64,000 nt of DNA from contig NZ_FSRU01000001.1 of assembly GCF_900142845.1 (NCBI RefSeq), positions 62,001-126,000 of the forward strand. The letters run 5' to 3'. Origin of the DNA: Paraburkholderia phenazinium (GTDB taxonomy: Bacteria; Pseudomonadota; Gammaproteobacteria; Burkholderiales; Burkholderiaceae). Positions 1 through 64,000 of the stretch are shown here, one piece after another. Position 1 is the first letter of the stretch. Every line of letters begins with the position of its first letter. A program made the translations under genes and the position numbers. The notes under the pieces were generated by a model. The model ran no database searches. It was not told where the DNA came from and saw only the letters and a program-made list of their open reading frames with translations.

Positions 1-16
1 TGCAGTTTGAACTGCA
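1..16. promoter_or_regulatory. Short perfect palindrome at window edge
   Basis: TGCAGTT (1-7) and AACTGCA (10-16) form a perfect 7-bp inverted repeat around a 2-nt centre. It could be an operator for a gene lying left of the window. There is no T-run, so it is not an intrinsic terminator. The function is unknown. Confidence 0.3.
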
Positions 17-120
17 TCTGTCATTTTGTTTTGATTCCGTCTGATTGATGAAACTGCCCCGATAGCATCCCACATCTCATATTGACAGTCACTAATCTGG
101 AAATTACCATAAAACTACTG

Positions 121-161
121 CCGAACACGGTTCGGTAGAGCCGAACAAATTAATTATTCGG
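121..161. repeat. Alternating CCGAA/TTCGG half-site array
   Basis: CCGAAC (121-126), GTTCGG (130-135), CCGAAC (141-146) and TTCGG (157-161) alternate in orientation within 41 bp of otherwise AT-rich DNA. This looks like paired operator half-sites upstream of the small gene at 333 or of a gene off the left edge. The rest of 1-332 shows no convincing gene. Confidence 0.4.
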
Positions 162-332
162 TACGCGGCGTTCCTGATTCACGGTGCGCCCCACCACGAA
201 AAATAGCGACAGGAGGCCGCATTCGAGTCGACGACGCGTTCCGGGGCTTTTTGCGCGGCGTCACCCACTCGGCGGCAAGCGACAATGGGAATAATCTCCG
301 AGAGAGGTTTGTGCATTGGCGAGCAGTCGAAA

Positions 333-542
333 ATGTCAGGCGCGCATTCGGCAAAACTCGTCCACAGCGAAATCATGCATATCCGGCTTGTAATCGAGCG
401 CCTGTCGGTGTCCGATCTGGACCGCTCGGGCTTGCCTCGCGCCTATTGGCGCAAGCGCCTGCAAAGCGTCATGCAAAACCATCAATTGTCACCGGCCCAG
501 TTCGACGAAATTGACCGGATTCTTGGCACGCTTAACGAGTAG
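333..542 (+). CDS. Small hypothetical protein (69 aa)
   Basis: I do not recognise this protein. It is basic and probably helical, with several Arg/Lys and Leu residues and an amphipathic C-terminal half. There is no signal peptide or membrane segment. The start is uncertain: ATG at 285, 333 or 375 are all in frame, and none has a strong Shine-Dalgarno site. ATG 333 was chosen as a compromise. It is followed by an AT-rich gap (543-660) before the asparaginase promoter region, so it appears monocistronic. Confidence 0.45.
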   Translation: MSGAHSAKLVHSEIMHIRLVIERLSVSDLDRSGLPRAYWRKRLQSVMQNHQLSPAQFDEIDRILGTLNE

Positions 543-661
543 CGAGTCGCGCGAATACTGCGAATTTTCCCTGACTAAAATTCGCCGCGAAATCCTCTGC
601 ACATTTCCATCCATTTCAATTCAATTTTAAGTCAGTAATTAGTACCTTATTCATCATACAA

Positions 662-732
662 ATACGGGTGTTGCTCCTTCAAGAATGCGACCCGGTTGTG
701 ACATATTCGGGTCCGCTCGCTGACACCCGTAT
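662..732. promoter_or_regulatory. Nested inverted repeats upstream of the asparaginase gene
   Basis: ATACGGGTGT (662-671) is perfectly complementary to ACACCCGTAT (723-732). Inside this, GACCCG (689-694) pairs with CGGGTC (708-713). The nested arms would fold as a long-range stem enclosing a second hairpin, about 100 bp before the ATG at 835. It could be an RNA leader structure or two separated operator half-sites. No known riboswitch consensus was recognised. Confidence 0.35.
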
Positions 733-834
733 GATCTGACCAATCCACAGAGCCCCGCACTCATCAGGGTTTGGTTTTCGCGATATAAAACGTAAAATCC
801 GCTGCATTCCAAACACTGTCCAGGAGAGACCTCG

Positions 835-1914
835 ATGACTGCGGGCGCAACCGGGCCAATTGCGGCTACGACCTATCGCGGCGACGCGATCGAAAACACC
901 CATAGGGCGCACGTCGCGGTGGTCGATGCGCAAGGGCGTCTGCTTTACGCGTTCGGCGATCCGGCGCGGATGACGCTGGCGCGTTCGGCAGCCAAGCCCG
1001 CGCAGGCGCTCGCCGTGCTCGAAACCGGCGCACTCGAGCGCTTCGGCTTCGAGGAGGCCGATCTCGCGCTCATGTGCGGCTCGCACAGCAGCGAAGAGCG
1101 GCATATCGAGCGCGCCCGCCGGATGATTGCGAAAGCCCACGCGAGCGAAGCAGATCTGCGCTGTGGCGGCCATCCGCCCATTTCGGACGCCGTCTACCGG
1201 TCGTGGATCAAACGCGATTTCACACCGGGCGCGGTATGCAGCAACTGCTCCGGCAAGCACGCCGGCATGCTCGCGGGCGCGCAGGCGCTCGGCGCAGCCG
1301 TGCAGGACTACCACCGCCCCGACCATCCGCTGCAGGTGCACGTGAAGCACACCGTCGCCGAGGTCTGCGATCTGCCTGACGAGAGTGTCCAGTGGGCGAT
1401 TGACGGCTGCAACCTGCCCACGCCCGCTTTTCCGCTGGAGCGTCTGGCGCGGCTATATGCGAAGCTGGCCGACGCGGCCGCGCAACCCGCCGGAGAGGCC
1501 GCGTCTGCACGCAGCGCTGCGCTCGCGCGCATCTATCGTGCGATGACCGGCTATCCCGAGATGGTCGCAGGCGAAGGGCGCTTTTGTACCATGCTGATGC
1601 GCGCTTTCGACGGGGCGCTGGTCGCCAAGGTGGGAGCGGACGCGAGCTATGCGATCGGCGTCCGGCCGTCCGGGCAGACGGCGCGGCTGGGTGCGCACGG
1701 CGCGCTGGGAATCGCGGTGAAGGTGGAAGACGGCAATACGACGGTGCTTTACGCCATCGTGGCCGATCTGCTGGGCCAGCTCGACATCGGCACCGCCGCG
1801 CAACGCGCCGAGTTCGAAACCTTCCGCACCCCGCCGATGCGCAACACGATGGGCGTGGAGACCGGCCATCTGGCGCTGTCCGTCGCGCTCGAACCGGTTG
1901 GCGAGGCACGTTAG
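835..1914 (+). CDS. L-asparaginase II family (Rhizobium ReAV-type)
   Basis: This 359-aa protein probably hydrolyses L-asparagine to aspartate and ammonia in the cytoplasm. It belongs to the Asparaginase_II (PF06089) family, unrelated to E. coli AnsA/AnsB. Signature residues seen are an SAAK motif at S51-K54 (ReAV S48/K51), the C138-x2-K141 motif (CSGK) plus C192, which match the zinc-site C135/K138/C189, and a Lys near 265 matching K263. Length is full. AGGAGAG lies about 8 nt before the ATG. No signal peptide is present. The gene stands alone downstream of a region with nested inverted repeats that may regulate it. Confidence 0.88.
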   Translation: MTAGATGPIAATTYRGDAIENTHRAHVAVVDAQGRLLYAFGDPARMTLARSAAKPAQALAVLETGALERFGFEEADLALMCGSHSSEERHIERARRMIAKAHASEADLRCGGHPPISDAVYRSWIKRDFTPGAVCSNCSGKHAGMLAGAQALGAAVQDYHRPDHPLQVHVKHTVAEVCDLPDESVQWAIDGCNLPTPAFPLERLARLYAKLADAAAQPAGEAASARSAALARIYRAMTGYPEMVAGEGRFCTMLMRAFDGALVAKVGADASYAIGVRPSGQTARLGAHGALGIAVKVEDGNTTVLYAIVADLLGQLDIGTAAQRAEFETFRTPPMRNTMGVETGHLALSVALEPVGEAR

Positions 1915-2210
1915 GCCCTAAGTCTCTATACCTTACCTGGCAGTCCGCGTGAGGGTAGAGAAGCCAGCGAGGCGCGGCACCGCTCGTGCCCGCCGCCGGA
2001 AGCCGCCACCCTGCCCTAATTGCACTTCACAATGGCCGACAGCGCCGATATATCGCGCCGCTCATCGCCGAGGCCCGGTGTTACGCTGAACCGATATCTA
2101 TTGCCGGTCGAGCGCGAGCCGCGAAGCGGGGATGGGTTCGCGGCGCCGCATGCCTTCGGGCCGTGAACCCGGACACGGATTGCAGCGAGACCGCATCAGG
2201 AGGCGCTGCG

Positions 2211-2750
2211 ATGAAAATGACGATCCCGATGAGCCTGGCGCTGTTGACCTTGAGCGGCGCCGCTTCGGCGTGGCAGCCCGTGGTTTACCCGGTCCGCAGC
2301 CAGAGCGCATCGCAGCAGAGCGTCGACGCCGCCACCTGCTACAGCACGGCAAGCCGTCAGTCCGGCGTCAACATCACGCGTGAAGCCCAGTCGCCGATGC
2401 GTCCGAAGCTCGCCTCGGGCGCCGTAGGGATTGGCGGGGCGGGCCAGGTGTCGCAACCGCCGCTCCCCGCAAGCGGTACGACGGCGGCCAGTGGTAGCGT
2501 GCCGGCCAGCGCGGCGATGGCAACTGCGGCGCCGGCTAGCGCCAGCGGTACACCCGCCGCCGCGGCGCAGGCCAGTGAGCCGATGCCCAAAACCGACAAG
2601 AACGGCGTGCCGGAACTGGGTGGTGCCAGCGAGCCGCTCACCGAGGCCGAAGTCAAAGCGCCGCCGATGCCGCCACCTGAACCGCCGATGACGCGCTACT
2701 GGCGCGCCTACGCAACCTGCATGCAAGGGCGCGGCTACACCGTGCAGTGA
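2211..2750 (+). CDS. Secreted Ala/Pro-rich hypothetical protein
   Basis: A 179-aa protein of unknown function. The start ATG 2211 is set by a perfect AGGAGG at 2198-2203; the frame is open further upstream but without a signal sequence there. Residues 1-20 form a signal peptide ending in an A-S-A-W cleavage region. The middle (about 70-150) is Ala/Ser/Pro-rich and low complexity. The C-terminus carries a short conserved-looking block (RYWRAYATCMQGRGY) with one Cys; another Cys follows the signal peptide in the N-terminal part, so a disulfide is possible. It probably acts in the periplasm or envelope. It converges on murA 8 bp away. Confidence 0.7.
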   Translation: MKMTIPMSLALLTLSGAASAWQPVVYPVRSQSASQQSVDAATCYSTASRQSGVNITREAQSPMRPKLASGAVGIGGAGQVSQPPLPASGTTAASGSVPASAAMATAAPASASGTPAAAAQASEPMPKTDKNGVPELGGASEPLTEAEVKAPPMPPPEPPMTRYWRAYATCMQGRGYTVQ

Positions 2751-2757
2751 AGGCGGG

Positions 2758-4059
2758 TTATTCGCTGCTGGTCCATTCCACGTTTGCCCCGACCGAGCGC
2801 AGGTTTTCCACGAAGTGCGGATGCGCGCGGCGGATCGGCAACGCGTTCATGATTTCCGAACGGCCCTCGATGCTGGCGGCGACCATCAGCAGCGCGATCG
2901 CCACGCGAATGATGTACGGACTTTCGACTCGAGCCGGACTCAACGTCAAACCGCCAAACGTGATCAGCCGATGCGGGTCGGACAGGAACACGTGCGCACC
3001 GAACTTGGAGAGTTCGCCGGACCAGCCCATGGCGCCGTCATACACCTTGTTCCAGAACATCGCGCTGCCTTCGGCCTTCACGCCAAGGGCGATGAAGATA
3101 GGCAGCAGATCCACCGGCAGATACGGCCAGGGCGCCGCTTCCACCTTGGTGAGGATGTTCTGCGTGAACGGCCGGCGGACCTTCAACGGCCCTTCGCGAA
3201 GCGCGCGGGACCAGCCGTCGCGATGCTCCACTTCCACGCCGAACTTGGCGAACGTCCGGTCGATCAGCGGGAACTGCTCGGGCGCGGTATTCCGCACCAC
3301 GATGTCGCCGCCGGTAATCGCACCCAGCGCCAGAAACGTGGCGATTTCGTGGAAATCCTCGCTGAAGCGGAACTCGCCGCCGCCGAGCGGCTTGCCGCCC
3401 GACACGCTGAGACGCGAGGTGCCGATACCTTCGATCTCGACACCCAGCATCGCGAGGAAGCGGCAAAACTCCTGCACGTGCGGCTCGGACGCAGCATTGA
3501 CCAGCGTCGACGTGCCCTTCGCCGATGCCGCGCACAAAACGAAGTTCTCGGTCGTGGTGACCGACGCGTAGTCCAGCCAATGCTGATTCGCGCTCATCTG
3601 CGTCTCGGCGCGCACGATCAGCGAATCCGCCGTGCGTGCGACCCGTGCGCCGAAGCGCTCGAACACCTCGACGTGCGGGTCGATCTCGCGCACGCCGAGC
3701 GTGCAACCCTTCACGTCGTTCTCGAGACGCGCCACGCCGAAACGCGCCAGCAACGGCGGGACGAGCATGATCGACGAACGCATCTCCTCCGGCAACTTGT
3801 GCGCGACGGGATCGAACGCGGTGGCGTGATGATGCAATTCGAGAATGCCGGTGCCGAAGTCCATCGACACTTCGCTGCCGAGCATGCGGAAGATGTCGAG
3901 AATCTTCTTGACGTCGGTGATCTCGGGGACGCCGATCAGGCGCAACGGCTGGCAGGTCAGCAACGTGGCGCAAAGAATCGGCAGGACAGCGTTTTTATTG
4001 GCGGATGGCTCGATCTCGCCGCGTAACGGGAGACCGCCATGAACGATCAGGTTCGACAT
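2758..4059 (-). CDS. murA: UDP-GlcNAc 1-carboxyvinyltransferase (MurA family, stand-alone copy)
   Basis: The 433-aa protein has the EPSP-synthase fold of MurA, which transfers enolpyruvate from PEP to UDP-N-acetylglucosamine at the first committed step of peptidoglycan synthesis. K22-N23 in SANKN and the catalytic C119-x4-R124 (GCTLGVR, equivalent to E. coli C115/R120) are conserved. An Asp in VDLLPIF matches the D305 region. Sequence around the substrate loop differs from the usual GGCAIGARPVD form, and the gene is not next to bolA/hisG, where the housekeeping Burkholderia murA normally sits. It may therefore be a second, specialised copy. No clear Shine-Dalgarno is visible. It is transcribed away from the regulator at 4465. 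Confidence 0.85.
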   Translation of the reverse strand: MSNLIVHGGLPLRGEIEPSANKNAVLPILCATLLTCQPLRLIGVPEITDVKKILDIFRMLGSEVSMDFGTGILELHHHATAFDPVAHKLPEEMRSSIMLVPPLLARFGVARLENDVKGCTLGVREIDPHVEVFERFGARVARTADSLIVRAETQMSANQHWLDYASVTTTENFVLCAASAKGTSTLVNAASEPHVQEFCRFLAMLGVEIEGIGTSRLSVSGGKPLGGGEFRFSEDFHEIATFLALGAITGGDIVVRNTAPEQFPLIDRTFAKFGVEVEHRDGWSRALREGPLKVRRPFTQNILTKVEAAPWPYLPVDLLPIFIALGVKAEGSAMFWNKVYDGAMGWSGELSKFGAHVFLSDPHRLITFGGLTLSPARVESPYIIRVAIALLMVAASIEGRSEIMNALPIRRAHPHFVENLRSVGANVEWTSSE

Positions 4060-4464
4060 GTTCGGGAGGTGCTGAAAAGAGGGGACGTGAGGCCGATATC
4101 ATGCCACCGCGCGGGCCGCGCCGCTGAACGGAAACATCCGATTTTTGCGTTATATCGCGCGGCCGGCATGCGGAACCGTCGCCGCTATCGCCAGAATTTC
4201 CAATTAAGTCCGCGCCCGTCGAATATAAAAACCCATAACCACCAATAATCCGCATCGTGACTTATTGAATGAAAAATATCATTTCACATTCAATGTTTTG
4301 CACAAAATTCCACAAAAGTCGACAGACTATTTTTTAACACATGCTAATTTCATATCCGTAAAAAACGCTGACCGGCGTCACACGGCTTCTGCACAACGTG
4401 GAGCTTACATAACGTAAAGCCGGTCGCGTCCGGCAGCAAATCATTTACGTCGACGGATTCAACC
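4060..4464. promoter_or_regulatory. Divergent AT-rich promoter region with inverted repeat
   Basis: This 405-bp gap separates murA (leftward) from the OmpR-like regulator (rightward). ATTGAATG (4264-4271) and CATTCAAT (4287-4294) form an 8-bp perfect inverted repeat with a 15-nt spacer, and TGAAA/TTTCA is nested inside. The segment 4200-4350 is far more AT-rich than the flanks. It is a likely promoter or operator area for one or both genes. No small ORF or RNA gene was recognised. Confidence 0.45.
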
Positions 4465-5190
4465 ATGCGAATCGCCATACTGACCGCCTACGCGAGCGAG
4501 GCGGAGTTCCTGAAACTCCATCTGGAAGCCGAACGCTACGAATGCCATCTTTTCAGGTCCGAGCAGGACCTGTACAAGACGGCGCTGCATTGCCCGTTCG
4601 AATTGCTGCTCCTCGGTCGCATGGCGGAGGAGATGAATTTTGTCGAGATACTTACCCGGATCCGGGCCAACCTGCCGGTCGCGCTGCCGGTCCTCGTCTG
4701 TACGGACCGCGAAGTCACACCCGAAGTGCTGTGCCTCTTAAATGCGGGCGTGGATAATACCTTGTGTCGGCCTATTACGCCCGGCATTCTGATTTCGCGA
4801 GTCAGCGCGATCCTGGGACGCATTTACCCAACCGTACAAAATATCCCAGAGGAAAGTTTCGGCGAATATCGCTTCGACCATTACGAACAAGGAGTATTTA
4901 TATCAGGTAATTTTATTGGCCTGACCCGAAAGCAATACGATTTCGCCTTATTGTTATTCCGGAATATGTCCCGGCCGGTTTCGATATCGCATATTCGCGA
5001 GGTGGTCTGGAATCAGAAAGCAGCTCTTGTCTCGAGGACGATCGACAGCCACGCATCCATGATCCGTACGAAGCTGAATTTGCGGCCGCGCAATGGCTAT
5101 ATCCTGAGCAGCGTCTATCGCTACGGATACATTCTGGAGCGGGTCAGCGCGCTCGGGATGACAGCGGGACGCCACGGTTATCCGGGCTAG
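4465..5190 (+). CDS. OmpR-type regulator with degenerate receiver domain
   Basis: 241 aa. Residues 1-120 have the pattern of a response-regulator receiver, and residues about 135-230 form a winged-helix Trans_reg_C DNA-binding domain (LTRKQYDFALLLF, DSHASMIRTKL, YRYGY). The phosphorylation site is missing. The beta1 acidic pair is replaced by T-A-Y, the phospho-acceptor Asp by G51 (LLLLGRM), and the beta5 Lys-Pro by Arg-Pro. It therefore cannot be an ordinary phospho-switch and may be constitutive, ligand-responsive or controlled by abundance. No histidine kinase is adjacent. Base composition is slightly more AT-rich in the second half than in neighbouring genes. Confidence 0.8.
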   Translation: MRIAILTAYASEAEFLKLHLEAERYECHLFRSEQDLYKTALHCPFELLLLGRMAEEMNFVEILTRIRANLPVALPVLVCTDREVTPEVLCLLNAGVDNTLCRPITPGILISRVSAILGRIYPTVQNIPEESFGEYRFDHYEQGVFISGNFIGLTRKQYDFALLLFRNMSRPVSISHIREVVWNQKAALVSRTIDSHASMIRTKLNLRPRNGYILSSVYRYGYILERVSALGMTAGRHGYPG

Positions 5191-5221
5191 CGCGGTGCAC
5201 CCAAAGCGCAGCCTCGCGCCG

Positions 5222-6283
5222 TCAACCCTGCAAGCGGGCTTCGATCCGCCCAATCAACCGGTCGGCCCAGCTGCGCAGCAGCGTATTCGACGCCACCAGC
5301 GGCGTCGAATAGCCAATCACCTGGTACACCTTGCCGCGCTGGATCTTGGAGACCTTGTCCGGATCGAGCCAGGCGTCGTTATGAACCAGCAGCAGCACGG
5401 TCTCGAGGCCAATGAGCACCGGCCACAGGCACGCCAGCCTTAAGCGGACGGCGAACGCCGGAAGCGCCAGCGTATAGTCGACCGCCTCGCGGAAGTGGTC
5501 GAGCGTCAGGCGGACCAGTTCGAACAGCAGCGGTTGCGCGCGCAACGAATTGGCCGGCTCGAGCAGGTCTTGCGGCGTGAGGCCGAATCGATCCAGCATC
5601 TCGACGGGCAGATAGCAGCGTCCAATCCGCAAATCCTTGCCGCAGTCGCGCAACACGTTGGTCATCTGCAGCGCCTTGCCGAAGCGAACCCCACGGCGCA
5701 GCATCGTCGACATCGTCTCCGGCGAGCTTTTCAGCGTGCCCGGCATGTGCGCGTAAGTCATGCGGGTCCAGAATTCACCGACGCAGCCCGCGACCAGATA
5801 CGTGTAGCGATCGAGCTCGGACCCTTCGCGAAGCGCAACGATCTGCCCCGAACGTTCGTCCGGGAAAGTACGCAGGTCGAACTCCATCCCCTCGGTGAGC
5901 GTCGAGACGATCTCGCGCACGGCCTTGCGATCCGCCTCGCTGAGTTGCGCCAGGATCGCGAGCGCGGGGCCGAGCGACTCGAGCAACACCTTTTCGTCCG
6001 ACTGCGTCTGCTGCGCCGCCACTTCCACCGACATCCGCTGCAGGAACGCGCCCTGGTCCCCCCCGCCGTTGACCTGAGCGCGCAGCGACAGCAGCAATTG
6101 CAGCCGTTGCTCCGGCGGAATCAGGGAGGTGTCCGCGATCGTATCGGCGGCACGCGCGAGAAGATACGCGAGACCAATCGGGTCGCGCATTCCGGCGGGC
6201 AAGATACGCAGCGTGAGGTAAAAGGAACGTGAAACGCCTTTCAGCAGCGGACCCAGGAGATAGGTCCGGGTAGGATTCAGCAT
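5222..6283 (-). CDS. Squalene/phytoene synthase family protein
   Basis: 353 aa, trans-isoprenyl diphosphate synthase of the head-to-head type, which condenses two FPP (squalene) or GGPP (phytoene). Both Asp-rich Mg-diphosphate motifs are intact: DTIAD at 47-51 and NVLRDCGKD with D213 and D217. The length and the RIGRCYLP segment resemble squalene synthase more than the shorter HpnC/HpnD pair. A hydrophobic stretch around 275-300 may contact the membrane. No hopanoid cyclase or desaturase gene lies nearby, so product and pathway are undetermined. Weak Shine-Dalgarno. Confidence 0.82.
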   Translation of the reverse strand: MLNPTRTYLLGPLLKGVSRSFYLTLRILPAGMRDPIGLAYLLARAADTIADTSLIPPEQRLQLLLSLRAQVNGGGDQGAFLQRMSVEVAAQQTQSDEKVLLESLGPALAILAQLSEADRKAVREIVSTLTEGMEFDLRTFPDERSGQIVALREGSELDRYTYLVAGCVGEFWTRMTYAHMPGTLKSSPETMSTMLRRGVRFGKALQMTNVLRDCGKDLRIGRCYLPVEMLDRFGLTPQDLLEPANSLRAQPLLFELVRLTLDHFREAVDYTLALPAFAVRLRLACLWPVLIGLETVLLLVHNDAWLDPDKVSKIQRGKVYQVIGYSTPLVASNTLLRSWADRLIGRIEARLQG

Positions 6284-6471
6284 GGATCGGTCAGGTCGGT
6301 TTGGGACAAATTAGGCGCTGCCGAATTGTATCCTGCAAACGGTGACCGTCCTGTCGGCGCTCCACAAGTCGGCCTCAGTCATTTACGCGGGCAGCCAAGG
6401 CACTCTGAGAACCGTACGCCGGCTGCCGCGAGGAGATCCGCGTGAAGGGATGGCTTCGCGACACTCGGCGC

Positions 6472-6500
6472 CGCCGCGGAGGCCCCGAAGCCTCGCGGCG
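6472..6500 (-). terminator. GC-rich hairpin after gnd
   Basis: CGCCGCG-g-AGGC (6472-6483), loop CCCGAA, GCCT-CGCGGCG (6490-6500) form an 11-bp stem with one bulge just beyond the gnd stop codon. There is no U-tract on either strand, so it may slow or end transcription only weakly, or protect the mRNA end. Confidence 0.35.
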
Positions 6501-6512
6501 TGAGCCGACCTT

Positions 6513-7550
6513 TCAATCGCGCGGTTGGCCCAACTTGGCAGCCGCCTTTTCCATGTGACCGCCGAAGTCGTGCCGCATCGCCGACAGCACGCGGTTGGCG
6601 AAGTCCCCGTCGCCGCGTGAGCTGAAGCGTGCGAACAGCGCCGCGCTCAGCACCGGCGCGGGCACGCCTTCGTCGATTGCCGCTGCGACCGTCCAACGCC
6701 CCTCGCCCGAATCCGACACGCGTCCCGAGTACTGCTCGAGGCCCGCATCGCCGACCAGCGACGCAGCGGTCAGGTCGAGCAACCACGAGCCGATCACGCT
6801 GCCGCGCCGCCAGACCTCGGTGATCTCAGGCAGATTCAGGTCGTACTGATAGAACTCCGGGCCGTGCAGCGGCGAGGTTTCGGCGTCCACATCCTGCGTC
6901 TTTTTGCCGGCATTGGCGTTGTGGAGGATATTCAGCCCTTCCGCATAAGCCGCCATGATCCCGTACTCGATGCCGTTGTGAACCATCTTGACGAAGTGGC
7001 CGGCGCCTTGCGGCCCGCAATGCAGGTAGCCCTGATCCGCCGTACCTGCGTCTTTCGCGCGCCCCGGCGTGGGTGTGGCCGCGCCCGGACCCGGCGCCAA
7101 AGTCGAGAAGATCGGCCCAAGCCGCTCGACCACGGCGGTTTCGCCGCCCACCATCAGGCAATAGCCGCGCTCGCGGCCGAACACGCCGCCGCTCGTTCCG
7201 ACATCCACGTAGTGAAGCTGCTTCGCGCCCAATTCCTTGCCGCGGCGGATGTCGTCGCGGTAGAACGAGTTGCCGCCGTCGATCACGATGTCGCCCGGTT
7301 CCAGCAGAGGCGTCAATTGCGCGAGCGTCGCATCGACCACGGCCGCCGGCACCATCAGCCAGACGGCGCGCGGTTTAGCCAGTTGCTTGACCAGATCTGC
7401 GAGCGACGCAGCGCCTGCGATGCCATCCTGTTTGAGTTTTTCGACCGCCGCCGGCTGGACGTCGTAGACCACACATGTCTGACCGCCGGCGGTCAGGCGT
7501 CGCACCATGTCGGCGCCCATGCGCCCCAATCCAATCATGCCTAGCTGCAT
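6513..7550 (-). CDS. gnd: 6-phosphogluconate dehydrogenase, decarboxylating (short, GndA/YqeC type)
   Basis: 345 aa. It oxidatively decarboxylates 6-phosphogluconate to ribulose 5-phosphate and makes NAD(P)H. The N-terminal Rossmann domain starts with GLGRMG (residues 7-12). DGGNSFYRDD and GTSGGVFG match the substrate-binding segments, and KMVHNGIEYG holds the catalytic Lys. The protein lacks the long C-terminal tail of the E. coli 468-residue enzyme, typical of the short class found in many beta-proteobacteria and Bacillus. Residues about 155-175 are an unusual Pro/Gly/Ala-rich insert. AAGGAG is well placed before the ATG. Monocistronic. Confidence 0.93.
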   Translation of the reverse strand: MQLGMIGLGRMGADMVRRLTAGGQTCVVYDVQPAAVEKLKQDGIAGAASLADLVKQLAKPRAVWLMVPAAVVDATLAQLTPLLEPGDIVIDGGNSFYRDDIRRGKELGAKQLHYVDVGTSGGVFGRERGYCLMVGGETAVVERLGPIFSTLAPGPGAATPTPGRAKDAGTADQGYLHCGPQGAGHFVKMVHNGIEYGIMAAYAEGLNILHNANAGKKTQDVDAETSPLHGPEFYQYDLNLPEITEVWRRGSVIGSWLLDLTAASLVGDAGLEQYSGRVSDSGEGRWTVAAAIDEGVPAPVLSAALFARFSSRGDGDFANRVLSAMRHDFGGHMEKAAAKLGQPRD

Positions 7551-7885
7551 GTCTCACTCCTTACGTGCGAGACCGCGATAACTGCTGTCGCGGTCATTCA
7601 AGCAGTTGTGAATCAGGACCACCCATGCATGCGTGGCGCGGAACGACGCTCACATGCGCAAGCGAGAGTCCTGTACGGTCGTACCTTAGTACGTTAGTCG
7701 CCACCCGCTCGTTTCGCAGGGAATCTTTTCCGAAGAGTCGAGGGGTGGCGTGTGACGCGGCGCAGTTATTGCCGGGATGCAGTGCGCCCGCTTGTGGGCA
7801 GGCGCAACGGTGAGACAGGAGAGGGGCGGAAGTCGTTCAATTTGCGCAGAGGTGCGCAGCGCTGCCGCCCGCGATTCGCTTCAGC
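7551..7885. promoter_or_regulatory. gnd upstream region with 8-bp-spaced GTAC repeats
   Basis: This 335-bp gap lies upstream of gnd and downstream of the dienelactone hydrolase gene, both on the minus strand. Three GTAC tetramers begin at 7673, 7681 and 7689, exactly 8 bp apart. The region probably contains the gnd promoter. No gene or RNA was recognised. Confidence 0.35.
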
Positions 7886-8602
7886 TTAGGTGCGTTGCGG
7901 CCACAGCGTGCGGCCAAAGAAGGTCAACGTGCGATCCCACGCCAGTTGCGACCAGACCGGATCGAATTGCGTCTGCGGAATGCGGCCCGGGCCGACGGCC
8001 GTTTCGTTGGCGAACGCATGATGCGCAAGGTAATGGTGCGATTCCAGTTCGACTTTCGCGTCGCGCAGTTTGGCCTCGACTGCCTCGACCGCGGCCGGCG
8101 GGAAGAACTCGTCTTGCGTAGCCCAATGAGCCTGCACCGGGACCTTGATCTTGTCGGCCTGGATGTACTCCAGCGGCGGGCAGCCGTACCACACCACGCC
8201 GGCCGCCAGTTCGGGAGTCTGACCGAGCGCCAGCAGGGTCAGCGCGCCGCCCATGCAGTAGCCGGTCAGACCGACACGATCCGCATGTTGCTTCAGATAC
8301 TGCACGGCGCCGCGAATATCTTGCGACGCGGCGTCGCCGAAATCGAGGCCGGTCATCAAATGGTGCGCTTCTTCCTGCTCGACCGTCTGCTTGCCGCGGT
8401 AGAGATCGGGGACCAGCGCCAGATAACCGGATTGCGCGAGCCGGTCGGCTACGCCGCGAATCTGGTCGTTCAAGCCCCACCATTCCTGAATCACGACAAT
8501 GGCGGGCGCGCCTACGGGGTTCTGCGGCTTGGCAAGGTAGCCCTCGACGTCCTTTCCATCGGGGCGGCGAAAGCTGATCATGGATCCTGGTGACTGTTTC
8601 AT
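7886..8602 (-). CDS. Dienelactone hydrolase family protein
   Basis: 238 aa, alpha/beta hydrolase of the DLH family. The triad is C116 (GYCMGG), D164 (TQDEFF) and H195 (HHAF), with E40 in the conserved IQEWWGL motif that activates the Cys. Family members hydrolyse dienelactones or similar cyclic esters, but the physiological substrate is unknown here since no catechol gene is near. ATG 8602 was preferred over an upstream in-frame start because GAGGA lies 8-9 nt before it and the family begins here. Cytoplasmic, no signal peptide. Confidence 0.88.
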   Translation of the reverse strand: MKQSPGSMISFRRPDGKDVEGYLAKPQNPVGAPAIVVIQEWWGLNDQIRGVADRLAQSGYLALVPDLYRGKQTVEQEEAHHLMTGLDFGDAASQDIRGAVQYLKQHADRVGLTGYCMGGALTLLALGQTPELAAGVVWYGCPPLEYIQADKIKVPVQAHWATQDEFFPPAAVEAVEAKLRDAKVELESHHYLAHHAFANETAVGPGRIPQTQFDPVWSQLAWDRTLTFFGRTLWPQRT

Positions 8603-8675
8603 GAGACGTTCCTCGTTTAGGCGGAACGCATAGCATAGCGGTTGTCGCGCGGAGACGCTGGCGCGCCGGCCAGGG

Positions 8676-9806
8676 CTAATGCTTCGGCGCGGTGCGTCGG
8701 CGGATCCATTCGGCGAAGGCTTCATCTTCGATACGGTAGTCCCCCAGGGCGAGGCGAGTCACCGCGTTTTCCGACTGCAGCCGACGCAGCGCGTGGCCCG
8801 CGGTGTTTCTGGTTGCGGGCTTGCCGAGCATCACGGACAGCTTCGCCATGCCTTCCTTCGCATGCAGGTCCGATTCGCCGCGCGCAAGCATCGTGATCAC
8901 GGCCTGGTCCGCCGGATTCATTTCGGTCCATTGCTTCAGGAAGTGCTCATCCGAAAACACCGAGGCTTTCGTGTGCGCGAGCGCCGCTTCCTCACCCTGC
9001 GGCTGATAGAGCATGTAGCGCTCGACGAACCGCTTGAAGAACTCCGGCGTGCGGTGCAACTCGTCAAATGCGCGCTTGCCCTGCTTCAGGGTCAGCACCT
9101 GCCGGGCCATGCTGTTCATCAGCTTGATTGTGAAAGCCACGAACTCATCGCCCAGCAACGGAAAGGCCTCCAACGGCGCCCAGTTGTAGAACGGCTCCGA
9201 CGCGCGCGCGAACATCTCGCGCAGCGTCGTCTCGGAGCTGCCCGCGAAAATCACCTTGATGCTTCCCTTGCGAATGTCGAGCGCAGCACGCAGCGCGTGC
9301 GAGAAGTCGCCGTGCTCGGCGCGTGCCAGCACCTGCGCTTCGTCGATGACCAGCAGGAGCGGCTTTTTCTGGCGGTCGAGTTGCTTGAGCACCTCGCGCA
9401 ACGCTTCTGATTTGTCGACGGCCTGCTGCGCCAGCTCCGCCTCCAGCGCACCTTCCGCGCCACCGGGAAGCTTCGCGCTGGCCCTGACCTTCTTCAACGG
9501 CTGGCCGAGTTTGGTGAGGACCGCCTTCACACCCTGCGGTTCCAGCGCATCGGTCAAAGCCGCCACCAGGGCAACGTCGGGGGCGGAACGGTTGTCCCAA
9601 AGATTGGTATAGGCAATCAGGTAACCGTCCGCCGCGGCCGCCGGCAGAAGGTCGCGGCGCAGGAATTCGGTCTTGCCCATGCGTCTGCGCGCGAACAGGC
9701 CGCGCGCAGACGACAGTTTCAGCTCAAAGGCCCGCAGATAGCCCTCTGCCAGCTCTGGCCGGGGGAAATGCCACGGGTCCGGCTCGATTGTTTCAGGTTT
9801 TCTCAT
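8676..9806 (-). CDS. Stand-alone AAA/archaeal-type ATPase
   Basis: 376 aa. The P-loop reads GLFARRRMGKTEF with K45-T46, the form seen in archaeal-ATPase/AAA_16-like proteins. Walker B is LLLVIDEAQ with D155-E156. GSSETT near 190-200 resembles sensor 1. The C-terminal third (about 275-370) is predicted helical and likely a winged-helix domain. No nuclease, protease or transmembrane segment was seen. The role is unknown; relatives occur in stress, DNA-repair or mobile-element contexts. Its 5' region carries a strong palindrome directly before the ATG, suggesting autoregulation. No Shine-Dalgarno is visible. Confidence 0.75.
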   Translation of the reverse strand: MRKPETIEPDPWHFPRPELAEGYLRAFELKLSSARGLFARRRMGKTEFLRRDLLPAAAADGYLIAYTNLWDNRSAPDVALVAALTDALEPQGVKAVLTKLGQPLKKVRASAKLPGGAEGALEAELAQQAVDKSEALREVLKQLDRQKKPLLLVIDEAQVLARAEHGDFSHALRAALDIRKGSIKVIFAGSSETTLREMFARASEPFYNWAPLEAFPLLGDEFVAFTIKLMNSMARQVLTLKQGKRAFDELHRTPEFFKRFVERYMLYQPQGEEAALAHTKASVFSDEHFLKQWTEMNPADQAVITMLARGESDLHAKEGMAKLSVMLGKPATRNTAGHALRRLQSENAVTRLALGDYRIEDEAFAEWIRRRTAPKH

Positions 9807-9809
9807 CAG

Positions 9810-9839
9810 TTTTGAGACTTCTCAAAAGCAGTGAGAAGT
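9810..9839 (-). promoter_or_regulatory. Overlapping palindromes abutting the ATPase start
   Basis: TTTTGAGA-CT-TCTCAAAA (9810-9827) is a perfect 8-bp inverted repeat ending 4 bp from the ATPase start codon. ACTTCTCA (9817-9824) also pairs with TGAGAAGT (9832-9839), so two alternative hairpins share an arm. This looks like an operator or a switchable mRNA structure covering the translation start. Confidence 0.5.
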
Positions 9840-9911
9840 CATGATACAGACGGGCCTGCGCACTGTAAATGACGTCGAAACGACCGCCGGTGGCCAGCCC
9901 GACGCGGCAAC

Positions 9912-10598
9912 CTACGCCTCCTCCCCCACCCGGTCCGCCGCAACCGCCTGCCACTGCCGCACATAGTCCGGCGCGCCGATACGCGCGGCAGCCTCGTCCA
10001 CCACCGGCGCCAGCGGCGACAATCCCATCGGCAACACGCCCGCCCAAACCGCCAGGCCCATATCCTCTTCGTCGTCCTTCGGACCGCCCGTGCGAACCTT
10101 GCACGCCGCCTCGTTCAGCGCCACGCGCAGCACGGTCGTTGCGGCCAGCTCTTTCGCATTGCCCGGCCGCACTTCTTTGGACCGCCCCGGCGCGATACCT
10201 TCGAGGAAAACGTCCAGCGCGGCACTTTTGTGGTCGTCCGGCACCGCCTCGAAGACACCGTAGATCACGGCGGAACGATAGTTCATCGAATGGTTGAACG
10301 CCGAGCGCGCCAGCACCAGCCCATCGAGATGCGTGACCGTCACGCAAAACTGCGCCCCGCTGCCCGCCAGCTTCAGCATGCGGCTGCCGTTTGAGCCATG
10401 GATGTAGAGATAGTCGCCCTCGCGCCAGCACGCAGTGGGAATGCAATGCACGCCGTGCTCGTCGGCAAACGCGACGTGACACACGTAGGCCTCGTCGAGC
10501 AGGGCATGCAGGGTCACGCGATCATATTGACCGCGCTGGGCAACGCGGCGCACGCGAGTGCGAAGAGAAGGGGGAACGCTGGTTTCCGCAGAGGTCAT
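9912..10598 (-). CDS. Pyridoxamine 5'-phosphate oxidase-like FMN-binding protein
   Basis: 228 aa with a split-barrel flavin-binding fold of the PNPOx-related family (PF12900 type). Recognisable segments are CHVAFADEHGVHCIPTACWREGDYLYIHGS (about 40-70) and the VTHLDGLVLARSAFNHSMNYRSAVIYG strand pair around 88-115. It probably binds FMN, and some relatives bind F420 or heme. The residues for true PLP synthesis are not convincingly present, so the substrate is unknown. The gene stands alone between the ATPase and the ferredoxin operon. Cytoplasmic. Confidence 0.82.
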   Translation of the reverse strand: MTSAETSVPPSLRTRVRRVAQRGQYDRVTLHALLDEAYVCHVAFADEHGVHCIPTACWREGDYLYIHGSNGSRMLKLAGSGAQFCVTVTHLDGLVLARSAFNHSMNYRSAVIYGVFEAVPDDHKSAALDVFLEGIAPGRSKEVRPGNAKELAATTVLRVALNEAACKVRTGGPKDDEEDMGLAVWAGVLPMGLSPLAPVVDEAAARIGAPDYVRQWQAVAADRVGEEA

Positions 10599-10713
10599 CG
10601 TGAGCGCCTGTATTCTTTTTTGGGAAAGCGCTCACGATAGTAAAAGTCAAGGCTCCCTGGGTAGGTCCACGGAACGCCCCATTTCTGGGGCCAGCAGCCA
10701 CGCAGGATTCAAG

Positions 10714-11010
10714 TCATTTCACGCGCGCTAACGTGATGGCACGCTCCGGACAGGCGGTTACGCACAAACCGCAGGCCCGGCAAGCGTCGGCGTTCGGCGT
10801 GTACGCAACCTGCAAACCATGTACCCGCAGCTTGAATTTATGAAGCATGCCTAACTGCTGATAGTCTTCGTCGTCGATCTTGCGGATTTCGAACACGTTC
10901 TCGGGACATACGACCGCGCAATCGCCCTTGCCTTCGCAGCGTTTGAAGTCCACCACCGGGGCGATGACGCCCGCGGCCTGCTTGCAAGCAGCCGTCGATG
11001 CCTGTCTCAT
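10714..11010 (-). CDS. Small 4Fe-4S dicluster-type ferredoxin with one incomplete cluster motif
   Basis: 98 aa. The second motif, C77-x2-C80-x2-C83-x3-C87-P, is a complete 4Fe-4S site. The first reads C25-x5-C31-x3-C35-P, with Lys at position 28 where the second cluster Cys normally is, so it may hold a 3Fe-4S cluster or a 4Fe-4S cluster with another ligand. The start ATG 11010 overlaps the upstream stop (ATGA) and is preceded by AGGAGGA. It is the last gene of an ECF sigma - membrane protein - ferredoxin operon. The redox partner is unknown. Confidence 0.88.
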   Translation of the reverse strand: MRQASTAACKQAAGVIAPVVDFKRCEGKGDCAVVCPENVFEIRKIDDEDYQQLGMLHKFKLRVHGLQVAYTPNADACRACGLCVTACPERAITLARVK

Positions 11011-11321
11011 GGGTTGTCCTCCTGCGGCTTGCCGCGCGTCGACGAGACACCCTTCATGAAGTTCTCGCGTTCTTCCGGCGTCATGCGCTCCCACCTGCGC
11101 CACCCGCCGCGTCCGTGCCAGCCGCCGCGACCGCGGAATCCGCCAAACAGGATGCGGCTCAACACCAGCAGGCCCAGCGCGTGCAGATAATCGATCGCAC
11201 GCCCACCGACGAATACCGCCGGGATCACCCAATTCCACAGCGCCATTACGATCCATCCCAGCACTGCAATCGCCACTAACGCCAACAGTGCCTTGCCGAA
11301 GAATCTCACTCTGCATCTCAT
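11007..11321 (-). CDS. Small two-helix membrane protein with Gly/Arg/Trp-rich tail
   Basis: 104 aa, not assigned to a known family. Transmembrane helices are predicted at about 8-30 and 42-60. A basic, glycine-rich linker (about 60-80) follows with repeated G-W-x-G-R/R-R-W elements, then a MTPEERENF segment. It is encoded 12 bp after the ECF sigma gene and overlaps the ferredoxin by 4 bp, with AAGGAG before its ATG. The position suggests a role in signal transduction to the sigma factor, as a membrane-bound anti-sigma or sensor, but no classical anti-sigma domain is visible. Confidence 0.72.
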   Translation of the reverse strand: MRCRVRFFGKALLALVAIAVLGWIVMALWNWVIPAVFVGGRAIDYLHALGLLVLSRILFGGFRGRGGWHGRGGWRRWERMTPEERENFMKGVSSTRGKPQEDNP

Positions 11322-11333
11322 CGACCTGCTCCT

Positions 11334-11912
11334 TTAAATATCCAACTCGTCATACACAGTCTGCAAGCTGGTGCGCAGATGCAGCACCGCATAACGCTTG
11401 CGCGCGAGCAGCGTGTTCACGCTGACGCCGCTCTCGGCAGCCAGTTCCTTGAAGCTGCGCCCTTCGAGTTCATGCGCGACGAAAACTTCGCGCTGATTGC
11501 CCGGCAATTCGTCGAGCGCCGCTTGCAGGGCGTCGAGCAACACCGATCGTGCATAGACCGCTTCCGGACCCGCTTCGTAGGACGGCAGCGCGAGATCCAG
11601 CCGGAACTCGCTGTCGTCGTCCGGCTCGCTCACGGTCTCGGCCAGCGGCTGCTCCCGTTTCTTGCGGAACACATCGATGATGCGATTGCGCGCCACCCGG
11701 AACAGCCATGCGCTGACCTGTTCGATCGGCGCGGGCAGCCGGTAGGCCTGCACGAACTCGTGAAAGACATCCTGCAAGATGTCTTCCGCTTCACTCGGAT
11801 CGCGCACCCGGCGCCGGATGAAATGCCCAAGCTTGCTACGCTCACGCAAGATGGTTGCAGTGAGGTCGCGTTCTCGTTCGAGCATCGGGTCCGGGGTCGG
11901 CGGCGGTTCCAT
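11334..11912 (-). CDS. ECF-type RNA polymerase sigma factor
   Basis: 192 aa. Region 2 spans about 20-90, with the DPSEAEDILQDVFHEF helix (2.1/2.2) and AWLFRVARNRIIDVFRKKR (2.3/2.4, -10 recognition). A variable acidic linker follows. Region 4 (about 125-185) contains LPGNQREVFVAHELEGRSFKEL and the helix-turn-helix VSVNTLLARKRYAVLHLR (-35 recognition). It directs RNA polymerase to a small regulon, normally released by a stress signal. First gene of a three-gene operon. The start is uncertain between M1 and M10; no good Shine-Dalgarno. Confidence 0.9.
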   Translation of the reverse strand: MEPPPTPDPMLERERDLTATILRERSKLGHFIRRRVRDPSEAEDILQDVFHEFVQAYRLPAPIEQVSAWLFRVARNRIIDVFRKKREQPLAETVSEPDDDSEFRLDLALPSYEAGPEAVYARSVLLDALQAALDELPGNQREVFVAHELEGRSFKELAAESGVSVNTLLARKRYAVLHLRTSLQTVYDELDI

Positions 11913-11989
11913 ACGTCTGTAGACGGATCAGGAGCGGGAATATTGTGTCCGGCGGAAAATAATCGGCACGCTGTGGTGCGCAGCCTTGC

Positions 11990-12577
11990 TCAGTCTGGAT
12001 TCGGACGGGACAGCGCCGCTTGCCGCGCCGCGTGATCCGACTGGATCAGCGACAGGAGCCGCACGTCGTGAAACGCGTCTTTCCAGTAGCCCCATTGCCG
12101 CATCACGCCTTCTTCGACAAACCCGAGGCTCGCCAGCAGACCCGCCGACGCATGGTTGTCGAGGTTCGTCGTCGCCTGGATGCGGTTCATGCCGAGGTGA
12201 TCGTAGGCATAGGCGATTGCGGCATCGAGCGCCTCGCGCATCAATCCCTGACCCCAGTAGCGGCGCTCGAGCTCGAAGCCCAGACTGGCCGATCTGAAAG
12301 CGAAATTGAGTCTGAACCCGCAGGTACCAATGACGCGCATCTCGTTCGTGGACACAATCGCCCAGCGGATACCCGAGCGTTCGGCCATGTCCTGGATGAG
12401 TCTCGTCACCACGTCCTCGGCCTGGCCGATGCGGGTCAGCGGCGCCACGTCGTAGAAACGCATGACTTCCGGATCGGACCAGATGTCGAAGATCCGCTGC
12501 GCGTCGGAGACTTCGAGCGGACGCAGTTGGAGGCGAGCGGTCGCCGGGAGGTGAAGATTGGGGAAAGGTGCAGTCAT
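11990..12577 (-). CDS. GNAT N-acetyltransferase (RimJ/RimL-like)
   Basis: 195 aa. The start of the fold reads LRPLEVSDAQRIFDIWSDPEVMRFYD, and the acetyl-CoA loop is RRYWGQGLMREALDAAIAYAYDHLGMNRIQATTN followed by NHASAGLLASLGFVEEG, typical of ribosomal-protein Ser/Ala acetyltransferases. The acceptor is unknown. An in-frame GTG 36 nt upstream exists; ATG 12577 matches the usual family start. It is transcribed toward the sigma factor gene but separated from it by 77 bp. Confidence 0.85.
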   Translation of the reverse strand: MTAPFPNLHLPATARLQLRPLEVSDAQRIFDIWSDPEVMRFYDVAPLTRIGQAEDVVTRLIQDMAERSGIRWAIVSTNEMRVIGTCGFRLNFAFRSASLGFELERRYWGQGLMREALDAAIAYAYDHLGMNRIQATTNLDNHASAGLLASLGFVEEGVMRQWGYWKDAFHDVRLLSLIQSDHAARQAALSRPNPD

Positions 12578-12751
12578 CGGCGCGTCAGACTTCCGGAGGG
12601 TGAGAGGGCACACGATCAGCAGTGTGCCTCATCCACCGCGCCGACCCCACACGTGCTCTTTAGTGCGACGACTCCGGAAACGGATCAGCCATCCGCTCAT
12701 GCAAGAAGCCTGGAGAGGCGCGGCAAGCGCCCTCTCCCGCCGCGTTCGCGG

Positions 12752-13936
12752 CTACGGGGATAGCGGGCCGAGATTGACGATCCTCGGCTCGGGACCCATG
12801 TCCGTCGCGCCTGACGCCGATTCGATCAGCCAGAGCAGTTTGGCTTTTTGCTGCTCCTCGACGCGCTTGTGCGTCAGCTTCGGATCGACGCGGTTGATCA
12901 CGACCAGGTCCAGCGAGGGAACCACAATGGCGTATTGGCCCAGGTGACCGTCGGCCCAGTAGGCGTCAAGCGTGATGGTTGCGCCCGGTCCGCGTGGACC
13001 GACCGCCGGATTGCTCGTCCACCACATATAGCCGTAGCCGCCATACGGGGTGTCGGAATACGGCCGGGTCGATTCAGCGACCCACTCGGCGGGAATCACC
13101 TGCTGGTCGCGCCAGCGTCCGTTGCGCAAGAACAGCAGTCCGAAGCGCGCCAGATCGCGGGCGCTCATCTTCAGCGGATAAGCCGGATACCTTGAACCCG
13201 GTTCGCCCGATGCATAGCGCCCATCCGAGGGCTGATAGTCCTGCATGCCGATCGGATTGGCGATTTCCGTTTTCAGTGCGTCGAAGATGCGCTGCCCTGT
13301 CAATTTCTCGTAGATCGCCCCGGCGGTGTTGAAGTCCCAATTGTTGTAGACCCAGAATTCGCCTGGAGCATGCGTCCCGCGAGCAGGTTTGATGGAGAGC
13401 ATCCACGGCGTTTCGTAGACCGTCGGGTGGTAGACGCCCGAACGAGCCTCGATCATCTCGCGTACCGTTGCGGTTTTTTCAATGGCCGTCAGGGAGGGTG
13501 GATTGTCGTCGATGCCTAACTCAGCGAGGGTTTGGTCCAGATGCATCTGACCGCGCCCGACGGCAATGCCGATCAGCGCGCTCACCAGACTCTTGCGCAC
13601 CGAGAATAGCGCGGACTTGCGGGCCGTGTCGCCCCATTCGTCGACGACCACGCCGTGCTGAACGATCATGCCCGAGGTCGAGCCAACGCGATCGGCATAG
13701 GCCTTCGCTGCGGCAAGGCCGTCGACTGACCAGCCCATCTTCGCGGGATCGCCGTGGCTCCATTCGGCGCCTGGAAACGGGTCCGACCCAGTGCTCGGAG
13801 GAGGCGCGGCAACTTGCGCTGCGGAGGCTAAAGAAGCCGGTTGATCGGAAGGATCGGCGGCGAGTGTGCCGGCCACTGCATGCATCGCGGATAGCGAAAC
13901 AACGGTCAGGACGACAAGCGATCGTAGGGTGTTCAA
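12752..13936 (-). CDS. Periplasmic beta-lactamase-fold serine hydrolase (class C / esterase EstB-like)
   Basis: 394 aa if translation starts at TTG 13936. GGAG lies 8 nt upstream, and this start gives a proper signal peptide (residues 1-24 ending A-V-A-G-T-L-A), whereas earlier in-frame codons add about 120 low-quality residues. The catalytic S112-x2-K115 (SVRK) and Y197-x-N199 (YNN) are present. The third motif (KTG-like) is probably HLG in WADGHLGQY near 355. The Pro/Ser-rich stretch 30-55 is a linker. The substrate could be a beta-lactam, a peptide or an ester and cannot be told from sequence. Divergent from the SDR gene. Confidence 0.85.
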   Translation of the reverse strand: MNTLRSLVVLTVVSLSAMHAVAGTLAADPSDQPASLASAAQVAAPPPSTGSDPFPGAEWSHGDPAKMGWSVDGLAAAKAYADRVGSTSGMIVQHGVVVDEWGDTARKSALFSVRKSLVSALIGIAVGRGQMHLDQTLAELGIDDNPPSLTAIEKTATVREMIEARSGVYHPTVYETPWMLSIKPARGTHAPGEFWVYNNWDFNTAGAIYEKLTGQRIFDALKTEIANPIGMQDYQPSDGRYASGEPGSRYPAYPLKMSARDLARFGLLFLRNGRWRDQQVIPAEWVAESTRPYSDTPYGGYGYMWWTSNPAVGPRGPGATITLDAYWADGHLGQYAIVVPSLDLVVINRVDPKLTHKRVEEQQKAKLLWLIESASGATDMGPEPRIVNLGPLSP

Positions 13937-14071
13937 TGGATTTGCTCCATGGAATCGTTGCGTAGGCAGCGCAGTGTGCCACAGTGCCTGGTACGCACGC
14001 ATAACCCACGACTTGGCCAATGTTGTAGAGTCTGGTCGACACCGAAATCCTGATCCTGGCGGAGAGAGAGC

Positions 14072-14854
14072 ATGTCGCAATCGTTCACCAAACGTCGCCT
14101 TGAAGGCCGAGTCGCGCTCGTCACCGGAGCCGGAACCGGCATAGGCCGTGCCGCGGCCGTGGCCTACGCCCAGGAGGGCGCCAGGGTGGTGGTTGCCGGA
14201 CGGCGCAGCACAGAGATCGAAGAGACCGTTCGGCTTGTCAAGGAAACGGGTAGCGACGGATTCGCAGTTCCAACAGACGTCTCCATAGCGCATCAGGTGA
14301 CGGCGCTGATCGATCTGACGGTCGAACGCTATGGACGCCTCGACGCCGCGTTCAACAACGCCGGGATCGAAGGCAACTTCGCGCCGATTACAGAAATGAC
14401 GGAGGCGGAGTTCGATGAAGTCATTGCCATCAATCTCAAAGGCGCATGGTTGTCGATCAAGTACGAGATCGCTGCGATGCTGCGCATCGGCAAAGGCGGC
14501 TCGATCGTCAATACGTCGTCGTTTCTGGCGAAGGGTGCGTGCGTCGGATCCACCGCTTACTCAGCCAGCAAGGGCGCGCTGGACGCGATGATACGCGCCG
14601 TGGCAATCGAATATGGACCGCACAACATCCGCATCAACAATATCAATCCTGGCGCCATCAGGACACCTATGTTTGAACGCACCGGCGGGGTTGAGAACGA
14701 AGCGTTGATTTCATCGTTCACGCCGCTTCGGCGCGTAGGGCTTCCCGATGAGGTGGGCGATGTCGCCGTCTGGCTGTCCACGGACGAAGCGCGCTTCGTT
14801 ACCGGGCAAACCTTGATGGTCGATGGAGGCGTGTCGATTCCGCATGTCCGCTGA
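14072..14854 (+). CDS. Short-chain dehydrogenase/reductase (SDR)
   Basis: 260 aa classical SDR. The cofactor motif is T18-G-A-G-T-G-I-G25, followed by VAGRR (favouring NADP), NNAG (95-98), N121, and the catalytic S-Y163-x3-K167 (AYSASK). The PGAIRTPM segment follows the active site, and the C-terminus ends with the usual GQTLMVDGG. It oxidises or reduces an alcohol/ketone of unknown identity. GGAGAG precedes the ATG. Divergently transcribed from the serine hydrolase with a 135-bp shared promoter region. Confidence 0.9.
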   Translation: MSQSFTKRRLEGRVALVTGAGTGIGRAAAVAYAQEGARVVVAGRRSTEIEETVRLVKETGSDGFAVPTDVSIAHQVTALIDLTVERYGRLDAAFNNAGIEGNFAPITEMTEAEFDEVIAINLKGAWLSIKYEIAAMLRIGKGGSIVNTSSFLAKGACVGSTAYSASKGALDAMIRAVAIEYGPHNIRINNINPGAIRTPMFERTGGVENEALISSFTPLRRVGLPDEVGDVAVWLSTDEARFVTGQTLMVDGGVSIPHVR

Positions 14855-14887
14855 GGCTTGCGGGATTGCGTAAGCGGCTCTCTACCG

Positions 14888-15307
14888 CTACCGCGCGGGA
14901 GGTTGCGGGCTGTTTGCCGGATTGGTATCGAACTTGACCACGTTTTCTATTCCACCAGCGCCGACTAACGCGTTGAGTTCCGCCTGCAGCGCATCCGCAA
15001 TAGCTTTGCTGTAGACCTCTTCGCCGTCGACATACAGCGTGAAAGATCGCAGATAGCGAGCCTTCTTCTTCGGCTTCTCGATGGTTTCCCGGGTCCAGTG
15101 ATACAGCGGGTAATGTTCGGGGCCGACTCTTTCGGCCTCGCTGACGTAGTCCGCGAACGCATCGAACTGGCACTTCAAGGACGCATGGTATTTGCGCAGG
15201 ACATCGCCGAGCGGCGCGTACGTGCCAGACGAGGGATCGCCGCGCAAGCTCGCGGCAAGCGCTGCGGAAGCGGTGATTCTGACCTGGAATTGCCATGCGT
15301 CGTCCAT
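14888..15307 (-). CDS. Hypothetical protein (139 aa)
   Basis: I do not recognise a family. Residues 1-75 look alpha/beta with several aromatic residues (YHASLKCQFDAFADYVSEAE, ERVGPEHYPLYHWTRETIEKP). A basic KPKKKARY patch precedes a strand-rich FTLYVDGEEVYSKAIADALQAEL segment. There is no signal peptide or membrane helix. ATG 15307 has GAGG at about 8 nt; a GTG at 15352 abutting the VOC stop is the alternative. It follows the VOC gene by 45 bp and is probably co-transcribed. Confidence 0.6.
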   Translation of the reverse strand: MDDAWQFQVRITASAALAASLRGDPSSGTYAPLGDVLRKYHASLKCQFDAFADYVSEAERVGPEHYPLYHWTRETIEKPKKKARYLRSFTLYVDGEEVYSKAIADALQAELNALVGAGGIENVVKFDTNPANSPQPPAR

Positions 15308-15352
15308 GCTGACCTCGTTGTCCGACTTCGAGAATGCCTTAGTGACGTGCAC

Positions 15353-15745
15353 TCACGACACGTCCTTCTCCGCGAAATTCAACTCCACCCCATTGCCCGC
15401 CGGATCCGAAAAGAACAACTGCTGCTGACCGGTCAGCGGCACGTGGCCGCGCCGATAGCGAATCTTGAACTCGTTCAACCGCGCTTCGAACGCGCTCAGG
15501 TCACTGCAGGCAAACGCGGCATGGTCGAACGTATTGATCACCTGGGCGGGACGCACTTCGTCCGGGCGCGCTTCGCTGAGGTGGAGCACATCGCGCTCGC
15601 CGATGTAGAGCCAGTAACCGAAGCTCTGAAACGGCGGTCGAGGACCGAGTCGCAAGCCGACCACCTCGATATAAAAATCACGCAGGGTATCGAGCATCGG
15701 GCGACTCGCCCGGAAGTTGTAGTGAGCGAAGCCGAGAATGGGCAT
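15353..15745 (-). CDS. VOC family protein (glyoxalase/bleomycin-resistance fold)
   Basis: 130 aa, one vicinal-oxygen-chelate module pair. HYNFRA at the N-terminus gives the first metal His, FDHAAFACSDL carries the second half's His, and NGVELNF ends with the metal Glu. DTLRDFYIEVVGL is the typical helix after the first strand. Members include glyoxalases, dioxygenases and antibiotic-binding proteins; function here is unassigned. First gene of a probable two-gene unit with the 139-aa hypothetical protein. Confidence 0.85.
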   Translation of the reverse strand: MPILGFAHYNFRASRPMLDTLRDFYIEVVGLRLGPRPPFQSFGYWLYIGERDVLHLSEARPDEVRPAQVINTFDHAAFACSDLSAFEARLNEFKIRYRRGHVPLTGQQQLFFSDPAGNGVELNFAEKDVS

Positions 15746-16047
15746 GAAACCTCCAACTGCACTTTACGGTGGTGCGATACGTAGAAATACGGCTCGTGTG
15801 GAAGCGGGTCCGTCGGATCGCGGGTAAGGTCATACGGACCGACGCACAGTCTAAAGCAGTATATGGCGTCCGAGTTCAATCACCGCGCGTTGGCGACGAC
15901 GAAGAACTGAACCAAAGGGGATAGGGTAAGGCGGTGGCCGCAGGAGACCAGGCAAACGGGAAGAAACGTAGTCTCTACGAATGTAGCGGCGTGAGGATAT
16001 GACGCCAGACCAGCCGCTTGAACGACTGGCCTGGAAACAACGTGAAC
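15746..16047. other. Intergenic gap without recognised gene
   Basis: 302 bp between the VOC start and the end of the small 71-aa gene. It should hold the VOC promoter. I see no ORF with coding character, RNA or strong repeat. Confidence 0.4.
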
Positions 16048-16263
16048 TCAGGCTTGCGGTGCAGCGTTGTCCGTGTCGGACGCTTGCTCGCCGCTCTCGT
16101 CTTCTTTCTTTTCGACGAGCGATTCCAGCGCGCCCGCGCCTTTGAACCCGGCGACTGCGGCGATGCCCTTCGTCAGCAGCCCAGCATCCGGATCGACCTT
16201 CTCAGCTGCTTCCACTGCCGCAACTGCGCCTGCAATCTCACCTACCGTATCCAGAATTCCCAT
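16048..16263 (-). CDS. Small hypothetical protein (71 aa)
   Basis: Unknown function. The N-terminal half is Ala/Gly/Val-rich and helix-prone (about 1-45), and the tail is acidic (EKKEDESGEQASDTDN). The first helix could be amphipathic or weakly membrane-associated. ATG 16263 has GGTGA at suitable distance; a GTG 9 nt upstream is the alternative. Codon use is normal for the region. Confidence 0.6.
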   Translation of the reverse strand: MGILDTVGEIAGAVAAVEAAEKVDPDAGLLTKGIAAVAGFKGAGALESLVEKKEDESGEQASDTDNAAPQA

Positions 16264-16292
16264 GACAATCACCGTATATGTTGAAGGTCGAT

Positions 16293-16412
16293 ATGAACTA
16301 CTTCGCCGCTATCAAGGAGCGTTGCGGTTGCACGCTCATGACTCACGCGGATGGCCGATCGCCGCTTGCCATCCCGGACGACAATAGCATCTCAGAATTG
16401 GCAAAGCTGTAA
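16293..16412 (+). CDS. Possible small ORF (39 aa)
   Basis: An open frame with GAAGG 5 nt before ATG 16293 (an in-frame ATG also occurs at 16278) and ending in TAA. It encodes MNYFAAIKERCGCTLMTHAD and continues to a C-terminal SISELAKL. Third positions are roughly 70 percent G/C, compatible with coding. It is divergent from the 71-aa gene and has no recognised homologue. It could be chance. Confidence 0.3.
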   Translation: MNYFAAIKERCGCTLMTHADGRSPLAIPDDNSISELAKL

Positions 16413-16465
16413 AACATTGTCAAATCCCAGCCGTGCGGCGGGATTACATTTGCCATACGAAACCG

Positions 16466-17323
16466 CTAACCGAGCTCAGTCGCGAACAGCGCGTTCAGCA
16501 GGTTCGATGCGGGCCGCTCGGCGAGCCGCGTCAGCGACTCGATCATCTCGACCTGGCAGTCCTGCAGCGGAATCATTCTGATGCGGCGCGACTCGTTGAA
16601 TTCCGCGGACGCGATCACTCCCACCCCCATGCCCTGCGCAATCGCTTCTTCGAGCGCCTCGCGGCCGTCCACGTATAGCACCGGCTCGACCTGTAGCGAC
16701 TGCCGCACCAGCTCGATTTCGAGCAACTGCTGCGTCACCGATTGCGCTTCCCGAAAGATCACCGGCTGCTGCACCAATTCCGCATAGGTCAGCTTGCGCT
16801 TCTTCGCGATCGGACTGGTGGCGGGCACCATCGCGACCAGCGGATCGCGCCGCAACACCCGCGCCTCGAGCCGGCTGTGGACCTGCGGCGCGGCGGTGAT
16901 GGCTGCGTCTACGGTGCTCGACAGCACGCGCTGCATGCACTCGGCGGCATTCGCAATGGACAGCGTCACCACGATGCCGGGGTGCTGCTTGCGAAACGCG
17001 CCGATCAGCTTGACGGCGAGATCGGGCGCGTCCGCCGCGAGCGACAGCGTGCCGGACTCGAGGCCGCTCGCCGAGTCGAGCAATTGCCGGGCCTCGCGCT
17101 CGCAACTGAGCATCTGCCGCGTCACGCTGAAGAGACGGCGGCCGAGTTCGGTCGGCTCGACGCCGCGCGGCCCGCGCTCGAAGAGCTTGACCCCGAAATC
17201 CTGCTCGAGCCGCCGCACGTGGTCCGAAATGGCTGGCTGCGTCAGCGACAACGCCTGCGCCGCCTTGGAGAACCCGCCATGTTCCGCGACCGCGTGAAAC
17301 GCCCGCAATTGCGCGTATTGCAT
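16466..17323 (-). CDS. LysR regulator of aminoethylphosphonate genes
   Basis: 285 aa. The winged helix is at 1-60 (LRAFHAVAEHGGFSKAAQALSLTQPAISDHVRRLEQDFGVKLFERG), followed by a periplasmic-binding-like effector domain (about 90-285). GAGG lies 7 nt before the ATG. It is divergent from phnW with a palindrome-rich 117-bp spacer, the usual layout for a LysR activator responding to 2-aminoethylphosphonate or a pathway intermediate. Effector inferred from context only. Confidence 0.88.
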   Translation of the reverse strand: MQYAQLRAFHAVAEHGGFSKAAQALSLTQPAISDHVRRLEQDFGVKLFERGPRGVEPTELGRRLFSVTRQMLSCEREARQLLDSASGLESGTLSLAADAPDLAVKLIGAFRKQHPGIVVTLSIANAAECMQRVLSSTVDAAITAAPQVHSRLEARVLRRDPLVAMVPATSPIAKKRKLTYAELVQQPVIFREAQSVTQQLLEIELVRQSLQVEPVLYVDGREALEEAIAQGMGVGVIASAEFNESRRIRMIPLQDCQVEMIESLTRLAERPASNLLNALFATELG

Positions 17324-17357
17324 CTGCGCCTCGCCCCATTGATAAGTTTCACTGATA

Positions 17358-17377
17358 TTGACATCGATTATATCGAT
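17358..17377. promoter_or_regulatory. Candidate LysR operator / -35 box for phnWX
   Basis: A consensus TTGACA (17358-17363) overlaps ATCGAT (17363-17368), which is repeated as ATCGAT (17372-17377) three bases later, giving a palindromic dyad. It lies 64 bp before the phnW ATG in the divergent spacer, where a LysR dimer would bind. No good -10 at 17-bp spacing was found. Confidence 0.45.
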
Positions 17378-17440
17378 TTTACCGATGCTCCTGATTTCTA
17401 TACTGTGGCAAGCACTGAGACCTTCATTGGACGTGCAAGC

Positions 17441-18646
17441 ATGGACACCGCAGTCGACTCATCCGTTACCTCGTGCGCCGCGCCCGCGAAAGGCGAGCCG
17501 TATCTGTTGACGCCGGGACCGCTCACGACGGCGCTCTCGACCAAGGAAGCGATGCTGCGCGACTGGGGATCGTGGGACGGCGATTTCCGCGCGATGACGA
17601 CGCAGCTTCGCCGCAGCCTGCTCGAGATCGCCGGCGATACCGCGGGCAACTACGATTGCGTGCCGCTGCAGGGGAGTGGGAGCTACTGCGTGGAAGCCAT
17701 GCTGGGCAGCCTAGTCCCACGCGACGGACACGCCCTCGTGCTGGCCAACGGCGCCTACGGCAAGCGCATCGCGACCACGCTCGGTTATCTGGGACGCCGT
17801 CACACGGTGCTCGACAAGGGCGACTACCTGCCGCCGCGCGGCAGCGAAGTCGAACGCATGCTCGACGCCGATCCGAGCATTACGCACGTCGTCGCCGTGC
17901 ATTGCGAAACGAGCTCGGGGATTCTTAACCCGATCGAAGAGATCGCCGCAGCGACCGCGAAGAAGGGCCGCAAGCTGCTGATCGATTCGATGAGCGCATT
18001 CGGCGCGGTACCGCTCGACGTACGGCATCTGCAGTGCGAAGCGTTTGTCTCTTCAGCGAACAAATGCATTGAAGGCGTGCCGGGCTTTGGTTTTGTCATC
18101 GCCCGCAAGGGCGCGTTGCTCGAGGCTAAGGGCCGCAGTCACTCGCTGAGCCTCGACGTGTACGACCAATGGGACGTGATGAACCGCACGGGGCAGTGGC
18201 GCTTCACGCCGCCCACGCACACCGTCGCGGCGTTTATCGAGGCGCTCCGGCTGCACGCGCTCGAAGGCGGACAAGCCGGCCGGCTGGCCCGCTATGCGCA
18301 TAACCGCGACGTGCTGGTCGCCGGCATGCACGAACTCGGATTCGAACCGCTGCTCGACGCGCACTGGCGCTCGCCGATCATCGTGACGTTTTTTGCGCCC
18401 GCAGATCCCGCGTTCCGTTTCGAACACTTCTACGATTTGATGAAGCAACAGGGGTTCATCATTTACCCGGGCAAGCTGACGGTGGTGGACAGCTTCCGCG
18501 TGGGTTGCATCGGCCAGGTGGATGCGGATGTCATGCGACGCGTCGTCGTAGCGTGCGCTCAAGCGCTGCGCACGATGGGTGTCGAGCACGCGGCTCCGCC
18601 GGGTGTAGCGCTCGAAGAACGTCAGTTGTTGGCGCAACAGGTTTGA
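17441..18646 (+). CDS. phnW: 2-aminoethylphosphonate-pyruvate transaminase
   Basis: 401 aa class V PLP aminotransferase. It converts 2-aminoethylphosphonate and pyruvate to phosphonoacetaldehyde and alanine. LLTPGPLTT (22-30), RDWGSWDGDF (40-49), QGSGSYCVEA (77-86) and the PLP Lys K208 (SSANKCIEG) are characteristic. Start ATG 17441 begins just before the conserved PGPL region; the frame upstream runs antisense to the LysR gene and is not coding. The extended N- and C-terminal tails (about 20 residues each) are slightly longer than the usual 360-370. Followed by phnX. Confidence 0.93.
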   Translation: MDTAVDSSVTSCAAPAKGEPYLLTPGPLTTALSTKEAMLRDWGSWDGDFRAMTTQLRRSLLEIAGDTAGNYDCVPLQGSGSYCVEAMLGSLVPRDGHALVLANGAYGKRIATTLGYLGRRHTVLDKGDYLPPRGSEVERMLDADPSITHVVAVHCETSSGILNPIEEIAAATAKKGRKLLIDSMSAFGAVPLDVRHLQCEAFVSSANKCIEGVPGFGFVIARKGALLEAKGRSHSLSLDVYDQWDVMNRTGQWRFTPPTHTVAAFIEALRLHALEGGQAGRLARYAHNRDVLVAGMHELGFEPLLDAHWRSPIIVTFFAPADPAFRFEHFYDLMKQQGFIIYPGKLTVVDSFRVGCIGQVDADVMRRVVVACAQALRTMGVEHAAPPGVALEERQLLAQQV

Positions 18647-18740
18647 AACCGGCTGGCGCGCCAAGGCGCACGGCAGGATACCAACGGCAAATGGCGGCTA
18701 ACAGACAGCGCGTCGTCGCCGGGATACTTCTCAGGATGTG

Positions 18741-19550
18741 ATGTCAATGAAGCACGTAAAAGCGGTGATTTTCGATTGGGCCGGTACCGTGGTCGATTAT
18801 GGTTCGCTCGCCCCGATGGGCGCGTTTGTCGAAACGTTTGAGCAGTTCGGCGTCTCGATCACCATCGACGAAGCGCGCGGACCGATGGGCATGGCCAAGC
18901 GTCCGCATATCGCGGCGCTGATGGCGCTGCCGCGGGTGGCTCAAGCCTGGGCGGACAAGTACGGCCACGCGCCAGGCGAGCAGGATATCGATGCAATCTA
19001 TGACGTCTTCGTTCCGAAGAACATCAAGGTGGCAGCGAGCTATAGCCAGGTGATTCCGGGCGTCGCCGAGGTTGCGACGGCCTTGCGTTCCGAGGACATC
19101 CGCATCGGCACGACGACCGGCTATACGCGCGAGATCATGGCCGAAATCACGCCGGGCGCGGCGGCGCAGGGGTTTTCGCCGGATAGCCTCGTTTGCACCG
19201 GAGATACGCCGGAAGGGCGTCCTTCGCCGTACATGATCTACAAGACATTGCCGCAACTCGGCGTGTGGCTCGCAAAGAATGCGATCAAGGTCGACGATAC
19301 CGAAGTGGGCATTGAAGAAGGCATCAATGGTGGGACGTGGGCGGTGGGCGTGGCCGTGAGCGGCAATGCGTTCGGTATGGCCGAAGCGGATGTGAAGGCG
19401 CTGCCCGCCGATGAGTTTACGCGGCTGCGTGCAGCAGCGGCGCAACGGTTGACCGCCGCGGGTGCGCATTATGTGGTTGATAGTGTCGCGGATCTGATGC
19501 CGGTGGTGTATGACATCGAGGGTAGGCTGGCGCGTGGGGAGCGGCCTTAA
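18741..19550 (+). CDS. phnX: Phosphonoacetaldehyde hydrolase (phosphonatase)
   Basis: 269 aa HAD-family enzyme. It cleaves the C-P bond of phosphonoacetaldehyde to acetaldehyde and phosphate. With ATG 18741 the nucleophile D12 and A14 (FDWAGTVVD) and the Schiff-base Lys K53 (GMAKRPHI) fall at the same numbers as in the Bacillus cereus enzyme. ATG 18747 is an alternative with better Shine-Dalgarno spacing. It lies 94 bp after phnW in one operon, and together they release phosphate, carbon and nitrogen from 2-aminoethylphosphonate. Confidence 0.95.
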   Translation: MSMKHVKAVIFDWAGTVVDYGSLAPMGAFVETFEQFGVSITIDEARGPMGMAKRPHIAALMALPRVAQAWADKYGHAPGEQDIDAIYDVFVPKNIKVAASYSQVIPGVAEVATALRSEDIRIGTTTGYTREIMAEITPGAAAQGFSPDSLVCTGDTPEGRPSPYMIYKTLPQLGVWLAKNAIKVDDTEVGIEEGINGGTWAVGVAVSGNAFGMAEADVKALPADEFTRLRAAAAQRLTAAGAHYVVDSVADLMPVVYDIEGRLARGERP

Positions 19551-19572
19551 GGGCGTGCGAAAGCCTCAACCA

Positions 19573-19992
19573 CTACAGCCGGCTCAATTTGAGCATCGCT
19601 TCCGACGCGTCTATCAGCGCCGCCTGCTCCGCATCGGTCAGCGTAGTCGCGATAGCATGTTCCAGCCAGATACGCCGAGCCCGCATATCTTCGGCAAACA
19701 CCGCTTTGCCGAGCGCGGTGAGCTCGATGGAAATTTCACGCCGATCCACCTCGCTCCGCGTTCGCACAATCCAGCCCTTTGACTCCAGGTCGCCAATCAG
19801 ACGCGTGAGCGACTGCGGTTGAAGCCGCTCTTCGGTCGCCAGTCGCCGCGCCGGCATAGGCCCGAGCCGGCGCAGCGTGCCGAGAATGCTGATTGCCGGA
19901 AGACTCGGCGCCCCCTGCGGCCGTTCCGCGCGCAAGCGCCTCCCAAGCGCCATGACGCCGCGGAAGATCAAGGTTGTCTGTTCGCTTTTCAT
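19573..19992 (-). CDS. MarR family regulator
   Basis: 139 aa. The winged helix reads LPAISILGTLRRLGPMPARRLATEERLQPQSLTRLIGDLESKGWIVRTRSEVDRREISIELTALG, with the wing DRREISIEL. It is likely a repressor of the divergent FUSC transporter, sensing an aromatic acid. ATG 19992 gives standard length; open frame upstream overlaps the operator region. Ends 22 bp from the convergent phnX stop. Confidence 0.87.
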   Translation of the reverse strand: MKSEQTTLIFRGVMALGRRLRAERPQGAPSLPAISILGTLRRLGPMPARRLATEERLQPQSLTRLIGDLESKGWIVRTRSEVDRREISIELTALGKAVFAEDMRARRIWLEHAIATTLTDAEQAALIDASEAMLKLSRL

Positions 19993-20004
19993 ACGACGAT
20001 ATAG

Positions 20005-20017
20005 TACGCTTTGCGTA
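20005..20017. promoter_or_regulatory. Candidate MarR operator
   Basis: TACGC-TTT-GCGTA is a perfect 5-bp inverted repeat in the 67-bp spacer between the divergent marR and FUSC genes. Position and size fit a MarR dimer site controlling both promoters. Confidence 0.45.
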
Positions 20018-20059
20018 TCATTAATCAAGCGTCGCACCTCACGAAGGAAGTCACGCTCA

Positions 20060-21145
20060 ATGAACGGAAAGGCACATCTCGTCGAAGCGCTGCGCTGGTC
20101 GACAGACACCGAAGTGAGATTGATCGATGCGGTCATCGCTAGCGTCGGTATGGCAGGACCCGTGCTGCTTGCGACAGCAGCGGGTCACCCTTCTCTGGGC
20201 CTGGCGGCATCGCTTGGCAGTCTGATGATTGGCGCCGTGGGAACCACGTCAAGCCTCCGCACTCAAGTAAAAGAACTCGCTTGGGTTCTTACGCCCGCCG
20301 CCCTCGCTTCCGTTGCGGCGACTCTTCTAGCGGGGCAGGGTTGGCAGACCGATGCGGGCGTGATGGCATTGGCCTGCCTCGCGGCGGCAATCGGCGGGTA
20401 TAGCAGACCGCTGGCCGTCGCCACGACGCGCTTTATCCTGTTCCTGATCATGGTGTCCCACGCGGTGGCGGCAACCTCGCATCCTGTCGACCTGCTCGCT
20501 CTGATTGCAACAGGCGCTTTATGGACAACGATGTTGAATCTCCTGCTTGGCACAGTGGAGCGCGTGCGGCGGCGCACTGACCTGGCCGGCAGCACTCACG
20601 CGCCACTTACGACGGCCGGGATGCCCCCGACGGCCACCCAACGATTCAATAGATGGAGAAAATCGCTAACCCGTTTGTCCGGTTGGCAATACACACTCAG
20701 GCTGGCGTTATGTTTTGGTGCTGCGTGGTGGTTGCGCGCGTTATGGCCACACCATCACTTCTACTGGATCACACTCACCGTGGCGATATTGATTCGTCGT
20801 CAGATCGAGGTACTTCCCATTCAGGCGACGCAACGTGCAATCGGCACTGCATGCGGCGTATTGGCCGCCAGTCTGTTCCTCGCACACAGACCGTCGGGCT
20901 TTGGTCTGGCGTTGGCAATCGCGCTGCTGTCGGCCGCGCGACCGTTGCTAAAAGTCAGCAACTATCTGGCCTACTCAACGGTGATGACGCCGCTCGTCAT
21001 CTTGATCCTGGGTAGCATCGAACCGCTCGATGGCGGTGTGGTCCGCGATCGCCTGGCAGCGACCCTGCTTGGCGTCGCCTTGGTGGTTGCCACCAATTTT
21101 GGCTTGAGGCGGCTCGCAACACCTCAACTCTTGCCGGGCCGCTAG
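20060..21145 (+). CDS. FUSC-family inner-membrane protein (aromatic acid/fusaric acid efflux type)
   Basis: 361 aa with two blocks of membrane helices (about 25-170 and 215-350), the FUSC-like arrangement of AaeB/FusC-type exporters. The hallmark LYWPHHHFYWITLTVAILIR-like segment appears around 225-245. No periplasmic adaptor or outer-membrane factor is adjacent, unlike full AaeAB systems. ATG 20060 has a GAAGGAAG site 10 nt upstream; longer in-frame starts would overlap the marR gene. Probably repressed by the MarR protein. Confidence 0.8.
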   Translation: MNGKAHLVEALRWSTDTEVRLIDAVIASVGMAGPVLLATAAGHPSLGLAASLGSLMIGAVGTTSSLRTQVKELAWVLTPAALASVAATLLAGQGWQTDAGVMALACLAAAIGGYSRPLAVATTRFILFLIMVSHAVAATSHPVDLLALIATGALWTTMLNLLLGTVERVRRRTDLAGSTHAPLTTAGMPPTATQRFNRWRKSLTRLSGWQYTLRLALCFGAAWWLRALWPHHHFYWITLTVAILIRRQIEVLPIQATQRAIGTACGVLAASLFLAHRPSGFGLALAIALLSAARPLLKVSNYLAYSTVMTPLVILILGSIEPLDGGVVRDRLAATLLGVALVVATNFGLRRLATPQLLPGR

Positions 21146-21175
21146 CGCCGTTAGTATTCTCGATCCGCACAATGA

Positions 21176-21208
21176 AAAATCCCGCCTGAGACACGCAGGC
21201 GGGATTTT
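21176..21208. terminator. Bidirectional intrinsic terminator
   Basis: AAAATCCCGCCTG (21176-21188) pairs perfectly with CAGGCGGGATTTT (21196-21208) around a 7-nt loop, with T-runs on both strands. It terminates the FUSC gene and the convergent porin gene. Confidence 0.93.
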
Positions 21209-21246
21209 TTATGCAGATGCCCTCGTGTGGACCACCAGGCGCAAGC

Positions 21247-22419
21247 TTAGAACTTGTGACGGATACCGACCATGCCCATCGCTTGCTTGTTGGTCGACGC
21301 ATCGTTGCCGAAGTCGCCCATCGACGCGACCGCGGCCACCACATCGCCCGACGTTGCGCTGATGGTATTGCCCGATGCCTTCTGGTAACCGGCCAGCACG
21401 TAGATGTCCGTGTGCTTCGACAGGAAGTAGTCGGCGCCGAGACTGAACTGGTTATACGCAACCGTGACGTTGTTGCCGTTGCCCTTCGTGTAGTCGTAGC
21501 CTGCGCCGACGATCGTCGCGGGCGTCAGCTGATAGTTCACGTAGACCTGACCGGTGTTGAATTTCGTGTTGTTCTGGTTGCCGAACGACGTCGTGTAGTT
21601 GTTGTACTGCACGTTGCTATACGACACGCCAAACGTGAAATTGCGGAACACATAGTCGCCTGCGGCGCGAATGATCTGCATCGAGTTCGCCGACACGAAC
21701 CCGCCGGTAATGGCTTCCGAATCCACAGCGAAGCTCGTCGCATCCGGGTTCAGGCCGTCGAACGTTGCGGCGGTTCCGTGGTCGCTGTTGGCGTGGAAGT
21801 AACCCGCGGCGAAACCAAACGGACCGTGGTTATACGCAAGCGCGGCGGCGTACGTCTGACCGCTTGCCGTGCTGCCCGGCACACCGCCGAACGCGTACAT
21901 CGCCGATGCCTGCAGCCCCGCATAGTTCGGCGTGGTGTACTTGATCGAATTGTTGGTCCGATAACTATTGTCGTAGTTATCCATATCGCCCGGCGTCGCG
22001 AAGGTCGGGCCGAAGGTGTCGTCGTTCGTCAGCGGCTGGATCAGGTCGATCAGCGGATCGTACTGACGGCCGAGAGTCACCGTGCCCGTGTTCTCGCCCG
22101 ACAGGCCGACCATTGCGGTGCGGCCGAACATGCGCTGTCCCTGACCAAGGCGGCCGTTGTCGACGTTAAAGCCGCTTTCCAGCTTGAAGATGGCCGACAG
22201 ACCACCGCCCAGATCTTCCGTGCCCTTCAAACCCCAGAGGTTCGGCGACAGATTGCCGGCGGCCAACTGGAACGTTCCGCCCGAGTGGTTCGCACCTTGC
22301 TGGTTGCCGAAGTAGGCAATACTCGTATCGATCGCGCCATAAAGCGTGACGCTGCTTTGTGCGTGAGCGACCGACGTCATGGCCGCGAGAGAAGCTAAGG
22401 CAAGAATTGTTTTTTTCAT
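21247..22419 (-). CDS. Trimeric outer-membrane porin (Burkholderia OpcP-type)
   Basis: 390 aa, general diffusion porin of the beta-proteobacterial Porin_4 family. Signal peptide 1-20 (ends SVAHA-QS). The mature start SSVTLYGAIDTSIAYF, the NLWGLKGTEDLGGGLSAIFKLE block and the constriction-loop LGRQYDPL segment are typical. The C-terminus ends GIRHKF with terminal Phe, needed for BAM recognition. Alternating amphipathic strands continue throughout. Long upstream region (629 bp) suggests complex control. Confidence 0.95.
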   Translation of the reverse strand: MKKTILALASLAAMTSVAHAQSSVTLYGAIDTSIAYFGNQQGANHSGGTFQLAAGNLSPNLWGLKGTEDLGGGLSAIFKLESGFNVDNGRLGQGQRMFGRTAMVGLSGENTGTVTLGRQYDPLIDLIQPLTNDDTFGPTFATPGDMDNYDNSYRTNNSIKYTTPNYAGLQASAMYAFGGVPGSTASGQTYAAALAYNHGPFGFAAGYFHANSDHGTAATFDGLNPDATSFAVDSEAITGGFVSANSMQIIRAAGDYVFRNFTFGVSYSNVQYNNYTTSFGNQNNTKFNTGQVYVNYQLTPATIVGAGYDYTKGNGNNVTVAYNQFSLGADYFLSKHTDIYVLAGYQKASGNTISATSGDVVAAVASMGDFGNDASTNKQAMGMVGIRHKF

Positions 22420-23048
22420 GAAAATTTATCCGAGTAAAGATACTGGTCTGGATTTGCTATCCTGCGAGTTCACTCGCGAACCGAACGTTTGAATCCGTTT
22501 GAAGCCTTTTTCCCGGGGAAAATATCTTCCGGATACACACCACCTGATTTCATCCGGTTCGATCGGCTACTGCGGCGCAAATATATATGATGGCGCGATG
22601 TTAAAAGATCGATTCATATTGAAATTCTAATTTTCAGAAAGTTGAAAAACCTGCAGGCTATATGTGGAAAGGGCAAGAGGCAATTTGACTCACCCTTGTT
22701 AATTGTTTTTTTGGCCTGTGTTGGTTGATTGCCACATGCCGATCCATCTGATGAATGGGCGTTGATCGGCGAATTCTCTTCCCACATCCCGATACTGCCG
22801 GCGTCAAATATTCATTCAAGCGGAGCATTGCCTCGCGACGGACGATTCATTCTCCGCGGGGGTATTAATTGATTGCCAGCATGACTATTGAAGGCCGTCG
22901 CAGTGCCCGCCATTGCGTCTGATTAATGGTGAGGTGCTGCCGCGCCATGCACGCGCTCCGGGTTGGCGACAAAAAACGGCGACGCTAGAATCGATCGCCT
23001 TGGCATCTGCCAGGCGCCGGCCGGTTCACACGCTGTCTAGGAGCTAAC
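22420..23048. promoter_or_regulatory. Long AT-rich region upstream of porin and LysR
   Basis: 629 bp between the divergent porin and LysR genes. GCGAGT-tc-ACTCGC (22464-22477) is a perfect 6-bp hairpin about 45 bp before the porin ATG, likely in its mRNA leader. GTTTGAA is repeated at 22488-22494 and 22498-22504. The stretch 22560-22720 is markedly AT-rich. No ORF or known RNA was recognised, but it is a plausible place for a porin-regulating small RNA or several promoters. Confidence 0.4.
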
Positions 23049-23957
23049 GTGGAAATCAAGTGGATCGAGGATTTCATCGCGCTCGCGCAGCACCAAAGCT
23101 TCTCGCGAGCCGCCGAACTGCGCAACGTCACCCAGTCCGGGCTCAGCCGGCGCATTCAGGCGCTCGAACAGTGGATTGGCGCTGAGTTGATCGACCGCAG
23201 CACTTACCCGCCGACGCTCACGCCAGCGGGCCGGCTCTTCCTGGAAGCCGCCGAAGATATAGTCGGCAAACTGTTCGACACGCGCGCCATCATTCGCAGC
23301 GAGCAACGCATGCCGGGAACAGGACTGCAGATCGCCGCCGGTCACGCCCTTTCGGTTGGCTTTGTCCCCGACTGGCTGCAATCGCTGCAAAGCCGCTTTA
23401 GCGGGCTGCGGGTGCGCATCGTGCCGACCAATGTGCACGACTCGATTCTGATGCTGGTCAACGGCAACTGCGAACTGATGCTCGCGTATGAGCACCCTGA
23501 CCTGCCCCTGCACCTGGACGCCACACGTTACCCTCACCTCACCGTCGGGCGCGACGTGTTCCTGCCGGTGTGCGCGCCGAGCCAGCGCTCAACGCCCTCA
23601 TTCAGGCTGCCCGGGACGCCGGGGCGTCCGCTGCCGCTGATCGGCTATAGCGCCACCACCTACTTCGCCCGCTGCCTGCATCTGCTGCTGCATCGCGCGA
23701 GCAAGAATCCCGCCTTGGTTCCGCACTTCGAATCCGACATGGCCGATGTGCTCAAGAAACTCGCGCTCAATGGCGAAGGCATCGCGTGGCTGCCGCGGAG
23801 CCTGATCGAAGCCGAACTGGCTAGCGGCACGCTCGTGGCCGCCGGCGATCGCACCTGGCAACTCGATCTGCAACTGCGGCTGTACCGCGATCGAAACAAC
23901 GACATGCCACTGCTCAAAGACCTCTGGGAGTATCTGGAGTCCCGCACCGAGGCCTGA
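23049..23957 (+). CDS. LysR regulator of the adjacent transporter/racemase operon
   Basis: 302 aa starting at GTG 23049, fixed by AGGAGC 7 nt upstream. The helix-turn-helix (1-62) reads WIEDFIALAQHQSFSRAAELRNVTQSGLSRRIQALEQWIGAELIDR, followed by an effector domain (about 90-300). It is transcribed in the same direction as the symporter 216 bp downstream and probably controls it; the effector may be aspartate, glutamate or a dicarboxylate. Confidence 0.87.
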   Translation: MEIKWIEDFIALAQHQSFSRAAELRNVTQSGLSRRIQALEQWIGAELIDRSTYPPTLTPAGRLFLEAAEDIVGKLFDTRAIIRSEQRMPGTGLQIAAGHALSVGFVPDWLQSLQSRFSGLRVRIVPTNVHDSILMLVNGNCELMLAYEHPDLPLHLDATRYPHLTVGRDVFLPVCAPSQRSTPSFRLPGTPGRPLPLIGYSATTYFARCLHLLLHRASKNPALVPHFESDMADVLKKLALNGEGIAWLPRSLIEAELASGTLVAAGDRTWQLDLQLRLYRDRNNDMPLLKDLWEYLESRTEA

Positions 23958-24173
23958 CACACGGCGAATGCCCGTCTCCGCGACCTATGCGGCTGCCGCA
24001 TAGCGCGATGTCAAGGCCGCATCACGTTCATTTCTGTCGTCTTTAGTATCCGTCCAAGTCTTCTCCGTACGGTGATCCACGCCTACGGAAAGACGAAGCG
24101 CACGCACGTCTCCTGCTAAAGGAGGATGTGCCCGGAAGGACACCTGGACTGGTCGACGAAGAAAGGGACCATT

Positions 24174-25457
24174 ATGAAAAATCGCCTCACGCTCTATATT
24201 GCCGTCGGCATGGTACTCGGCGTCGTCGCCGGTTACGTGTGCCACGCGAGCGCCCCCGACGCCGCTGCAGCAAAAGCCATGGCCGGCAATTTCTCGATCA
24301 TCACCGATATTTTTCTGCGGCTCATCAAGATGATCATCGCGCCGTTGGTGTTCGCCACGCTCGTTTCGGGCCTGGCGGGCATGGAGAGCGGTCAGGATGT
24401 CGGCCGTATCGGGCTACGCACGGTTGGGTGGTTCGTCTGCGCGTCGCTGGTCTCGCTCGCCTTGGGGCTCGTGCTCGCCAATGCCCTGCAACCGGGTGCC
24501 GGCTTGCACATGGTGGCGAGCGGCAGCGATGTGAACACCGGACTCAATACGGCCGGGCTGAACTTCAAGGACATCGTCACGCACGCGTTTCCGACCAGTC
24601 TGCTCGACGCGATGACGCGCAACGACATCCTGCAGATCCTCGTGTTCTCCCTGTTCTTCGGCCTGGGGCTGGGCGCGCTAAAGCACGATGCGCGCGTCAA
24701 GGTGGTCGTGCAAGCGATCGACGGCATGGTGCCCGTGATGCTGCGGCTCACGGACTACGTGATGCGCGTCGCGCCGTTCGGTGTGTTTGGGGCGATTGCA
24801 TCGGCAGTGACGCTGCGTGGTCTGGGCGTATTGCTGACCTACGGCAAGTTGATTGGTTCGTTCTACCTGGGTTTGGTCCTGTTGTGGGCGGCGCTGGTTG
24901 GCGTCGGCTATCTGTTTCTGGGCAAGCAGGTGGGAGCGCTGCTTAAGGCGGTGCGCGAACCGGCCATGCTGGCATTTTCGACCGCCAGCAGTGAAGCCGC
25001 TTATCCGCGCCTGACCGAGCAACTCGAGAAGTTCGGCGTCGACAAGAAGGTGGTCGGCTTTACGCTGCCGCTCGGCTACGTGTTCAACCTCGACGGTTCG
25101 ATGATGTATCAGTCGTTTGCGGCGATATTCATCGCTCAGGCCTTTGGCATCGACATGCCGCTGTCGCAACAGATCTTCATGCTGCTGGTGCTGATGCTGA
25201 GCAGCAAGGGCATGGCCAGCGTGCCGCGCGGCTCGGTCGTAGTGGTCGCCGCTGTTGCGCCGCTGTTCCATTTGCCCGCCGAGGGTGTAGTGATGGTCCT
25301 TGCTATCGACCAGATTCTCGATATGGGGCGCACAATGACGAACGTGATCGGCAATAGCGTGGCGACCGCGGTGATTGCAAAGTGGGAAACGCGTCGCAGC
25401 GACGTCAGCGCCGCTGCTATTACGGAGTTCGAACAACTTCAGAGCGAAGTGCAATGA
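24174..25457 (+). CDS. Dicarboxylate/amino acid:cation symporter (DAACS family)
   Basis: 427 aa GltP/DctA-type secondary transporter of the inner membrane. It carries glutamate, aspartate or C4-dicarboxylates with H+ or Na+. About eight helices plus two hairpins. The HP1 serine-rich motif is FSTASSEAAYPR, TM7 reads VFNLDGSMMY, and the TM8 region MGRTMTNVIGNSVA holds substrate-binding residues. In GltP/GltPh the Asp-Arg arrangement selects amino acids, while DctA differs; the RTMTNV form leaves the choice open. ATG 24174 follows AAAGGGA. Its stop overlaps the racemase start (ATGA), so the two are coupled. Confidence 0.9.
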   Translation: MKNRLTLYIAVGMVLGVVAGYVCHASAPDAAAAKAMAGNFSIITDIFLRLIKMIIAPLVFATLVSGLAGMESGQDVGRIGLRTVGWFVCASLVSLALGLVLANALQPGAGLHMVASGSDVNTGLNTAGLNFKDIVTHAFPTSLLDAMTRNDILQILVFSLFFGLGLGALKHDARVKVVVQAIDGMVPVMLRLTDYVMRVAPFGVFGAIASAVTLRGLGVLLTYGKLIGSFYLGLVLLWAALVGVGYLFLGKQVGALLKAVREPAMLAFSTASSEAAYPRLTEQLEKFGVDKKVVGFTLPLGYVFNLDGSMMYQSFAAIFIAQAFGIDMPLSQQIFMLLVLMLSSKGMASVPRGSVVVVAAVAPLFHLPAEGVVMVLAIDQILDMGRTMTNVIGNSVATAVIAKWETRRSDVSAAAITEFEQLQSEVQ

Positions 25458-26962
25458 CAGCACGGACGTTACCAGCCAGGCGAGTGTTTGGTGTAATCGG
25501 CGGGCTTGGGCCGCTCGCCGGTGCAGATGTGCTGTTCAAGCTGATTCAGGCAAGCCCGGTGCGTACAGACGCTGAACACTTCGACGTCGTGTTCGAGCAG
25601 CATCCGTTTCGCAACGCGAGCGCATCGCGCGCCGCAACGACGGAGCGCAAGCTCTATATCTTCGACATGATCCGCGACTTCGAAAAGCGCGGCGTCACGA
25701 CGGTTCTGCTGCCGTGCTTTTTGAGCCATACGTTCATGGGGGAATTGCAGGAGAACGTGTCGGTGCAGATCGTCGATATGGTCGATGCATTGCATGAGTA
25801 TGTGATGCGTTGCTTTCCTTCGGTGCGGCGAGTGGGGGTGCTGACGTCGGACTACATTCGTGATGAGCGTTTGTTTGAGCGGTATTTTGGTGCGCCGGAG
25901 TTTGAAGTGTTGCATCCGGCTCGGAGCGCCGTCGGTGGGGTTGATTTTGTCACCGAGGCGGTTTACGGGGACGGCGGCATCAAGAGCGGTAGGTTTGAAG
26001 GTAAGCCTGTGGAACTGTTGCGTGAAGCTTGCCTGGATCTGATCGCGCAGGGTGCGGAACTGATTCTCCCCGGCATGACGGAGATTGGCCTCGTGGTGGA
26101 TCGGATAGGGACGCTTTGCGTACCCATCGTCGATTCGAATCTTGTGTACGCCCAATACGCGGTAGCGGGTCAATGCGTTAGCCGCGAACGGGGGTTCAAG
26201 GTTGGTGTGGTCGGTGGTGTCGGACCCGCCGCAACGGTGGATTTCATGCAGAAGCTGGTGCGCAGCACGCCCGCGACACGCGACCAGGAGCACATCAAAC
26301 TACTGGTCGAGCAGAATCCTCAGATTCCGGATCGTACGGACAACCTGCTCGGTGATGGTCCGGATCCGACGGTATCGCTGTATGCGACGTGCAAGAAGCT
26401 CGAAGCGGGGGATGTCGACATCATCGCGATTCCCTGCAATACCGCGCATGCGTTCGTCGAACGGATTCAACCGTACCTGAATGTGCCGATCGTCAATATG
26501 CTGACCGTGAGCGTCGAATATCTGCGGGCGGCGTTTCCCGATCTGCGCGAAGTTGGACTGCTGGCGACGACGGGCACGATCATGAGTGGGGTTTATCGGA
26601 AGGCGCTGGAGGCGCACGGGCTCAGACAGGTCGTGCCGAGTGATGGGCTGCAGGCGCGGGTGATGAATGCGATCTATGGCGAACATGGGGTGAAGGCGGG
26701 GTTCCTGGCGGGTGAGTGTATCGGCGATGTTACTGCGGCCGTGGATGAGTTGAGCGAATGCGGTGTTGAGGTGATTCTTCTTGGGTGTACTGAGTTGCCG
26801 TTGTTGTTGCCCGAAGGGAAGATGTATTCGGGCGGCGGTGGGGTTGTGAATCTTGTTGATCCGACGGAGATTCTTGCGAGGCGGTGTGTGGCGTATGCTC
26901 GCGGTGAAATCGGATTAGCGAATGCGTTGATCGACAGCGCCAAGGATGCCTGCACCCGGTAA
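25454..26962 (+). CDS. Tandem two-domain Asp/Glu racemase-like protein
   Basis: 502 aa made of two aspartate/glutamate racemase-fold (PF01177) units: about 8-240 and 247-490. Each starts with a VIGGLGPLAG or VVGGVGPAAT motif. The second domain has both catalytic cysteines, C328 (PCNTAH) and C445 (GCTE), and should racemise an acidic amino acid by the two-base mechanism. The first keeps C88 (PCFLSH) but has M208 (GMTE) in place of the second Cys, so it is probably not a racemase. Usual family members are single-domain (about 230 aa). Translationally coupled to the upstream symporter, suggesting use of D- or L-aspartate/glutamate. Confidence 0.88.
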   Translation: MTARTLPARRVFGVIGGLGPLAGADVLFKLIQASPVRTDAEHFDVVFEQHPFRNASASRAATTERKLYIFDMIRDFEKRGVTTVLLPCFLSHTFMGELQENVSVQIVDMVDALHEYVMRCFPSVRRVGVLTSDYIRDERLFERYFGAPEFEVLHPARSAVGGVDFVTEAVYGDGGIKSGRFEGKPVELLREACLDLIAQGAELILPGMTEIGLVVDRIGTLCVPIVDSNLVYAQYAVAGQCVSRERGFKVGVVGGVGPAATVDFMQKLVRSTPATRDQEHIKLLVEQNPQIPDRTDNLLGDGPDPTVSLYATCKKLEAGDVDIIAIPCNTAHAFVERIQPYLNVPIVNMLTVSVEYLRAAFPDLREVGLLATTGTIMSGVYRKALEAHGLRQVVPSDGLQARVMNAIYGEHGVKAGFLAGECIGDVTAAVDELSECGVEVILLGCTELPLLLPEGKMYSGGGGVVNLVDPTEILARRCVAYARGEIGLANALIDSAKDACTR

Positions 26963-26984
26963 TTCCCGATGTTCGTAGAAAGCG

Positions 26985-27959
26985 CTACGTCTCAAGCTCG
27001 CCGAAATCATGCACGTACTCCCCGGCCACGAAGCGATCGAATCGCTGACACCAGCTTCTCCCCGGCCAGAGATAGTCGACGCGCCCTTCCGCGGGTCGAT
27101 ACACAGCGGTATAAGCCGTGGTGAACCCGACACGCCGCGAGTAAAGCGGCGGCTCCAGGAAACGCGCAATCAACGAAGCCAACGCCATGGCAGGCTCATC
27201 CAGCGCCGCAAGCAAGGTCTGCAAGCGTTCGGCGCTCGTATTACCCGCCCTCGGTTGAGGCGGCGTCTCTTGATGGTTTGTGCAAGCCGCTACTCGCGAT
27301 ACAACCGGCGCACGGTCCGGGCCAAGAAACACGGTAGCGTATGCGCCCGACCGATCCAGCAGCGTCACGTTTTGCGAAAGCGCAATCGGAATACGACTCA
27401 GCGCCTCAACGGCCTCGTCCACGCGGCGGCAGGTTTCGAGCACGTAGCGCAACATCAGGATGACGGAGAATCCTAAGCCTTGCGACTGGCCGCCTCCGGC
27501 TGTCAGGCTCGCGACCAGTCCGTCTTCGTTCATGCCGTCGAGGCAGCCGCCCCATGGGCGTTGCGCTTTGGCCATCACGCGTTTTCCCGACCATGCCGTC
27601 AATTCGAAACGCTCGGTGATCATGTCGAGCGGGAAGTCCATGTTGCGAATCAACGCCGGGCCGCCTTCGCCGAGCCATACCGCCTGGCTGCAACCCATCG
27701 GAGAAAGCGCAGGGCGATAGTGACTCAACAGGCAGTGAGCCGCTTCATCGTCGCCAACCAGAGCGCAGGCCTCGTCGTAGTGCGGCAGCAGTTCCGGCAT
27801 ATGACGCTGCAACGCTAGTCGGCATTCAGTCGCAGTTGGCGGCGCGGTACGGCACTCGCCTCTGTACCAACGCTCGGCGGCTTCGCGGCCGGCGTTAAAG
27901 CGCGCCAGCCAGGCCTCGCCCGGTCGATCCTCCTGCGTGACAACGTAGCGCTTGTGCAT
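26985..27959 (-). CDS. C45/AAT-like Ntn-hydrolase (acyltransferase or amidase)
   Basis: 324 aa resembling the acyl-CoA:6-aminopenicillanate acyltransferase / peptidase C45 family. In that family an autocatalytic cut exposes an N-terminal Cys; here the likely site is G89|C90 (MGCSQAV). N106 and D108 (IRNMDF) fit the conserved NxD after the nucleophile, and the GMNEDGLVASLT block is typical of Ntn amidases. No signal peptide. The substrate may be an N-acyl amino acid or a beta-lactam-like compound. Convergent with the racemase gene 22 bp away. Confidence 0.8.
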   Translation of the reverse strand: MHKRYVVTQEDRPGEAWLARFNAGREAAERWYRGECRTAPPTATECRLALQRHMPELLPHYDEACALVGDDEAAHCLLSHYRPALSPMGCSQAVWLGEGGPALIRNMDFPLDMITERFELTAWSGKRVMAKAQRPWGGCLDGMNEDGLVASLTAGGGQSQGLGFSVILMLRYVLETCRRVDEAVEALSRIPIALSQNVTLLDRSGAYATVFLGPDRAPVVSRVAACTNHQETPPQPRAGNTSAERLQTLLAALDEPAMALASLIARFLEPPLYSRRVGFTTAYTAVYRPAEGRVDYLWPGRSWCQRFDRFVAGEYVHDFGELET

Positions 27960-28079
27960 GCGACGCTTCCTGGGTCTCGGCTGCGGATTGGCTTGAGACC
28001 CAAGGTCTCGTTGGCATGATGGCGTTAGCTTAACCTTGAACGGGAGTGCTAGCCCGTCACCCGCTTAAACCATCCAGCG

Positions 28080-28532
28080 CTAACGCTCCTCGCCGAACAG
28101 CACATCCATCGGATAGGGCAATGCTAGCGGCGGCATCTCATCGCGGTGGAAAAACCGCGTCGATTTAGTTTCGTTATCTGTTGGAATGCCCGAGCCGCCC
28201 ACGATCTGACATTCGAACAGCGTGACCACGTATTCGACCTCGTCACCATTCGGATACGTATAGCGAAACGCGCTCCCACCATACACAGCGAGGATGCGTC
28301 CGACGCGAACCTCGTAGCCGGTCTCCTCCATCACCTCCCGGGTGATCGCTTCCTGCGGACTCTCGCCCAACTCAATGCCGCCGGCCGGCAGACTCCATGC
28401 CTCGCCTGACGACTTCTCCTGCAACAGCAGGCGTCCCTCTGTGTCGCGAATGATCGCCGCGACCGACGGGCTCAGGATCAATCCGGGGCCGACGCGTTTG
28501 CGCAGCCAACTGAGGTAGCTTTCGTTGTGCAT
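28080..28532 (-). CDS. Nudix hydrolase
   Basis: 150 aa with a complete Nudix box at 51-73 (GGIELGESPQEA...REVMEETGY; G-x5-E-x7-REVMEE-x-GY). It hydrolyses a nucleoside diphosphate linked to another moiety; the substrate is unknown. Start ATG 28532 gives the usual length; an upstream in-frame start is possible. Divergent from fabV. Confidence 0.9.
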   Translation of the reverse strand: MHNESYLSWLRKRVGPGLILSPSVAAIIRDTEGRLLLQEKSSGEAWSLPAGGIELGESPQEAITREVMEETGYEVRVGRILAVYGGSAFRYTYPNGDEVEYVVTLFECQIVGGSGIPTDNETKSTRFFHRDEMPPLALPYPMDVLFGEER

Positions 28533-28678
28533 GGTAGTAGTGTGATGTTTCGCGACCGCAGAATTGTAGACCACGAACTTCCGCCCCCCAGGTGCCCCCA
28601 CCCCACCTCCTTTACAATACCCACGTTTTTCCGCCCTCGAACAACCGTCCGTCCCGACACCTCACAAAAGGGGTCTTC

Positions 28679-29875
28679 ATGATCGTCAAACCGCGCGTAC
28701 GTGGCTTCATCTGCGTGACCACCCATCCTGTTGGCTGCGAGGCCAACGTCAAGGAACAGATCGACTACGTCACCGCCAGCGGTCCCATTGCCGACGGTCC
28801 CAGGAAAGTCCTGGTGATCGGCGCCTCGACCGGTTACGGTTTGGCCGCCCGCATCACGGCCGCGTTCGGTTGCGGCGCAGCTACGCTCGGCGTGTTCTTC
28901 GAACGGGCCGGCAGCGACACCAAGCTGGGCACCGCAGGCTGGTACAACACCGCCGCGTTCGAAAAGATCGCCACGGACAAGGGTTTGTACGCGAAGGGCA
29001 TCAACGGTGACGCATTCTCAGACGCGCTCAAACAACAGACCATTGACGTCATCAAGCGCGATCTCGGCAAGATCGATCTGGTCGTGTACAGCCTTGCATC
29101 GCCGCGGCGCACGCATCCCAGGACCGGCGAAGTGTTCAATTCGACGCTCAAGCCTATCGGCAAAGCCGTCACCTTGCGCGGCATCGATACCGACAAGGAA
29201 GTCGTCCGGGAGACCGCGCTCGAAGCGGCAACGCAAACCGAAATAGACAATACCGTCGCGGTCATGGGCGGCGAAGACTGGCAGATGTGGATCGATGCGC
29301 TTCTTGAAGCCGACGTGCTCGCCGACGGCGCAAAGACCACCGCCTTTACCTACGTCGGCGAAAAGATCACCCACGACCTCTACTGGAACGGCTCCATTGG
29401 CGCGGCGAAGAAGGACCTGGACCAGAAGGTGGTCGGCATTCGCAAGAAGTTGGCGCGCACGGGCGGCGATGCGCGCGTCTCCGTGTTGAAAGCGGTCGTT
29501 ACCCAGGCGAGCTCGGCCATTCCCATGATGCCGCTGTACCTGTCGCTGCTGTTCAAGGTGATGAAGGAAAAGGGCACGCACGAGGGCTGCATCGAGCAGG
29601 TCTACGGACTCTACAAGGACAGTCTCTACGGAAACGCGCCGCACCTCGATGACGAAGGGCGTCTGCGCGCAGATTACAAGGAGCTCGATCCGCAAGTGCA
29701 AGCCGAGGTCCAACAACTCTGGGACCAGGTGACGAACGAGAACCTCTACACGCTCACCGACTTCGCCGGCTACAAGACGGAGTTTCTACGCCTGTTCGGC
29801 TTCGAGATCGACGGCGTAGACTACGACGCGGAGGTCGATCCCGACGTACAGATTCCTCACGTGGTTCAAGTCTAG
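28679..29875 (+). CDS. fabV: Trans-2-enoyl-ACP reductase FabV
   Basis: 398 aa. It reduces enoyl-ACP to acyl-ACP in the last step of type II fatty acid elongation, using NADH. The Y235-x8-K244 active site matches the published Burkholderia/Vibrio FabV numbering. The nucleotide motif [13 protein letters not shown] (44-56) is intact. FabV is the triclosan-tolerant isozyme described from Vibrio and Burkholderia. ATG 28679 follows AAAAGGGG. Monocistronic, followed by two hairpins at 29891-29946. Confidence 0.97.
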
Positions 29876-29890
29876 GTTTTTGCAGATCAT

Positions 29891-29946
29891 GTGCCGCCCT
29901 GCGGCGGTACGAGGCATTGCTTCTGCTAAAAGCAGACGCAATGCCT
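29891..29946 (+). promoter_or_regulatory. Two tandem hairpins between fabV and cobF
   Basis: Hairpin 1: GTGCCGCC (29891-29898), loop CTGC, GGCGGTAC (29903-29910), one G-U pair. Hairpin 2: AGGCATTGC-TTCTGCT (29912-29927), loop AAA, AGCAGAC-GCAATGCCT (29931-29946), 16 bp with one mismatch. The second ends 4 nt before the cobF Shine-Dalgarno (29951-29955). There is no U-run, so it is more likely a leader or processing structure, or a weak fabV terminator. It does not resemble a cobalamin riboswitch. Confidence 0.6.
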
Positions 29947-29963
29947 GAACAGGAGTGTGCGCG

Positions 29964-30722
29964 ATGAAAAAAATTCTGATCATCGGGATTGGCGCGGGAG
30001 ACCCCGACTACATGACCGTGCAGGCGATCAACGCGCTCAATCGGGCAGACGTGTTCTTCGTCATGGACAAAGGCGCCGTGAAAGAGAAACTCGTTGCCCT
30101 GCGCAAGCAGATCATCGAGCGCTTCGTCACGCACGATCACTATCGCATCGCCGAAGCAACGAGCCCCGAGCGCAGACGCGACGACGGCGACTACACCTCG
30201 GCCGTAGACGAACTGAATCGCGACAAGCAACGGATATTCGAACACCTGATCGCCGACGAGATGCGCGAAGGCGAATGTGGTGCGTTTCTCGTCTGGGGCG
30301 ACCCGTCGTTGTACGACAGCACGATACGCATTGTCGAGGCCATTGCCCATGGTGGACAGCACGCCTTCGACTATGAGGTGATTCCAGGCATCAGCAGTGT
30401 CCAGGCGCTCGCCGCCCGCCACAGAGTGCCGCTGAATCTGATCGGGCGCTCGGTAGAAATCACCAACGGCCGCGGAATCGCCAACGGTTTCCCGGACAAC
30501 GTGGACAGCGTTGTCGTGATGCTCGACTCGCAGAATACCTACCGGAAGCTTGTCGATGAGGATCTGGATATCTACTGGGGTGCCTACGTGGGAACGCCCG
30601 ACGAGATCCTGATCTCCGGAAAGCTGCGGGACGTCGCGGACGACATAGAACGTGTCCGGGCGGAGGCGCGCCGCACCCATGGCTGGATCATGGATACTTA
30701 TCTGCTGCGCAGGCCTGCCTAA
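29964..30722 (+). CDS. cobF: Precorrin-6A synthase (deacetylating)
   Basis: 252 aa. It uses S-adenosylmethionine to methylate precorrin-5 at C-1 and removes the acetyl group, in aerobic cobalamin synthesis. The methyltransferase motifs are IIGIGAGDPDYMTVQAINAL (about 5-24), FLVWGDPSLYDS and EVIPGISSVQALAARH. ATG 29964 has AGGAG at 8-nt spacing; a GTG three codons upstream is less well placed. No other cob gene is in the window, so it is separated from the main cobalamin cluster. Preceded by two hairpins. Confidence 0.92.
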   Translation: MKKILIIGIGAGDPDYMTVQAINALNRADVFFVMDKGAVKEKLVALRKQIIERFVTHDHYRIAEATSPERRRDDGDYTSAVDELNRDKQRIFEHLIADEMREGECGAFLVWGDPSLYDSTIRIVEAIAHGGQHAFDYEVIPGISSVQALAARHRVPLNLIGRSVEITNGRGIANGFPDNVDSVVVMLDSQNTYRKLVDEDLDIYWGAYVGTPDEILISGKLRDVADDIERVRAEARRTHGWIMDTYLLRRPA

Positions 30723-30761
30723 GTTTCGCTGACACACTATTCAGATCAGGAGATTGCCATC

Positions 30762-31328
30762 ATGGATGCACGTGAATTACTGCTGAAGATGTTCCGCTAT
30801 CAGGCGTGGGCGAACGGCGAATTGCTGGATTCCATGAATGGATTGAGCGCGGAGCGTCATGCGACGGAACTGCACCAGACCATCAGGCTGATGAATCATT
30901 GTCTGGTGGTGAACAAGATCTTCGCGGCGCACCTCATGCGCGAACCTCATCGCTTCCCGGCGGACAACACGCCAGGCACCCCGGAGCTGGCGGAACTGCG
31001 CGCCGATCTCGCGTCGACCGATCAGTGGTACCTCGACTACGTAGGAACGGTGACGCCGGCCATGCTGTCCGAATCGGTACCCTTTGTCTTCACCGACGGC
31101 GACAAGGGGTATATGACGCGCGACGAGATGCTGACCCATGTCGTGACCCATGGCGGCTATCACCGCGGCGAGGTCGGGCGAATCCTGAAGCAGGTGTCCA
31201 GCGCATCCGAGCAAAGCATTCAATTGCCATGGGACACCTACGCCGTGCATCTGCATAGAAGCGAACCTTCGCGCCGGCTCCAGGGCCAAGCAGCGTCATT
31301 GCCAGAGGTCGTTCATCCCGGGCAATAA
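30762..31328 (+). CDS. DinB family protein
   Basis: 188 aa four-helix-bundle DinB/YfiT-type protein. Metal-binding His are expected in MNHCLVVNKIF (about 45-55) and HVVTHGGYHRGEVGRIL (about 125-141). Many relatives act as thiol transferases using bacillithiol or mycothiol, or have unknown roles. The C-terminal 30 residues are polar and extend beyond the family. It lies 39 bp after cobF, so possibly co-transcribed with it. Confidence 0.85.
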   Translation: MDARELLLKMFRYQAWANGELLDSMNGLSAERHATELHQTIRLMNHCLVVNKIFAAHLMREPHRFPADNTPGTPELAELRADLASTDQWYLDYVGTVTPAMLSESVPFVFTDGDKGYMTRDEMLTHVVTHGGYHRGEVGRILKQVSSASEQSIQLPWDTYAVHLHRSEPSRRLQGQAASLPEVVHPGQ

Positions 31329-31388
31329 GCGCTAAAGGTGGTGGGCGACGGTATCGGCAAGACAATCCTCCGTCATCGGAGTTCGACA

Positions 31389-31850
31389 ATGATCCAGGCA
31401 GTGAACCCACCCGAAGTGTGGTCGCCGTTCGGCGCGTTTTCGATGGCCGTCATTCAGGGCGACGGCCAGATCGTCCATCTGAAGGGCCAGGTATCGCTCG
31501 ATCGGCACGGACAGGTTGTCGGCGCCAACGATATGCGCGCGCAGACACGCCAGGTTCTGCACAACATTCGCGATGTTCTCGCAGCGATGGGTGGGGAGAT
31601 GGCCGACATCCTCTCGCTCGTTCACTACGCGACGGATATCGACGCCTTCATGCACGCGGCGGATATTCGAAAGACGTTCTTCGCCGAACCGTATCCGGTG
31701 ACCACCACGGTGCAGGTCGAGCGCCTGTACCGTCCTGAGTTGATGATCGAGATCGCCGCGATCGCGGAAATTCCCTGGGACAGGTTCCGGCGCCCGGCCT
31801 CGTCCTCGTCAACACCGCACACACCCATCAACGCGCCCGCCGCACCGTGA
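31389..31850 (+). CDS. RidA/YjgF family deaminase
   Basis: 153 aa. It resembles RidA enzymes that hydrolyse reactive enamine/imine intermediates. Segments seen are VHLKGQVSLDRHGQVVGANDMRAQTRQVLHNIRDVLAAMGG and the C-terminal TTVQVERLYRPELMIEIAAIA; the Arg near the active site of canonical RidA appears shifted, so it belongs to a divergent subgroup. The Ser/Thr/Pro tail (about 132-153) is disordered. ATG 31389 chosen by family length. Follows dinB by 60 bp. Confidence 0.85.
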   Translation: MIQAVNPPEVWSPFGAFSMAVIQGDGQIVHLKGQVSLDRHGQVVGANDMRAQTRQVLHNIRDVLAAMGGEMADILSLVHYATDIDAFMHAADIRKTFFAEPYPVTTTVQVERLYRPELMIEIAAIAEIPWDRFRRPASSSSTPHTPINAPAAP

Positions 31851-31852
31851 TA

Positions 31853-31885
31853 CTGCCGCCCGAGTCCGCTGAGGGTGGGCGGCAG
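31853..31885 (+). terminator. Hairpin terminator after ridA
   Basis: CTGCCGCCC (31853-31861) pairs perfectly with GGGCGGCAG (31877-31885) around a 15-nt loop, starting 3 nt after the stop codon. The following sequence has only a short T/G run, so it is a weak intrinsic or factor-assisted terminator. Confidence 0.5.
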
Positions 31886-32006
31886 GTTGGCTGTCGCGCG
31901 GCACATCACCGTGGCCTTTGGCGTCATCGGGAATCGGGGCGTTCATCACCGTGTCTACTCAATCGAGGCGATTCGTTTGCGGTTCAATCAATGATAGCAG
32001 CGCGTG

Positions 32007-32897
32007 TCACAGCGAATCTGCAATGTACTCCCGCAACCACCGATGCGCCGGATCGCGATGCGAGCGCTCATGCCAGAGCATGGCCATCTCGTAGCCCGGC
32101 ACCTCGATAGGCGGTTCGACCATGCGTAACGCAGGGGTGTCGACGAGGCGCGAAGGCAGCATTGCTACGAGGTCGGTGCTCGCCAGAACCTTCATCATGA
32201 ACAGGAAGTGCGGAACGGAGAGCACGACCCGGCGCGTAAGACCGGCCTCTGCGAGCGCGTCGTCGGTCACGGCCCGAAACCCGGGGCCGTCCAGCGACAC
32301 AATCACATGCTCGAGTTTGCAGAATTGCGCGAGCGTCGGTCGGCGCTTCAGGCCCGGATGACCGGCCCGGCCCACCAGCACATAGCGCTCCGCAAAGAGT
32401 ACCCGCCGATGCAGTCCGGCAGGCGCGTCCTCACTGGTATGAAAGGCGAGATCGATTTCCCCCTGCTCGGCCTGCTTCGCGATTCGCGACGGAAACGCTT
32501 CTACGACGCCCAGCCGCGTGCCCGGCGCCACCGAACGCAAGCCGGAGATGGCCGGCAGCAGGATGGTCGATTCGCCGTAGTCGGCGGCGGCGACACGCCA
32601 CGTGTTGCTTGCCGTGGCGGGATCGAACGGACTCGCTGGTGCTACCGTGCGTTCGAGCGCTTCCAATGCTTGCCGCAAGGGTTCGCGCAACGCTTCGGCT
32701 CGCGCCGTGGGTCGCATACCGCGTGGCCCCGGTAACAACAGCGGGTCGTTAAAGATATCTCTCAGTTTGGCGAGATGAACGCTCACCGAAGGTTGAGAGA
32801 AGTTCAGGCGTTCTGCTGCACGCGTCACATTGTGCTCGGAAAGCAAAACATCGAGCGTGACCAGCAGGTTGAGGTCTAGCCGTCTTAGATTATTCAT
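32007..32897 (-). CDS. LysR regulator of the quinone reductase gene
   Basis: 296 aa. The helix-turn-helix (about 5-62) reads LNLLVTLDVLLSEHNVTRAAERLNFSQPSVSVHLAKLRDIFNDPLLLPGPRGMRPT, the NodD/NahR-like subclass (LDLNLLV...). Effector domain 95-290. Divergent from the NAD(P)H:quinone reductase with an 85-bp spacer carrying a perfect inverted repeat. Confidence 0.88.
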   Translation of the reverse strand: MNNLRRLDLNLLVTLDVLLSEHNVTRAAERLNFSQPSVSVHLAKLRDIFNDPLLLPGPRGMRPTARAEALREPLRQALEALERTVAPASPFDPATASNTWRVAAADYGESTILLPAISGLRSVAPGTRLGVVEAFPSRIAKQAEQGEIDLAFHTSEDAPAGLHRRVLFAERYVLVGRAGHPGLKRRPTLAQFCKLEHVIVSLDGPGFRAVTDDALAEAGLTRRVVLSVPHFLFMMKVLASTDLVAMLPSRLVDTPALRMVEPPIEVPGYEMAMLWHERSHRDPAHRWLREYIADSL

Positions 32898-32910
32898 GGC
32901 AATACCTGCA

Positions 32911-32934
32911 ATATTGGATATTCATTTCCAATAT
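32911..32934. promoter_or_regulatory. LysR-type inverted repeat
   Basis: ATATTGGA (32911-32918) and TCCAATAT (32927-32934) form a perfect 8-bp inverted repeat with an 8-nt spacer, 14 bp from the LysR start and 48 bp from the reductase start. It fits the T-N11-A operator pattern. Confidence 0.6.
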
Positions 32935-32982
32935 ACCTGAGCCGGACCTATCCTGCCCTCATCTATCCACAGAGGTCCTGCC

Positions 32983-33759
32983 ATGAATGTTCTTCTCGTC
33001 TATGCCCATCCTGAGCCCAGGTCATTGAATGGCTCGCTCAGGGATTTCTCGATCAACCGCCTCGAGGAGGCGGGCCACGTCGTGCAGGTATCGGATCTGT
33101 ACACCATGAACTGGAAAGCGGTGCTCGACGCGAACGACAGCACGGTCCACGAGGCCGGCGCGCGCTTCGATCCCGCAGCCGACTCGAAGCATGCGTTCGA
33201 ACATGGGCTGCAGAGCGCAGACATCGAACGCGAACAGGACAAGCTGCGATGGGCGGATACGGTGATCCTGCAGTTTCCGCTGTGGTGGTTCTCGATGCCC
33301 GCGATTCTGAAAGGCTGGGTAGAACGCGTCTACGCGTATGGTTTTGGCTACGGCGTCGGCGAACACTCCGACGTTCGCTGGGGCGACCGCTATGGTGAAG
33401 GCACGCTGGCAGGCAAGCGTGCGATGCTGGTCGTCACCGCGGGCGGATGGGAGTCGCACTACGGTCCACGCGGAATCAATGGGCCGATCGACGATCTGTT
33501 GTTCCCCATCCACCACGGCGTGCTGTACTACCCCGGTTTCGATGTCCTGCCGCCGTTCGTACTCTATCGGACCGGTCGCATGGACTCCGAACGGTTCGCA
33601 AGGACGTGCGCCGAACTCGGAAAACGTCTCGACGATCTCGGGAAGACCCAGCCGATCGCGTTTCGCCCGCAGAACGCCGGCGCATACGAGATCCCGGCAC
33701 TCACGCTACGGCCTGACGTTGCAACGGATCAGGTCGGCTTCGCTGTTCACGTCGCGTAA
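32983..33759 (+). CDS. NAD(P)H dehydrogenase (quinone), flavodoxin-like
   Basis: 258 aa, NQO1/MdaB-like FAD enzyme performing two-electron reduction of quinones or xenobiotics with NAD(P)H. VLLVYAHPEPRSLNGSL (3-19), the HP...S-x-N FAD-phosphate motif, ILQFPLWWFSMPAILKGWVERV (about 88-110) and TAGGWESHYGPRGINGP (about 151-167) are hallmarks. GAGG precedes the ATG. Controlled by the divergent LysR. Confidence 0.9.
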   Translation: MNVLLVYAHPEPRSLNGSLRDFSINRLEEAGHVVQVSDLYTMNWKAVLDANDSTVHEAGARFDPAADSKHAFEHGLQSADIEREQDKLRWADTVILQFPLWWFSMPAILKGWVERVYAYGFGYGVGEHSDVRWGDRYGEGTLAGKRAMLVVTAGGWESHYGPRGINGPIDDLLFPIHHGVLYYPGFDVLPPFVLYRTGRMDSERFARTCAELGKRLDDLGKTQPIAFRPQNAGAYEIPALTLRPDVATDQVGFAVHVA

Positions 33760-33775
33760 GTTCGGGCGCCTGAGC

Positions 33776-36418
33776 TCACGGTCTTTCCGCGCCCGTATCG
33801 GGTGCCGCTTCCGGCACGTCAGGCGTCGGCGTGGGTGTCGAACCCGGTTCTTCGGACGGGAATCCACCGCTGCCTTGCGTGGCAGCCGGCCGCTCGCCGG
33901 CCGAGGTCGGCGCCGCCGGCGGCACCGCAGCCGCCGAGGCGGGCAATCCGCCCATACCCGCACTCGACGCAGCCACAGGCCCCGATGCGGCCTCATGAGG
34001 CGCACCGAGCAAAGGCGGCAACTCGCGCGGCACTGAGGCTCCGGATGCAGCGGGGACACCCGATGCCTGCGACGCCGCGGGCGCAACCGGCGCAATCTGC
34101 GCACCCGGCGCAGGCTTCGGCACTACGCGACGAACCGGCGCGGCAGGCGCCGGCGTCTGCGGCTTCGATCCGAACAGATAAGTGATCCACGCATGCAGTT
34201 TGTCGCGGAACTGGTCGAACACACCTGGCTGCACCTCGGTGTCGAAACGGACCCGCGAATCGATCAGCCGCGCACGCAGCGCACGCTGATAGAAGTCACC
34301 GACGATCGGCAGCGCGGTATGCGCCCCTTCGCCCCAATAAGTGCTGCCGAGCGTGACACGTCCGTCGTCGAAACCGACCCACGCGCCCGCCACCAGTTGC
34401 GGCTGCATCAGAATGAACCAGCCGTCCGCATTGTCCTGCGTGGTGCCGGTCTTGCCCGCCACATCCGCGCGGATGCCGAAACGCGAGCGGATGGCCGCGC
34501 CCGTGCCGCGATTCACGACATCACGCATGACATCGATCAGCGTCCGGTCCGCCGCGGCCGGCAAGGCCCGCTCCGGCGACGCGGGCTCAAACTGCGCGAG
34601 CACGTTGCCATTGCGGTCCTCGATGCTCGTCACCATGCGCGGTTCGAGATACATGCCGTCGTTCGCGATCGTGCTGTAAGCCGACACCATCTCCTTGATC
34701 GTCACCGGACTCGTGCCCAAGGCGAGCGACGGCACCGCCTCGAGCGTGCTGTCGCGCACGCCCATCGCGCGGGCGAGGTGCACCACCTTGTCGGGTCCAA
34801 CCTGCTCCATCAATTGTGCGGTGATACGGTTGCGCGAATACGCCAGCGCATCGCGCAGCGTCATCGGCTTGCCGCTCGGCGCAACGTCGTCGTTCGGACG
34901 CCAGATCTCGCCACCCTTCAGCGCGATTTCGACGGGCTGATCGATGAAGGTATCCGTCGGCTTCGCGCCGTCTGCGAAAGCGGCGCCATACACAAACGGC
35001 TTGAAAGTCGAGCCGGGTTGACGGCGCGACTGCTGAACGTGATCGAACGGTTCATCGGCAAAATCGCGGCTGCCGACCCACGCCTTGATTTGTCCGTTGC
35101 GCGGATCGATGGCGAGAAAGCCCGCTTGCACTTCGGTCTTGTCATGGCACAGGTTGCGCACGAACGTCCGGTCCGCGCTGAGATGCTGGAGCGCATCGTC
35201 GTCGCTCTGGCCTGCCGTGCGCAAGGCCCGATAGTCCTGCGTCTCGCGGATGAAGGTCTTGAAGAGATCGTTGCCCGGCGCGCAGCCCGATCGTCCGCTC
35301 CACGCGTTATTCGCGATCGACTGCAACGCATTGCCCTGCAACGCGACGGCCGCGGTCGCCATCGACTGCAGGCGCGAATCGATCGTCGTATGAACGATTA
35401 GTCCATCTGAGTAAATGTTGTAGTCGTTGCGGTCAGCCCACGAGATCAGCCATTTACGCAACTGCTGCGCGAAGTGCGGCGCGGGCCCAGGTGGCTCGAT
35501 CTGCCGTTCGAAGTCGACGCGCAAGGGCTTGCGCCTGAGCGTGTCGTAAGCCGCGGGCGTCAGCCGGCCATATTTGACCATCTGCGCGAGCACCGTGTTA
35601 CGGCGCTCCAGCGCGCGATCCGGGTTCAGCACCGGGTTGTAGTAGCTATTGCCCTTGAGCATGCCGGTCAGCGTGGCGCTTTCCAGAATGTCCAGTTGGT
35701 CGGCCGATTTACCGAAGTAGGTGCGCGCGGCCATTTCGATGCCGTACGCGTTGTAGAGAAACGGCACCGTATTCAGGTACGTTTCGAGAATCTGGTCCTT
35801 GCTGTAGGCCGCTTCGATCTTCAGCGCGGTGATCGCTTCCTTCACCTTGCGCGTCAAGGTCGGCGCACGGCCGATCTCGTCGGGATAGAGGTTGCGCGCG
35901 AGCTGCTGCGTGATCGTCGAGCCGCCCTGACGGTCGCCACCGAAGGTATGCAGCGCCGCCGACCCGGTCCGCCGCCAGTCGATGCCGTGATGCTGATAGA
36001 AACGGTGGTCCTCGGTCGAGATCAGCGCATCGACCATGTGCGGCGAGATATCGGACAGCGCGACCCATTCGCGGTTCGAGGGCTTGAATTCGGCCAGCAG
36101 CTTGCCGTCTGCCGACAGGATCTGCGCCGGTTGATCGACCCGTGCCTTGCGAATGTCGCTGATGCTCGGCGTGAAAGGGATCAGCACAATCACATACAGC
36201 AGCACCAGCGCAGGCGGCGTAGCGAGCGTGAGCAGCACGCCGCGCCGCGTCGGATGGCGCAGATGAAACAGCGCCGTGGCCAGCAGCGGCTGAAGCAGAC
36301 GCGCGGCGCAGCGGATCAGCCCGATCACGAGACGAAACCCAGCCCCCAATACACGCGCCAGCCGGCCCATCCACTTGCGGCAGGACTCACGTACGGACGA
36401 TGCAAATTGGCGACTCAC
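33776..36418 (-). CDS. mrcA: Class A penicillin-binding protein (PBP1a-like)
   Basis: 880 aa bifunctional cell-wall synthase. A basic cytoplasmic N-terminus leads to a transmembrane helix at about 60-82. The GT51 glycosyltransferase has E136 (TEDHRF), GGSTITQQLARN (165-176) and the ALKIE/TYLNTVPF block. The transpeptidase has S470-x2-K473 (STFK), S528-R-N530 and K656-T-G658. A Pro/Ala-rich tail of about 120 residues follows (760-880), longer than in most PBP1 proteins. A second class A PBP beside the housekeeping ponA is likely. It ends 16 bp from the quinone reductase stop. Confidence 0.9.
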   Translation of the reverse strand: MSRQFASSVRESCRKWMGRLARVLGAGFRLVIGLIRCAARLLQPLLATALFHLRHPTRRGVLLTLATPPALVLLYVIVLIPFTPSISDIRKARVDQPAQILSADGKLLAEFKPSNREWVALSDISPHMVDALISTEDHRFYQHHGIDWRRTGSAALHTFGGDRQGGSTITQQLARNLYPDEIGRAPTLTRKVKEAITALKIEAAYSKDQILETYLNTVPFLYNAYGIEMAARTYFGKSADQLDILESATLTGMLKGNSYYNPVLNPDRALERRNTVLAQMVKYGRLTPAAYDTLRRKPLRVDFERQIEPPGPAPHFAQQLRKWLISWADRNDYNIYSDGLIVHTTIDSRLQSMATAAVALQGNALQSIANNAWSGRSGCAPGNDLFKTFIRETQDYRALRTAGQSDDDALQHLSADRTFVRNLCHDKTEVQAGFLAIDPRNGQIKAWVGSRDFADEPFDHVQQSRRQPGSTFKPFVYGAAFADGAKPTDTFIDQPVEIALKGGEIWRPNDDVAPSGKPMTLRDALAYSRNRITAQLMEQVGPDKVVHLARAMGVRDSTLEAVPSLALGTSPVTIKEMVSAYSTIANDGMYLEPRMVTSIEDRNGNVLAQFEPASPERALPAAADRTLIDVMRDVVNRGTGAAIRSRFGIRADVAGKTGTTQDNADGWFILMQPQLVAGAWVGFDDGRVTLGSTYWGEGAHTALPIVGDFYQRALRARLIDSRVRFDTEVQPGVFDQFRDKLHAWITYLFGSKPQTPAPAAPVRRVVPKPAPGAQIAPVAPAASQASGVPAASGASVPRELPPLLGAPHEAASGPVAASSAGMGGLPASAAAVPPAAPTSAGERPAATQGSGGFPSEEPGSTPTPTPDVPEAAPDTGAERP

Positions 36419-36522
36419 GCTGGTTTCAGCCCATCTTGAAAAGCGTGAATGGTATCAAACTGCGTATTGAGAGCCGGATTCATGCCGAAGAACAGGGCAG
36501 ACAGGGGGCGTCGACAATCCGG

Positions 36523-37458
36523 CTACAGGCTGGCGAGGCTGGTGTCGGATACCTCCTGCCCCTCCCCGGCCTTCAGGAAATCGACAAAGGCTCGCAACGG
36601 CGCCGGCAGGTGGCGCCGCCCCGGATAGTACAGAAACGGCCCTGAAAAACGCGGCCACCAAGGCTCCAGGATCGGCTCCAGCGCGCCGCTATCGAGGTGC
36701 GGGCGCAGCATCCCCTCGAACAGATGAATCACACCCACGCCCGCTAGCGCCATGCTGATTGCGAGATCCATAGCGGCGCCCGGTCGCACGAGGAGCGGTC
36801 CCGAAGGATCCAGCCGCACCACCTCGCCGTCACGCTCAAAATCCCACGTGGGCTTCGCGCCGCCGGCGAACTGGCCGCGCAAGCAGGCATGCCCGAGCAG
36901 ATCGCGCGGATGCTCGGGTCTGCCATGGACGTCCAGGTAGCTCGGCGCCGCAGCCGTCGCGAAGCGCTGCACACGAGGGCCGATCGGGACAGCGATCATG
37001 TCCTGCTCGAGTCGCTCGTCGTAGCGGATGCCGGCATCGCAGCCGATCGACAGCACGTCGACAAAGCCATCCTCGACCACCACCTCCACGCGGACGTCGG
37101 GATAAGCCTTCAGAAACGCCGCGATGACCGTTGGCAAAACCATCCGCGCGGCGCTCGACGGCACGTTGAGCTTGAGCGTGCCGGTGGGCTTCTCCCGGAA
37201 TCCGTTCAGGACGTCCAGCGCCGCCTCCATCTCGCTGAACAAGGGCGCCAGCTTTTCGATGAGACGCAGCCCCGCTTCGGTCGGCGCCACGCTACGCGTG
37301 GTGCGGTTCAGCAGACGCAGGCCGAGCTTCGCCTCGAGACGCCGCACGGCAATGCTGAGACTGGAGGCGGATACCCCGCTGACGCGGGCCGCGTCGCGAA
37401 AGCCACCGGCGCGCGCCACGGATACGAAGGCGGCAAGATCATTCAATTCCATGGTCAT
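36523..37458 (-). CDS. LysR regulator of the aldo/keto reductase gene
   Basis: 311 aa. The helix-turn-helix (1-62) reads LNDLAAFVSVARAGGFRDAARVSGVSASSLSIAVRRLEAKLGLRLLNRTTRSV, a group often acting on detoxification genes. Effector domain 90-300. Start M1 or M3. Divergent from the PdxI-like reductase with a 96-bp spacer containing an inverted repeat. Confidence 0.88.
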   Translation of the reverse strand: MTMELNDLAAFVSVARAGGFRDAARVSGVSASSLSIAVRRLEAKLGLRLLNRTTRSVAPTEAGLRLIEKLAPLFSEMEAALDVLNGFREKPTGTLKLNVPSSAARMVLPTVIAAFLKAYPDVRVEVVVEDGFVDVLSIGCDAGIRYDERLEQDMIAVPIGPRVQRFATAAAPSYLDVHGRPEHPRDLLGHACLRGQFAGGAKPTWDFERDGEVVRLDPSGPLLVRPGAAMDLAISMALAGVGVIHLFEGMLRPHLDSGALEPILEPWWPRFSGPFLYYPGRRHLPAPLRAFVDFLKAGEGQEVSDTSLASL

Positions 37459-37487
37459 TGTTCACAATTTTCAACAACCTGTGCAAT

Positions 37488-37505
37488 TTAGATCGGATTA
37501 TCTAA
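37488..37505. promoter_or_regulatory. Candidate LysR operator
   Basis: TTAGAT (37488-37493) and ATCTAA (37500-37505) form a 6-bp inverted repeat with 6-nt spacer in the LysR/aldo-keto reductase divergent promoter. Confidence 0.45.
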
Positions 37506-37554
37506 CAACGCAATCGCGACCATACTGCAGCCATCACTCGTCAAGGAGAGCGCA

Positions 37555-38436
37555 ATGTCAAACTTCACCCCCGTGGACACCTTCAGGCTCGCCGGCCGCC
37601 CGGTCCGCCGCATGGGCTATGGCGCCATGCAACTAGCCGGACCCGGCGTTTTCGGCCCGCCCAAGGATCGCGACGCAGCCCTCGCGGTGCTGCGCGAAGC
37701 GGTGGCCGCCGGTGTCAATCACATCGATACCAGCGACTTCTACGGTCCTCATGTGACCAATCAGATCATTCGCGAGGCGCTTCACCCGTACCCGGACGAT
37801 CTGATGATCGTCACCAAGGTGGGTGCGGTGCGGGGCAACGACGGTTCGTGGCTCCCCGCTGCCGAGCCCAAGGATATCGAGCGCGGCGTGCACGACAATC
37901 TCCGCAACCTGGGCCTCGATGTGATCGACGTCGTCAACATGCGGATCATGGGCTCGATCCACGCACCCTCTGAAGGATCAATTGCCAAACAGGTGGAGGC
38001 TCTGGCCGAACTCCAGCGTCAGGGGCTGGTGCGCCATATCGGCCTGAGCAACGTGACCTCGACCCAGGTCGCCGAGGCGCAGGTCATCGCGGAGATCGTG
38101 TGCGTGCAGAACCAGTACAACCTGGTCCAGCGCGAGGACGAAGCGCTGGTCGACGAACTGGCGGCCAAGGGCATCGCCTACGTGCCCTTCTTCCCGCTCG
38201 GCGGGTTCTCGCCGATCCAGTCCTCGGTATTGTCGACGGTCGCGCAAACGGTCGGCGCGACGCCGATGCAGGTGGCGCTCGCATGGCTGCTGCATCGCTC
38301 GCCTAACATTTTGCTGATTCCGGGCACGTCGTCGCTCGGGCATCTGCGTGAAAACATGCAGGCGGCGCAGTTGAGCTTGTCGGAAGCCGTCCTCGCTGAA
38401 CTGGACACGATCCGCCAGGCCGGCGCCGAGCATTGA
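37555..38436 (+). CDS. pdxI: Aldo/keto reductase, pyridoxal reductase PdxI (YdbC)-like
   Basis: 293 aa AKR TIM barrel. It closely follows the E. coli YdbC/PdxI pattern, including GYGAMQLAGPGVFGPP, HIDTSDFYGPHVTNQIIREAL, VPFFPLGGF and IPGTSSLGHLRENM. PdxI reduces pyridoxal to pyridoxine with NADPH. Of the AKR tetrad, D and Y (in DTSDFY) and K (VTKVG) are present, but the usual His is Arg (VVNMRIM), as in the PdxI group. AAGGAG precedes the ATG. Regulated by the divergent LysR. Confidence 0.88.
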   Translation: MSNFTPVDTFRLAGRPVRRMGYGAMQLAGPGVFGPPKDRDAALAVLREAVAAGVNHIDTSDFYGPHVTNQIIREALHPYPDDLMIVTKVGAVRGNDGSWLPAAEPKDIERGVHDNLRNLGLDVIDVVNMRIMGSIHAPSEGSIAKQVEALAELQRQGLVRHIGLSNVTSTQVAEAQVIAEIVCVQNQYNLVQREDEALVDELAAKGIAYVPFFPLGGFSPIQSSVLSTVAQTVGATPMQVALAWLLHRSPNILLIPGTSSLGHLRENMQAAQLSLSEAVLAELDTIRQAGAEH

Positions 38437-38469
38437 TCGTGTGAGGGGGTCAGGGGCGTCGAGCGGTGC

Positions 38470-40056
38470 TCAGCCGGTCTGCCGGGTCGTACGCAGCACG
38501 AACGCTGCAAGTGTGCATCCGAGCATCGCGACGCCCGCAATCAGGAACGTGTCGCTATAGGCCATCAATAGCGCCTCGCGTCCGACGGTCTGATTGATGA
38601 TGCCGAGCGCCAGTTCGCGTACGCCACTCAAATCGCTCTTCGGCAGCGCGTCAGCTCTCGCCACGTGACTGCGTGTCAGCAGCCGCACGAGATCGGCGAC
38701 GCGCTCCTGAAACGCCGGCGAGAACGGCGTGACCGATTCGCCGATCCGCATCGCGTGTAACTTCTCACGCTCCACCACGATCTGGCTCGCCACCGCAATG
38801 CCAATCGCGCCGCCTACGTTGCGCACCATGGTGAACAGCCCGGAAGCGGAGCCGAGCTGGCTTCGTTCCAGGCCGTCGACGGCCATCACGGACAGCGCGA
38901 TCACCACCAGCGACTGGCCGACGCCACGCACGATCAACGACGGTATGACGACATTCCCGGCAGCGTCCGCATCGAGATGGATGTTCATCAGGCAACCCGC
39001 CGCGACCAGCGCGAAGCCGAGAATGATCGTCGTACGCGCGCTGGTGCGGCGCATCAGCGGCGGCGTCAGGAACGACATCACGAACTGCACAAGCCCGTAC
39101 GGAATCATCGCAAGGCCGATATCACGCGCGCTATAACCCTGCAGTTGTGCGAAATAGTTAGGCACGAGGAACACCACACCGAACACGACGGCGCCGAACA
39201 GAAACTGCATCAGGCTCGCGATGCCGAAGTTGTAGCGTCCCAGCAGCCGCAGATTGATGAAGGGATCCGCCCGGCGTAACTGGATGATCGCGAACGCGGC
39301 GAGCCCCGCTACCGCGACGATCAGCGTGTCGACGATAAACGTCGAGGAGAACCAGTCCTTGCGTCCGCCTTCTTCGAGCGCGATCTGCAGCGCGCTCAGG
39401 CCGACCGCCATCGTCCCGATACCCAACCAGTCCGCGTTACGCAACTTCGCGAGATTCATCGGCAGCGGCTTGATCGACCAGCCGATTGCAGCGAGCAGCA
39501 CAAGCGTCGGCGGAATCTGCAAATAGAAAATCCAGCGCCACGAATACATATCGGTCAGGTAGCCGCCCATGGAGGGGCCGGCGGCCTGCGCGACGTTGTT
39601 GGCGATCGCGAAGAGCGCCATGCCGAGCGGATGTCGCGAGCTTGGTAATTCGGTGACGATAAGCTGGAACGAGAGGGGAATCAGCACACCACCAAACGCG
39701 CCCTGGAGGGCGCGCGCCACGATCATGGCGTCGATGCTGGGGGCGAGCGAGCATGCAAGCGAAAACACGAGGAAACCGCTTGCGCCCACCAGAAGCACGC
39801 GGCGTATCGTAAACACCTGCACCAGCCAGCCGGTCAGCGGAATAACGATGATTTCCGCCACCAGATAGGCGGTCGTGATCCATGAGCCTTCTTCGAAGCT
39901 GGCGCCGAGCGAGCCGCGAATGTCGGGCAGCGATGCGTTGGTCACGTGGACATTCATGCCGGCCATGAAGCAGCCGAATACGCCGCCAAGCACGACGATC
40001 CATGTACGCAGCGAGACGCTTTCAGAAGGTGTGACTGCCATCTTGCCGGGCGTCAT
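38470..40056 (-). CDS. emrB: DHA2-family MFS drug exporter (EmrB-like)
   Basis: 528 aa with 14 predicted membrane helices. The N-terminal GGVFGCFMAGMNVHVTNASLPDI and the helix 5 motif C region are typical of the drug:H+ antiporter-2 family. It works with the membrane-fusion protein encoded just upstream (4-bp ATGA overlap) and the outer-membrane factor at 41232, making a complete EmrAB-TolC-like pump. Substrate unknown; aromatic or hydrophobic toxins are usual. Ends 33 bp from the convergent reductase gene. Confidence 0.92.
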   Translation of the reverse strand: MTPGKMAVTPSESVSLRTWIVVLGGVFGCFMAGMNVHVTNASLPDIRGSLGASFEEGSWITTAYLVAEIIVIPLTGWLVQVFTIRRVLLVGASGFLVFSLACSLAPSIDAMIVARALQGAFGGVLIPLSFQLIVTELPSSRHPLGMALFAIANNVAQAAGPSMGGYLTDMYSWRWIFYLQIPPTLVLLAAIGWSIKPLPMNLAKLRNADWLGIGTMAVGLSALQIALEEGGRKDWFSSTFIVDTLIVAVAGLAAFAIIQLRRADPFINLRLLGRYNFGIASLMQFLFGAVVFGVVFLVPNYFAQLQGYSARDIGLAMIPYGLVQFVMSFLTPPLMRRTSARTTIILGFALVAAGCLMNIHLDADAAGNVVIPSLIVRGVGQSLVVIALSVMAVDGLERSQLGSASGLFTMVRNVGGAIGIAVASQIVVEREKLHAMRIGESVTPFSPAFQERVADLVRLLTRSHVARADALPKSDLSGVRELALGIINQTVGREALLMAYSDTFLIAGVAMLGCTLAAFVLRTTRQTG

Positions 40057-41177
40057 GATGGCAGCGCGCCGTTCGCGCCGCGCGTATCGACCTTGACGAC
40101 GACGGACAAGCCTGCGCGCAGCCTAACAGCATCCGCATGTGACGCATCCACGTGAATCTTGACGGGCACGCGTTGCACGACTTTCGTGAAGTTACCGGTC
40201 GCGTTGTCCGGCGGCAGCAGCGCAAACTCGGCGCCTGAACCCGGCGCAATGCTGGTCACCTTGCCGTGCAGCGTACGGCCCGAATACGCGTCGACATCGA
40301 TTTCGACGGGCTGGCCCGGCTGCATGTCGCCGAGCTGGGTTTCCTTGAAATTGGCCACGACGTACACATCGTCGAGCGGCACCACGGCCAACAGCGGCAT
40401 GCCGGTCTCGACATACTGTCCTGCCCGCACGGTGCGTTGGCCGACCTCGCCGGCGCGCGGCGCGCGGATCACCGTGTTTTGCAGATCGATCTGCGCAAGG
40501 GCGAGGGCGGCGCGCGCCTCGCTCAACTGCGCCTTCGCCTGCTCGATCGCAGCGAGGCTCTGCCCGCGGCGCTTGCGCAATACGTCCTGTTGGTCGCGCT
40601 GCGTCTCTACAGCGGCGCTCGCCTTCGCCAACGCCGCATCCGCTTTTAGCGCATCGGCCTGCGCCTGCTCCCAGCGTTGTCCGCTCGATGCCTGTTGCGC
40701 ATACAACTCGCGGTAGCGAGCCGCATCTGCGTCGCGGCGCACCGCGTCCGCCTTGGCGCCGCTTGCGTCGGCCTGCGCTTGCGCAATCAGGCTGCCTTGC
40801 TGGGTGGTCTGCGCGTCGAGACTCGCGACGCCCGCTTCCTCGGCGCGAATCGTCGCTAACGCGGCATCGACCGCCGCTTCTGCACGCGTCACTTTCGCCT
40901 GGTAGTCGCGGTCGTCGATGCGCACCAGCACGTCGCCGGCCTGCACTTTCTGGTTGTCTTCGACCGCCACCGTGCTGACATAGCCCGGCACGTGCGAGCT
41001 CAGCGTCACAACGTCGGCGCGCACATACGCGTCATCGGTGCTTTCGATAAAACGCCCGACGGTCCACCAGCGGACGCCCGCTACGACCGCCACCACGGCG
41101 ACGATCGCGGCGCCGGCCGCGAGCCAGTGTTTTCTGCCGGGTATCGCGCGCTTTCCCGGAACGACAGTGGTGCTCAT
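40053..41177 (-). CDS. emrA: HlyD/EmrA-type membrane fusion protein
   Basis: 374 aa. An N-terminal membrane anchor (about 18-37) is followed by a barrel-sandwich hybrid half (VDDRDYQAKVTRAEA), a long alpha-helical coiled hairpin (about 90-215, rich in Ala/Gln/Glu/Arg), the second lipoyl half (IRAPRAGEVGQRTVRAGQYVETGMPLLAVV) and a beta-barrel domain. It links EmrB to the outer-membrane factor. ATG 41177 chosen; an in-frame TTG lies 36 nt upstream. Operon order OMF - EmrA - EmrB. Confidence 0.92.
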   Translation of the reverse strand: MSTTVVPGKRAIPGRKHWLAAGAAIVAVVAVVAGVRWWTVGRFIESTDDAYVRADVVTLSSHVPGYVSTVAVEDNQKVQAGDVLVRIDDRDYQAKVTRAEAAVDAALATIRAEEAGVASLDAQTTQQGSLIAQAQADASGAKADAVRRDADAARYRELYAQQASSGQRWEQAQADALKADAALAKASAAVETQRDQQDVLRKRRGQSLAAIEQAKAQLSEARAALALAQIDLQNTVIRAPRAGEVGQRTVRAGQYVETGMPLLAVVPLDDVYVVANFKETQLGDMQPGQPVEIDVDAYSGRTLHGKVTSIAPGSGAEFALLPPDNATGNFTKVVQRVPVKIHVDASHADAVRLRAGLSVVVKVDTRGANGALPS

Positions 41178-41231
41178 AAAAGGAACCCTGAATGAAGATG
41201 ACGGATAACCCAACCTGTGTTGCGGGCCGCT

Positions 41232-42707
41232 TCAACGCTGCCAGCCACCGCCCAACGCCTTGAATACGGCGATCTGGTCGGACGAAATCTGCTCCGTCGA
41301 CGCAGCAAGCGCAGCGTCGGTCGTGACTAGTTCGCGCTCGGCATCGAGCACATCGAGGAAATCAAGCGCACCGGCTTTGTAGTTCAGCTCGGCCAGATCG
41401 AACGCGCGGGCATGTTGCTCGCGTGCCTGCTGCAGCGCGCGATGCCGGTCCCACTCCGCGCCGTACAACGTGAGCGCCTGTTCGGTTTCCTTCAGCGCGT
41501 TCAAGACGCTCGCGTCGAACGACGCGAGCGCCGCGGCGCTGTCGGCTTGCGCCTGTGCGAGCTTCGCGCGGCTTACCGCCATGTTCGGGAAATGCCAGCT
41601 AATCAGCGGGCCGATACCCCACGCGACGGCATATTCGTTACCGAGCGAGGCAAGACTGCCGCTCGTCGACAGCCAGTTCACCGAACCGCCGAGCACCACC
41701 GACGGATACAACTCCGCGGTCGCAACCCCAACCCGCGCGCTGGCCGCGGCAAGATGCCGTTCGGCCTCACGTAAGTCGGGACGACGCTTGAGAAGCGCAG
41801 CTCCGTCGCCAACCGGGAACGGCGTGGCGATCACCGGTGCGGCGACACACTGCGCGGCTTGCTCGGGAAAATCCGCCGGCGCGCGACCGGTCAGCACGGC
41901 GAGCTCGTACAGGGCTGCCCGCCGCTTGCCCTGCAGGGTAGGCAGCGTGGCGCGCGTGTCGTCGACAAACGCCTGCGCACGCACCACCTCGAGTTCCGAG
42001 ACGAGCCCTTGCGCACGCTGAAGCTGTGTCAGTTGAGCCACGCGGTCAGCGATCGCAAGCGAGCGTTGCGCAACCTCGATCTGCTCGCCATAGCTGCAGG
42101 CATGCGCATAGGCGTCCGTCGTCCCGGCGGCGACGGCGACCCGCAGCGCGTCGCGGGCGGCCTGCGTGGCGTCGGCGTCGGCCTGCGCGGAGGCAACCAG
42201 CTGGCGCACTCGACCCCACAGGTCGACTTCCCAGGAGATCGCCAGCGATGGCGCATAGGCCCAACGTGTTGGCGCGCTTCGGTGATCCGCCGCGGCGACG
42301 ATCTGGTCGGAACTCTGCTTGCCGTAGTTGCCGCCTAACGCGACCGCCGTATCGGGCAAGCGAGCCGCGCCCGCTTCATTCAATACCGCTTGTGCACGTT
42401 CCAGATGCGCTGCCGCGACGGCCAGATCCCGGTTCTGCGAGAGCGCCTCCTCAACGAGGCCGTTCAGCACCGGATCGCGATAGAGCTGCCACCACCGGTC
42501 CGCGGCGGGGTCGGTCGAGACCCGCGCTGCCGTGGTAGACACGAACGGCCGGCTCGCGGCATCCGGTACGGCCGGTTCGCGGTATGGCGCGCCGACTGTG
42601 CAGCCTGTCGCCACGCTCGCGAGCACGCCGAGGCACGTCATGCGCAGCGCATCGCCAAGGTGTCGTACAGCCGGTTTGAAGGAACGCCATGAGCGGAAAT
42701 GTGCCAT
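41232..42707 (-). CDS. NodT-family outer-membrane efflux lipoprotein
   Basis: 491 aa TolC-like outer-membrane factor. A lipobox (SVATGC, about residues 31-36) predicts lipidation at Cys after signal-peptidase II cleavage. Two repeated OEP domains (about 60-270 and 275-480) contain long helices and the LNGLVEEALSQNRDLAVAAAHLERAQ motif. First gene of the three-gene efflux operon. The start is ATG 42707, with TTG 42743 as an alternative. Divergent from an AraC regulator. Confidence 0.9.
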   Translation of the reverse strand: MAHFRSWRSFKPAVRHLGDALRMTCLGVLASVATGCTVGAPYREPAVPDAASRPFVSTTAARVSTDPAADRWWQLYRDPVLNGLVEEALSQNRDLAVAAAHLERAQAVLNEAGAARLPDTAVALGGNYGKQSSDQIVAAADHRSAPTRWAYAPSLAISWEVDLWGRVRQLVASAQADADATQAARDALRVAVAAGTTDAYAHACSYGEQIEVAQRSLAIADRVAQLTQLQRAQGLVSELEVVRAQAFVDDTRATLPTLQGKRRAALYELAVLTGRAPADFPEQAAQCVAAPVIATPFPVGDGAALLKRRPDLREAERHLAAASARVGVATAELYPSVVLGGSVNWLSTSGSLASLGNEYAVAWGIGPLISWHFPNMAVSRAKLAQAQADSAAALASFDASVLNALKETEQALTLYGAEWDRHRALQQAREQHARAFDLAELNYKAGALDFLDVLDAERELVTTDAALAASTEQISSDQIAVFKALGGGWQR

Positions 42708-42799
42708 CGATTGCCATGCGGTTCGGACAGGAGATGGCGGCAATGTTAATGTGACGTCTCCGGTTAATCTCGCGCAGAATCATCATTCATCGTCGCAAA

Positions 42800-43573
42800 A
42801 TGGACTTCCCTTCGACGGACATCGATCTGATGGAGCAAGCCTCCCTCGTCGCGGTCATCGCCACCGATCCTCCGGCGCGCACCGCATTCCCCCTGCACTC
42901 GCACCGGCAGGGGCAACTGATTCACGCCATCTCCGGTGTGATGATCGTGTGCTCGGAAGGCGGCAGTTGGGTCGTGCCGACCGGGCGCGCGGTGTGGGTG
43001 CCGGGAGGCACGCGGCACGAAATTCAGACCGCCGGCGAAGTGCAGATGCGCACCGTCTTCGTGGAGCCGGGCGTGCGCGCCGGCTTGCCGGATGCGTGCC
43101 GCGTCATCGGCGTGAGTACGCTGCTGCGCGAATTGATCGTGACGGCGGCCAAAATAGACGAGTACGCGGCCAATAGCCCGCGCGCGCACCGCATCATGGG
43201 GCTGATCCTCGACGAGATTGAGATCGCACCGGCCTTATCGCTGCACGTGCCCATGCCGCGGCATCCCGCGCTGGTCGAGTTGTGCACGCAGTTGATCAAT
43301 CAACCTTCGCTGCAGGTGACGCTCGCACATTGGGCGGACGAGGCGCATATGAACGAGCGCACGCTGGCGCGCACCTTCAGGCGCGAAACCGGCATGACCC
43401 AGGGCGCATGGTGCCGGCATGCGCGATTGCTGCTGAGCCTGCCGCGCCTCGCGGCGGGCGCGTCGATTCTCGAGCTCGCACTCGAGCATGGCTACGAGAG
43501 CCCGAGCGCGTTTGCCGCCATGTTTCGCAAGGCGCTCGGCGTGCCGCCGAGCGAATATTTCCGCAAGTCCTGA
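42800..43573 (+). CDS. AraC regulator with cupin sensor, likely controlling the efflux pump
   Basis: 257 aa. A cupin_2-type effector domain (about 20-95; FPLHSHRQGQLIHAISGVMIV, WVPGGTRHEI) precedes two helix-turn-helix units (about 160-255; VTLAHWADEAHMNERTLARTFRRETGM and ILELALEHGYESPSAFAAMFRKALGVPPSEYF). It lies 92 bp from the divergent NodT gene, so it probably regulates the pump in response to a small ligand. Confidence 0.9.
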   Translation: MDFPSTDIDLMEQASLVAVIATDPPARTAFPLHSHRQGQLIHAISGVMIVCSEGGSWVVPTGRAVWVPGGTRHEIQTAGEVQMRTVFVEPGVRAGLPDACRVIGVSTLLRELIVTAAKIDEYAANSPRAHRIMGLILDEIEIAPALSLHVPMPRHPALVELCTQLINQPSLQVTLAHWADEAHMNERTLARTFRRETGMTQGAWCRHARLLLSLPRLAAGASILELALEHGYESPSAFAAMFRKALGVPPSEYFRKS

Positions 43574-43721
43574 CGAGACACCACGCCCCCTCGCACGCTG
43601 TCCGTTTCGCGACGACCACTGGACCATTTGCGCGCGCGATGTCGCGCCGATCAACGCTACAGTGGGGCAACCAACACACTGAGCGACGCGCCGTGCACGA
43701 CGCCCGTGCGATCGCACCATC

Positions 43722-44690
43722 ATGGATCTGATTCAATGCATGCGGGTCTTCGTCGCCTTGACCGACGCCGGCAGTTTCACCACTACCGCGGAACAGCTTA
43801 GACTCTCGGCGCCGCAGGTCAGCCGGGCGGTCACATGGCTGGAAAACCATCTCGGTACGCGTCTGCTGAATCGCACCACGCGTTCAATGGCTCTGACCGA
43901 GGCCGGCGAGCAGTACCGCATCCGCACGCGCGAAATTTTGCATGCGCTGGATGCGTCGGAACGCGAAGCGAAGGGTTCGGTTCTGCATCCGCGCGGCCGC
44001 TTGCGCGTGCACTGCAGCGCGAGTCTCGCGAACCACTTCGTGATTCCGCTCGCCGCGCAATTTCAGGCACGCTACAACAACGTCAGCGTCGATCTCACGC
44101 TGGCGCCGAAGATGCCCGACCTGATTCGCGACGGCTACGACGTTGCGCTGGTCGCGATGGACAGCCTGCGTTCATCCGATCTGATCGCGATCAGCGTAGG
44201 GCGCATGGATAGCATACTGTGCGCAGCGCCGGCGTACATTGCCGAACACGGCTTGCCGCAAGTGCCCGCCGCGCTCGAACAGCACCGCTGCCTGCAACTG
44301 GTGGCGCCGGCCTATGAGGACAGGATCTGGAAGTTCGAAAGCGAAACGGGTTGCGAGATCGTGACGCTCGATCCCGCGTTCACGGTCGACGTCGGCGCAT
44401 CGCTCGCAATCGCGGTCAAGGCAGGAATGGGAATCGGCCTGCTGCCGCACTTCGTGGTGGCCGACGATCTGCAGTCGGGCGCGCTGGTGCGCGTGCTTCC
44501 CAGATATCGCCTCAACAGCATCGAGGTTTTTCTGGTCTATGCCTCGCGCCGGTATCTCGATGCGAAGATTCGCGCGTGGATCGATTTCATGAAGACGCAG
44601 TTGCGCCTTGCGCTGTCAGCGAGCTCGCCCCGTGAGACCGCGTCCCCTCGTCTGCGCCACAGCGCGCGCGATCTGACGGAAACGTCGTGA
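43722..44690 (+). CDS. LysR regulator
   Basis: 322 aa. The helix-turn-helix (1-60) reads MDLIQCMRVFVALTDAGSFT-type sequence with LSAPQVSRAVTWLENHLGTRLLNRTTRSM, the CrgA/DmlR-like subclass. Effector domain 90-295 and a polar 25-residue tail. It faces the hamE-like gene end to end (39 bp). It has no obvious divergent target, so the regulon is uncertain; the AraC/efflux pair and the ham cluster are the nearest candidates. Confidence 0.87.
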   Translation: MDLIQCMRVFVALTDAGSFTTTAEQLRLSAPQVSRAVTWLENHLGTRLLNRTTRSMALTEAGEQYRIRTREILHALDASEREAKGSVLHPRGRLRVHCSASLANHFVIPLAAQFQARYNNVSVDLTLAPKMPDLIRDGYDVALVAMDSLRSSDLIAISVGRMDSILCAAPAYIAEHGLPQVPAALEQHRCLQLVAPAYEDRIWKFESETGCEIVTLDPAFTVDVGASLAIAVKAGMGIGLLPHFVVADDLQSGALVRVLPRYRLNSIEVFLVYASRRYLDAKIRAWIDFMKTQLRLALSASSPRETASPRLRHSARDLTETS

Positions 44691-44729
44691 CGGCGCGCGC
44701 AAAGCACTCGCCGTCACGGATCGCAACGC

Positions 44730-45218
44730 TTACCTGGTGTTGAACAGGTTGCGCAGATTCGTCATGGCCATGTCGAGGAAGCCCGTCACGAACGCTTCGA
44801 ATTCGGGCTGGCTGCCAGTACCGCCCGCCCACGGCTCGCCCGCGATGTCCCACGTCACCGTGCACGCGTTTTCGCCGCGCGGCTCGGCACGCATCGAGGC
44901 CCACAGGTTGCCGATATCGAATGTCGTGTAAATCAGGCTCCACGTCATCACCATGGCGTCGTCGTCGTGCGTGTTCAATTGCTCGACAACGATGCTGCCG
45001 TCGGCAAACAGCTTCTTGCGCAGCGAGCGCACGCCGCTACCCGTCATCTCGGTGCGTTCGAGCCCCGTGATGAATTGGGCAAAGCCGGCAAAATCGCCGA
45101 CCACCTGCCATGCGGCACGTGCGGAGACGTCGAGTTCGGCACGGCCCGTCAGGATCGGTGTAGCCGGTGCGTAAATCAGAGTGGCGGGATGCAGCGCGGG
45201 ATTGGCTTTTTGCAGCAT
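44730..45218 (-). CDS. hamE: SRPBCC/polyketide cyclase-like protein (HamE/MgoD-like)
   Basis: 162 aa with the START/SRPBCC helix-grip fold (AELDVSARAAWQVVGDFAGFAQFITGLERTEM, MVMTWSLIYTTFDIGNLWASM). In the Burkholderia ham and Pseudomonas mgo clusters a protein of this type closes the operon; its exact reaction is not settled. GAGGAGA fixes ATG 45218. It lies 81 bp after the NRPS gene, in the same operon. Name assigned by position and fold, not by alignment. Confidence 0.78.
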   Translation of the reverse strand: MLQKANPALHPATLIYAPATPILTGRAELDVSARAAWQVVGDFAGFAQFITGLERTEMTGSGVRSLRKKLFADGSIVVEQLNTHDDDAMVMTWSLIYTTFDIGNLWASMRAEPRGENACTVTWDIAGEPWAGGTGSQPEFEAFVTGFLDMAMTNLRNLFNTR

Positions 45219-45299
45219 GGTATCTCCTCGGTAAGTAATGGACATCGGTAGCAAGGGAAAAACATCGCGCCCAGCTTCGCGCGGCGACGAACGCCGGTG

Positions 45300-48200
45300 T
45301 TACCACGCGGGTTCGGCGTCGTGCGGGTCGGCCGCGCGCGGGGCGCGGTCCACCATGGGCGTGTGCGGGTCAGGCGGCGGCAGGAAGCCGCAATCGATCA
45401 GATAGCGGAAGTGCTGGCCGAGCAGGCGTTCGTCCTTCTCCGGATAGGCGATGCCGAGACGCGCGAGCGTCGCCGCACTCCGCGCATGATCGATGACGGA
45501 CATATCGCCGATGTCGTCCTGACGGTCGTCGAGGTAGAACGCTACGACGTCGAACAGCGCGTTCGCTTCGTCGATCGACAGTAGACGGTTACGCCATGTC
45601 GCGGCGTCCTCCAGCACGAGCGGATAGCCAAGGCGTGCGAGTGCCTGCAGATAGCCGTTCCATGTCAGGGGCCGGGGATTGTGCAGATGGAACACGCGCT
45701 CGCTGCGGCGCGGGTCGAGCGTACAGCCGACAATCGCGCGGGCAAGAAAGTCCACCGGACTCAAATCGAACTGCGCCTCGCCACCCGGCGCAAAACCCAG
45801 TTGCACCGAGCCTTTGACGAGCAGCAGGATGCGGTTGCGTCCCGGCTGGCACAGGCCGGTCTGTGCATGTCCGGTGATATTGCCGGGCCGCAGGATCGTC
45901 GCATCGATGCCGCGTTGCACCGCCTCCCAGACGAGGTGCTCCGAAACCCACTTGGTCAGGTTGTACCCGTTATTGACGAACACGGGTGCATTCGTCCCCG
46001 GCGGCGCTTCGAGCACGTTGCCACGCGCATCGGTTGTGCTGGCTGCCGAGAGCGTCGATATGTAATGCAACGCCTTGCGGCGTCCTTCGCAGGCGAGACG
46101 CAGCAACGCGAGCGTCGAGCCGACATTCTCGTCGTAGAGGAACGGGTAGTCGTAGACGTGATTGACGTGCGCGCCGTTGTGGTAGATCGTGCCAATCTCG
46201 CCGGCCAGTCGTTGCCAGACGTCTTCGGCGAGACCGAGGCGAGGCTTCGCCAGGTCGCCGAGCAGAATACGGATGCGCGGATGGCCGCACAGGTGCTCCA
46301 TGCCATTGACGATCACCGCATCGTCGAGCCGGTGATGCGCTTCGGCCACGCTATGCGCCCGCACGACGCAATAGATCGGGCCGTCCGTTTTCGCGATCAG
46401 TTCATGCAGGATGAAGGTACCGAGAAAGCCGTTCGCACCTGTCAACAGCACGGCGCCACGCCCCGTTTCCTCATCGCGCGTGGATTGCGGCTGGATATCG
46501 CGCGGCAGGTGCCGGTCTTCGTGCACCCGCGCCGGGATGCGATCGCCCCGCTGCAGGTCGTCGTCGGTCAGCAGCGATGCGAGCGCCTCGATAGTGGGCT
46601 GCTCCATGAAACGCCCCAGCGGCGCGTTGCCGGCGAGTTCGCGCTTGACCGCCAGCATCAACCGTGAGACCAGCAGCGAGTGGCCGCCCAGTTCGAAGAA
46701 CGAATCCTGCCGGCCGATCTCGGCTGCATCGAGATCGAGCAATTGCGCCCACAGGTTGCGCAGATGACGTTCTGTCGCCGTGCGCGGCTCACAGGCATCG
46801 CCGCCCGTCGCGCACGCGCGGCTTAACGGCAGGCAGGCAAGCGCGGCACGGTCGATCTTGCCGTTGGGCGTGGCGGGCAAGATCTCCAGCTCGGCGATGT
46901 CGAACGGCATCATGTAGTCCGGCAATGACGCGGCGAGCGCGGTACGCAGCGCTTCGGCATTCCCGCTTGCGTGGGCAGGCTTCGCGACGAACACGCGAAT
47001 GCGCTTGCGTTCGTCGGCGATGGCCGCGCACTGCCGATACAACTGCGTGTCCAGCACCGCATTTTCGACTTCCCCCAGTTCGACGCGAAAGCCGCGAATC
47101 TTGATCTGCTTGTCGCGCCTGCCGATATACAGGAGGCTACCGTCGACGTCCCATTGCACGATGTCGCCCGTGCAGTACATCGTCGCGTCGCCCCCCGGTT
47201 CGGCCACAAAGCGTTCGGCGCTGAGCACCGGTTGCCCGAGGTAGCCCATGCCGACACCCGCCCCCGCAATATGGAGTTCGCCGGCCTGGCCGGTGCACAC
47301 AGGCCGGCCGTTGTCGTCGAGCACATAGCAGCGAACGTTCGCAATGGGCCGACCGATTCGCCGGTTATTGCTGCCGGCCTCCAGACGCGACGTGGTCGCC
47401 AGCACCGTGCACTCGGTTGGGCCGTAGATATTGTGGAACTGCCGGCCTGCGCTCCAGCGGGCGATCGTATCCGGATCGCAGACGTCGCCGCCCGTCACCA
47501 GATGCCGCAAGCTGGGCCATGCGCTGTCGGGCAGTGCGGCGAGCAGCGCGGGCGGCAGGAAAGCATGCGTCACGCGCTGCGCGTCGACCAGCGCCTGCAG
47601 CGCATCCAGTTCGCGGCGCTGCGTTTCCGTCGGCACAATGAGCGTACCGCCGGCGAGCCATGTCGGAAAGATATCGAGCAACGAGGCATCGAACGCAATG
47701 GTCGAAAACTGCAGCGCGCGTGTGCTTGCATCCAGCGCGCAGTGGTCGCGGTACCAGTGGCAAAAATGCACCAGGTTCCCATGCGACAACATCACGCCCT
47801 TCGGCACGCCGGTTGAACCGGACGTGTAGATCGCAATCGCGCATCGCGACGCCCGCTGCGCATCGAGCTCGATGGGCCACAGAGGCGACGGCAGCGTGGC
47901 ATCGGTGTTCGGCTGCGGCGCGTCGATCAGGCGAATCCCCATGCCCTCGAGCGCCGCGGCCTCAAACGACGCGTCGCTGACCAGCCCTTGTGCACCCGAT
48001 TCCTGGAGGATCAGGCGGATGCGTTCCGGCGGAAACGCCGGATCGAGCGGCACGCAGGCGGCGCCCGAGCCGAGGATGCCGAGCATCGCCGTATAGAGTG
48101 CCGCTGACTTCGGCAGGCACACCGCCACGACCTTCGGCGGCATGCCATGCGAGCCGGAGTGCAGCGCATGGGCGAAGCGCGCCGCGCGGGTCAGCAGAGC

Positions 48201-48863
48201 CTGGTAGTCGAGCGAACCGTCCGCGTCGATCAAGGCAGTCGCGCCGGGTGTGGCCTGAGTGGCCCGCGCTACCATCTCCGGCAACGACGGCTCACACGCG
48301 TAGTGACGGTGCGTCTCATTCGACGCATGCCAGCGCGCGAGCGCGGCGAGATCGAGCGGCTGCGCATAGCCGTTGTCGACGGGCGGATGCGGCGTATCGT
48401 CGAACAGGTCGCGCGCAATGCGGTTGACCACATCGGTGAGCAACTGCAGCGCGCCATGCTCGATCTCGCCGACCAGATCGGCGCCGCATACCGGCGCATC
48501 GAACTCGACAGTCTGCGTGGCCGCGACGCGCCAGTCATCCGGCGCATGCAGCAGATGCCATTCGAGCCGCACGCGCTGCGGCGGAACCTGCTCCGCAAGC
48601 GCGACAAAACGGAGCACGCGTGCCGCCGCGTCGCGAGCCTCGCATCCATCGGCAGCATGGGCCTCGCAGACAATCCGCCATGCGACCGGCGCCGAAGCAA
48701 CGCAGTCCGGCGACGCGACAAGGCCCAGTGCATCGGCCACATCGCGCAGCGGACCGGCCTGGTTATCGGCAACGCTAACCGTATGCCCGATCTCATGGAG
48801 TTCGGCCGCGATACTGGCCGCCAGCGGCGTCTGGCCGCTGATCGCAATCGTTATCGCTTTCAT
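45300..48863 (-). CDS. hamD: NRPS: (degenerate formyltransferase-like)-A-PCP-thioester reductase (HamD/MgoA-like)
   Basis: 1187 aa. Residues 1-160 resemble the ends of a formyltransferase-like module lacking its middle. The adenylation domain spans about 195-680: A3 at 346-357 (YTSGSTGVPKG), A5 YGPTE, A8 GRRDKQIKIRGFR, A10 NGKIDR with K669. Substrate-pocket residues read D392 A393 L396 F435 V456 G458 I479 V487 L488 K669, a hydrophobic pocket compatible with an aliphatic amino acid. The PCP has S729 (LGGHSLL). The reductase domain (about 803-1187) has TGANGFLG (808-815) and YNLTK, giving reductive release as aldehyde or alcohol. This fits valine/leucine-derived diazeniumdiolate synthesis. It starts 10 bp after hamC. 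Confidence 0.88.
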   Translation of the reverse strand: MKAITIAISGQTPLAASIAAELHEIGHTVSVADNQAGPLRDVADALGLVASPDCVASAPVAWRIVCEAHAADGCEARDAAARVLRFVALAEQVPPQRVRLEWHLLHAPDDWRVAATQTVEFDAPVCGADLVGEIEHGALQLLTDVVNRIARDLFDDTPHPPVDNGYAQPLDLAALARWHASNETHRHYACEPSLPEMVARATQATPGATALIDADGSLDYQALLTRAARFAHALHSGSHGMPPKVVAVCLPKSAALYTAMLGILGSGAACVPLDPAFPPERIRLILQESGAQGLVSDASFEAAALEGMGIRLIDAPQPNTDATLPSPLWPIELDAQRASRCAIAIYTSGSTGVPKGVMLSHGNLVHFCHWYRDHCALDASTRALQFSTIAFDASLLDIFPTWLAGGTLIVPTETQRRELDALQALVDAQRVTHAFLPPALLAALPDSAWPSLRHLVTGGDVCDPDTIARWSAGRQFHNIYGPTECTVLATTSRLEAGSNNRRIGRPIANVRCYVLDDNGRPVCTGQAGELHIAGAGVGMGYLGQPVLSAERFVAEPGGDATMYCTGDIVQWDVDGSLLYIGRRDKQIKIRGFRVELGEVENAVLDTQLYRQCAAIADERKRIRVFVAKPAHASGNAEALRTALAASLPDYMMPFDIAELEILPATPNGKIDRAALACLPLSRACATGGDACEPRTATERHLRNLWAQLLDLDAAEIGRQDSFFELGGHSLLVSRLMLAVKRELAGNAPLGRFMEQPTIEALASLLTDDDLQRGDRIPARVHEDRHLPRDIQPQSTRDEETGRGAVLLTGANGFLGTFILHELIAKTDGPIYCVVRAHSVAEAHHRLDDAVIVNGMEHLCGHPRIRILLGDLAKPRLGLAEDVWQRLAGEIGTIYHNGAHVNHVYDYPFLYDENVGSTLALLRLACEGRRKALHYISTLSAASTTDARGNVLEAPPGTNAPVFVNNGYNLTKWVSEHLVWEAVQRGIDATILRPGNITGHAQTGLCQPGRNRILLLVKGSVQLGFAPGGEAQFDLSPVDFLARAIVGCTLDPRRSERVFHLHNPRPLTWNGYLQALARLGYPLVLEDAATWRNRLLSIDEANALFDVVAFYLDDRQDDIGDMSVIDHARSAATLARLGIAYPEKDERLLGQHFRYLIDCGFLPPPDPHTPMVDRAPRAADPHDAEPAW

Positions 48864-48873
48864 GGCTTCACCG

Positions 48874-49800
48874 TCATAGAACGCTCGCCAGCGCCGCACG
48901 GGTCGGCGCATGATCGAGCAGCCCGCTCAGTTTGAAGAAATTGCGGATATTGACGATCATCGGATGCTGGCTCGTGATCGGATAGGCGCCGACCATGTCG
49001 CCCGCGATCTCGCGTCGCGTAGCCGCGGGCAGATCCAGTGCGTCGATCAGACGGCGGTCAAATGCGAGCTGCAGTTCGGCGCTCAGGTACTCCTTCAGGA
49101 AGACAGGCAGTGTTTCGCCGAGCGCGCTGCGCGCCGCTTCGTCGATCTCGCTCCAGTAAAGCTTCACGAGGTTGATCCAGAACACCGAGTGGCGCCCCTC
49201 GTCCGCGAGGTGATCGGACATGACGCCCTTGACCGAGCGCTTTAACGTCGTGTCGCGCGAAAACGCCGCGACTTCGGCGGTCACCGTGTTCTCCGAGATC
49301 GCGACGGCGAGCAGTTCCATGCCGTCGCGGTACGGCGGCGCGACGCGTTCCAATGCGCGCGGGATGGCGCGCGACAGCTCGATCTCGTGGTTCGCCGCAA
49401 GCGCGGCGACACCGGTATGCACTTCGACCTGGCGCAGATAGTCCATCGCAACGTACGCGTGATAATCCTCGTCGATGACCACGGACATCGCATCATGCCT
49501 GCAGGCAAACGGGAAATCGTGGGCGAAGCGGCCGCGGGCGATCTTAAGCGCGGTCGCGTTGACGATCTCCGTTTCGAAGATGATGACGTCGTTGATGTAC
49601 TTGTAGAAGCTCTGCAACAGGATGAAGTCCCGCACGGCGTCGCCCGCATCGACGATCGCCGGATGCGCGCATAGCGGTTGACGCTCGAGCGGGTAGTAGT
49701 GCAAACCGTCGTCCTCGACGATACGCCGGGGGCGCGAGCGGATCGTTGCACGCTGCTCCCACGACTCGGCGTGACTCTTGTAACTCTGCAATGTCATCAT
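48874..49800 (-). CDS. hamC: AurF-type diiron N-oxygenase (HamC/MgoC-like)
   Basis: 308 aa, p-aminobenzoate N-oxygenase family, oxidising an amine through a nonheme diiron centre. All ligand positions can be placed: E76/E78 (FETEIV), E111 and H114 (DEDYH), E170 (ISENT), and H197, E201, H204 (HLADEGRH). In the ham pathway it is thought to make the N-oxygenated amine needed for the diazeniumdiolate. ATG 49800 has AGGAA 9 nt upstream. It lies 11 bp after hamB and 10 bp before hamD. Confidence 0.88.
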   Translation of the reverse strand: MMTLQSYKSHAESWEQRATIRSRPRRIVEDDGLHYYPLERQPLCAHPAIVDAGDAVRDFILLQSFYKYINDVIIFETEIVNATALKIARGRFAHDFPFACRHDAMSVVIDEDYHAYVAMDYLRQVEVHTGVAALAANHEIELSRAIPRALERVAPPYRDGMELLAVAISENTVTAEVAAFSRDTTLKRSVKGVMSDHLADEGRHSVFWINLVKLYWSEIDEAARSALGETLPVFLKEYLSAELQLAFDRRLIDALDLPAATRREIAGDMVGAYPITSQHPMIVNIRNFFKLSGLLDHAPTRAALASVL

Positions 49801-49811
49801 CGCAATCGTTC

Positions 49812-50183
49812 CTACGCGTCGTAGTAATGGATCTCGAGCAGCACGCAACCTGCTTCGCTGCTGAACGGTCCGTGTTCGGTGCCGGCCGGCCGGACAAAGT
49901 AAGTGCCCGTCAGGTGCGTGTCGCGACGCTCAAACGTTGCCACGTCGAGGCGGCTCTGATCGCCGCTCACAAGGTAGACCTCCTCGTGATAGTCGTGCAG
50001 GAACGGCACGCGTGTCGCGGCGCCCGGCGCGAAGCGCACGAGCCGGGTACGCATGCCACGCTTCGCGCGTTCGTCCAGCGTATCGACGACCACCAGCTGA
50101 TCGATCCCATGATCGAAATGGCGTGGATGCTCCCAGTGGATGTCCGCCACATCCAGAATGCGTTCTGCGAGCTTGACGTTCAT
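49812..50183 (-). CDS. hamB: Small cupin protein (HamB-like)
   Basis: 123 aa cupin_2 barrel. [16 protein letters not shown] gives the H-x-H-E-type metal set, and [14 protein letters not shown] supplies the second motif with His. It may bind a metal and act in N-N bond formation or be an accessory enzyme; the reaction is unknown. Its ATG overlaps the hamA stop (ATGA), so translation is coupled. The operon position matches the cupin in the fragin cluster. Confidence 0.82.
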
Positions 50184-50962
50184 GCGGCCACCGTCTTGCG
50201 TGTCTGGTTGAGATGGGCAAGCAGACCGTCCCAGAGCTGCAGGCGCTCGTCGATTGCGGCAATGCCCGCCTCGAGCGCCTGCTGCAATTTGCCCGGGTCG
50301 TCGCCCGCAGCTTCGCGGATCATGGCCTGCGCCGCAGGACCGTGTTCACCCGAATCGACTTCGATATGCCGGTCGAGGTAATAGGTCAGCAGCGGCGTCG
50401 AGGTGCGGTCGATCTTCCATTCGTCGAGCAGCGTGCGGAACATGTCAGGAATGACGTTCTCGCGGCCATAGAAAAAGTTGCCGAGAACCTGATGCGTCTT
50501 GCCGTCGAAACACGTTGCCATCGTTGCCGTGACGAACTGCCGGACGGGAGCCGGCGGCGCGACCGTCGACAGCGCAGCCGACACGGTGAAACCCGAGCGC
50601 AGCAGCGAGATCAGGTGTTCGATGCTGCCGGTCGACGCACCGACGTCGCGCATTGCGTGCAGATACAGATCGAAATGGCTCATGTATCCGCGCGGCGTTT
50701 CGTCCGTCTCTTCGCCCAGCACGATTTCGTTGATCAGGCGCGCGGCGTTGATATTGCGCGGTGCGATCCACGGCACGGCAACGGTGGTGAAGTCGAGCTG
50801 CAGACGCTTGACGAGCGACATGAAGTCCCACACAGCGAACACGTGCCACTCCATGAAGGTCCGCAATTCCTCGATGGTGCGAATCGAGCTGAATACCGGA
50901 TGGTGTGTGAGCCTGGCGTGCTGCTCCTTGATCTTCGCTTCCAACAAGTCGATTTGATTCAC
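50180..50962 (-). CDS. hamA: DUF3050 / heme-oxygenase-like protein (HamA/MgoB-like)
   Basis: 260 aa starting at GTG 50962, fixed by GAGGAA about 8 nt upstream; ATG 50986 has no such site. The protein is helical with several His and Glu ([40 protein letters not shown]), consistent with a heme-oxygenase-like diiron fold. The MgoB/HamA homologues head these operons. First gene of the hamABCDE-like operon, divergent from hamF. The HDO iron ligands could not be verified without alignment. Confidence 0.8.
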
Positions 50963-51402
50963 GATGAGGTTCCTCGATAAGAGCATATGGAGAGGCTGTG
51001 CCGTCGCCATCGCCGGCGCGACACAGTTGACACGGATATTCCAGCCTACGGATATTGCGGCAGCAGTCCCGTTTTGAAACAGAACAATTCCAGCACGCAC
51101 GGCAATATTAATTGCCAAAACTGAACATCGCCTATTCAAATCGGACATTCTCATATTATTTCTGGTCAAGTTTTAATCGAATCGACCGCATTCCTTTACA
51201 GATAAGGCTTTCCGGCCAATCAACATAATCCTTGGCGTGCTTGACAGCATATTCCACGCATGACTAGCATGTGCCCACCAAAATCCCGTGTTGCGAATCA
51301 CGCAAACCTATAAATGGTATTTTTGTGACCCCTTGATTGATTTTACAAATCAGAATCCAGAAGATCTCGCGAGTACAAAGCAATAAACCACAGGAGAGAA
51401 AT
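50963..51402. promoter_or_regulatory. Divergent hamA/hamF promoter region
   Basis: 440 bp. CTGT (50996-50999) plus GTCGC (51003-51007) pair with GCGAC plus ACAG (51018-51026), a bulged hairpin in the hamA leader. TTGACA (51241-51246) with TAGCAT (51265-51270, 18-bp gap) is a candidate promoter toward hamF. TGATTT-tac-AAATCA (51338-51352) is a 6-bp inverted repeat 50 bp before the hamF ATG. The stretch is much richer in A/T than the flanking genes, particularly 51100-51350. No perfect lux box was found here. Confidence 0.5.
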
Positions 51403-52779
51403 ATGAGTGGCTCAATCAGGAAATTGCCGCTTTCCGCGCCGCAACTCGATTTCTGGGAAGCTGCGCAGGCTTACGCGGTGCCCTCGACCAACATTTACGC
51501 GGCCGAATACCTCGATATTCGCGGACCGCTCGATCAGCAACGCTTCGAACGCGCGCTGCGACAGGTCATCGACGAGGCCGAGACGCTGCATACCGTACGC
51601 TTTGCCGAGGCCGTCGACGGGCCGGTGCGCATCGTCGACGATACGGTCGGCGCGAACTGGGCGTTGCTGTATCGGGATCTGAGCGGCGTGCACGATGCAC
51701 ACTCACAGGCGCTTGCACAGATGCGCGACCATTACTCGCGCACAATCGAACTGGAGCATGGGCCGTTTTTCGCGTACATCCTTTTCAAGCTCGACGACAA
51801 CCGGTACTACTGGTATCAGGGCTACGCGCACATCGTCGTCGACGGCTACTCGTGCAGTCTGCTTGCCACGCGCGTCGCCGAGGTCTACAGCGCGCTGTAC
51901 GCCGGCTTGCCGACACCGCCCTGCCGCTTCGCGTCGCTCGAAGCGCTCATGGAAGACGAGCGCTCGTATCGCGACTCCGCGCAGTACACCGAGGATCGCC
52001 GCTATTGGCTGAGCCGTTTCGCGGACCACCCTCGCACCACCACGCTCGCCGGCCCGGCGCTGTTGCCCGAGCGCGACTCGCTGCCGGACATGCGCGAGAC
52101 CCGCTACGCGCAACCCGGCCAGCACGCGCGCATTGAGACCGTAGCGAAGGATCTGTTCAAGTCGACGGTCCCTCAACTGATTACTGCGCTGACGGCCGCC
52201 TACATTCATCTGCAAACCGGCGCACACGACGTAGTGCTCGCCGTGACCGCCATGGCGCGTGCGTCGTCGCGCGAGCGGCGCACGCCCTGCGAGACGGCGA
52301 ACATGCTGCCGCTGCGCCTGTCGGTCGAACCTTCGAACACGCTCGACGAACTGTGCCGGCAAGCGAATCAGGAGATGACCGCGTTGCGTCGGCATCAACG
52401 CTACCGCATGGGCGACCTGCACCGTGAACTGGTGTCGCTCGACAATGGGCAAGGCGTGTTCGGCACCGAGATCAACATCATGTCGTTCGACTACGACCTG
52501 GCCTTCGCCACAAGCCGGGCCACGTCGCACAACCTGGCCGTCGGTATCACCGACGACTTCATGGTGAATCTGACCGACCGTCGCAACGGCGAGCCGCTGC
52601 GCTTCGATTTCGATGCCAGCCCGCAGTACTACCGGCGCGCCGATCTGAACGCACACGTCACGCGGTTTCTGGCACTCGCCCAGGCCGCGCTGGATGCCCC
52701 CGAAGCGCCGCTGCGTGAGCTCGATGCCCGCCTCGAAGCGCAACCCGACTGGCGGCCGGCGCTTGCGCCGGCGGTCTAA
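51403..52779 (+). CDS. hamF: Free-standing condensation-domain protein (HamF-like)
   Basis: 458 aa, a single NRPS condensation domain. The HHxxxDG motif reads A142-H143-I-V-V-D147-G148, so the catalytic second His and Asp are kept and the first His is Ala. PLSAPQLDFWEAAQAY (C1) and the ARASSRERRTPCETANMLPLRL segment (C5-like) are present. It has no adenylation or carrier domain, so it must act on substrates in trans. In the fragin pathway this protein is believed to attach a fatty acyl group. AGGAGAG is 6 nt before the ATG. Followed 12 bp later by the aminotransferase. Confidence 0.87.
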   Translation: MSGSIRKLPLSAPQLDFWEAAQAYAVPSTNIYAAEYLDIRGPLDQQRFERALRQVIDEAETLHTVRFAEAVDGPVRIVDDTVGANWALLYRDLSGVHDAHSQALAQMRDHYSRTIELEHGPFFAYILFKLDDNRYYWYQGYAHIVVDGYSCSLLATRVAEVYSALYAGLPTPPCRFASLEALMEDERSYRDSAQYTEDRRYWLSRFADHPRTTTLAGPALLPERDSLPDMRETRYAQPGQHARIETVAKDLFKSTVPQLITALTAAYIHLQTGAHDVVLAVTAMARASSRERRTPCETANMLPLRLSVEPSNTLDELCRQANQEMTALRRHQRYRMGDLHRELVSLDNGQGVFGTEINIMSFDYDLAFATSRATSHNLAVGITDDFMVNLTDRRNGEPLRFDFDASPQYYRRADLNAHVTRFLALAQAALDAPEAPLRELDARLEAQPDWRPALAPAV

Positions 52780-52791
52780 CCGACCGATCGC

Positions 52792-54159
52792 TTGCCACCC
52801 CCTCACTGGAGTCCAATCATGGCTTACAAGGAATCACGCTTCTGGCATCCGCGCCAGCATCCGGTCGCAGCGGCAACGGGAAAGCCCGTGCGGATCGTTC
52901 GCGGCGAAGGCTGTTTTCTCTACGACGACACCGGCCGGCCATTGCTGGATGCGGTTGCATCGCTCTTTAACGTGTATGTCGGACACGGCCGCCGGGAGAT
53001 CAAGGAGGCGATCCTGCGCCAACTCGACGAGCTCGAGTACCACCCGGTCTTCGCCGGTTTCAGCCATCCGCGCGCAGAAGAACTGTCGGCGCGTCTGGTT
53101 GGGATGCTCGAACCCGAGGACATGCGGCGCGTGATCTTCGGTTCCGGCGGTTCGGACGCGGTCGAGGCCGCGTTGATGATCGCGCGGCAATACTGGAAGG
53201 TCGCCGGAGAACCCGAGCGCACCAAGTTCATCTCGTTGAAGCAGAGTTATCACGGTTCGCACTTCGGCGGCAGTTCGGTGACCGGCAACACCGCGTACCG
53301 GCGCAACTACGAGCCGGTGCTCGCCGGCTGCTTTCACGTCGAGACGCCGTGGATCTACCGCAACCCGTTCACACACGATCCCGAGGAGTTGGGGCGTACA
53401 TGCGCCGCGCTGCTCGAGCGTGAGATTGTGTTTCAGGGCCCCGGCACGGTTGCGGCGTTCATCGCGGAACCGGTGCAGGCTACCGGCGGCATCATCGTGC
53501 CGCCCGCGAACTACTGGCCGCTCGTGCGGGAAGTCTGCAACCGCCACGGTGTGCTGTTGATCGCCGATGAAGTCGTGACCGGCTTCGGGCGCACCGGCGC
53601 GCTGTTCGGCAGTCGCGGCTGGGGCGTCGCGCCGGACATCATGTGCTTTGCGAAAGGAGTGTCCTCGGGATACCTGCCGCTGGGTGCAACGCTTGTCAAC
53701 CGGCGTATCGAGGAAGCGTTCGCCGGGAATCCCGGCGCTGCGGGCACGCTGATGCACGGCTACACCTACGCGGGTCACCCCATCGTCTGTGCAGCGGCGC
53801 TTGCGAACCTGCAGATCGTGATTGACGAAAATCTCACGGCCAATGCCGCGCAGCAAGGCGCATATCTGCTCGAACGCCTGCAGCCGCTGGTGGATCGTTA
53901 CCCCGTGGTCGGCGACGTGCGGGGCAAGGGGCTGCTAGTCGGCATCGATCTGGTGAAAAGCAAGGAAACGCGCGAGCCGATCGATCCCGCAGACGGCTAC
54001 GGCGCCGCGCTGGCGGAAGCCACGCGCGAAGCAGGCGTGCTGATTCGCTCGCTCGGCAACCGGCTCGCAATCGCACCGCCGCTGATCATCGACCGCGCTC
54101 AAGTGGACATGATCGTCGCGGCAATCGAGCACGCATTCGAGCGCGTGCGGCGCGACTGA
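52792..54159 (+). CDS. hamG: Class III PLP aminotransferase (HamG-like)
   Basis: 455 aa fold-type I PLP enzyme of the class III group. GSGGSDAVEAALMIARQYW (about 113-131), FIAEPVQATGGIIVPP, IADEVVTGFGRTG and the PLP Lys in FAKGVSSGYLPLGA are typical. In hamFG it is thought to provide the amine that is acylated by HamF. RBS is within the 12-bp gap from hamF (CTGGAG). Full length. Name from synteny. Confidence 0.85.
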   Translation: MPPPHWSPIMAYKESRFWHPRQHPVAAATGKPVRIVRGEGCFLYDDTGRPLLDAVASLFNVYVGHGRREIKEAILRQLDELEYHPVFAGFSHPRAEELSARLVGMLEPEDMRRVIFGSGGSDAVEAALMIARQYWKVAGEPERTKFISLKQSYHGSHFGGSSVTGNTAYRRNYEPVLAGCFHVETPWIYRNPFTHDPEELGRTCAALLEREIVFQGPGTVAAFIAEPVQATGGIIVPPANYWPLVREVCNRHGVLLIADEVVTGFGRTGALFGSRGWGVAPDIMCFAKGVSSGYLPLGATLVNRRIEEAFAGNPGAAGTLMHGYTYAGHPIVCAAALANLQIVIDENLTANAAQQGAYLLERLQPLVDRYPVVGDVRGKGLLVGIDLVKSKETREPIDPADGYGAALAEATREAGVLIRSLGNRLAIAPPLIIDRAQVDMIVAAIEHAFERVRRD

Positions 54160-54166
54160 GTCCGCG

Positions 54167-54194
54167 TGCGCCGGGGTCGGGCCGATCCGGCGCA
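54167..54194. terminator. Hairpin between hamG and convergent araC
   Basis: TGCGCCGG (54167-54174) pairs perfectly with CCGGCGCA (54187-54194) around a 12-nt loop, 8 bp after the hamG stop. There is no U-tract, so it is a weak or Rho-assisted terminator that could serve both converging genes. Confidence 0.4.
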
Positions 54195-54253
54195 AGACAC
54201 ACCGCCCGAAGCGCAGGATGGGTACGCCGCGCGACGGGCAGCGTGCAATGCGA

Positions 54254-55081
54254 TCAGCCCGGCGAGCCGTTCGGCGTGTCGAAGTACTGGCTCGGCGACA
54301 CGCCGAAGGTGCGCCTGAACGTCGCCGCGTAAGTCGTGGCGCTGCGATAGCCGACCTGATGCGCCGCCTGGGTAACCCGGCCGCCGCTTGCCAGAAGCAC
54401 AAGCGACATCGACATACGGAGCTGCTGACGCCATGCCGCAACGCTCATGCCGGTCTCGCTGCGAAAGAGACGAGCCAGATGTCGCGGGCTTAAGGCCACG
54501 TCGCGGGCGAGCGAATCGAGTGGCTGCTCGCAATGCGGTTCGCGCTGCAAGCGCTCGCACAGCTTGACGAGCCGGCGGTCCTCGGGCATCGGCAGGCTGA
54601 GCGGCGTCTGCGACAGCATCTGCAGTTCCTGGGCGATCAGCACAGCGCATGCGTTCTCGCCTGGTGTACCGGAGTCGAGAATCTCATCGTAGACGCGCGG
54701 CGCGAGTTCTCGCAGCAACGGCGAGACCTTGACCGCGCAGACCTGCCACGGTAACGACACGCACAGCGTGGCGCCGAAGTAAAGCGAACAGAGCTCTGCG
54801 TTACCGACCACGCGCAGCGCATGCACCACCTGTGGCGGAATCCAGATTGCGCGCATGGGCGGCGCAATCCAGCGCGTACCCGCGACGTCCAGCACCAGGA
54901 CCCCGCTGCGCGCGAAGAGCAACTGACCATATGTATGGGCATGCGCTTCGTATTCGGTTTCGAAAACCTGCGGGGCACGCGTACGTGCCACGCTGCCGCT
55001 GACGCTTGGCCGGATTCCGGCAAACGCAAAGGTACGCGCCGGCGCGAGTCGCTCGGGCGACTTCTCGGGAAAATATGTCAT
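54254..55081 (-). CDS. AraC regulator next to the ham cluster
   Basis: 275 aa. A cupin sensor (about 25-110; YEAHAHTYGQLLFARSGVLVLDV, WIPPQVVHALRV) precedes two helix-turn-helix units (about 175-270; LDSLARDVALSPRHLARLFRSETGMSVAAWRQQLR, VTQAAHQVGYRSATTYAATFRRTFGVSPSQYF). ATG 55081 has AGGA 8 nt upstream. It is downstream of the class V aminotransferase gene on the same strand (109-bp gap) and convergent to hamG. It may control either operon. Confidence 0.88.
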   Translation of the reverse strand: MTYFPEKSPERLAPARTFAFAGIRPSVSGSVARTRAPQVFETEYEAHAHTYGQLLFARSGVLVLDVAGTRWIAPPMRAIWIPPQVVHALRVVGNAELCSLYFGATLCVSLPWQVCAVKVSPLLRELAPRVYDEILDSGTPGENACAVLIAQELQMLSQTPLSLPMPEDRRLVKLCERLQREPHCEQPLDSLARDVALSPRHLARLFRSETGMSVAAWRQQLRMSMSLVLLASGGRVTQAAHQVGYRSATTYAATFRRTFGVSPSQYFDTPNGSPG

Positions 55082-55190
55082 GAGGCGTTTCCTGATGGGG
55101 CTGATGAGAGTTGCGTGGACAACAGCAGACGGCGGCACGCGAACACGCCCGCGCTGCCGCGACGTGGCCTGTGCCTGTGCCTGTGTGCGG

Positions 55191-56486
55191 CTATTCGGGT
55201 TGCACCTCGGGTTCCTCCGCCGGCACGCTCGCGTCCCGCATGCGCGTGTAGCCGGACGGAGGATTCGGCAGCAATCGCACGCGGCCAGACGCTGCGTCGT
55301 TAAGGAGCCGCTTCGTGACAGCAAGCGCGGCGGCGAGATCCGCCTCGTAGTGCTGCTCGGCGAGGGCCGCCGCGAGCGCCCGCAAGGTGCGCAGCAGATT
55401 CGGCGCACGGCACTGCTCGGCCATTTGCCCAATTCGCACGATGTCGAGACCGAACGCGCCCGATATGTCGACGCCCGACTCGCGACTCATCGATTCACGC
55501 AGCGCACGCGCATCGACACCGTCCGGCAGACGCACGCCAAGCACTGTCTGCAAGCGCACGCCTGGCTCGACCGCGAACGAGAGGCCGAGTGCGCGCAAGC
55601 CGGCCTGCAACGCATGAGAGCAACGCCGGTGCCGCAGGAAACGCTCATCCGGTGTTTCCTCACAATACAGCCGCAGCGCTTCATGAAGTGCGAGGATCCC
55701 CGGCACCGGCGCCGTATAGTGATAGGCACGCCGCAACCAGAAATCCGCTGCGAGCCGAGCGTCGAGACACCAGTGCGCCGAGGCTTCGCGACGCGCTTCG
55801 ATGCGAGCGCACGCGCGCGGCGAGAACGCGACCAGCGCCACACCGGGAATCGCGCCCAATGCCTTCTGTCCTCCCACGACGGCGGCGTCGATGTGCCAGT
55901 CCGCCATCTGGAACGGCATCGCGCCCAGGGTACAAACGGCATCGACCAGAACAAGGCAGCCTTGTGCCCGCGCAATTCTGCAGATTTCCGGCAATGCGGT
56001 GTTATGCACAGTGTGCGAAGTCTCACCGTGACAGATTGTCAACACGCCATAGCGACCGCGGCGCAGTTCGCGAGCGACGTCGTCGGCAGCGGCGGCATGA
56101 AATGGCGGTGTTGTGAGTCGGACCACGTCGCCCCCCGCACGCGCAGCCATCTCCGCGATCCGCATGCCGAAGTGGCCATTGCAGACGGACAGCACACGCG
56201 TCGCGGGCGTGACCAGATTCGACACGGCCATCTCGAGGCCCGCCGAAGCGGGGCCCGCCACGCCGAGAATCGTTGCGTCGGAACTCTGGAACAGATATGC
56301 CCCCATCTGCATAACCTGCTCCAGCACGGTATCCATCGTGCTGCCGAGGTGATTGATCATCAGCGTGTTCGCGCGGGCGACGGAATCGGCAAGCGGCACG
56401 GGTCCCGCACCCATCAGGAGCGGCAGTTCGCCGGCGAGCAGATCGTCGACCCGTACGATGTCGTGTACAGACTTGAATCCCAGCAT
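55191..56486 (-). CDS. Class V PLP aminotransferase (alanine-glyoxylate/pyridoxamine-pyruvate type)
   Basis: 431 aa fold-type I enzyme. GPVPLADSVARANTLMINHLGSTMDTVLEQV resembles the N-terminus of alanine-glyoxylate and pyridoxamine-pyruvate transaminases; VLVDAVCTLGAMPFQMADWHIDAAVVGGQKALGA contains the PLP Asp and Lys. A C-terminal extension of about 50 residues (380-431) is not usual. GGAGA fixes ATG 56486. The promoter region holds a perfect lux-box-like palindrome 87 bp upstream, shared with the divergent luxR. Not a member of published ham clusters as far as I recall. Confidence 0.87.
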   Translation of the reverse strand: MLGFKSVHDIVRVDDLLAGELPLLMGAGPVPLADSVARANTLMINHLGSTMDTVLEQVMQMGAYLFQSSDATILGVAGPASAGLEMAVSNLVTPATRVLSVCNGHFGMRIAEMAARAGGDVVRLTTPPFHAAAADDVARELRRGRYGVLTICHGETSHTVHNTALPEICRIARAQGCLVLVDAVCTLGAMPFQMADWHIDAAVVGGQKALGAIPGVALVAFSPRACARIEARREASAHWCLDARLAADFWLRRAYHYTAPVPGILALHEALRLYCEETPDERFLRHRRCSHALQAGLRALGLSFAVEPGVRLQTVLGVRLPDGVDARALRESMSRESGVDISGAFGLDIVRIGQMAEQCRAPNLLRTLRALAAALAEQHYEADLAAALAVTKRLLNDAASGRVRLLPNPPSGYTRMRDASVPAEEPEVQPE

Positions 56487-56573
56487 TCCATATCTCCGGC
56501 AGACGGTTAAAGAAGGAGGGCGTCGCATCACTCACAGGTAGCAGATTGAACACGTATTTCCACTACAACAAAA

Positions 56574-56589
56574 CTGTCCTTTAGGACAG
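56574..56589. promoter_or_regulatory. Perfect lux-box-like palindrome
   Basis: CTGTCCT-TT-AGGACAG is a perfect dyad with the CTGT-N8-ACAG form of the Vibrio lux box and the CT-N12-AG form of Las/Rhl boxes. It lies 87 bp from the aminotransferase start and 69 bp from the LuxR start, the expected distance for a quorum-sensing activator. It is the best regulator site in the window. Confidence 0.75.
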
Positions 56590-56658
56590 GCCCACGGCCG
56601 GCATCGTCGAACGCCGCTTGCGTTGAGAGCCGCAGCCGTGCTCTACGAGAGATACAAC

Positions 56659-57372
56659 ATGGACACGCTGGATGAGGTTTTCGAGCAGTTGCAGCACCAG
56701 CAAAACGCCGAAGACGCGTTTGCGGTAATCAGGAATGCGGCCGCGGCACTAGGCTTTCCCTACTGCACGTATGGGCGGCGCAGCGCGATGCCGTTGGCGC
56801 GGCCCGAGGTGCAAATCCTGAGCAATTACCCGGTGGCGTGGCAGCAGCGTTATATCGAACGCGGTTACGCGGCGCGAGACCCGTCTGTACGCCGCGCCGC
56901 CCGAGCGAAGCAACCGGTCATCTGGCAAGCTAAAGAGGAATCCGAAGAATTGCAGTTCTGGGATGAAGCGGTGAGCTTCGGTCTGCGGTACGGCTGGGCG
57001 CAAGCGAGCTACGATTGCTCGTCGAATCTCGGCCTGCTGAGTCTCGTGCGCGAAACGGAACCCATCACGCTAGCCGAAGTGCGGAGCCGACGGGCGGCAT
57101 GTGCAGCGCTCGCCGAGGCTGCCCATTTGCACCTGATGCCGCTACTCGCAGGCGCCCCGCCGATCGCATTGACGGCGGACCGCTTGACGTCGCGTGAGCG
57201 CGAGGTGCTGACATGGACCGCTGATGGCAAGACCGCGTTCGAAATCGGCCAGATCCTCGGCACAGCCGAGCGGACCGTCAAGTTTCATCTACAGAACGCG
57301 GTCGTCAAACTGGACGCAAGAAACAAGACCCATGCGGCGACGAAAGCGCTATTGCTGGGATGGCTGGTTTGA
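56659..57372 (+). CDS. LuxR-type AHL receptor/transcription factor (solo in window)
   Basis: 237 aa. The autoinducer-binding domain (about 10-160) keeps the TraR pocket residues W61, Y65, D74 and W89 (TraR W57, Y61, D70, W85). The LuxR helix-turn-helix (about 172-232) has LTSREREVLTWTADGKTAFEIGQILGTAERTVKFHLQNAVVKL. ATG 56659 has GAGAGA 6 nt upstream. No luxI gene is present in the window, so it is either a solo or pairs with a distant synthase. It is divergent from the class V aminotransferase and probably binds the intervening lux box. Confidence 0.92.
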   Translation: MDTLDEVFEQLQHQQNAEDAFAVIRNAAAALGFPYCTYGRRSAMPLARPEVQILSNYPVAWQQRYIERGYAARDPSVRRAARAKQPVIWQAKEESEELQFWDEAVSFGLRYGWAQASYDCSSNLGLLSLVRETEPITLAEVRSRRAACAALAEAAHLHLMPLLAGAPPIALTADRLTSREREVLTWTADGKTAFEIGQILGTAERTVKFHLQNAVVKLDARNKTHAATKALLLGWLV

Positions 57373-57394
57373 GCAGCAACGGAGATCGGGTATC

Positions 57395-57928
57395 TCACCG
57401 GTCAAACCGATACAGGATCGCGTTGCAGTCTTCGATGTACAGGTCGTGAACGGCATAGTCGCCCTCGGACACCAGCGGGATCACCTTTGCCCAAAAGGCA
57501 GCCGCGCCCAGATTTTCCTTGACGTGCCATATCTGCCACGCGCCGGGGAATCGGGTCAGCAGGTCGGACACGACCTGCTTGCCCACGCCGAGACCGCGAA
57601 AACGCCGCGACACGAAGAAGTAACCGATGTTGTGCTTCGCCCCTGCAGCATGAACCTCGTCATCGACGATGACGAAACCGGCGACCTCTCCATCCACGAG
57701 TATGAGAAACGGAGACGTTGTGGCGCTCGCTAAATAGTCGAGCTTAGGGCGAAGCGCAAAGAAGCCGTCTTCGGCGAACGGAAGCGGAATCCATTCGCTG
57801 AAGTCGTAGTTATAGAACTGCATCAGGTTCACGATGCGTTGATGGTCTGGTGTTCCCGCCAGTTTCAATTCGATGTTTGGCATAGTCGGCTGCGCGTCTG
57901 AATCCATGATATTACCCGTGCGATCCAT
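57395..57928 (-). CDS. GNAT acetyltransferase
   Basis: 177 aa. The acetyl-CoA segment NIGYFFVSRRFRGLGVGKQVVSDLLTRFPGAWQIWHVKENLGAAAFWAKV is characteristic. The EWIPLPFAEDGFFALRPKLDYL and LILVDGEVAGFVIVDDEVH parts form the N-terminal half. Acceptor unknown. It follows the ketopantoate-reductase-like gene by 21 bp and may be the last gene of the hpa-like operon. Starts at 57907 and 57883 are also possible. Convergent with luxR. Confidence 0.82.
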   Translation of the reverse strand: MDRTGNIMDSDAQPTMPNIELKLAGTPDHQRIVNLMQFYNYDFSEWIPLPFAEDGFFALRPKLDYLASATTSPFLILVDGEVAGFVIVDDEVHAAGAKHNIGYFFVSRRFRGLGVGKQVVSDLLTRFPGAWQIWHVKENLGAAAFWAKVIPLVSEGDYAVHDLYIEDCNAILYRFDR

Positions 57929-57949
57929 GCCAAGTCACGACCGGTCGAA

Positions 57950-58939
57950 TCAGACTGCCTCCGGATAAAGGCCATGCACCCGCGCAAAGAGCCGGGACAA
58001 GCCGAGCAGCGCGTCGATGTTCTGCGTCGCGATCTCCAGTCCACGTCCGATCTCCTGCACCACCGCGACGAGGCTATCGAGTTCGATCGTGCGGCCCGCT
58101 TCGACGTCCTGAAGCATCGAGGTCCGAAATGCGCCAAGCTTCGCGGTAATCGCATGACGGTCCTGCGGCGTCTGCTCGATCGTGCAGCCAATCCGCGCGC
58201 CGATCGCAGCCGCCTCGACCATCGCGGCCGAGCAGAACGCCCGGACGAGCGGATCGGCGAGCACCCGGTCCGTCGTTGCGCCGGTGATGGCGGAAATGGG
58301 GTTGATCGTCATGTTCCCCCATAGCTTGTACCAGATGTCACGCCGGATATTGTCCGAATGCGTGACGTCAAAGCCCGCGCCGCGCAGCACATCGACCGCC
58401 TCCGCAACCCGCGGGCTATGTCCGCCTTGCGCCGCACCGACGATGAGGCCACGCCCCATCCTGTGCTCAACGACTCCGGGCTGCGCCGTCGACGCGCTTG
58501 CGTGCACCACGCAGCCGACGACCTGCTCGTCGCGCATACTCGCCGATAACACGCCGTCCGGGTCGACCGATCGCAGAGGACGATGCTCGAAACCCGCGAC
58601 GCCATGACAGAACCACCAGGGCACGCCGTTCATCGCGGGCATGACGAGCGTTTCAGGGCCGATCAACGGCGTGAGCCGCGGCATCAGTTCCGGCAGCGCC
58701 TGACCCTTTACCGCAATGACGACGACATCCTGTACGCCAAGACTGCGGGCATCATTCTCGGCTCGCACTCGCGCGTGCGTCTCGGCGCCGGCATGGCGAA
58801 CCCGCCAGCCATGCGCTTGCAGCGCAGCCAGCGCCGCTCCGCGCGCAAGCACGCTCACGTCGGCACGGCCGGCCGCCGCCAGATGCACACCGATCAACCC
58901 GCCGATCGCGCCGGCACCCACAATGCAAATTTTCACGTT
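57950..58939 (-). CDS. 2-dehydropantoate 2-reductase family protein (PanE/ApbA-like)
   Basis: 329 aa. N-terminal Rossmann fold with IVGAGAIGGLIG (6-17) and a C-terminal helical domain containing KLWGNMTINPISAITGATTDRV, the substrate region with its Lys-Asn pair. PanE reduces ketopantoate with NADPH, but family members also act on other 2-oxo acids. Its place 22 bp after a FAH-family gene in a homoprotocatechuate operon suggests a pathway-related reduction rather than pantothenate synthesis. ATG 58939; a GTG 21 nt upstream is possible. Confidence 0.85.
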   Translation of the reverse strand, partial: NVKICIVGAGAIGGLIGVHLAAAGRADVSVLARGAALAALQAHGWRVRHAGAETHARVRAENDARSLGVQDVVVIAVKGQALPELMPRLTPLIGPETLVMPAMNGVPWWFCHGVAGFEHRPLRSVDPDGVLSASMRDEQVVGCVVHASASTAQPGVVEHRMGRGLIVGAAQGGHSPRVAEAVDVLRGAGFDVTHSDNIRRDIWYKLWGNMTINPISAITGATTDRVLADPLVRAFCSAAMVEAAAIGARIGCTIEQTPQDRHAITAKLGAFRTSMLQDVEAGRTIELDSLVAVVQEIGRGLEIATQNIDALLGLSRLFARVHGLYPEAV

Positions 58940-58961
58940 CATTCCCGAATGTAGATTCACT

Positions 58962-59915
58962 TCAGCCGCGCTTGCGCGCAGCCGCTTCCCGGTAGTTGGC
59001 CTTGAGCCACTCGGGGACCCGCTCGTCGAAACCGAGCGCGACGCGGCGCACCTCCGCGCTATCGGTCGGTTGATGGCCTACTCCCAGTGCACTGGCACGC
59101 GGCGCCTCAAGCGCCTCCACCCATCCGCCAAGCCGCCCCACGCCAGTGATTTCGCACTCCACATAATCGCCGGGATCCACCGAACGGGAATGACAAGGTG
59201 TACCCATCAAGATCGCGTCGCCCGGCAACAGCGTGATGTGGCGCGCGATATCGGCGATCACGTAGTGGGGGCCCCAGATCGTTTCTTCGCCGATCCGCGC
59301 TTCCTGCACGACGAGCCCGTTGCGGTAGGTACGCAGCGTCTGCTCCAGGAGATTCACGCCCCGCACGAGTCCAGGCCCGATCGGCAGCAGCGTATCCGCG
59401 CCCTTCACGCGCAGCATCGACCCTTGATCCGTGTCGCGGAAGTCCTGCAGGCCCATATCAAGCGCCGGACAGAAACCTTCGATGTAATCCCACGCTTCAT
59501 CAGGCAATACATTGCGGCAGGTCTTGCCGATCACGACGGCATATTCGCCCTCGTAGTTCAGATACCTGCAATCGGCGGGTTTGAGTATCTGTCCGTCGTG
59601 CCCGTTCAACGCGGTGGGCGGCTTCGTAAAATAGGTCGGCGCATCGGTCGGTCGCGGCTTGTTGCGCGTCTCGATGCTGCGCGAACTGTACGAGATGTGA
59701 ACCGCGATGATCTTGCTGGGCGACACAGGCGGCAAATGTGCAACGCCGGCAGGATCGACCACGCGCCCATCGTCGAGCCGCAGCAGGCCGGCGTCCGCGC
59801 CCGCTTCGATCAACGTGCCCCAGAACGCGCTACCGCCGATCAGAATGCAACGGCGTTCAACACGCGGCCCACACATCACGGCGGGCAGCTCCTTCAACGG
59901 GAATTCGAAGCTCAT
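58962..59915 (-). CDS. hpaG: Fumarylacetoacetate hydrolase-family isomerase/decarboxylase (HpaG-like)
   Basis: 317 aa with one FAH domain. PTYFTKPPTALNGHDGQI and NYEGEYAVVIGKTCRNV supply the E-x-E metal ligands, and FCPALDMGLQDFRD a further acidic ligand. In homoprotocatechuate degradation HpaG decarboxylates and isomerises the ring-cleavage acid to 2-oxohept-4-ene-1,7-dioate. HpaG of E. coli has two FAH halves; this copy has one recognisable half plus a 70-residue N-terminal extension, so assignment is by context. ATG 59915 overlaps the dioxygenase stop by 4 bp. Confidence 0.78.
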   Translation of the reverse strand: MSFEFPLKELPAVMCGPRVERRCILIGGSAFWGTLIEAGADAGLLRLDDGRVVDPAGVAHLPPVSPSKIIAVHISYSSRSIETRNKPRPTDAPTYFTKPPTALNGHDGQILKPADCRYLNYEGEYAVVIGKTCRNVLPDEAWDYIEGFCPALDMGLQDFRDTDQGSMLRVKGADTLLPIGPGLVRGVNLLEQTLRTYRNGLVVQEARIGEETIWGPHYVIADIARHITLLPGDAILMGTPCHSRSVDPGDYVECEITGVGRLGGWVEALEAPRASALGVGHQPTDSAEVRRVALGFDERVPEWLKANYREAAARKRG

Positions 59916-60790
59916 TCGTCGCCCCTCCGCTCCGTGTCGAACCACACGTGGACGTTGCCTGTGCCGCGCGCGTTCTCGTAGGCGGACAGGACCTCACCCT
60001 GCGCCTTGCACGCTCCGGCGCCCATCGCACCGATCATCTGCAGGTAGTGCGCGCCGAACGCTTCCCACGGTACGCGGCGATAATCCCGGTCCCAGTTCTC
60101 GACGATCAGGTCGTGACGGCCCTCTTTCATCAGTTCGATGGCCTGCTTGTCGCTGGCGATGTTCGCAACACTCGAAACATTCGATTCATGAAAGATCCGC
60201 GGATGATTCGGCTTCCAGTCGATGCCGTTGAACCTGTGACTCAGCGCGCCGGACGCCAGCAGGAGCACGCGCAGATCGCTGCGCGCGATCGCTTCGCCGA
60301 TCACTTCGCCCGATTGCAGGAAATGACGCGGTTCGCAGTTCTGACATGAGCTCACCGTCACCACAGGCCACGCTTCCAGCTGCATCTGCTTGATCACGTT
60401 GATCGTCGGGTAGTGGCGCGGCAGATCCGGGTTGCCGATGGCACGCGATTGCACGCCCCGTTCCCGGGCCACGGCCTCGACGCTTCTCGCAAACCCGGGG
60501 TGGCCACGATATTCGTAAGGTACGCCGAACAGGTACCACGGCATCTCGTCGGAAATGTAGGTGCCACGGTAGGCACTGCCGGCATCGATCAGGTGATATC
60601 CCGTCGTGAACCAGTGGGAATCGAACAGCACCACGATATCCGGATTGGCGGCTGCAATCCTCTCGCGCACCCTGCGGTATCCCGCGATCAGATCCGAATC
60701 GGACCCGGCGCCCTGAAGCACGCGAAACTCCTCACACTGCATCAAGCCGGGATGGTGCGATACGATGGCCGCGCCGACGATCTGTCCCAT
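59912..60790 (-). CDS. hpaD: Class III extradiol ring-cleavage dioxygenase (LigB superfamily), probably homoprotocatechuate 2,3-dioxygenase
   Basis: 292 aa. The LigB-type fold shows H12/H13 (SHHP) and H59 (FDSHW) in the iron-ligand regions and the GALSHRFNG motif (GSLSHRF in E. coli HpaD). It should open the ring of 3,4-dihydroxyphenylacetate or a similar catechol between C2 and C3. Similarity to E. coli HpaD appears limited outside these motifs, so another catecholic acid is possible. It starts 12 bp after hpaE and couples to hpaG. Confidence 0.82.
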   Translation of the reverse strand: MGQIVGAAIVSHHPGLMQCEEFRVLQGAGSDSDLIAGYRRVRERIAAANPDIVVLFDSHWFTTGYHLIDAGSAYRGTYISDEMPWYLFGVPYEYRGHPGFARSVEAVARERGVQSRAIGNPDLPRHYPTINVIKQMQLEAWPVVTVSSCQNCEPRHFLQSGEVIGEAIARSDLRVLLLASGALSHRFNGIDWKPNHPRIFHESNVSSVANIASDKQAIELMKEGRHDLIVENWDRDYRRVPWEAFGAHYLQMIGAMGAGACKAQGEVLSAYENARGTGNVHVWFDTERRGDE

Positions 60791-60802
60791 GAAATCTCCT
60801 CC

Positions 60803-62278
60803 TCATCGATGACTGAAACTCGCGCGAAACGGCTGCTTCGGCAAGATGATGTCCTTCACGTCGCAAAAGAACTCGAAGCTCCAGTCGCCGCCCTCGCGTC
60901 CGATGCCTGAGCGTTTGATCCCGCCGAACGGCGCCGCGAGGTCGCGGATACCGAAGCTGTTGATCCAGATGAAACCCGTACGCACGCGCTCGGCTACGCT
61001 GGTGGCATGCTCTGCCGCTCCATAGCACACGCCGCCCAGGCCATAGTCGGTGCCATTGGCAAGCTCCACAGCCTCGTCGTCCGTCGAGAAGGTCTGCAGC
61101 GTGAGCACTGGACCGAACACCTCCTGCTGCACGATCTCATCGGACTGCCGCAGATTCGTGAGCATCGTCGGCGCGAAATAGAGCTTGCCGTACGGATGCG
61201 CCTGCCCTCCCCATAGGGCCGTGGCCCCACGCGCGAGTGCGCGTTCGACAAAACCCTCCACGCGCTCCAACTGTCGCGCGTGAATGATGGGGCCGACCTC
61301 GGTACCTTCTTCACGTGGATCGCCAATGTTCAGCGCTTCGACATAGCCGCGCATGGCCTCGATGAAACGCTGCGCGATCGCCTGATGCACGAGAAAGCGT
61401 GTGCCTGCAAGGCACACCTGGCCGGCGTTGCGATACATCAATGCGCCGGTGGCCGCCGCGCTGTCGATGTCGGCATCGGCGAGCACGATGAACGGCGACT
61501 TTCCGCCTAGCTCGAGGCTGCATGGCACGAGATTGGCGCCCGCGGCCTGAGCGATGCGCTTCGCCGTCGCGACCGAGCCGGTAAACGACACGCGGGCAAG
61601 ACGAGGATCGCCGACCAGTTTGGCGCCCGTGTTCGCGCCGCTGCCCTGAAGCAGATTGAATACGCCTCGCGGCAAGCCCGCCGCCTGTGCGCAGTCGGCA
61701 AGCAGCGAAGACGTGAGCGGCGCCCACTCCGGCGCCTTGAGAACGACCGTGTTGCCGGCGGCAAGCGCCGGACCGATCTTCCATGTCGACAGCATGAGCG
61801 GTGAATTCCACGGCGTAATAACCGCGACAACGCCAGCCGGATCGTGACGGACGCGATGGTGCGCCTGCACGGTGTCGAGCGTGCGGTCCTGGAGCGTCAG
61901 CGCGTGTTCGGCAAACCACTGGAGGTTTTGCATCGCGCGAGGCACGACGCCATGACGCATGCGCGAGAGCAGCACGCCGGCATCGTTGCTTTCGAGTACG
62001 CAGAATGCGTCGGTGCGCTTGCCGATTTCGGCCGCGAAGCGGTCCAGATAGGGCTTGCGTCCACCCGCACCCAATGCGGCCCACGCGGGGAAGGCGTGGG
62101 CCGCGGCAGCGACGGCGGCGTCGACTTCCTCGCCGCCTGCTTCATGAATGAAGCCGAGCGAACGCCCATCGATTGGCGAGAAGTTTTCGAACGTGTCGCC
62201 CGATGCAACGCGTTCGCCGTCGATGTAGTGCGCCGCCGAAACCGTAACGCCGGCGATCTCCAGAAGCGATTGAGTCAT
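60803..62278 (-). CDS. hpaE: 5-carboxymethyl-2-hydroxymuconate semialdehyde dehydrogenase
   Basis: 491 aa NAD(P)-dependent aldehyde dehydrogenase. Catalytic C289 (NAGQVCLAG) and general base E257 (LELGGKSP) are in place, with N157-S in ITPWNSP, K181 in VLKAPE and FTGS (232-235) for the cofactor. In this operon it oxidises the semialdehyde produced by the ring-cleavage dioxygenase. Spacing to neighbours is 20 and 12 bp. Full length. Confidence 0.9.
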   Translation of the reverse strand: MTQSLLEIAGVTVSAAHYIDGERVASGDTFENFSPIDGRSLGFIHEAGGEEVDAAVAAAAHAFPAWAALGAGGRKPYLDRFAAEIGKRTDAFCVLESNDAGVLLSRMRHGVVPRAMQNLQWFAEHALTLQDRTLDTVQAHHRVRHDPAGVVAVITPWNSPLMLSTWKIGPALAAGNTVVLKAPEWAPLTSSLLADCAQAAGLPRGVFNLLQGSGANTGAKLVGDPRLARVSFTGSVATAKRIAQAAGANLVPCSLELGGKSPFIVLADADIDSAAATGALMYRNAGQVCLAGTRFLVHQAIAQRFIEAMRGYVEALNIGDPREEGTEVGPIIHARQLERVEGFVERALARGATALWGGQAHPYGKLYFAPTMLTNLRQSDEIVQQEVFGPVLTLQTFSTDDEAVELANGTDYGLGGVCYGAAEHATSVAERVRTGFIWINSFGIRDLAAPFGGIKRSGIGREGGDWSFEFFCDVKDIILPKQPFRASFSHR

Positions 62279-62298
62279 GTACTTTCCTCTGCAAGAAC

Positions 62299-63069
62299 TC
62301 AGGCCGGCCTGAACCGGGCTGCAAGCGCGCGCGCTGTCTGCGCGAGCAGTGAGGTATCGACGCCGACCGCGGCGAAGCGTATCCCGCCCGCGATGTAATG
62401 GCGCGCCAGCGTCTCATCGGTGCACAGGATGCCCGCCGGTTTGCCGGCACGCGCGAGGGTCCGGATCGCGTCGTCGATGACGGCCTGCACCTCGGCATGC
62501 GTGGGCTTGCCGAGATACCCCATCGAAGCGGCCAGATCCGCGGGACCGATGAAAATGCCGTCGACGCCGTCGACCTGCGCGATCGCCTCGAGCTGTGAGA
62601 TCGCGTCGATCGTCTCGACCTGCACGAGCAGACATACCTCGTCGTCGGCACGCTCGAGATAGTCCACAAAACCGTTCCAGCGAGACGAGCGCGCGAGACC
62701 GCTGCCAACCCCGCGTGTGCCGGCCGGCGGATAGCGCATCGCCCGGGCAAGCTGCTGCGCTTGCACCGCGTCTTCGACCATCGGCACAAGCAGCGTCTGC
62801 GCGCCGATCTCCAGCACCTGCTTGATGAGCGATGGATCGCCGTGCGGGATGCGCACGACCGGATGCGATCCATAAGCGGCAACGGACTGCAATGTCGCGA
62901 GCATCGAACGCAGATCGTTCGGCGCGTGCTCGCCGTCGATCAGCAGCCAGTCGAAACCGCACGAGGCGCACAGCTCGGCCGCATAGGGATCGCCCAAGCC
63001 GAGCCAGAGTCCGATCTGGATGCGGTCCGACGCGAGTGCTTTCTTGAACGCATTGGCAGGAGTACGCAT
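62299..63069 (-). CDS. hpaI: 4-hydroxy-2-oxoheptanedioate aldolase
   Basis: 256 aa class II aldolase of the HpcH/HpaI family. It splits 4-hydroxy-2-oxoheptanedioate to pyruvate and succinate semialdehyde. H48 (DGEHAPND), R73, E152 (QVETIDA) and D178 (GPADLA) match the E. coli HpaI catalytic and metal residues. GAGGAA fixes ATG 63069; longer open frame upstream overlaps hpaH. It follows hpaH by 8 bp. Confidence 0.94.
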
Positions 63070-63077
63070 CGTATTCC

Positions 63078-63881
63078 TCACCCGAAACGCACGGAGACGC
63101 TGCCGAGCGCGCCATAGTCGGCGGTCAGCACATCGCCGGCGGCACACGCCACCGGACGCGTGAACGAGCCTCCCAGCACGATTTCGCCGGCAGCGAGCCC
63201 TTCGCCGTAAGGCGCGAGCTTGTTCGCCAGCCAGGCAACGCCGTTGGCAGGATGATTGAGTACCGCGGCGCCGAGACCGGATTCTTCGATCACGCCATTT
63301 TTGAACAGCATGGCGCCGGCCCAACGAAGATCGATTGCATCGGGCTTCACCGGGCGCCCGCCCAGCACGATCGCGGCATTCGCGGCGTTGTCCGCGACGG
63401 TGTCGAGCACCTTGCGTGGCGTCCCGGTCTCACGATCGGTCAGCGCGATGCGCGCATCGATCAGTTCAAGTGCGGGCACGACATAGTCGGTCGCTGCCAG
63501 CACATCGAAAATCGTCACATTCGGCCCCGAGAGCGGCTTGGCCAGAATGAACGCAAATTCAACCTCGATGCGCGGGACGATGAAGCGCGCCGCTTCGATC
63601 GTCGTACCTTCGGCAATCAACATGTCGTCCAGCAACGTACCGTAGTCGGGTTCGGTGATCTGCGCGGCAATCTGCATCGCACGCGACGTGAGCCCGATCT
63701 TGTGACCGATGACGCGACGCCCCTGGCCAAGCTTGATCGCGAGCCACGCGCGCTGGATTGCATAACTGTCGGCGAGCGTCATCTCCGGATAACGCTTCGA
63801 AAAATGATCCAGTTGCCGTCGGCTGTGCTCAGCGTGGTGCAGCTCCTCGGCCAGGGTGCGATGAAGGTGGGGATCCAGCAT
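63078..63881 (-). CDS. hpaH: 2-oxo-hept-4-ene-1,7-dioate hydratase
   Basis: 267 aa MhpD/HpaH-family hydratase. Metal ligands E106, E108 (RIEVEFAF) and E139 (ALELIDAR) and K61 (GHKIGLTS) are present. It adds water to 2-oxohept-4-ene-1,7-dioate to give the HpaI substrate. GGAGA is 9 nt before the ATG. It is the first gene of the operon inside this window; the promoter lies in the last 119 bases, or the operon continues to the right beyond 64000. Confidence 0.93.
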
Positions 63882-64000
63882 TGCGATGTCTCCGGATAGG
63901 CGCGGCAGGTGGCGCGCTCTGTGATGTCATCGCTGGATTCTCACGGCGCCACATCTCGCAGACAAGCGATAGATCCTGTGCAATTGCGAAGAAAAACTTG

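Follow-up and report, generated by a model that had tools for sequence, protein, structure and literature searches.

What is encoded by the two divergent gene sets at positions 44730–54159 of a 64,000-nucleotide stretch of the Paraburkholderia phenazinium genome (this whole stretch is called the window below), and how might they be controlled? A preliminary description had proposed a ham-type diazeniumdiolate locus. The published plan consists of hamABCDE and hamFG, seven genes in two divergent operons (PMC5878181, section 6), and the B. cenocepacia cluster for fragin and valdiazen is entered as BGC0001599 according to a passage of PMC11705231. As the reference ham locus, we used the named B. 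cenocepacia record NZ_CP091013.1. The sequence comparisons show that the locus is very probably a full ham cluster yielding valdiazen and fragin, or a near analogue. This type of cluster is already known, and the P. phenazinium copy is a further member, in a genus that differs from that of the other full copies found.

Genes of the cluster and their neighbours

The genes hamA-B-C-D-E lie on the minus strand and hamF-G on the plus strand, and the order and orientation equal those of NZ_CP091013.1 for 7/7 genes; the two operons and the gene plan of the preliminary description thus stand. All seven proteins pair one-to-one with B. cenocepacia HamA–G, with identities of 77.7 (HamA), 70.5 (HamB), 82.7 (HamC), 63.4 (HamD), 71.3 (HamE), 66.0 (HamF), and 85.9% (HamG), and the homology searches gave no placement of the NRPS or the AurF protein in an unrelated pathway. 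The Pfam matches, all above the curated cut-offs, are DUF3050, Cupin_7, AurF, AMP-binding/PP-binding/NAD_binding_4, Polyketide_cyc2 (SRPBCC), Condensation, and Aminotran_3, bearing out the proposed families (DUF3050-like, cupin, AurF, A-PCP-reductase NRPS, SRPBCC, condensation, and class III aminotransferase). Orthology, gene order, flanking regulators and pump, the HamA fold, and the HamC ligands all agree with B. cenocepacia.

HamA (50180–50962, minus strand; PF11251, E 2.6e-85) most likely starts at the GTG at 50962. This GTG is preferred to a start at 51169, and from it the protein aligns with residue 1 of PDB 9vwb. That entry (HamA, a Heme-Oxygenase-Like Enzyme, released 2025-11-12) is an ortholog of the window protein, not the same protein, and the sequence match has E 6e-137. 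The HamA model (pLDDT 92) gives TM 0.93 and rmsd 1.1 against 9vwb, with 75% identity over the model alignment, and the predicted structure has the heme-oxygenase-like fold. Judged by eye, the 9vwb sequence equals HamA of the Burkholderia-group locus L144. The cupin HamB (49812–50183, minus; PF12973, E 5.4e-7) is followed by HamC (48874–49800, minus; PF11583, E 1.9e-16), an AurF-type diiron N-oxygenase. In the alignment, HamC keeps 7/7 AurF iron-ligand positions, as expected from the complete diiron ligands noted earlier. The SRPBCC/polyketide-cyclase-like HamE (PF10604, E 3.5e-13) probably starts inside its ORF (44730–45254, minus).

On the plus strand, hamF (51403–52779; PF00668, E 1.3e-49) encodes a free-standing condensation domain from an ATG behind GGAGAG, and hamG (52819–54159; PF00202, E 1.3e-96) encodes a class III aminotransferase. 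From the translations, the most likely starts of hamC, hamD, and hamG are 49800, 48863, and the ATG at 52819, respectively. The frames of hamB, hamF, and hamG are all open. HamG is the best conserved of the ham proteins, and HamD is the most diverged of the seven.

The conserved unit is larger than first noted, extending at least from 38470 to 57372. Eight neighbouring features are conserved with B. cenocepacia: the three genes of a tripartite efflux pump on the minus strand (MFS, 38470–40056, 82%; HlyD, 40053–41213, 68%; OEP, 41232–42743, 66%), the AraC-type regulator AraC2 (42800–43573, plus, 76.7%), the LysR-type regulator LysR1 (43722–44690, plus, 61.8%), the AraC-type regulator AraC1 in the CepS position (54254–54955 being the homologous part, minus, 68.9%), a LuxR-type regulator in the CepR2 position (56623–57372, plus; PF03472 and PF00196; 56.1%), and an element in the hamA–hamF spacer. 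The CepR2/CepS, LysR, and pump genes thus flank the locus as in B. cenocepacia, where this region is a valdiazen-activated neighbourhood (passages of PMC5878181). The same source places LeuA beside CepR2 in 8/9 Burkholderia strains; it is a frequent neighbour and no ham biosynthetic gene. In the window, by contrast, LeuA was not found beside the LuxR gene: none of the eight ORFs tested between 56623 and 63881 had a LeuA-like Pfam match. In the 64-kb window, Rfam and tRNA searches gave no matches.

HamD and the predicted products

HamD (45300–48863, minus) is an NRPS in which Pfam and NCBIfam place A, PCP, and thioester reductase domains; the motifs of all three were found. It is 63.4% identical to B. 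cenocepacia HamD over residues 186–1203. The model of the N-terminal domain (48267–48863; pLDDT 88) has Met-tRNA formyltransferases as its best PDB matches, and on this predicted structure HamD starts with a previously unannotated formyltransferase-like fold. A narrow literature search, which is weak evidence, gave no title on such a domain in HamD among the matches listed.

What does HamD activate? Its specificity code, DALFVGIVLK, is identical at 10/10 positions to those of 4/4 Burkholderia-group HamDs and of the HamD of NZ_CP091013.1. The same code occurs in five Pseudomonas loci without hamF and hamG, so the HamD code alone is no pointer to fragin. For MgoA, a passage of PMC3945005 states that substrate prediction from the signature was not possible. 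Valine is the favoured predicted substrate of HamD, with the code as no proof of it. Taken together, the presence of hamB, hamF, and hamG and a HamD code as in B. cenocepacia favour valine-derived valdiazen plus fragin as the predicted products. The open list of products in the preliminary description is narrowed in this way, its fragin and valdiazen being kept as favoured predictions and its leudiazen-like compound disfavoured.

Our own results are the gene content, orthology, residues, folds, synteny, and spacer element. The substrate, chemistry, product, and regulation that follow are transferred by analogy from the B. cenocepacia papers, which describe the fragin/valdiazen route (PMC5878181, sections 6, 11, and 12; PMC11659414, section 5). 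L-Valine would be loaded onto the HamD carrier, where HamC would oxidise its amino group to a hydroxylamine. HamA, heme-oxygenase-like, and HamE would then install the second nitrogen as the diazeniumdiolate, after which the HamD reductase domain would free the aldehyde, present as the dihydrosydnone N-oxide. Reduction of the aldehyde, perhaps by an enzyme outside ham, would give valdiazen. Alternatively, HamG would transaminate the aldehyde, and fragin would form when HamF attaches an acyl group, which is octanoyl in fragin, to the nitrogen of the resulting amine; HamB probably boosts the fragin yield. The tripartite pump would probably export the product.

A changed end product from the same pathway, a fragin analogue made with an additional aminotransferase or through another acyl preference of HamF, is unlikely. 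The window differs from B. cenocepacia in having a class V aminotransferase (55191–56486, minus; PF00266, E 4e-18) between AraC1 and LuxR, with no match in the Burkholderia-group ham loci compared (L144–L147 and L156). Among the best 120 of its 2134 relatives, those at 78–99% are its own entries and one other protein (78%), whose contig has the same length as the contig of an 87% identical HamF. However, the gene belongs to neither of the ham operons and follows that of AraC1, and the remaining relatives in this set (52–57%) are named as alanine/serine-glyoxylate-type transaminases. HamF shares 67% identity with P0004, a named protein of B. cenocepacia, and only 66–67% with Burkholderia HamF, which leaves some room for a different acyl group. 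Its motif, YAHIVVDG, lacks the first His of HHxxxDG, as do six aligned relatives. A closer HamF relative, 87% identical, was found among the matches listed.

We consider it improbable that the main output is pyrazine N-oxides, or valdiazen only, with the fragin branch silent or minor. Pyrazine N-oxides are ascribed to ham in B. cenocepacia K56-2 in a passage of PMC12186260, and pvf enzymes make dihydropyrazine N-oxides according to a passage of PMC10194917. The open frames of hamB, hamF, and hamG and the high conservation of HamG nevertheless argue for a fragin branch in use.

An mgo-type operon making a leucine-derived, leudiazen-like signal is very improbable. The pvf/mgo operons of Pseudomonas and the hamACDE loci of Pandoraea do share the window's order of HamA, HamC, HamD, and HamE homologues. 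However, of the loci bearing hamA and hamC (51 in Pseudomonas and 7 in Pandoraea), none had a match to hamF or hamG, and hamB was present in 2/51 and 0/7, respectively. Most of their HamD codes differ from that of the window. The locus of P. viridiflava, a member of the P. syringae complex, has the code DSIFVGLVLK and no hamB, hamF, or hamG. The window has these three genes and a code outside this DSIF class, which is also found in other Pseudomonas loci and presumably uses leucine. Furthermore, in the HamD tree, the window sequence groups with the Burkholderia-group HamDs and not with Pseudomonas. An unrelated AurF-NRPS pathway merely resembling ham can practically be dismissed: a second cluster of the same genome (L152) has Aminotran_3, AurF, and an A-PCP-C-reductase NRPS, but its proteins are 24–30% identical to ham proteins, against 63–86% in one-to-one order for the window set.

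A conserved element between hamA and hamF

A 31-bp element (51132–51162, no strand assigned) lies in the divergent promoter region between hamA and hamF and, in the genomes searched, occurs only at ham loci. It is 29/31 identical to B. cenocepacia, while the remaining spacer is 63% identical. The matches to the Burkholderia sequence are 31/31 in L144, L145, and L156, 30 in L146, 28 in L151, and 26 in L147. The 26-bp core (≤3 mismatches) has one copy in the whole genome and occurs once per genome in 5/398 sampled family genomes, four with full-length HamF and one with a decayed remnant; there was no control match among the matches listed. In the window, the 26-base pattern was found once, against 0.00 expected, whereas a 14-base core with 3 mismatches was found 4 times, against 3.67 expected, which is not above chance. 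The claim for the element thus rests on the 26-base pattern and the conservation, not on the 14-base core. No close match was seen in 60 upstream stretches of Pandoraea and Pseudomonas operons, the best being 14–20/31.

What is the function of this element? A scan of 50900–51450 found no terminator. Both promoter-like sites in that region (2 found against 0.8 expected) are on the plus strand and clear of the element; the one for hamF is at 51241–51270 (TTGACA, 18, TAGCAT), and TTGACA and TAGGAT hexamers occur in the Burkholderia spacers too. A conserved leader peptide was rejected: a short frame ending in LFSIDA and a stop follows the element in L144, L145, L146, L151, and L156, with a variant in L147, but the window keeps the bases and not the frame, which fits a site in DNA or RNA better than a peptide. 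The single genome copy at ≤3 mismatches speaks against a regulon-wide motif. We suggest that the element, a new finding here, is a candidate control site for ham. The literature passages on valdiazen that were consulted name no valdiazen receptor or DNA site.

Feedback of valdiazen on both ham promoters would here probably act through the flanking LuxR, AraC, and LysR regulators and the 31-bp element. We propose tentatively, with more doubt than confidence, that the element is a cis-acting switch through which valdiazen, sensed by a co-inherited regulator (AraC2 and AraC1 being the best candidates), drives both operons. On this proposal, the element, regulators, pump, and seven genes form one inherited unit that predates the diversification of the Burkholderia group, and a signal-only hamA-E locus arose by loss of hamFG.

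Distribution and inheritance

Full-length HamF (64–66%) adjoining hamA-E was found in three genomes of g12, a genus other than that of the window, and in the window genome, among 398 sampled family genomes; HamF is present in 1/144 genomes searched of the window's own genus. The g12 locus L147 has the hamA-E order, the pump, AraC2, AraC1, LuxR, and the related element but, unlike the window, no match to hamF or hamG; section 6 of PMC5878181 reports hamABCDE in B. plantarii and B. glumae. In the HamD tree, the window sequence branches outside four Burkholderia-group HamDs (99/98), and HamD of L147 is nested with L144–L146. Given this branching, the locus with hamA-E alone has probably lost hamFG.

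The full fragin/valdiazen cluster in another genus widens the range of an antifungal metallophore and its signal. Comparison over this distance singles out one nearly invariant 31-bp sequence in the divergent promoter.

Gene content and enzymes of the ham cluster

The preliminary description placed seven ORFs in two divergent operons (44730-54159), following the hamABCDE/hamFG plan, and all seven are present at those places. The Pfam domains agree with its reading: the minus strand carries Polyketide_cyc2, AMP-binding/PP-binding/NAD_binding_4, AurF, Cupin_7, and DUF3050, and the plus strand Condensation, then Aminotran_3. Alignment with Burkholderia cenocepacia HamA-G, one of the checks it had proposed, pairs all seven proteins with those of NZ_CP091013.1 (locus L156) at 63.4-85.9% identity: HamA 77.7%, HamB 70.5%, HamC 82.7%, HamD 63.4% (over residues 186-1203), HamE 71.3%, HamF 66.0%, and HamG 85.9%. 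The starts of hamA and hamF required correction. That of hamA is most likely the GTG at 50962, since the sequence of PDB 9vwb, which opens with MNQLEGLERK, aligns from its first residue, and that of hamF is the ATG at 51403. A complete ham cluster, ordinary in kind, is well supported, and its genus differs from that of the other full copies found here. The pathway proposed for it follows PMC5878181 and PMC11659414.

The model of HamA (pLDDT 92) matches PDB 9vwb, titled HamA, a Heme-Oxygenase-Like Enzyme, with a TM of 0.93, and CADD, UndA, and HrmI are among the next structural matches. HamC aligns with AurF (PDB 3chh), and the complete diiron ligand set that had been claimed is borne out, with 7/7 AurF ligand positions kept. 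HamF has the motif YAHIVVDG; the usual HHxxxDG is without its first His in all seven aligned sequences. Elsewhere, a HamA relative (79% identity) lies at 10010-10786 of a 20.8-kb Trinickia terrae locus that shows no further match to ham. Stand-alone DUF3050 genes are found in Lysobacter and Brevibacillus loci as well, and 20 of the 80 named loci are without a hamC match. The window's genome also has a second AurF cluster (C1:980000-999900, 9041-15907). It comprises a class III aminotransferase, AurF, and an NRPS of 1474 aa whose domains are A, PCP, C, and reductase; these proteins are only 24-30% identical to those of ham.

Specificity code and N-terminal domain of HamD

The A, PCP, and reductase motifs attributed to HamD were all found. 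Its specificity code, placed by eye using GrsA landmarks, is DALFVGIVLK. The same code is present in the B. cenocepacia HamD and in 10 of 65 HamD relatives, namely, four of four Burkholderia-group loci (L144-L147), a Gammaproteobacteria MAG locus (L013), and five Pseudomonas loci. Of the remaining Pandoraea-like and same-family rows, nine in all, six have DVLFLGIVLK and three DVLFLGIVFK; a second class of Pseudomonas loci has DSIF-GLVLK. Leudiazen, as its name suggests, is presumably derived from leucine.

For residues 17-215 of HamD, the best Pfam match had an E-value of 0.13, too weak to be useful. A model built with 34 relatives (pLDDT 88) best matches methionyl-tRNA formyltransferase (E 5.9e-7, TM 0.61, rmsd 5.2, 13% identity), and formyltransferases make up most of the 50 matches listed. 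The invariant columns in 35 sequences are M1, G26, H27, G127, H179, and N182. Formyltransferases usually have a catalytic Asn-His-Asp set; because this is not recognisable among these columns, we infer that the region may be a noncatalytic formyltransferase-like domain. PMC5878181 gives the domain plan of HamD as A-T-R, and no word beginning with formyl occurs in its main text.

Flanking genes, distribution, and history

The conserved unit is larger than the cluster given in the preliminary description, with flanking genes kept in the same places in L156. These neighbours encode a tripartite pump (82, 68, and 66% identity to L156), AraC2 (76.7%), LysR1 (61.8%), AraC1 (68.9%, the CepS position), and LuxR (56.1%, the CepR2 position). 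A table in PMC3426421 gives lower expression in a cepR mutant for BCAM0190-0196, presumably the ham genes. According to PMC5878181, valdiazen activates genes around ham that encode CepR2 and CepS, a LysR regulator, a homolog of LeuA, and a tripartite multidrug system. LeuA was not found among eight ORFs tested on the LuxR side of the window. A class V aminotransferase gene (55191-56486) lies between AraC1 and LuxR. Its nearest outside relative (78% identical) sits on a 67,853-base contig, and a contig carrying an 87% HamF has the same length, so the pair may travel together. An aldo/keto reductase gene (37555-38436) adjoins the pump and has no match in L156; it is a weak candidate for the aldehyde reductase making valdiazen, which PMC11659414 suggests lies outside ham.

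The family search covered 398 genomes, evenly drawn from a larger group, with only a few first-look candidates scored per genome. HamC found 32 genomes at E 1e-30 or better and HamF 38 at 1e-40. Of the latter only four have full-length HamF (64-100% identity), three from genus g12 besides that of the window. Another g12 genome, G288, has a HamF piece of 165 residues (58%), and the remaining matches are at 29-42%. The three full g12 loci have hamA-hamF spacers almost the same as the spacer of L156, and on this ground we refer to g12 as Burkholderia. Within the window's own genus, HamF was found at 1e-100 in 1/144 genomes, and hamACDE in two sampled genomes (G207 and G275). Among 7999 candidates scored in a protein search, HamF relatives with at least 61% identity come from the window's own cluster, B. 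cenocepacia, B. alba, B. stagnalis, a B. plantarii MAG, and two further entries. A fragin-like cluster in Paraburkholderia is already in print, with that of P. busanensis P39 given as 50% similar to the fragin cluster in PMC10715207.

In the HamD tree (30 sequences picked from the 66 rows of the code comparison), the window is sister to L144-L147 (support 99/98), and L147, with hamA-E only, is sister to the three full clusters. Labelling the window and L144-146 as full, with L013, itself a carrier of hamF and hamG, left unlabelled, requires two changes. One loss of hamFG in L147 would fit, and two gains would fit as well; L144-L147 failed the test of letter composition, and L013 is a long branch. 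At L013 (750-12851), a single strand carries all seven ham genes. A phosphopantetheinyl transferase gene separates hamE from hamF there, and a LuxI-type synthase, a DUF4902 gene, and LuxR lie upstream. In G288, the decayed locus L151 (3004-10486, by tblastn) retains only hamB, hamA, AraC2, the pump, and pieces of hamF and LuxR; AraC2 and the pump are matched over most of their length.

A conserved element in the hamA-hamF spacer

A 31-bp element at 51132-51162, between hamA and hamF, is identical to B. cenocepacia at 29/31 positions. Stretches of 31 columns across the spacer have a mean of 17 identical (sd 3.5), and over the 342 spacer columns outside the element identity is 63%. Identity to the Burkholderia sequence is 31/31 in L144, L145, and L156, 30 in L146, 29 in the window, 28 in L151, and 26 in L147. 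With up to three mismatches, the 26-bp core occurs once in the window's genome and in 5/398 family genomes, once each: G288 and the four in which HamF is full-length. The genome of L147 (G338) was not picked up at this limit, and a reversed control pattern gave no match among the rows listed for the family genomes. Measured from the hamA start, the element is 170-200 bp upstream in the window; in L156 the distance is about 150-180 bp.

Pseudomonas pvf/mgo-type loci have an inverted repeat, GAGTGAGGCATTCACTC, 266-475 bp upstream of the hamA match start. Among the 51 Pseudomonas loci that carry both hamA and hamC, 34 match it at 15/17 or better; none of the nine other loci does. Both arms change together in the variants GAGCGA...TCGCTC and GAACGA...TCGTTC.

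AraC2 is present in all four element-bearing loci where its place could be examined (the window, L156, L147, and L151), the sequences of L144-146 ending before that place. AraC1 is absent from L151, and LysR1 from both L147 and L151. Given this pattern of presence and absence, AraC2 and AraC1 are candidates, and no more, for regulators that would act at the element. The promoter element of the window's ham cluster is worth testing.
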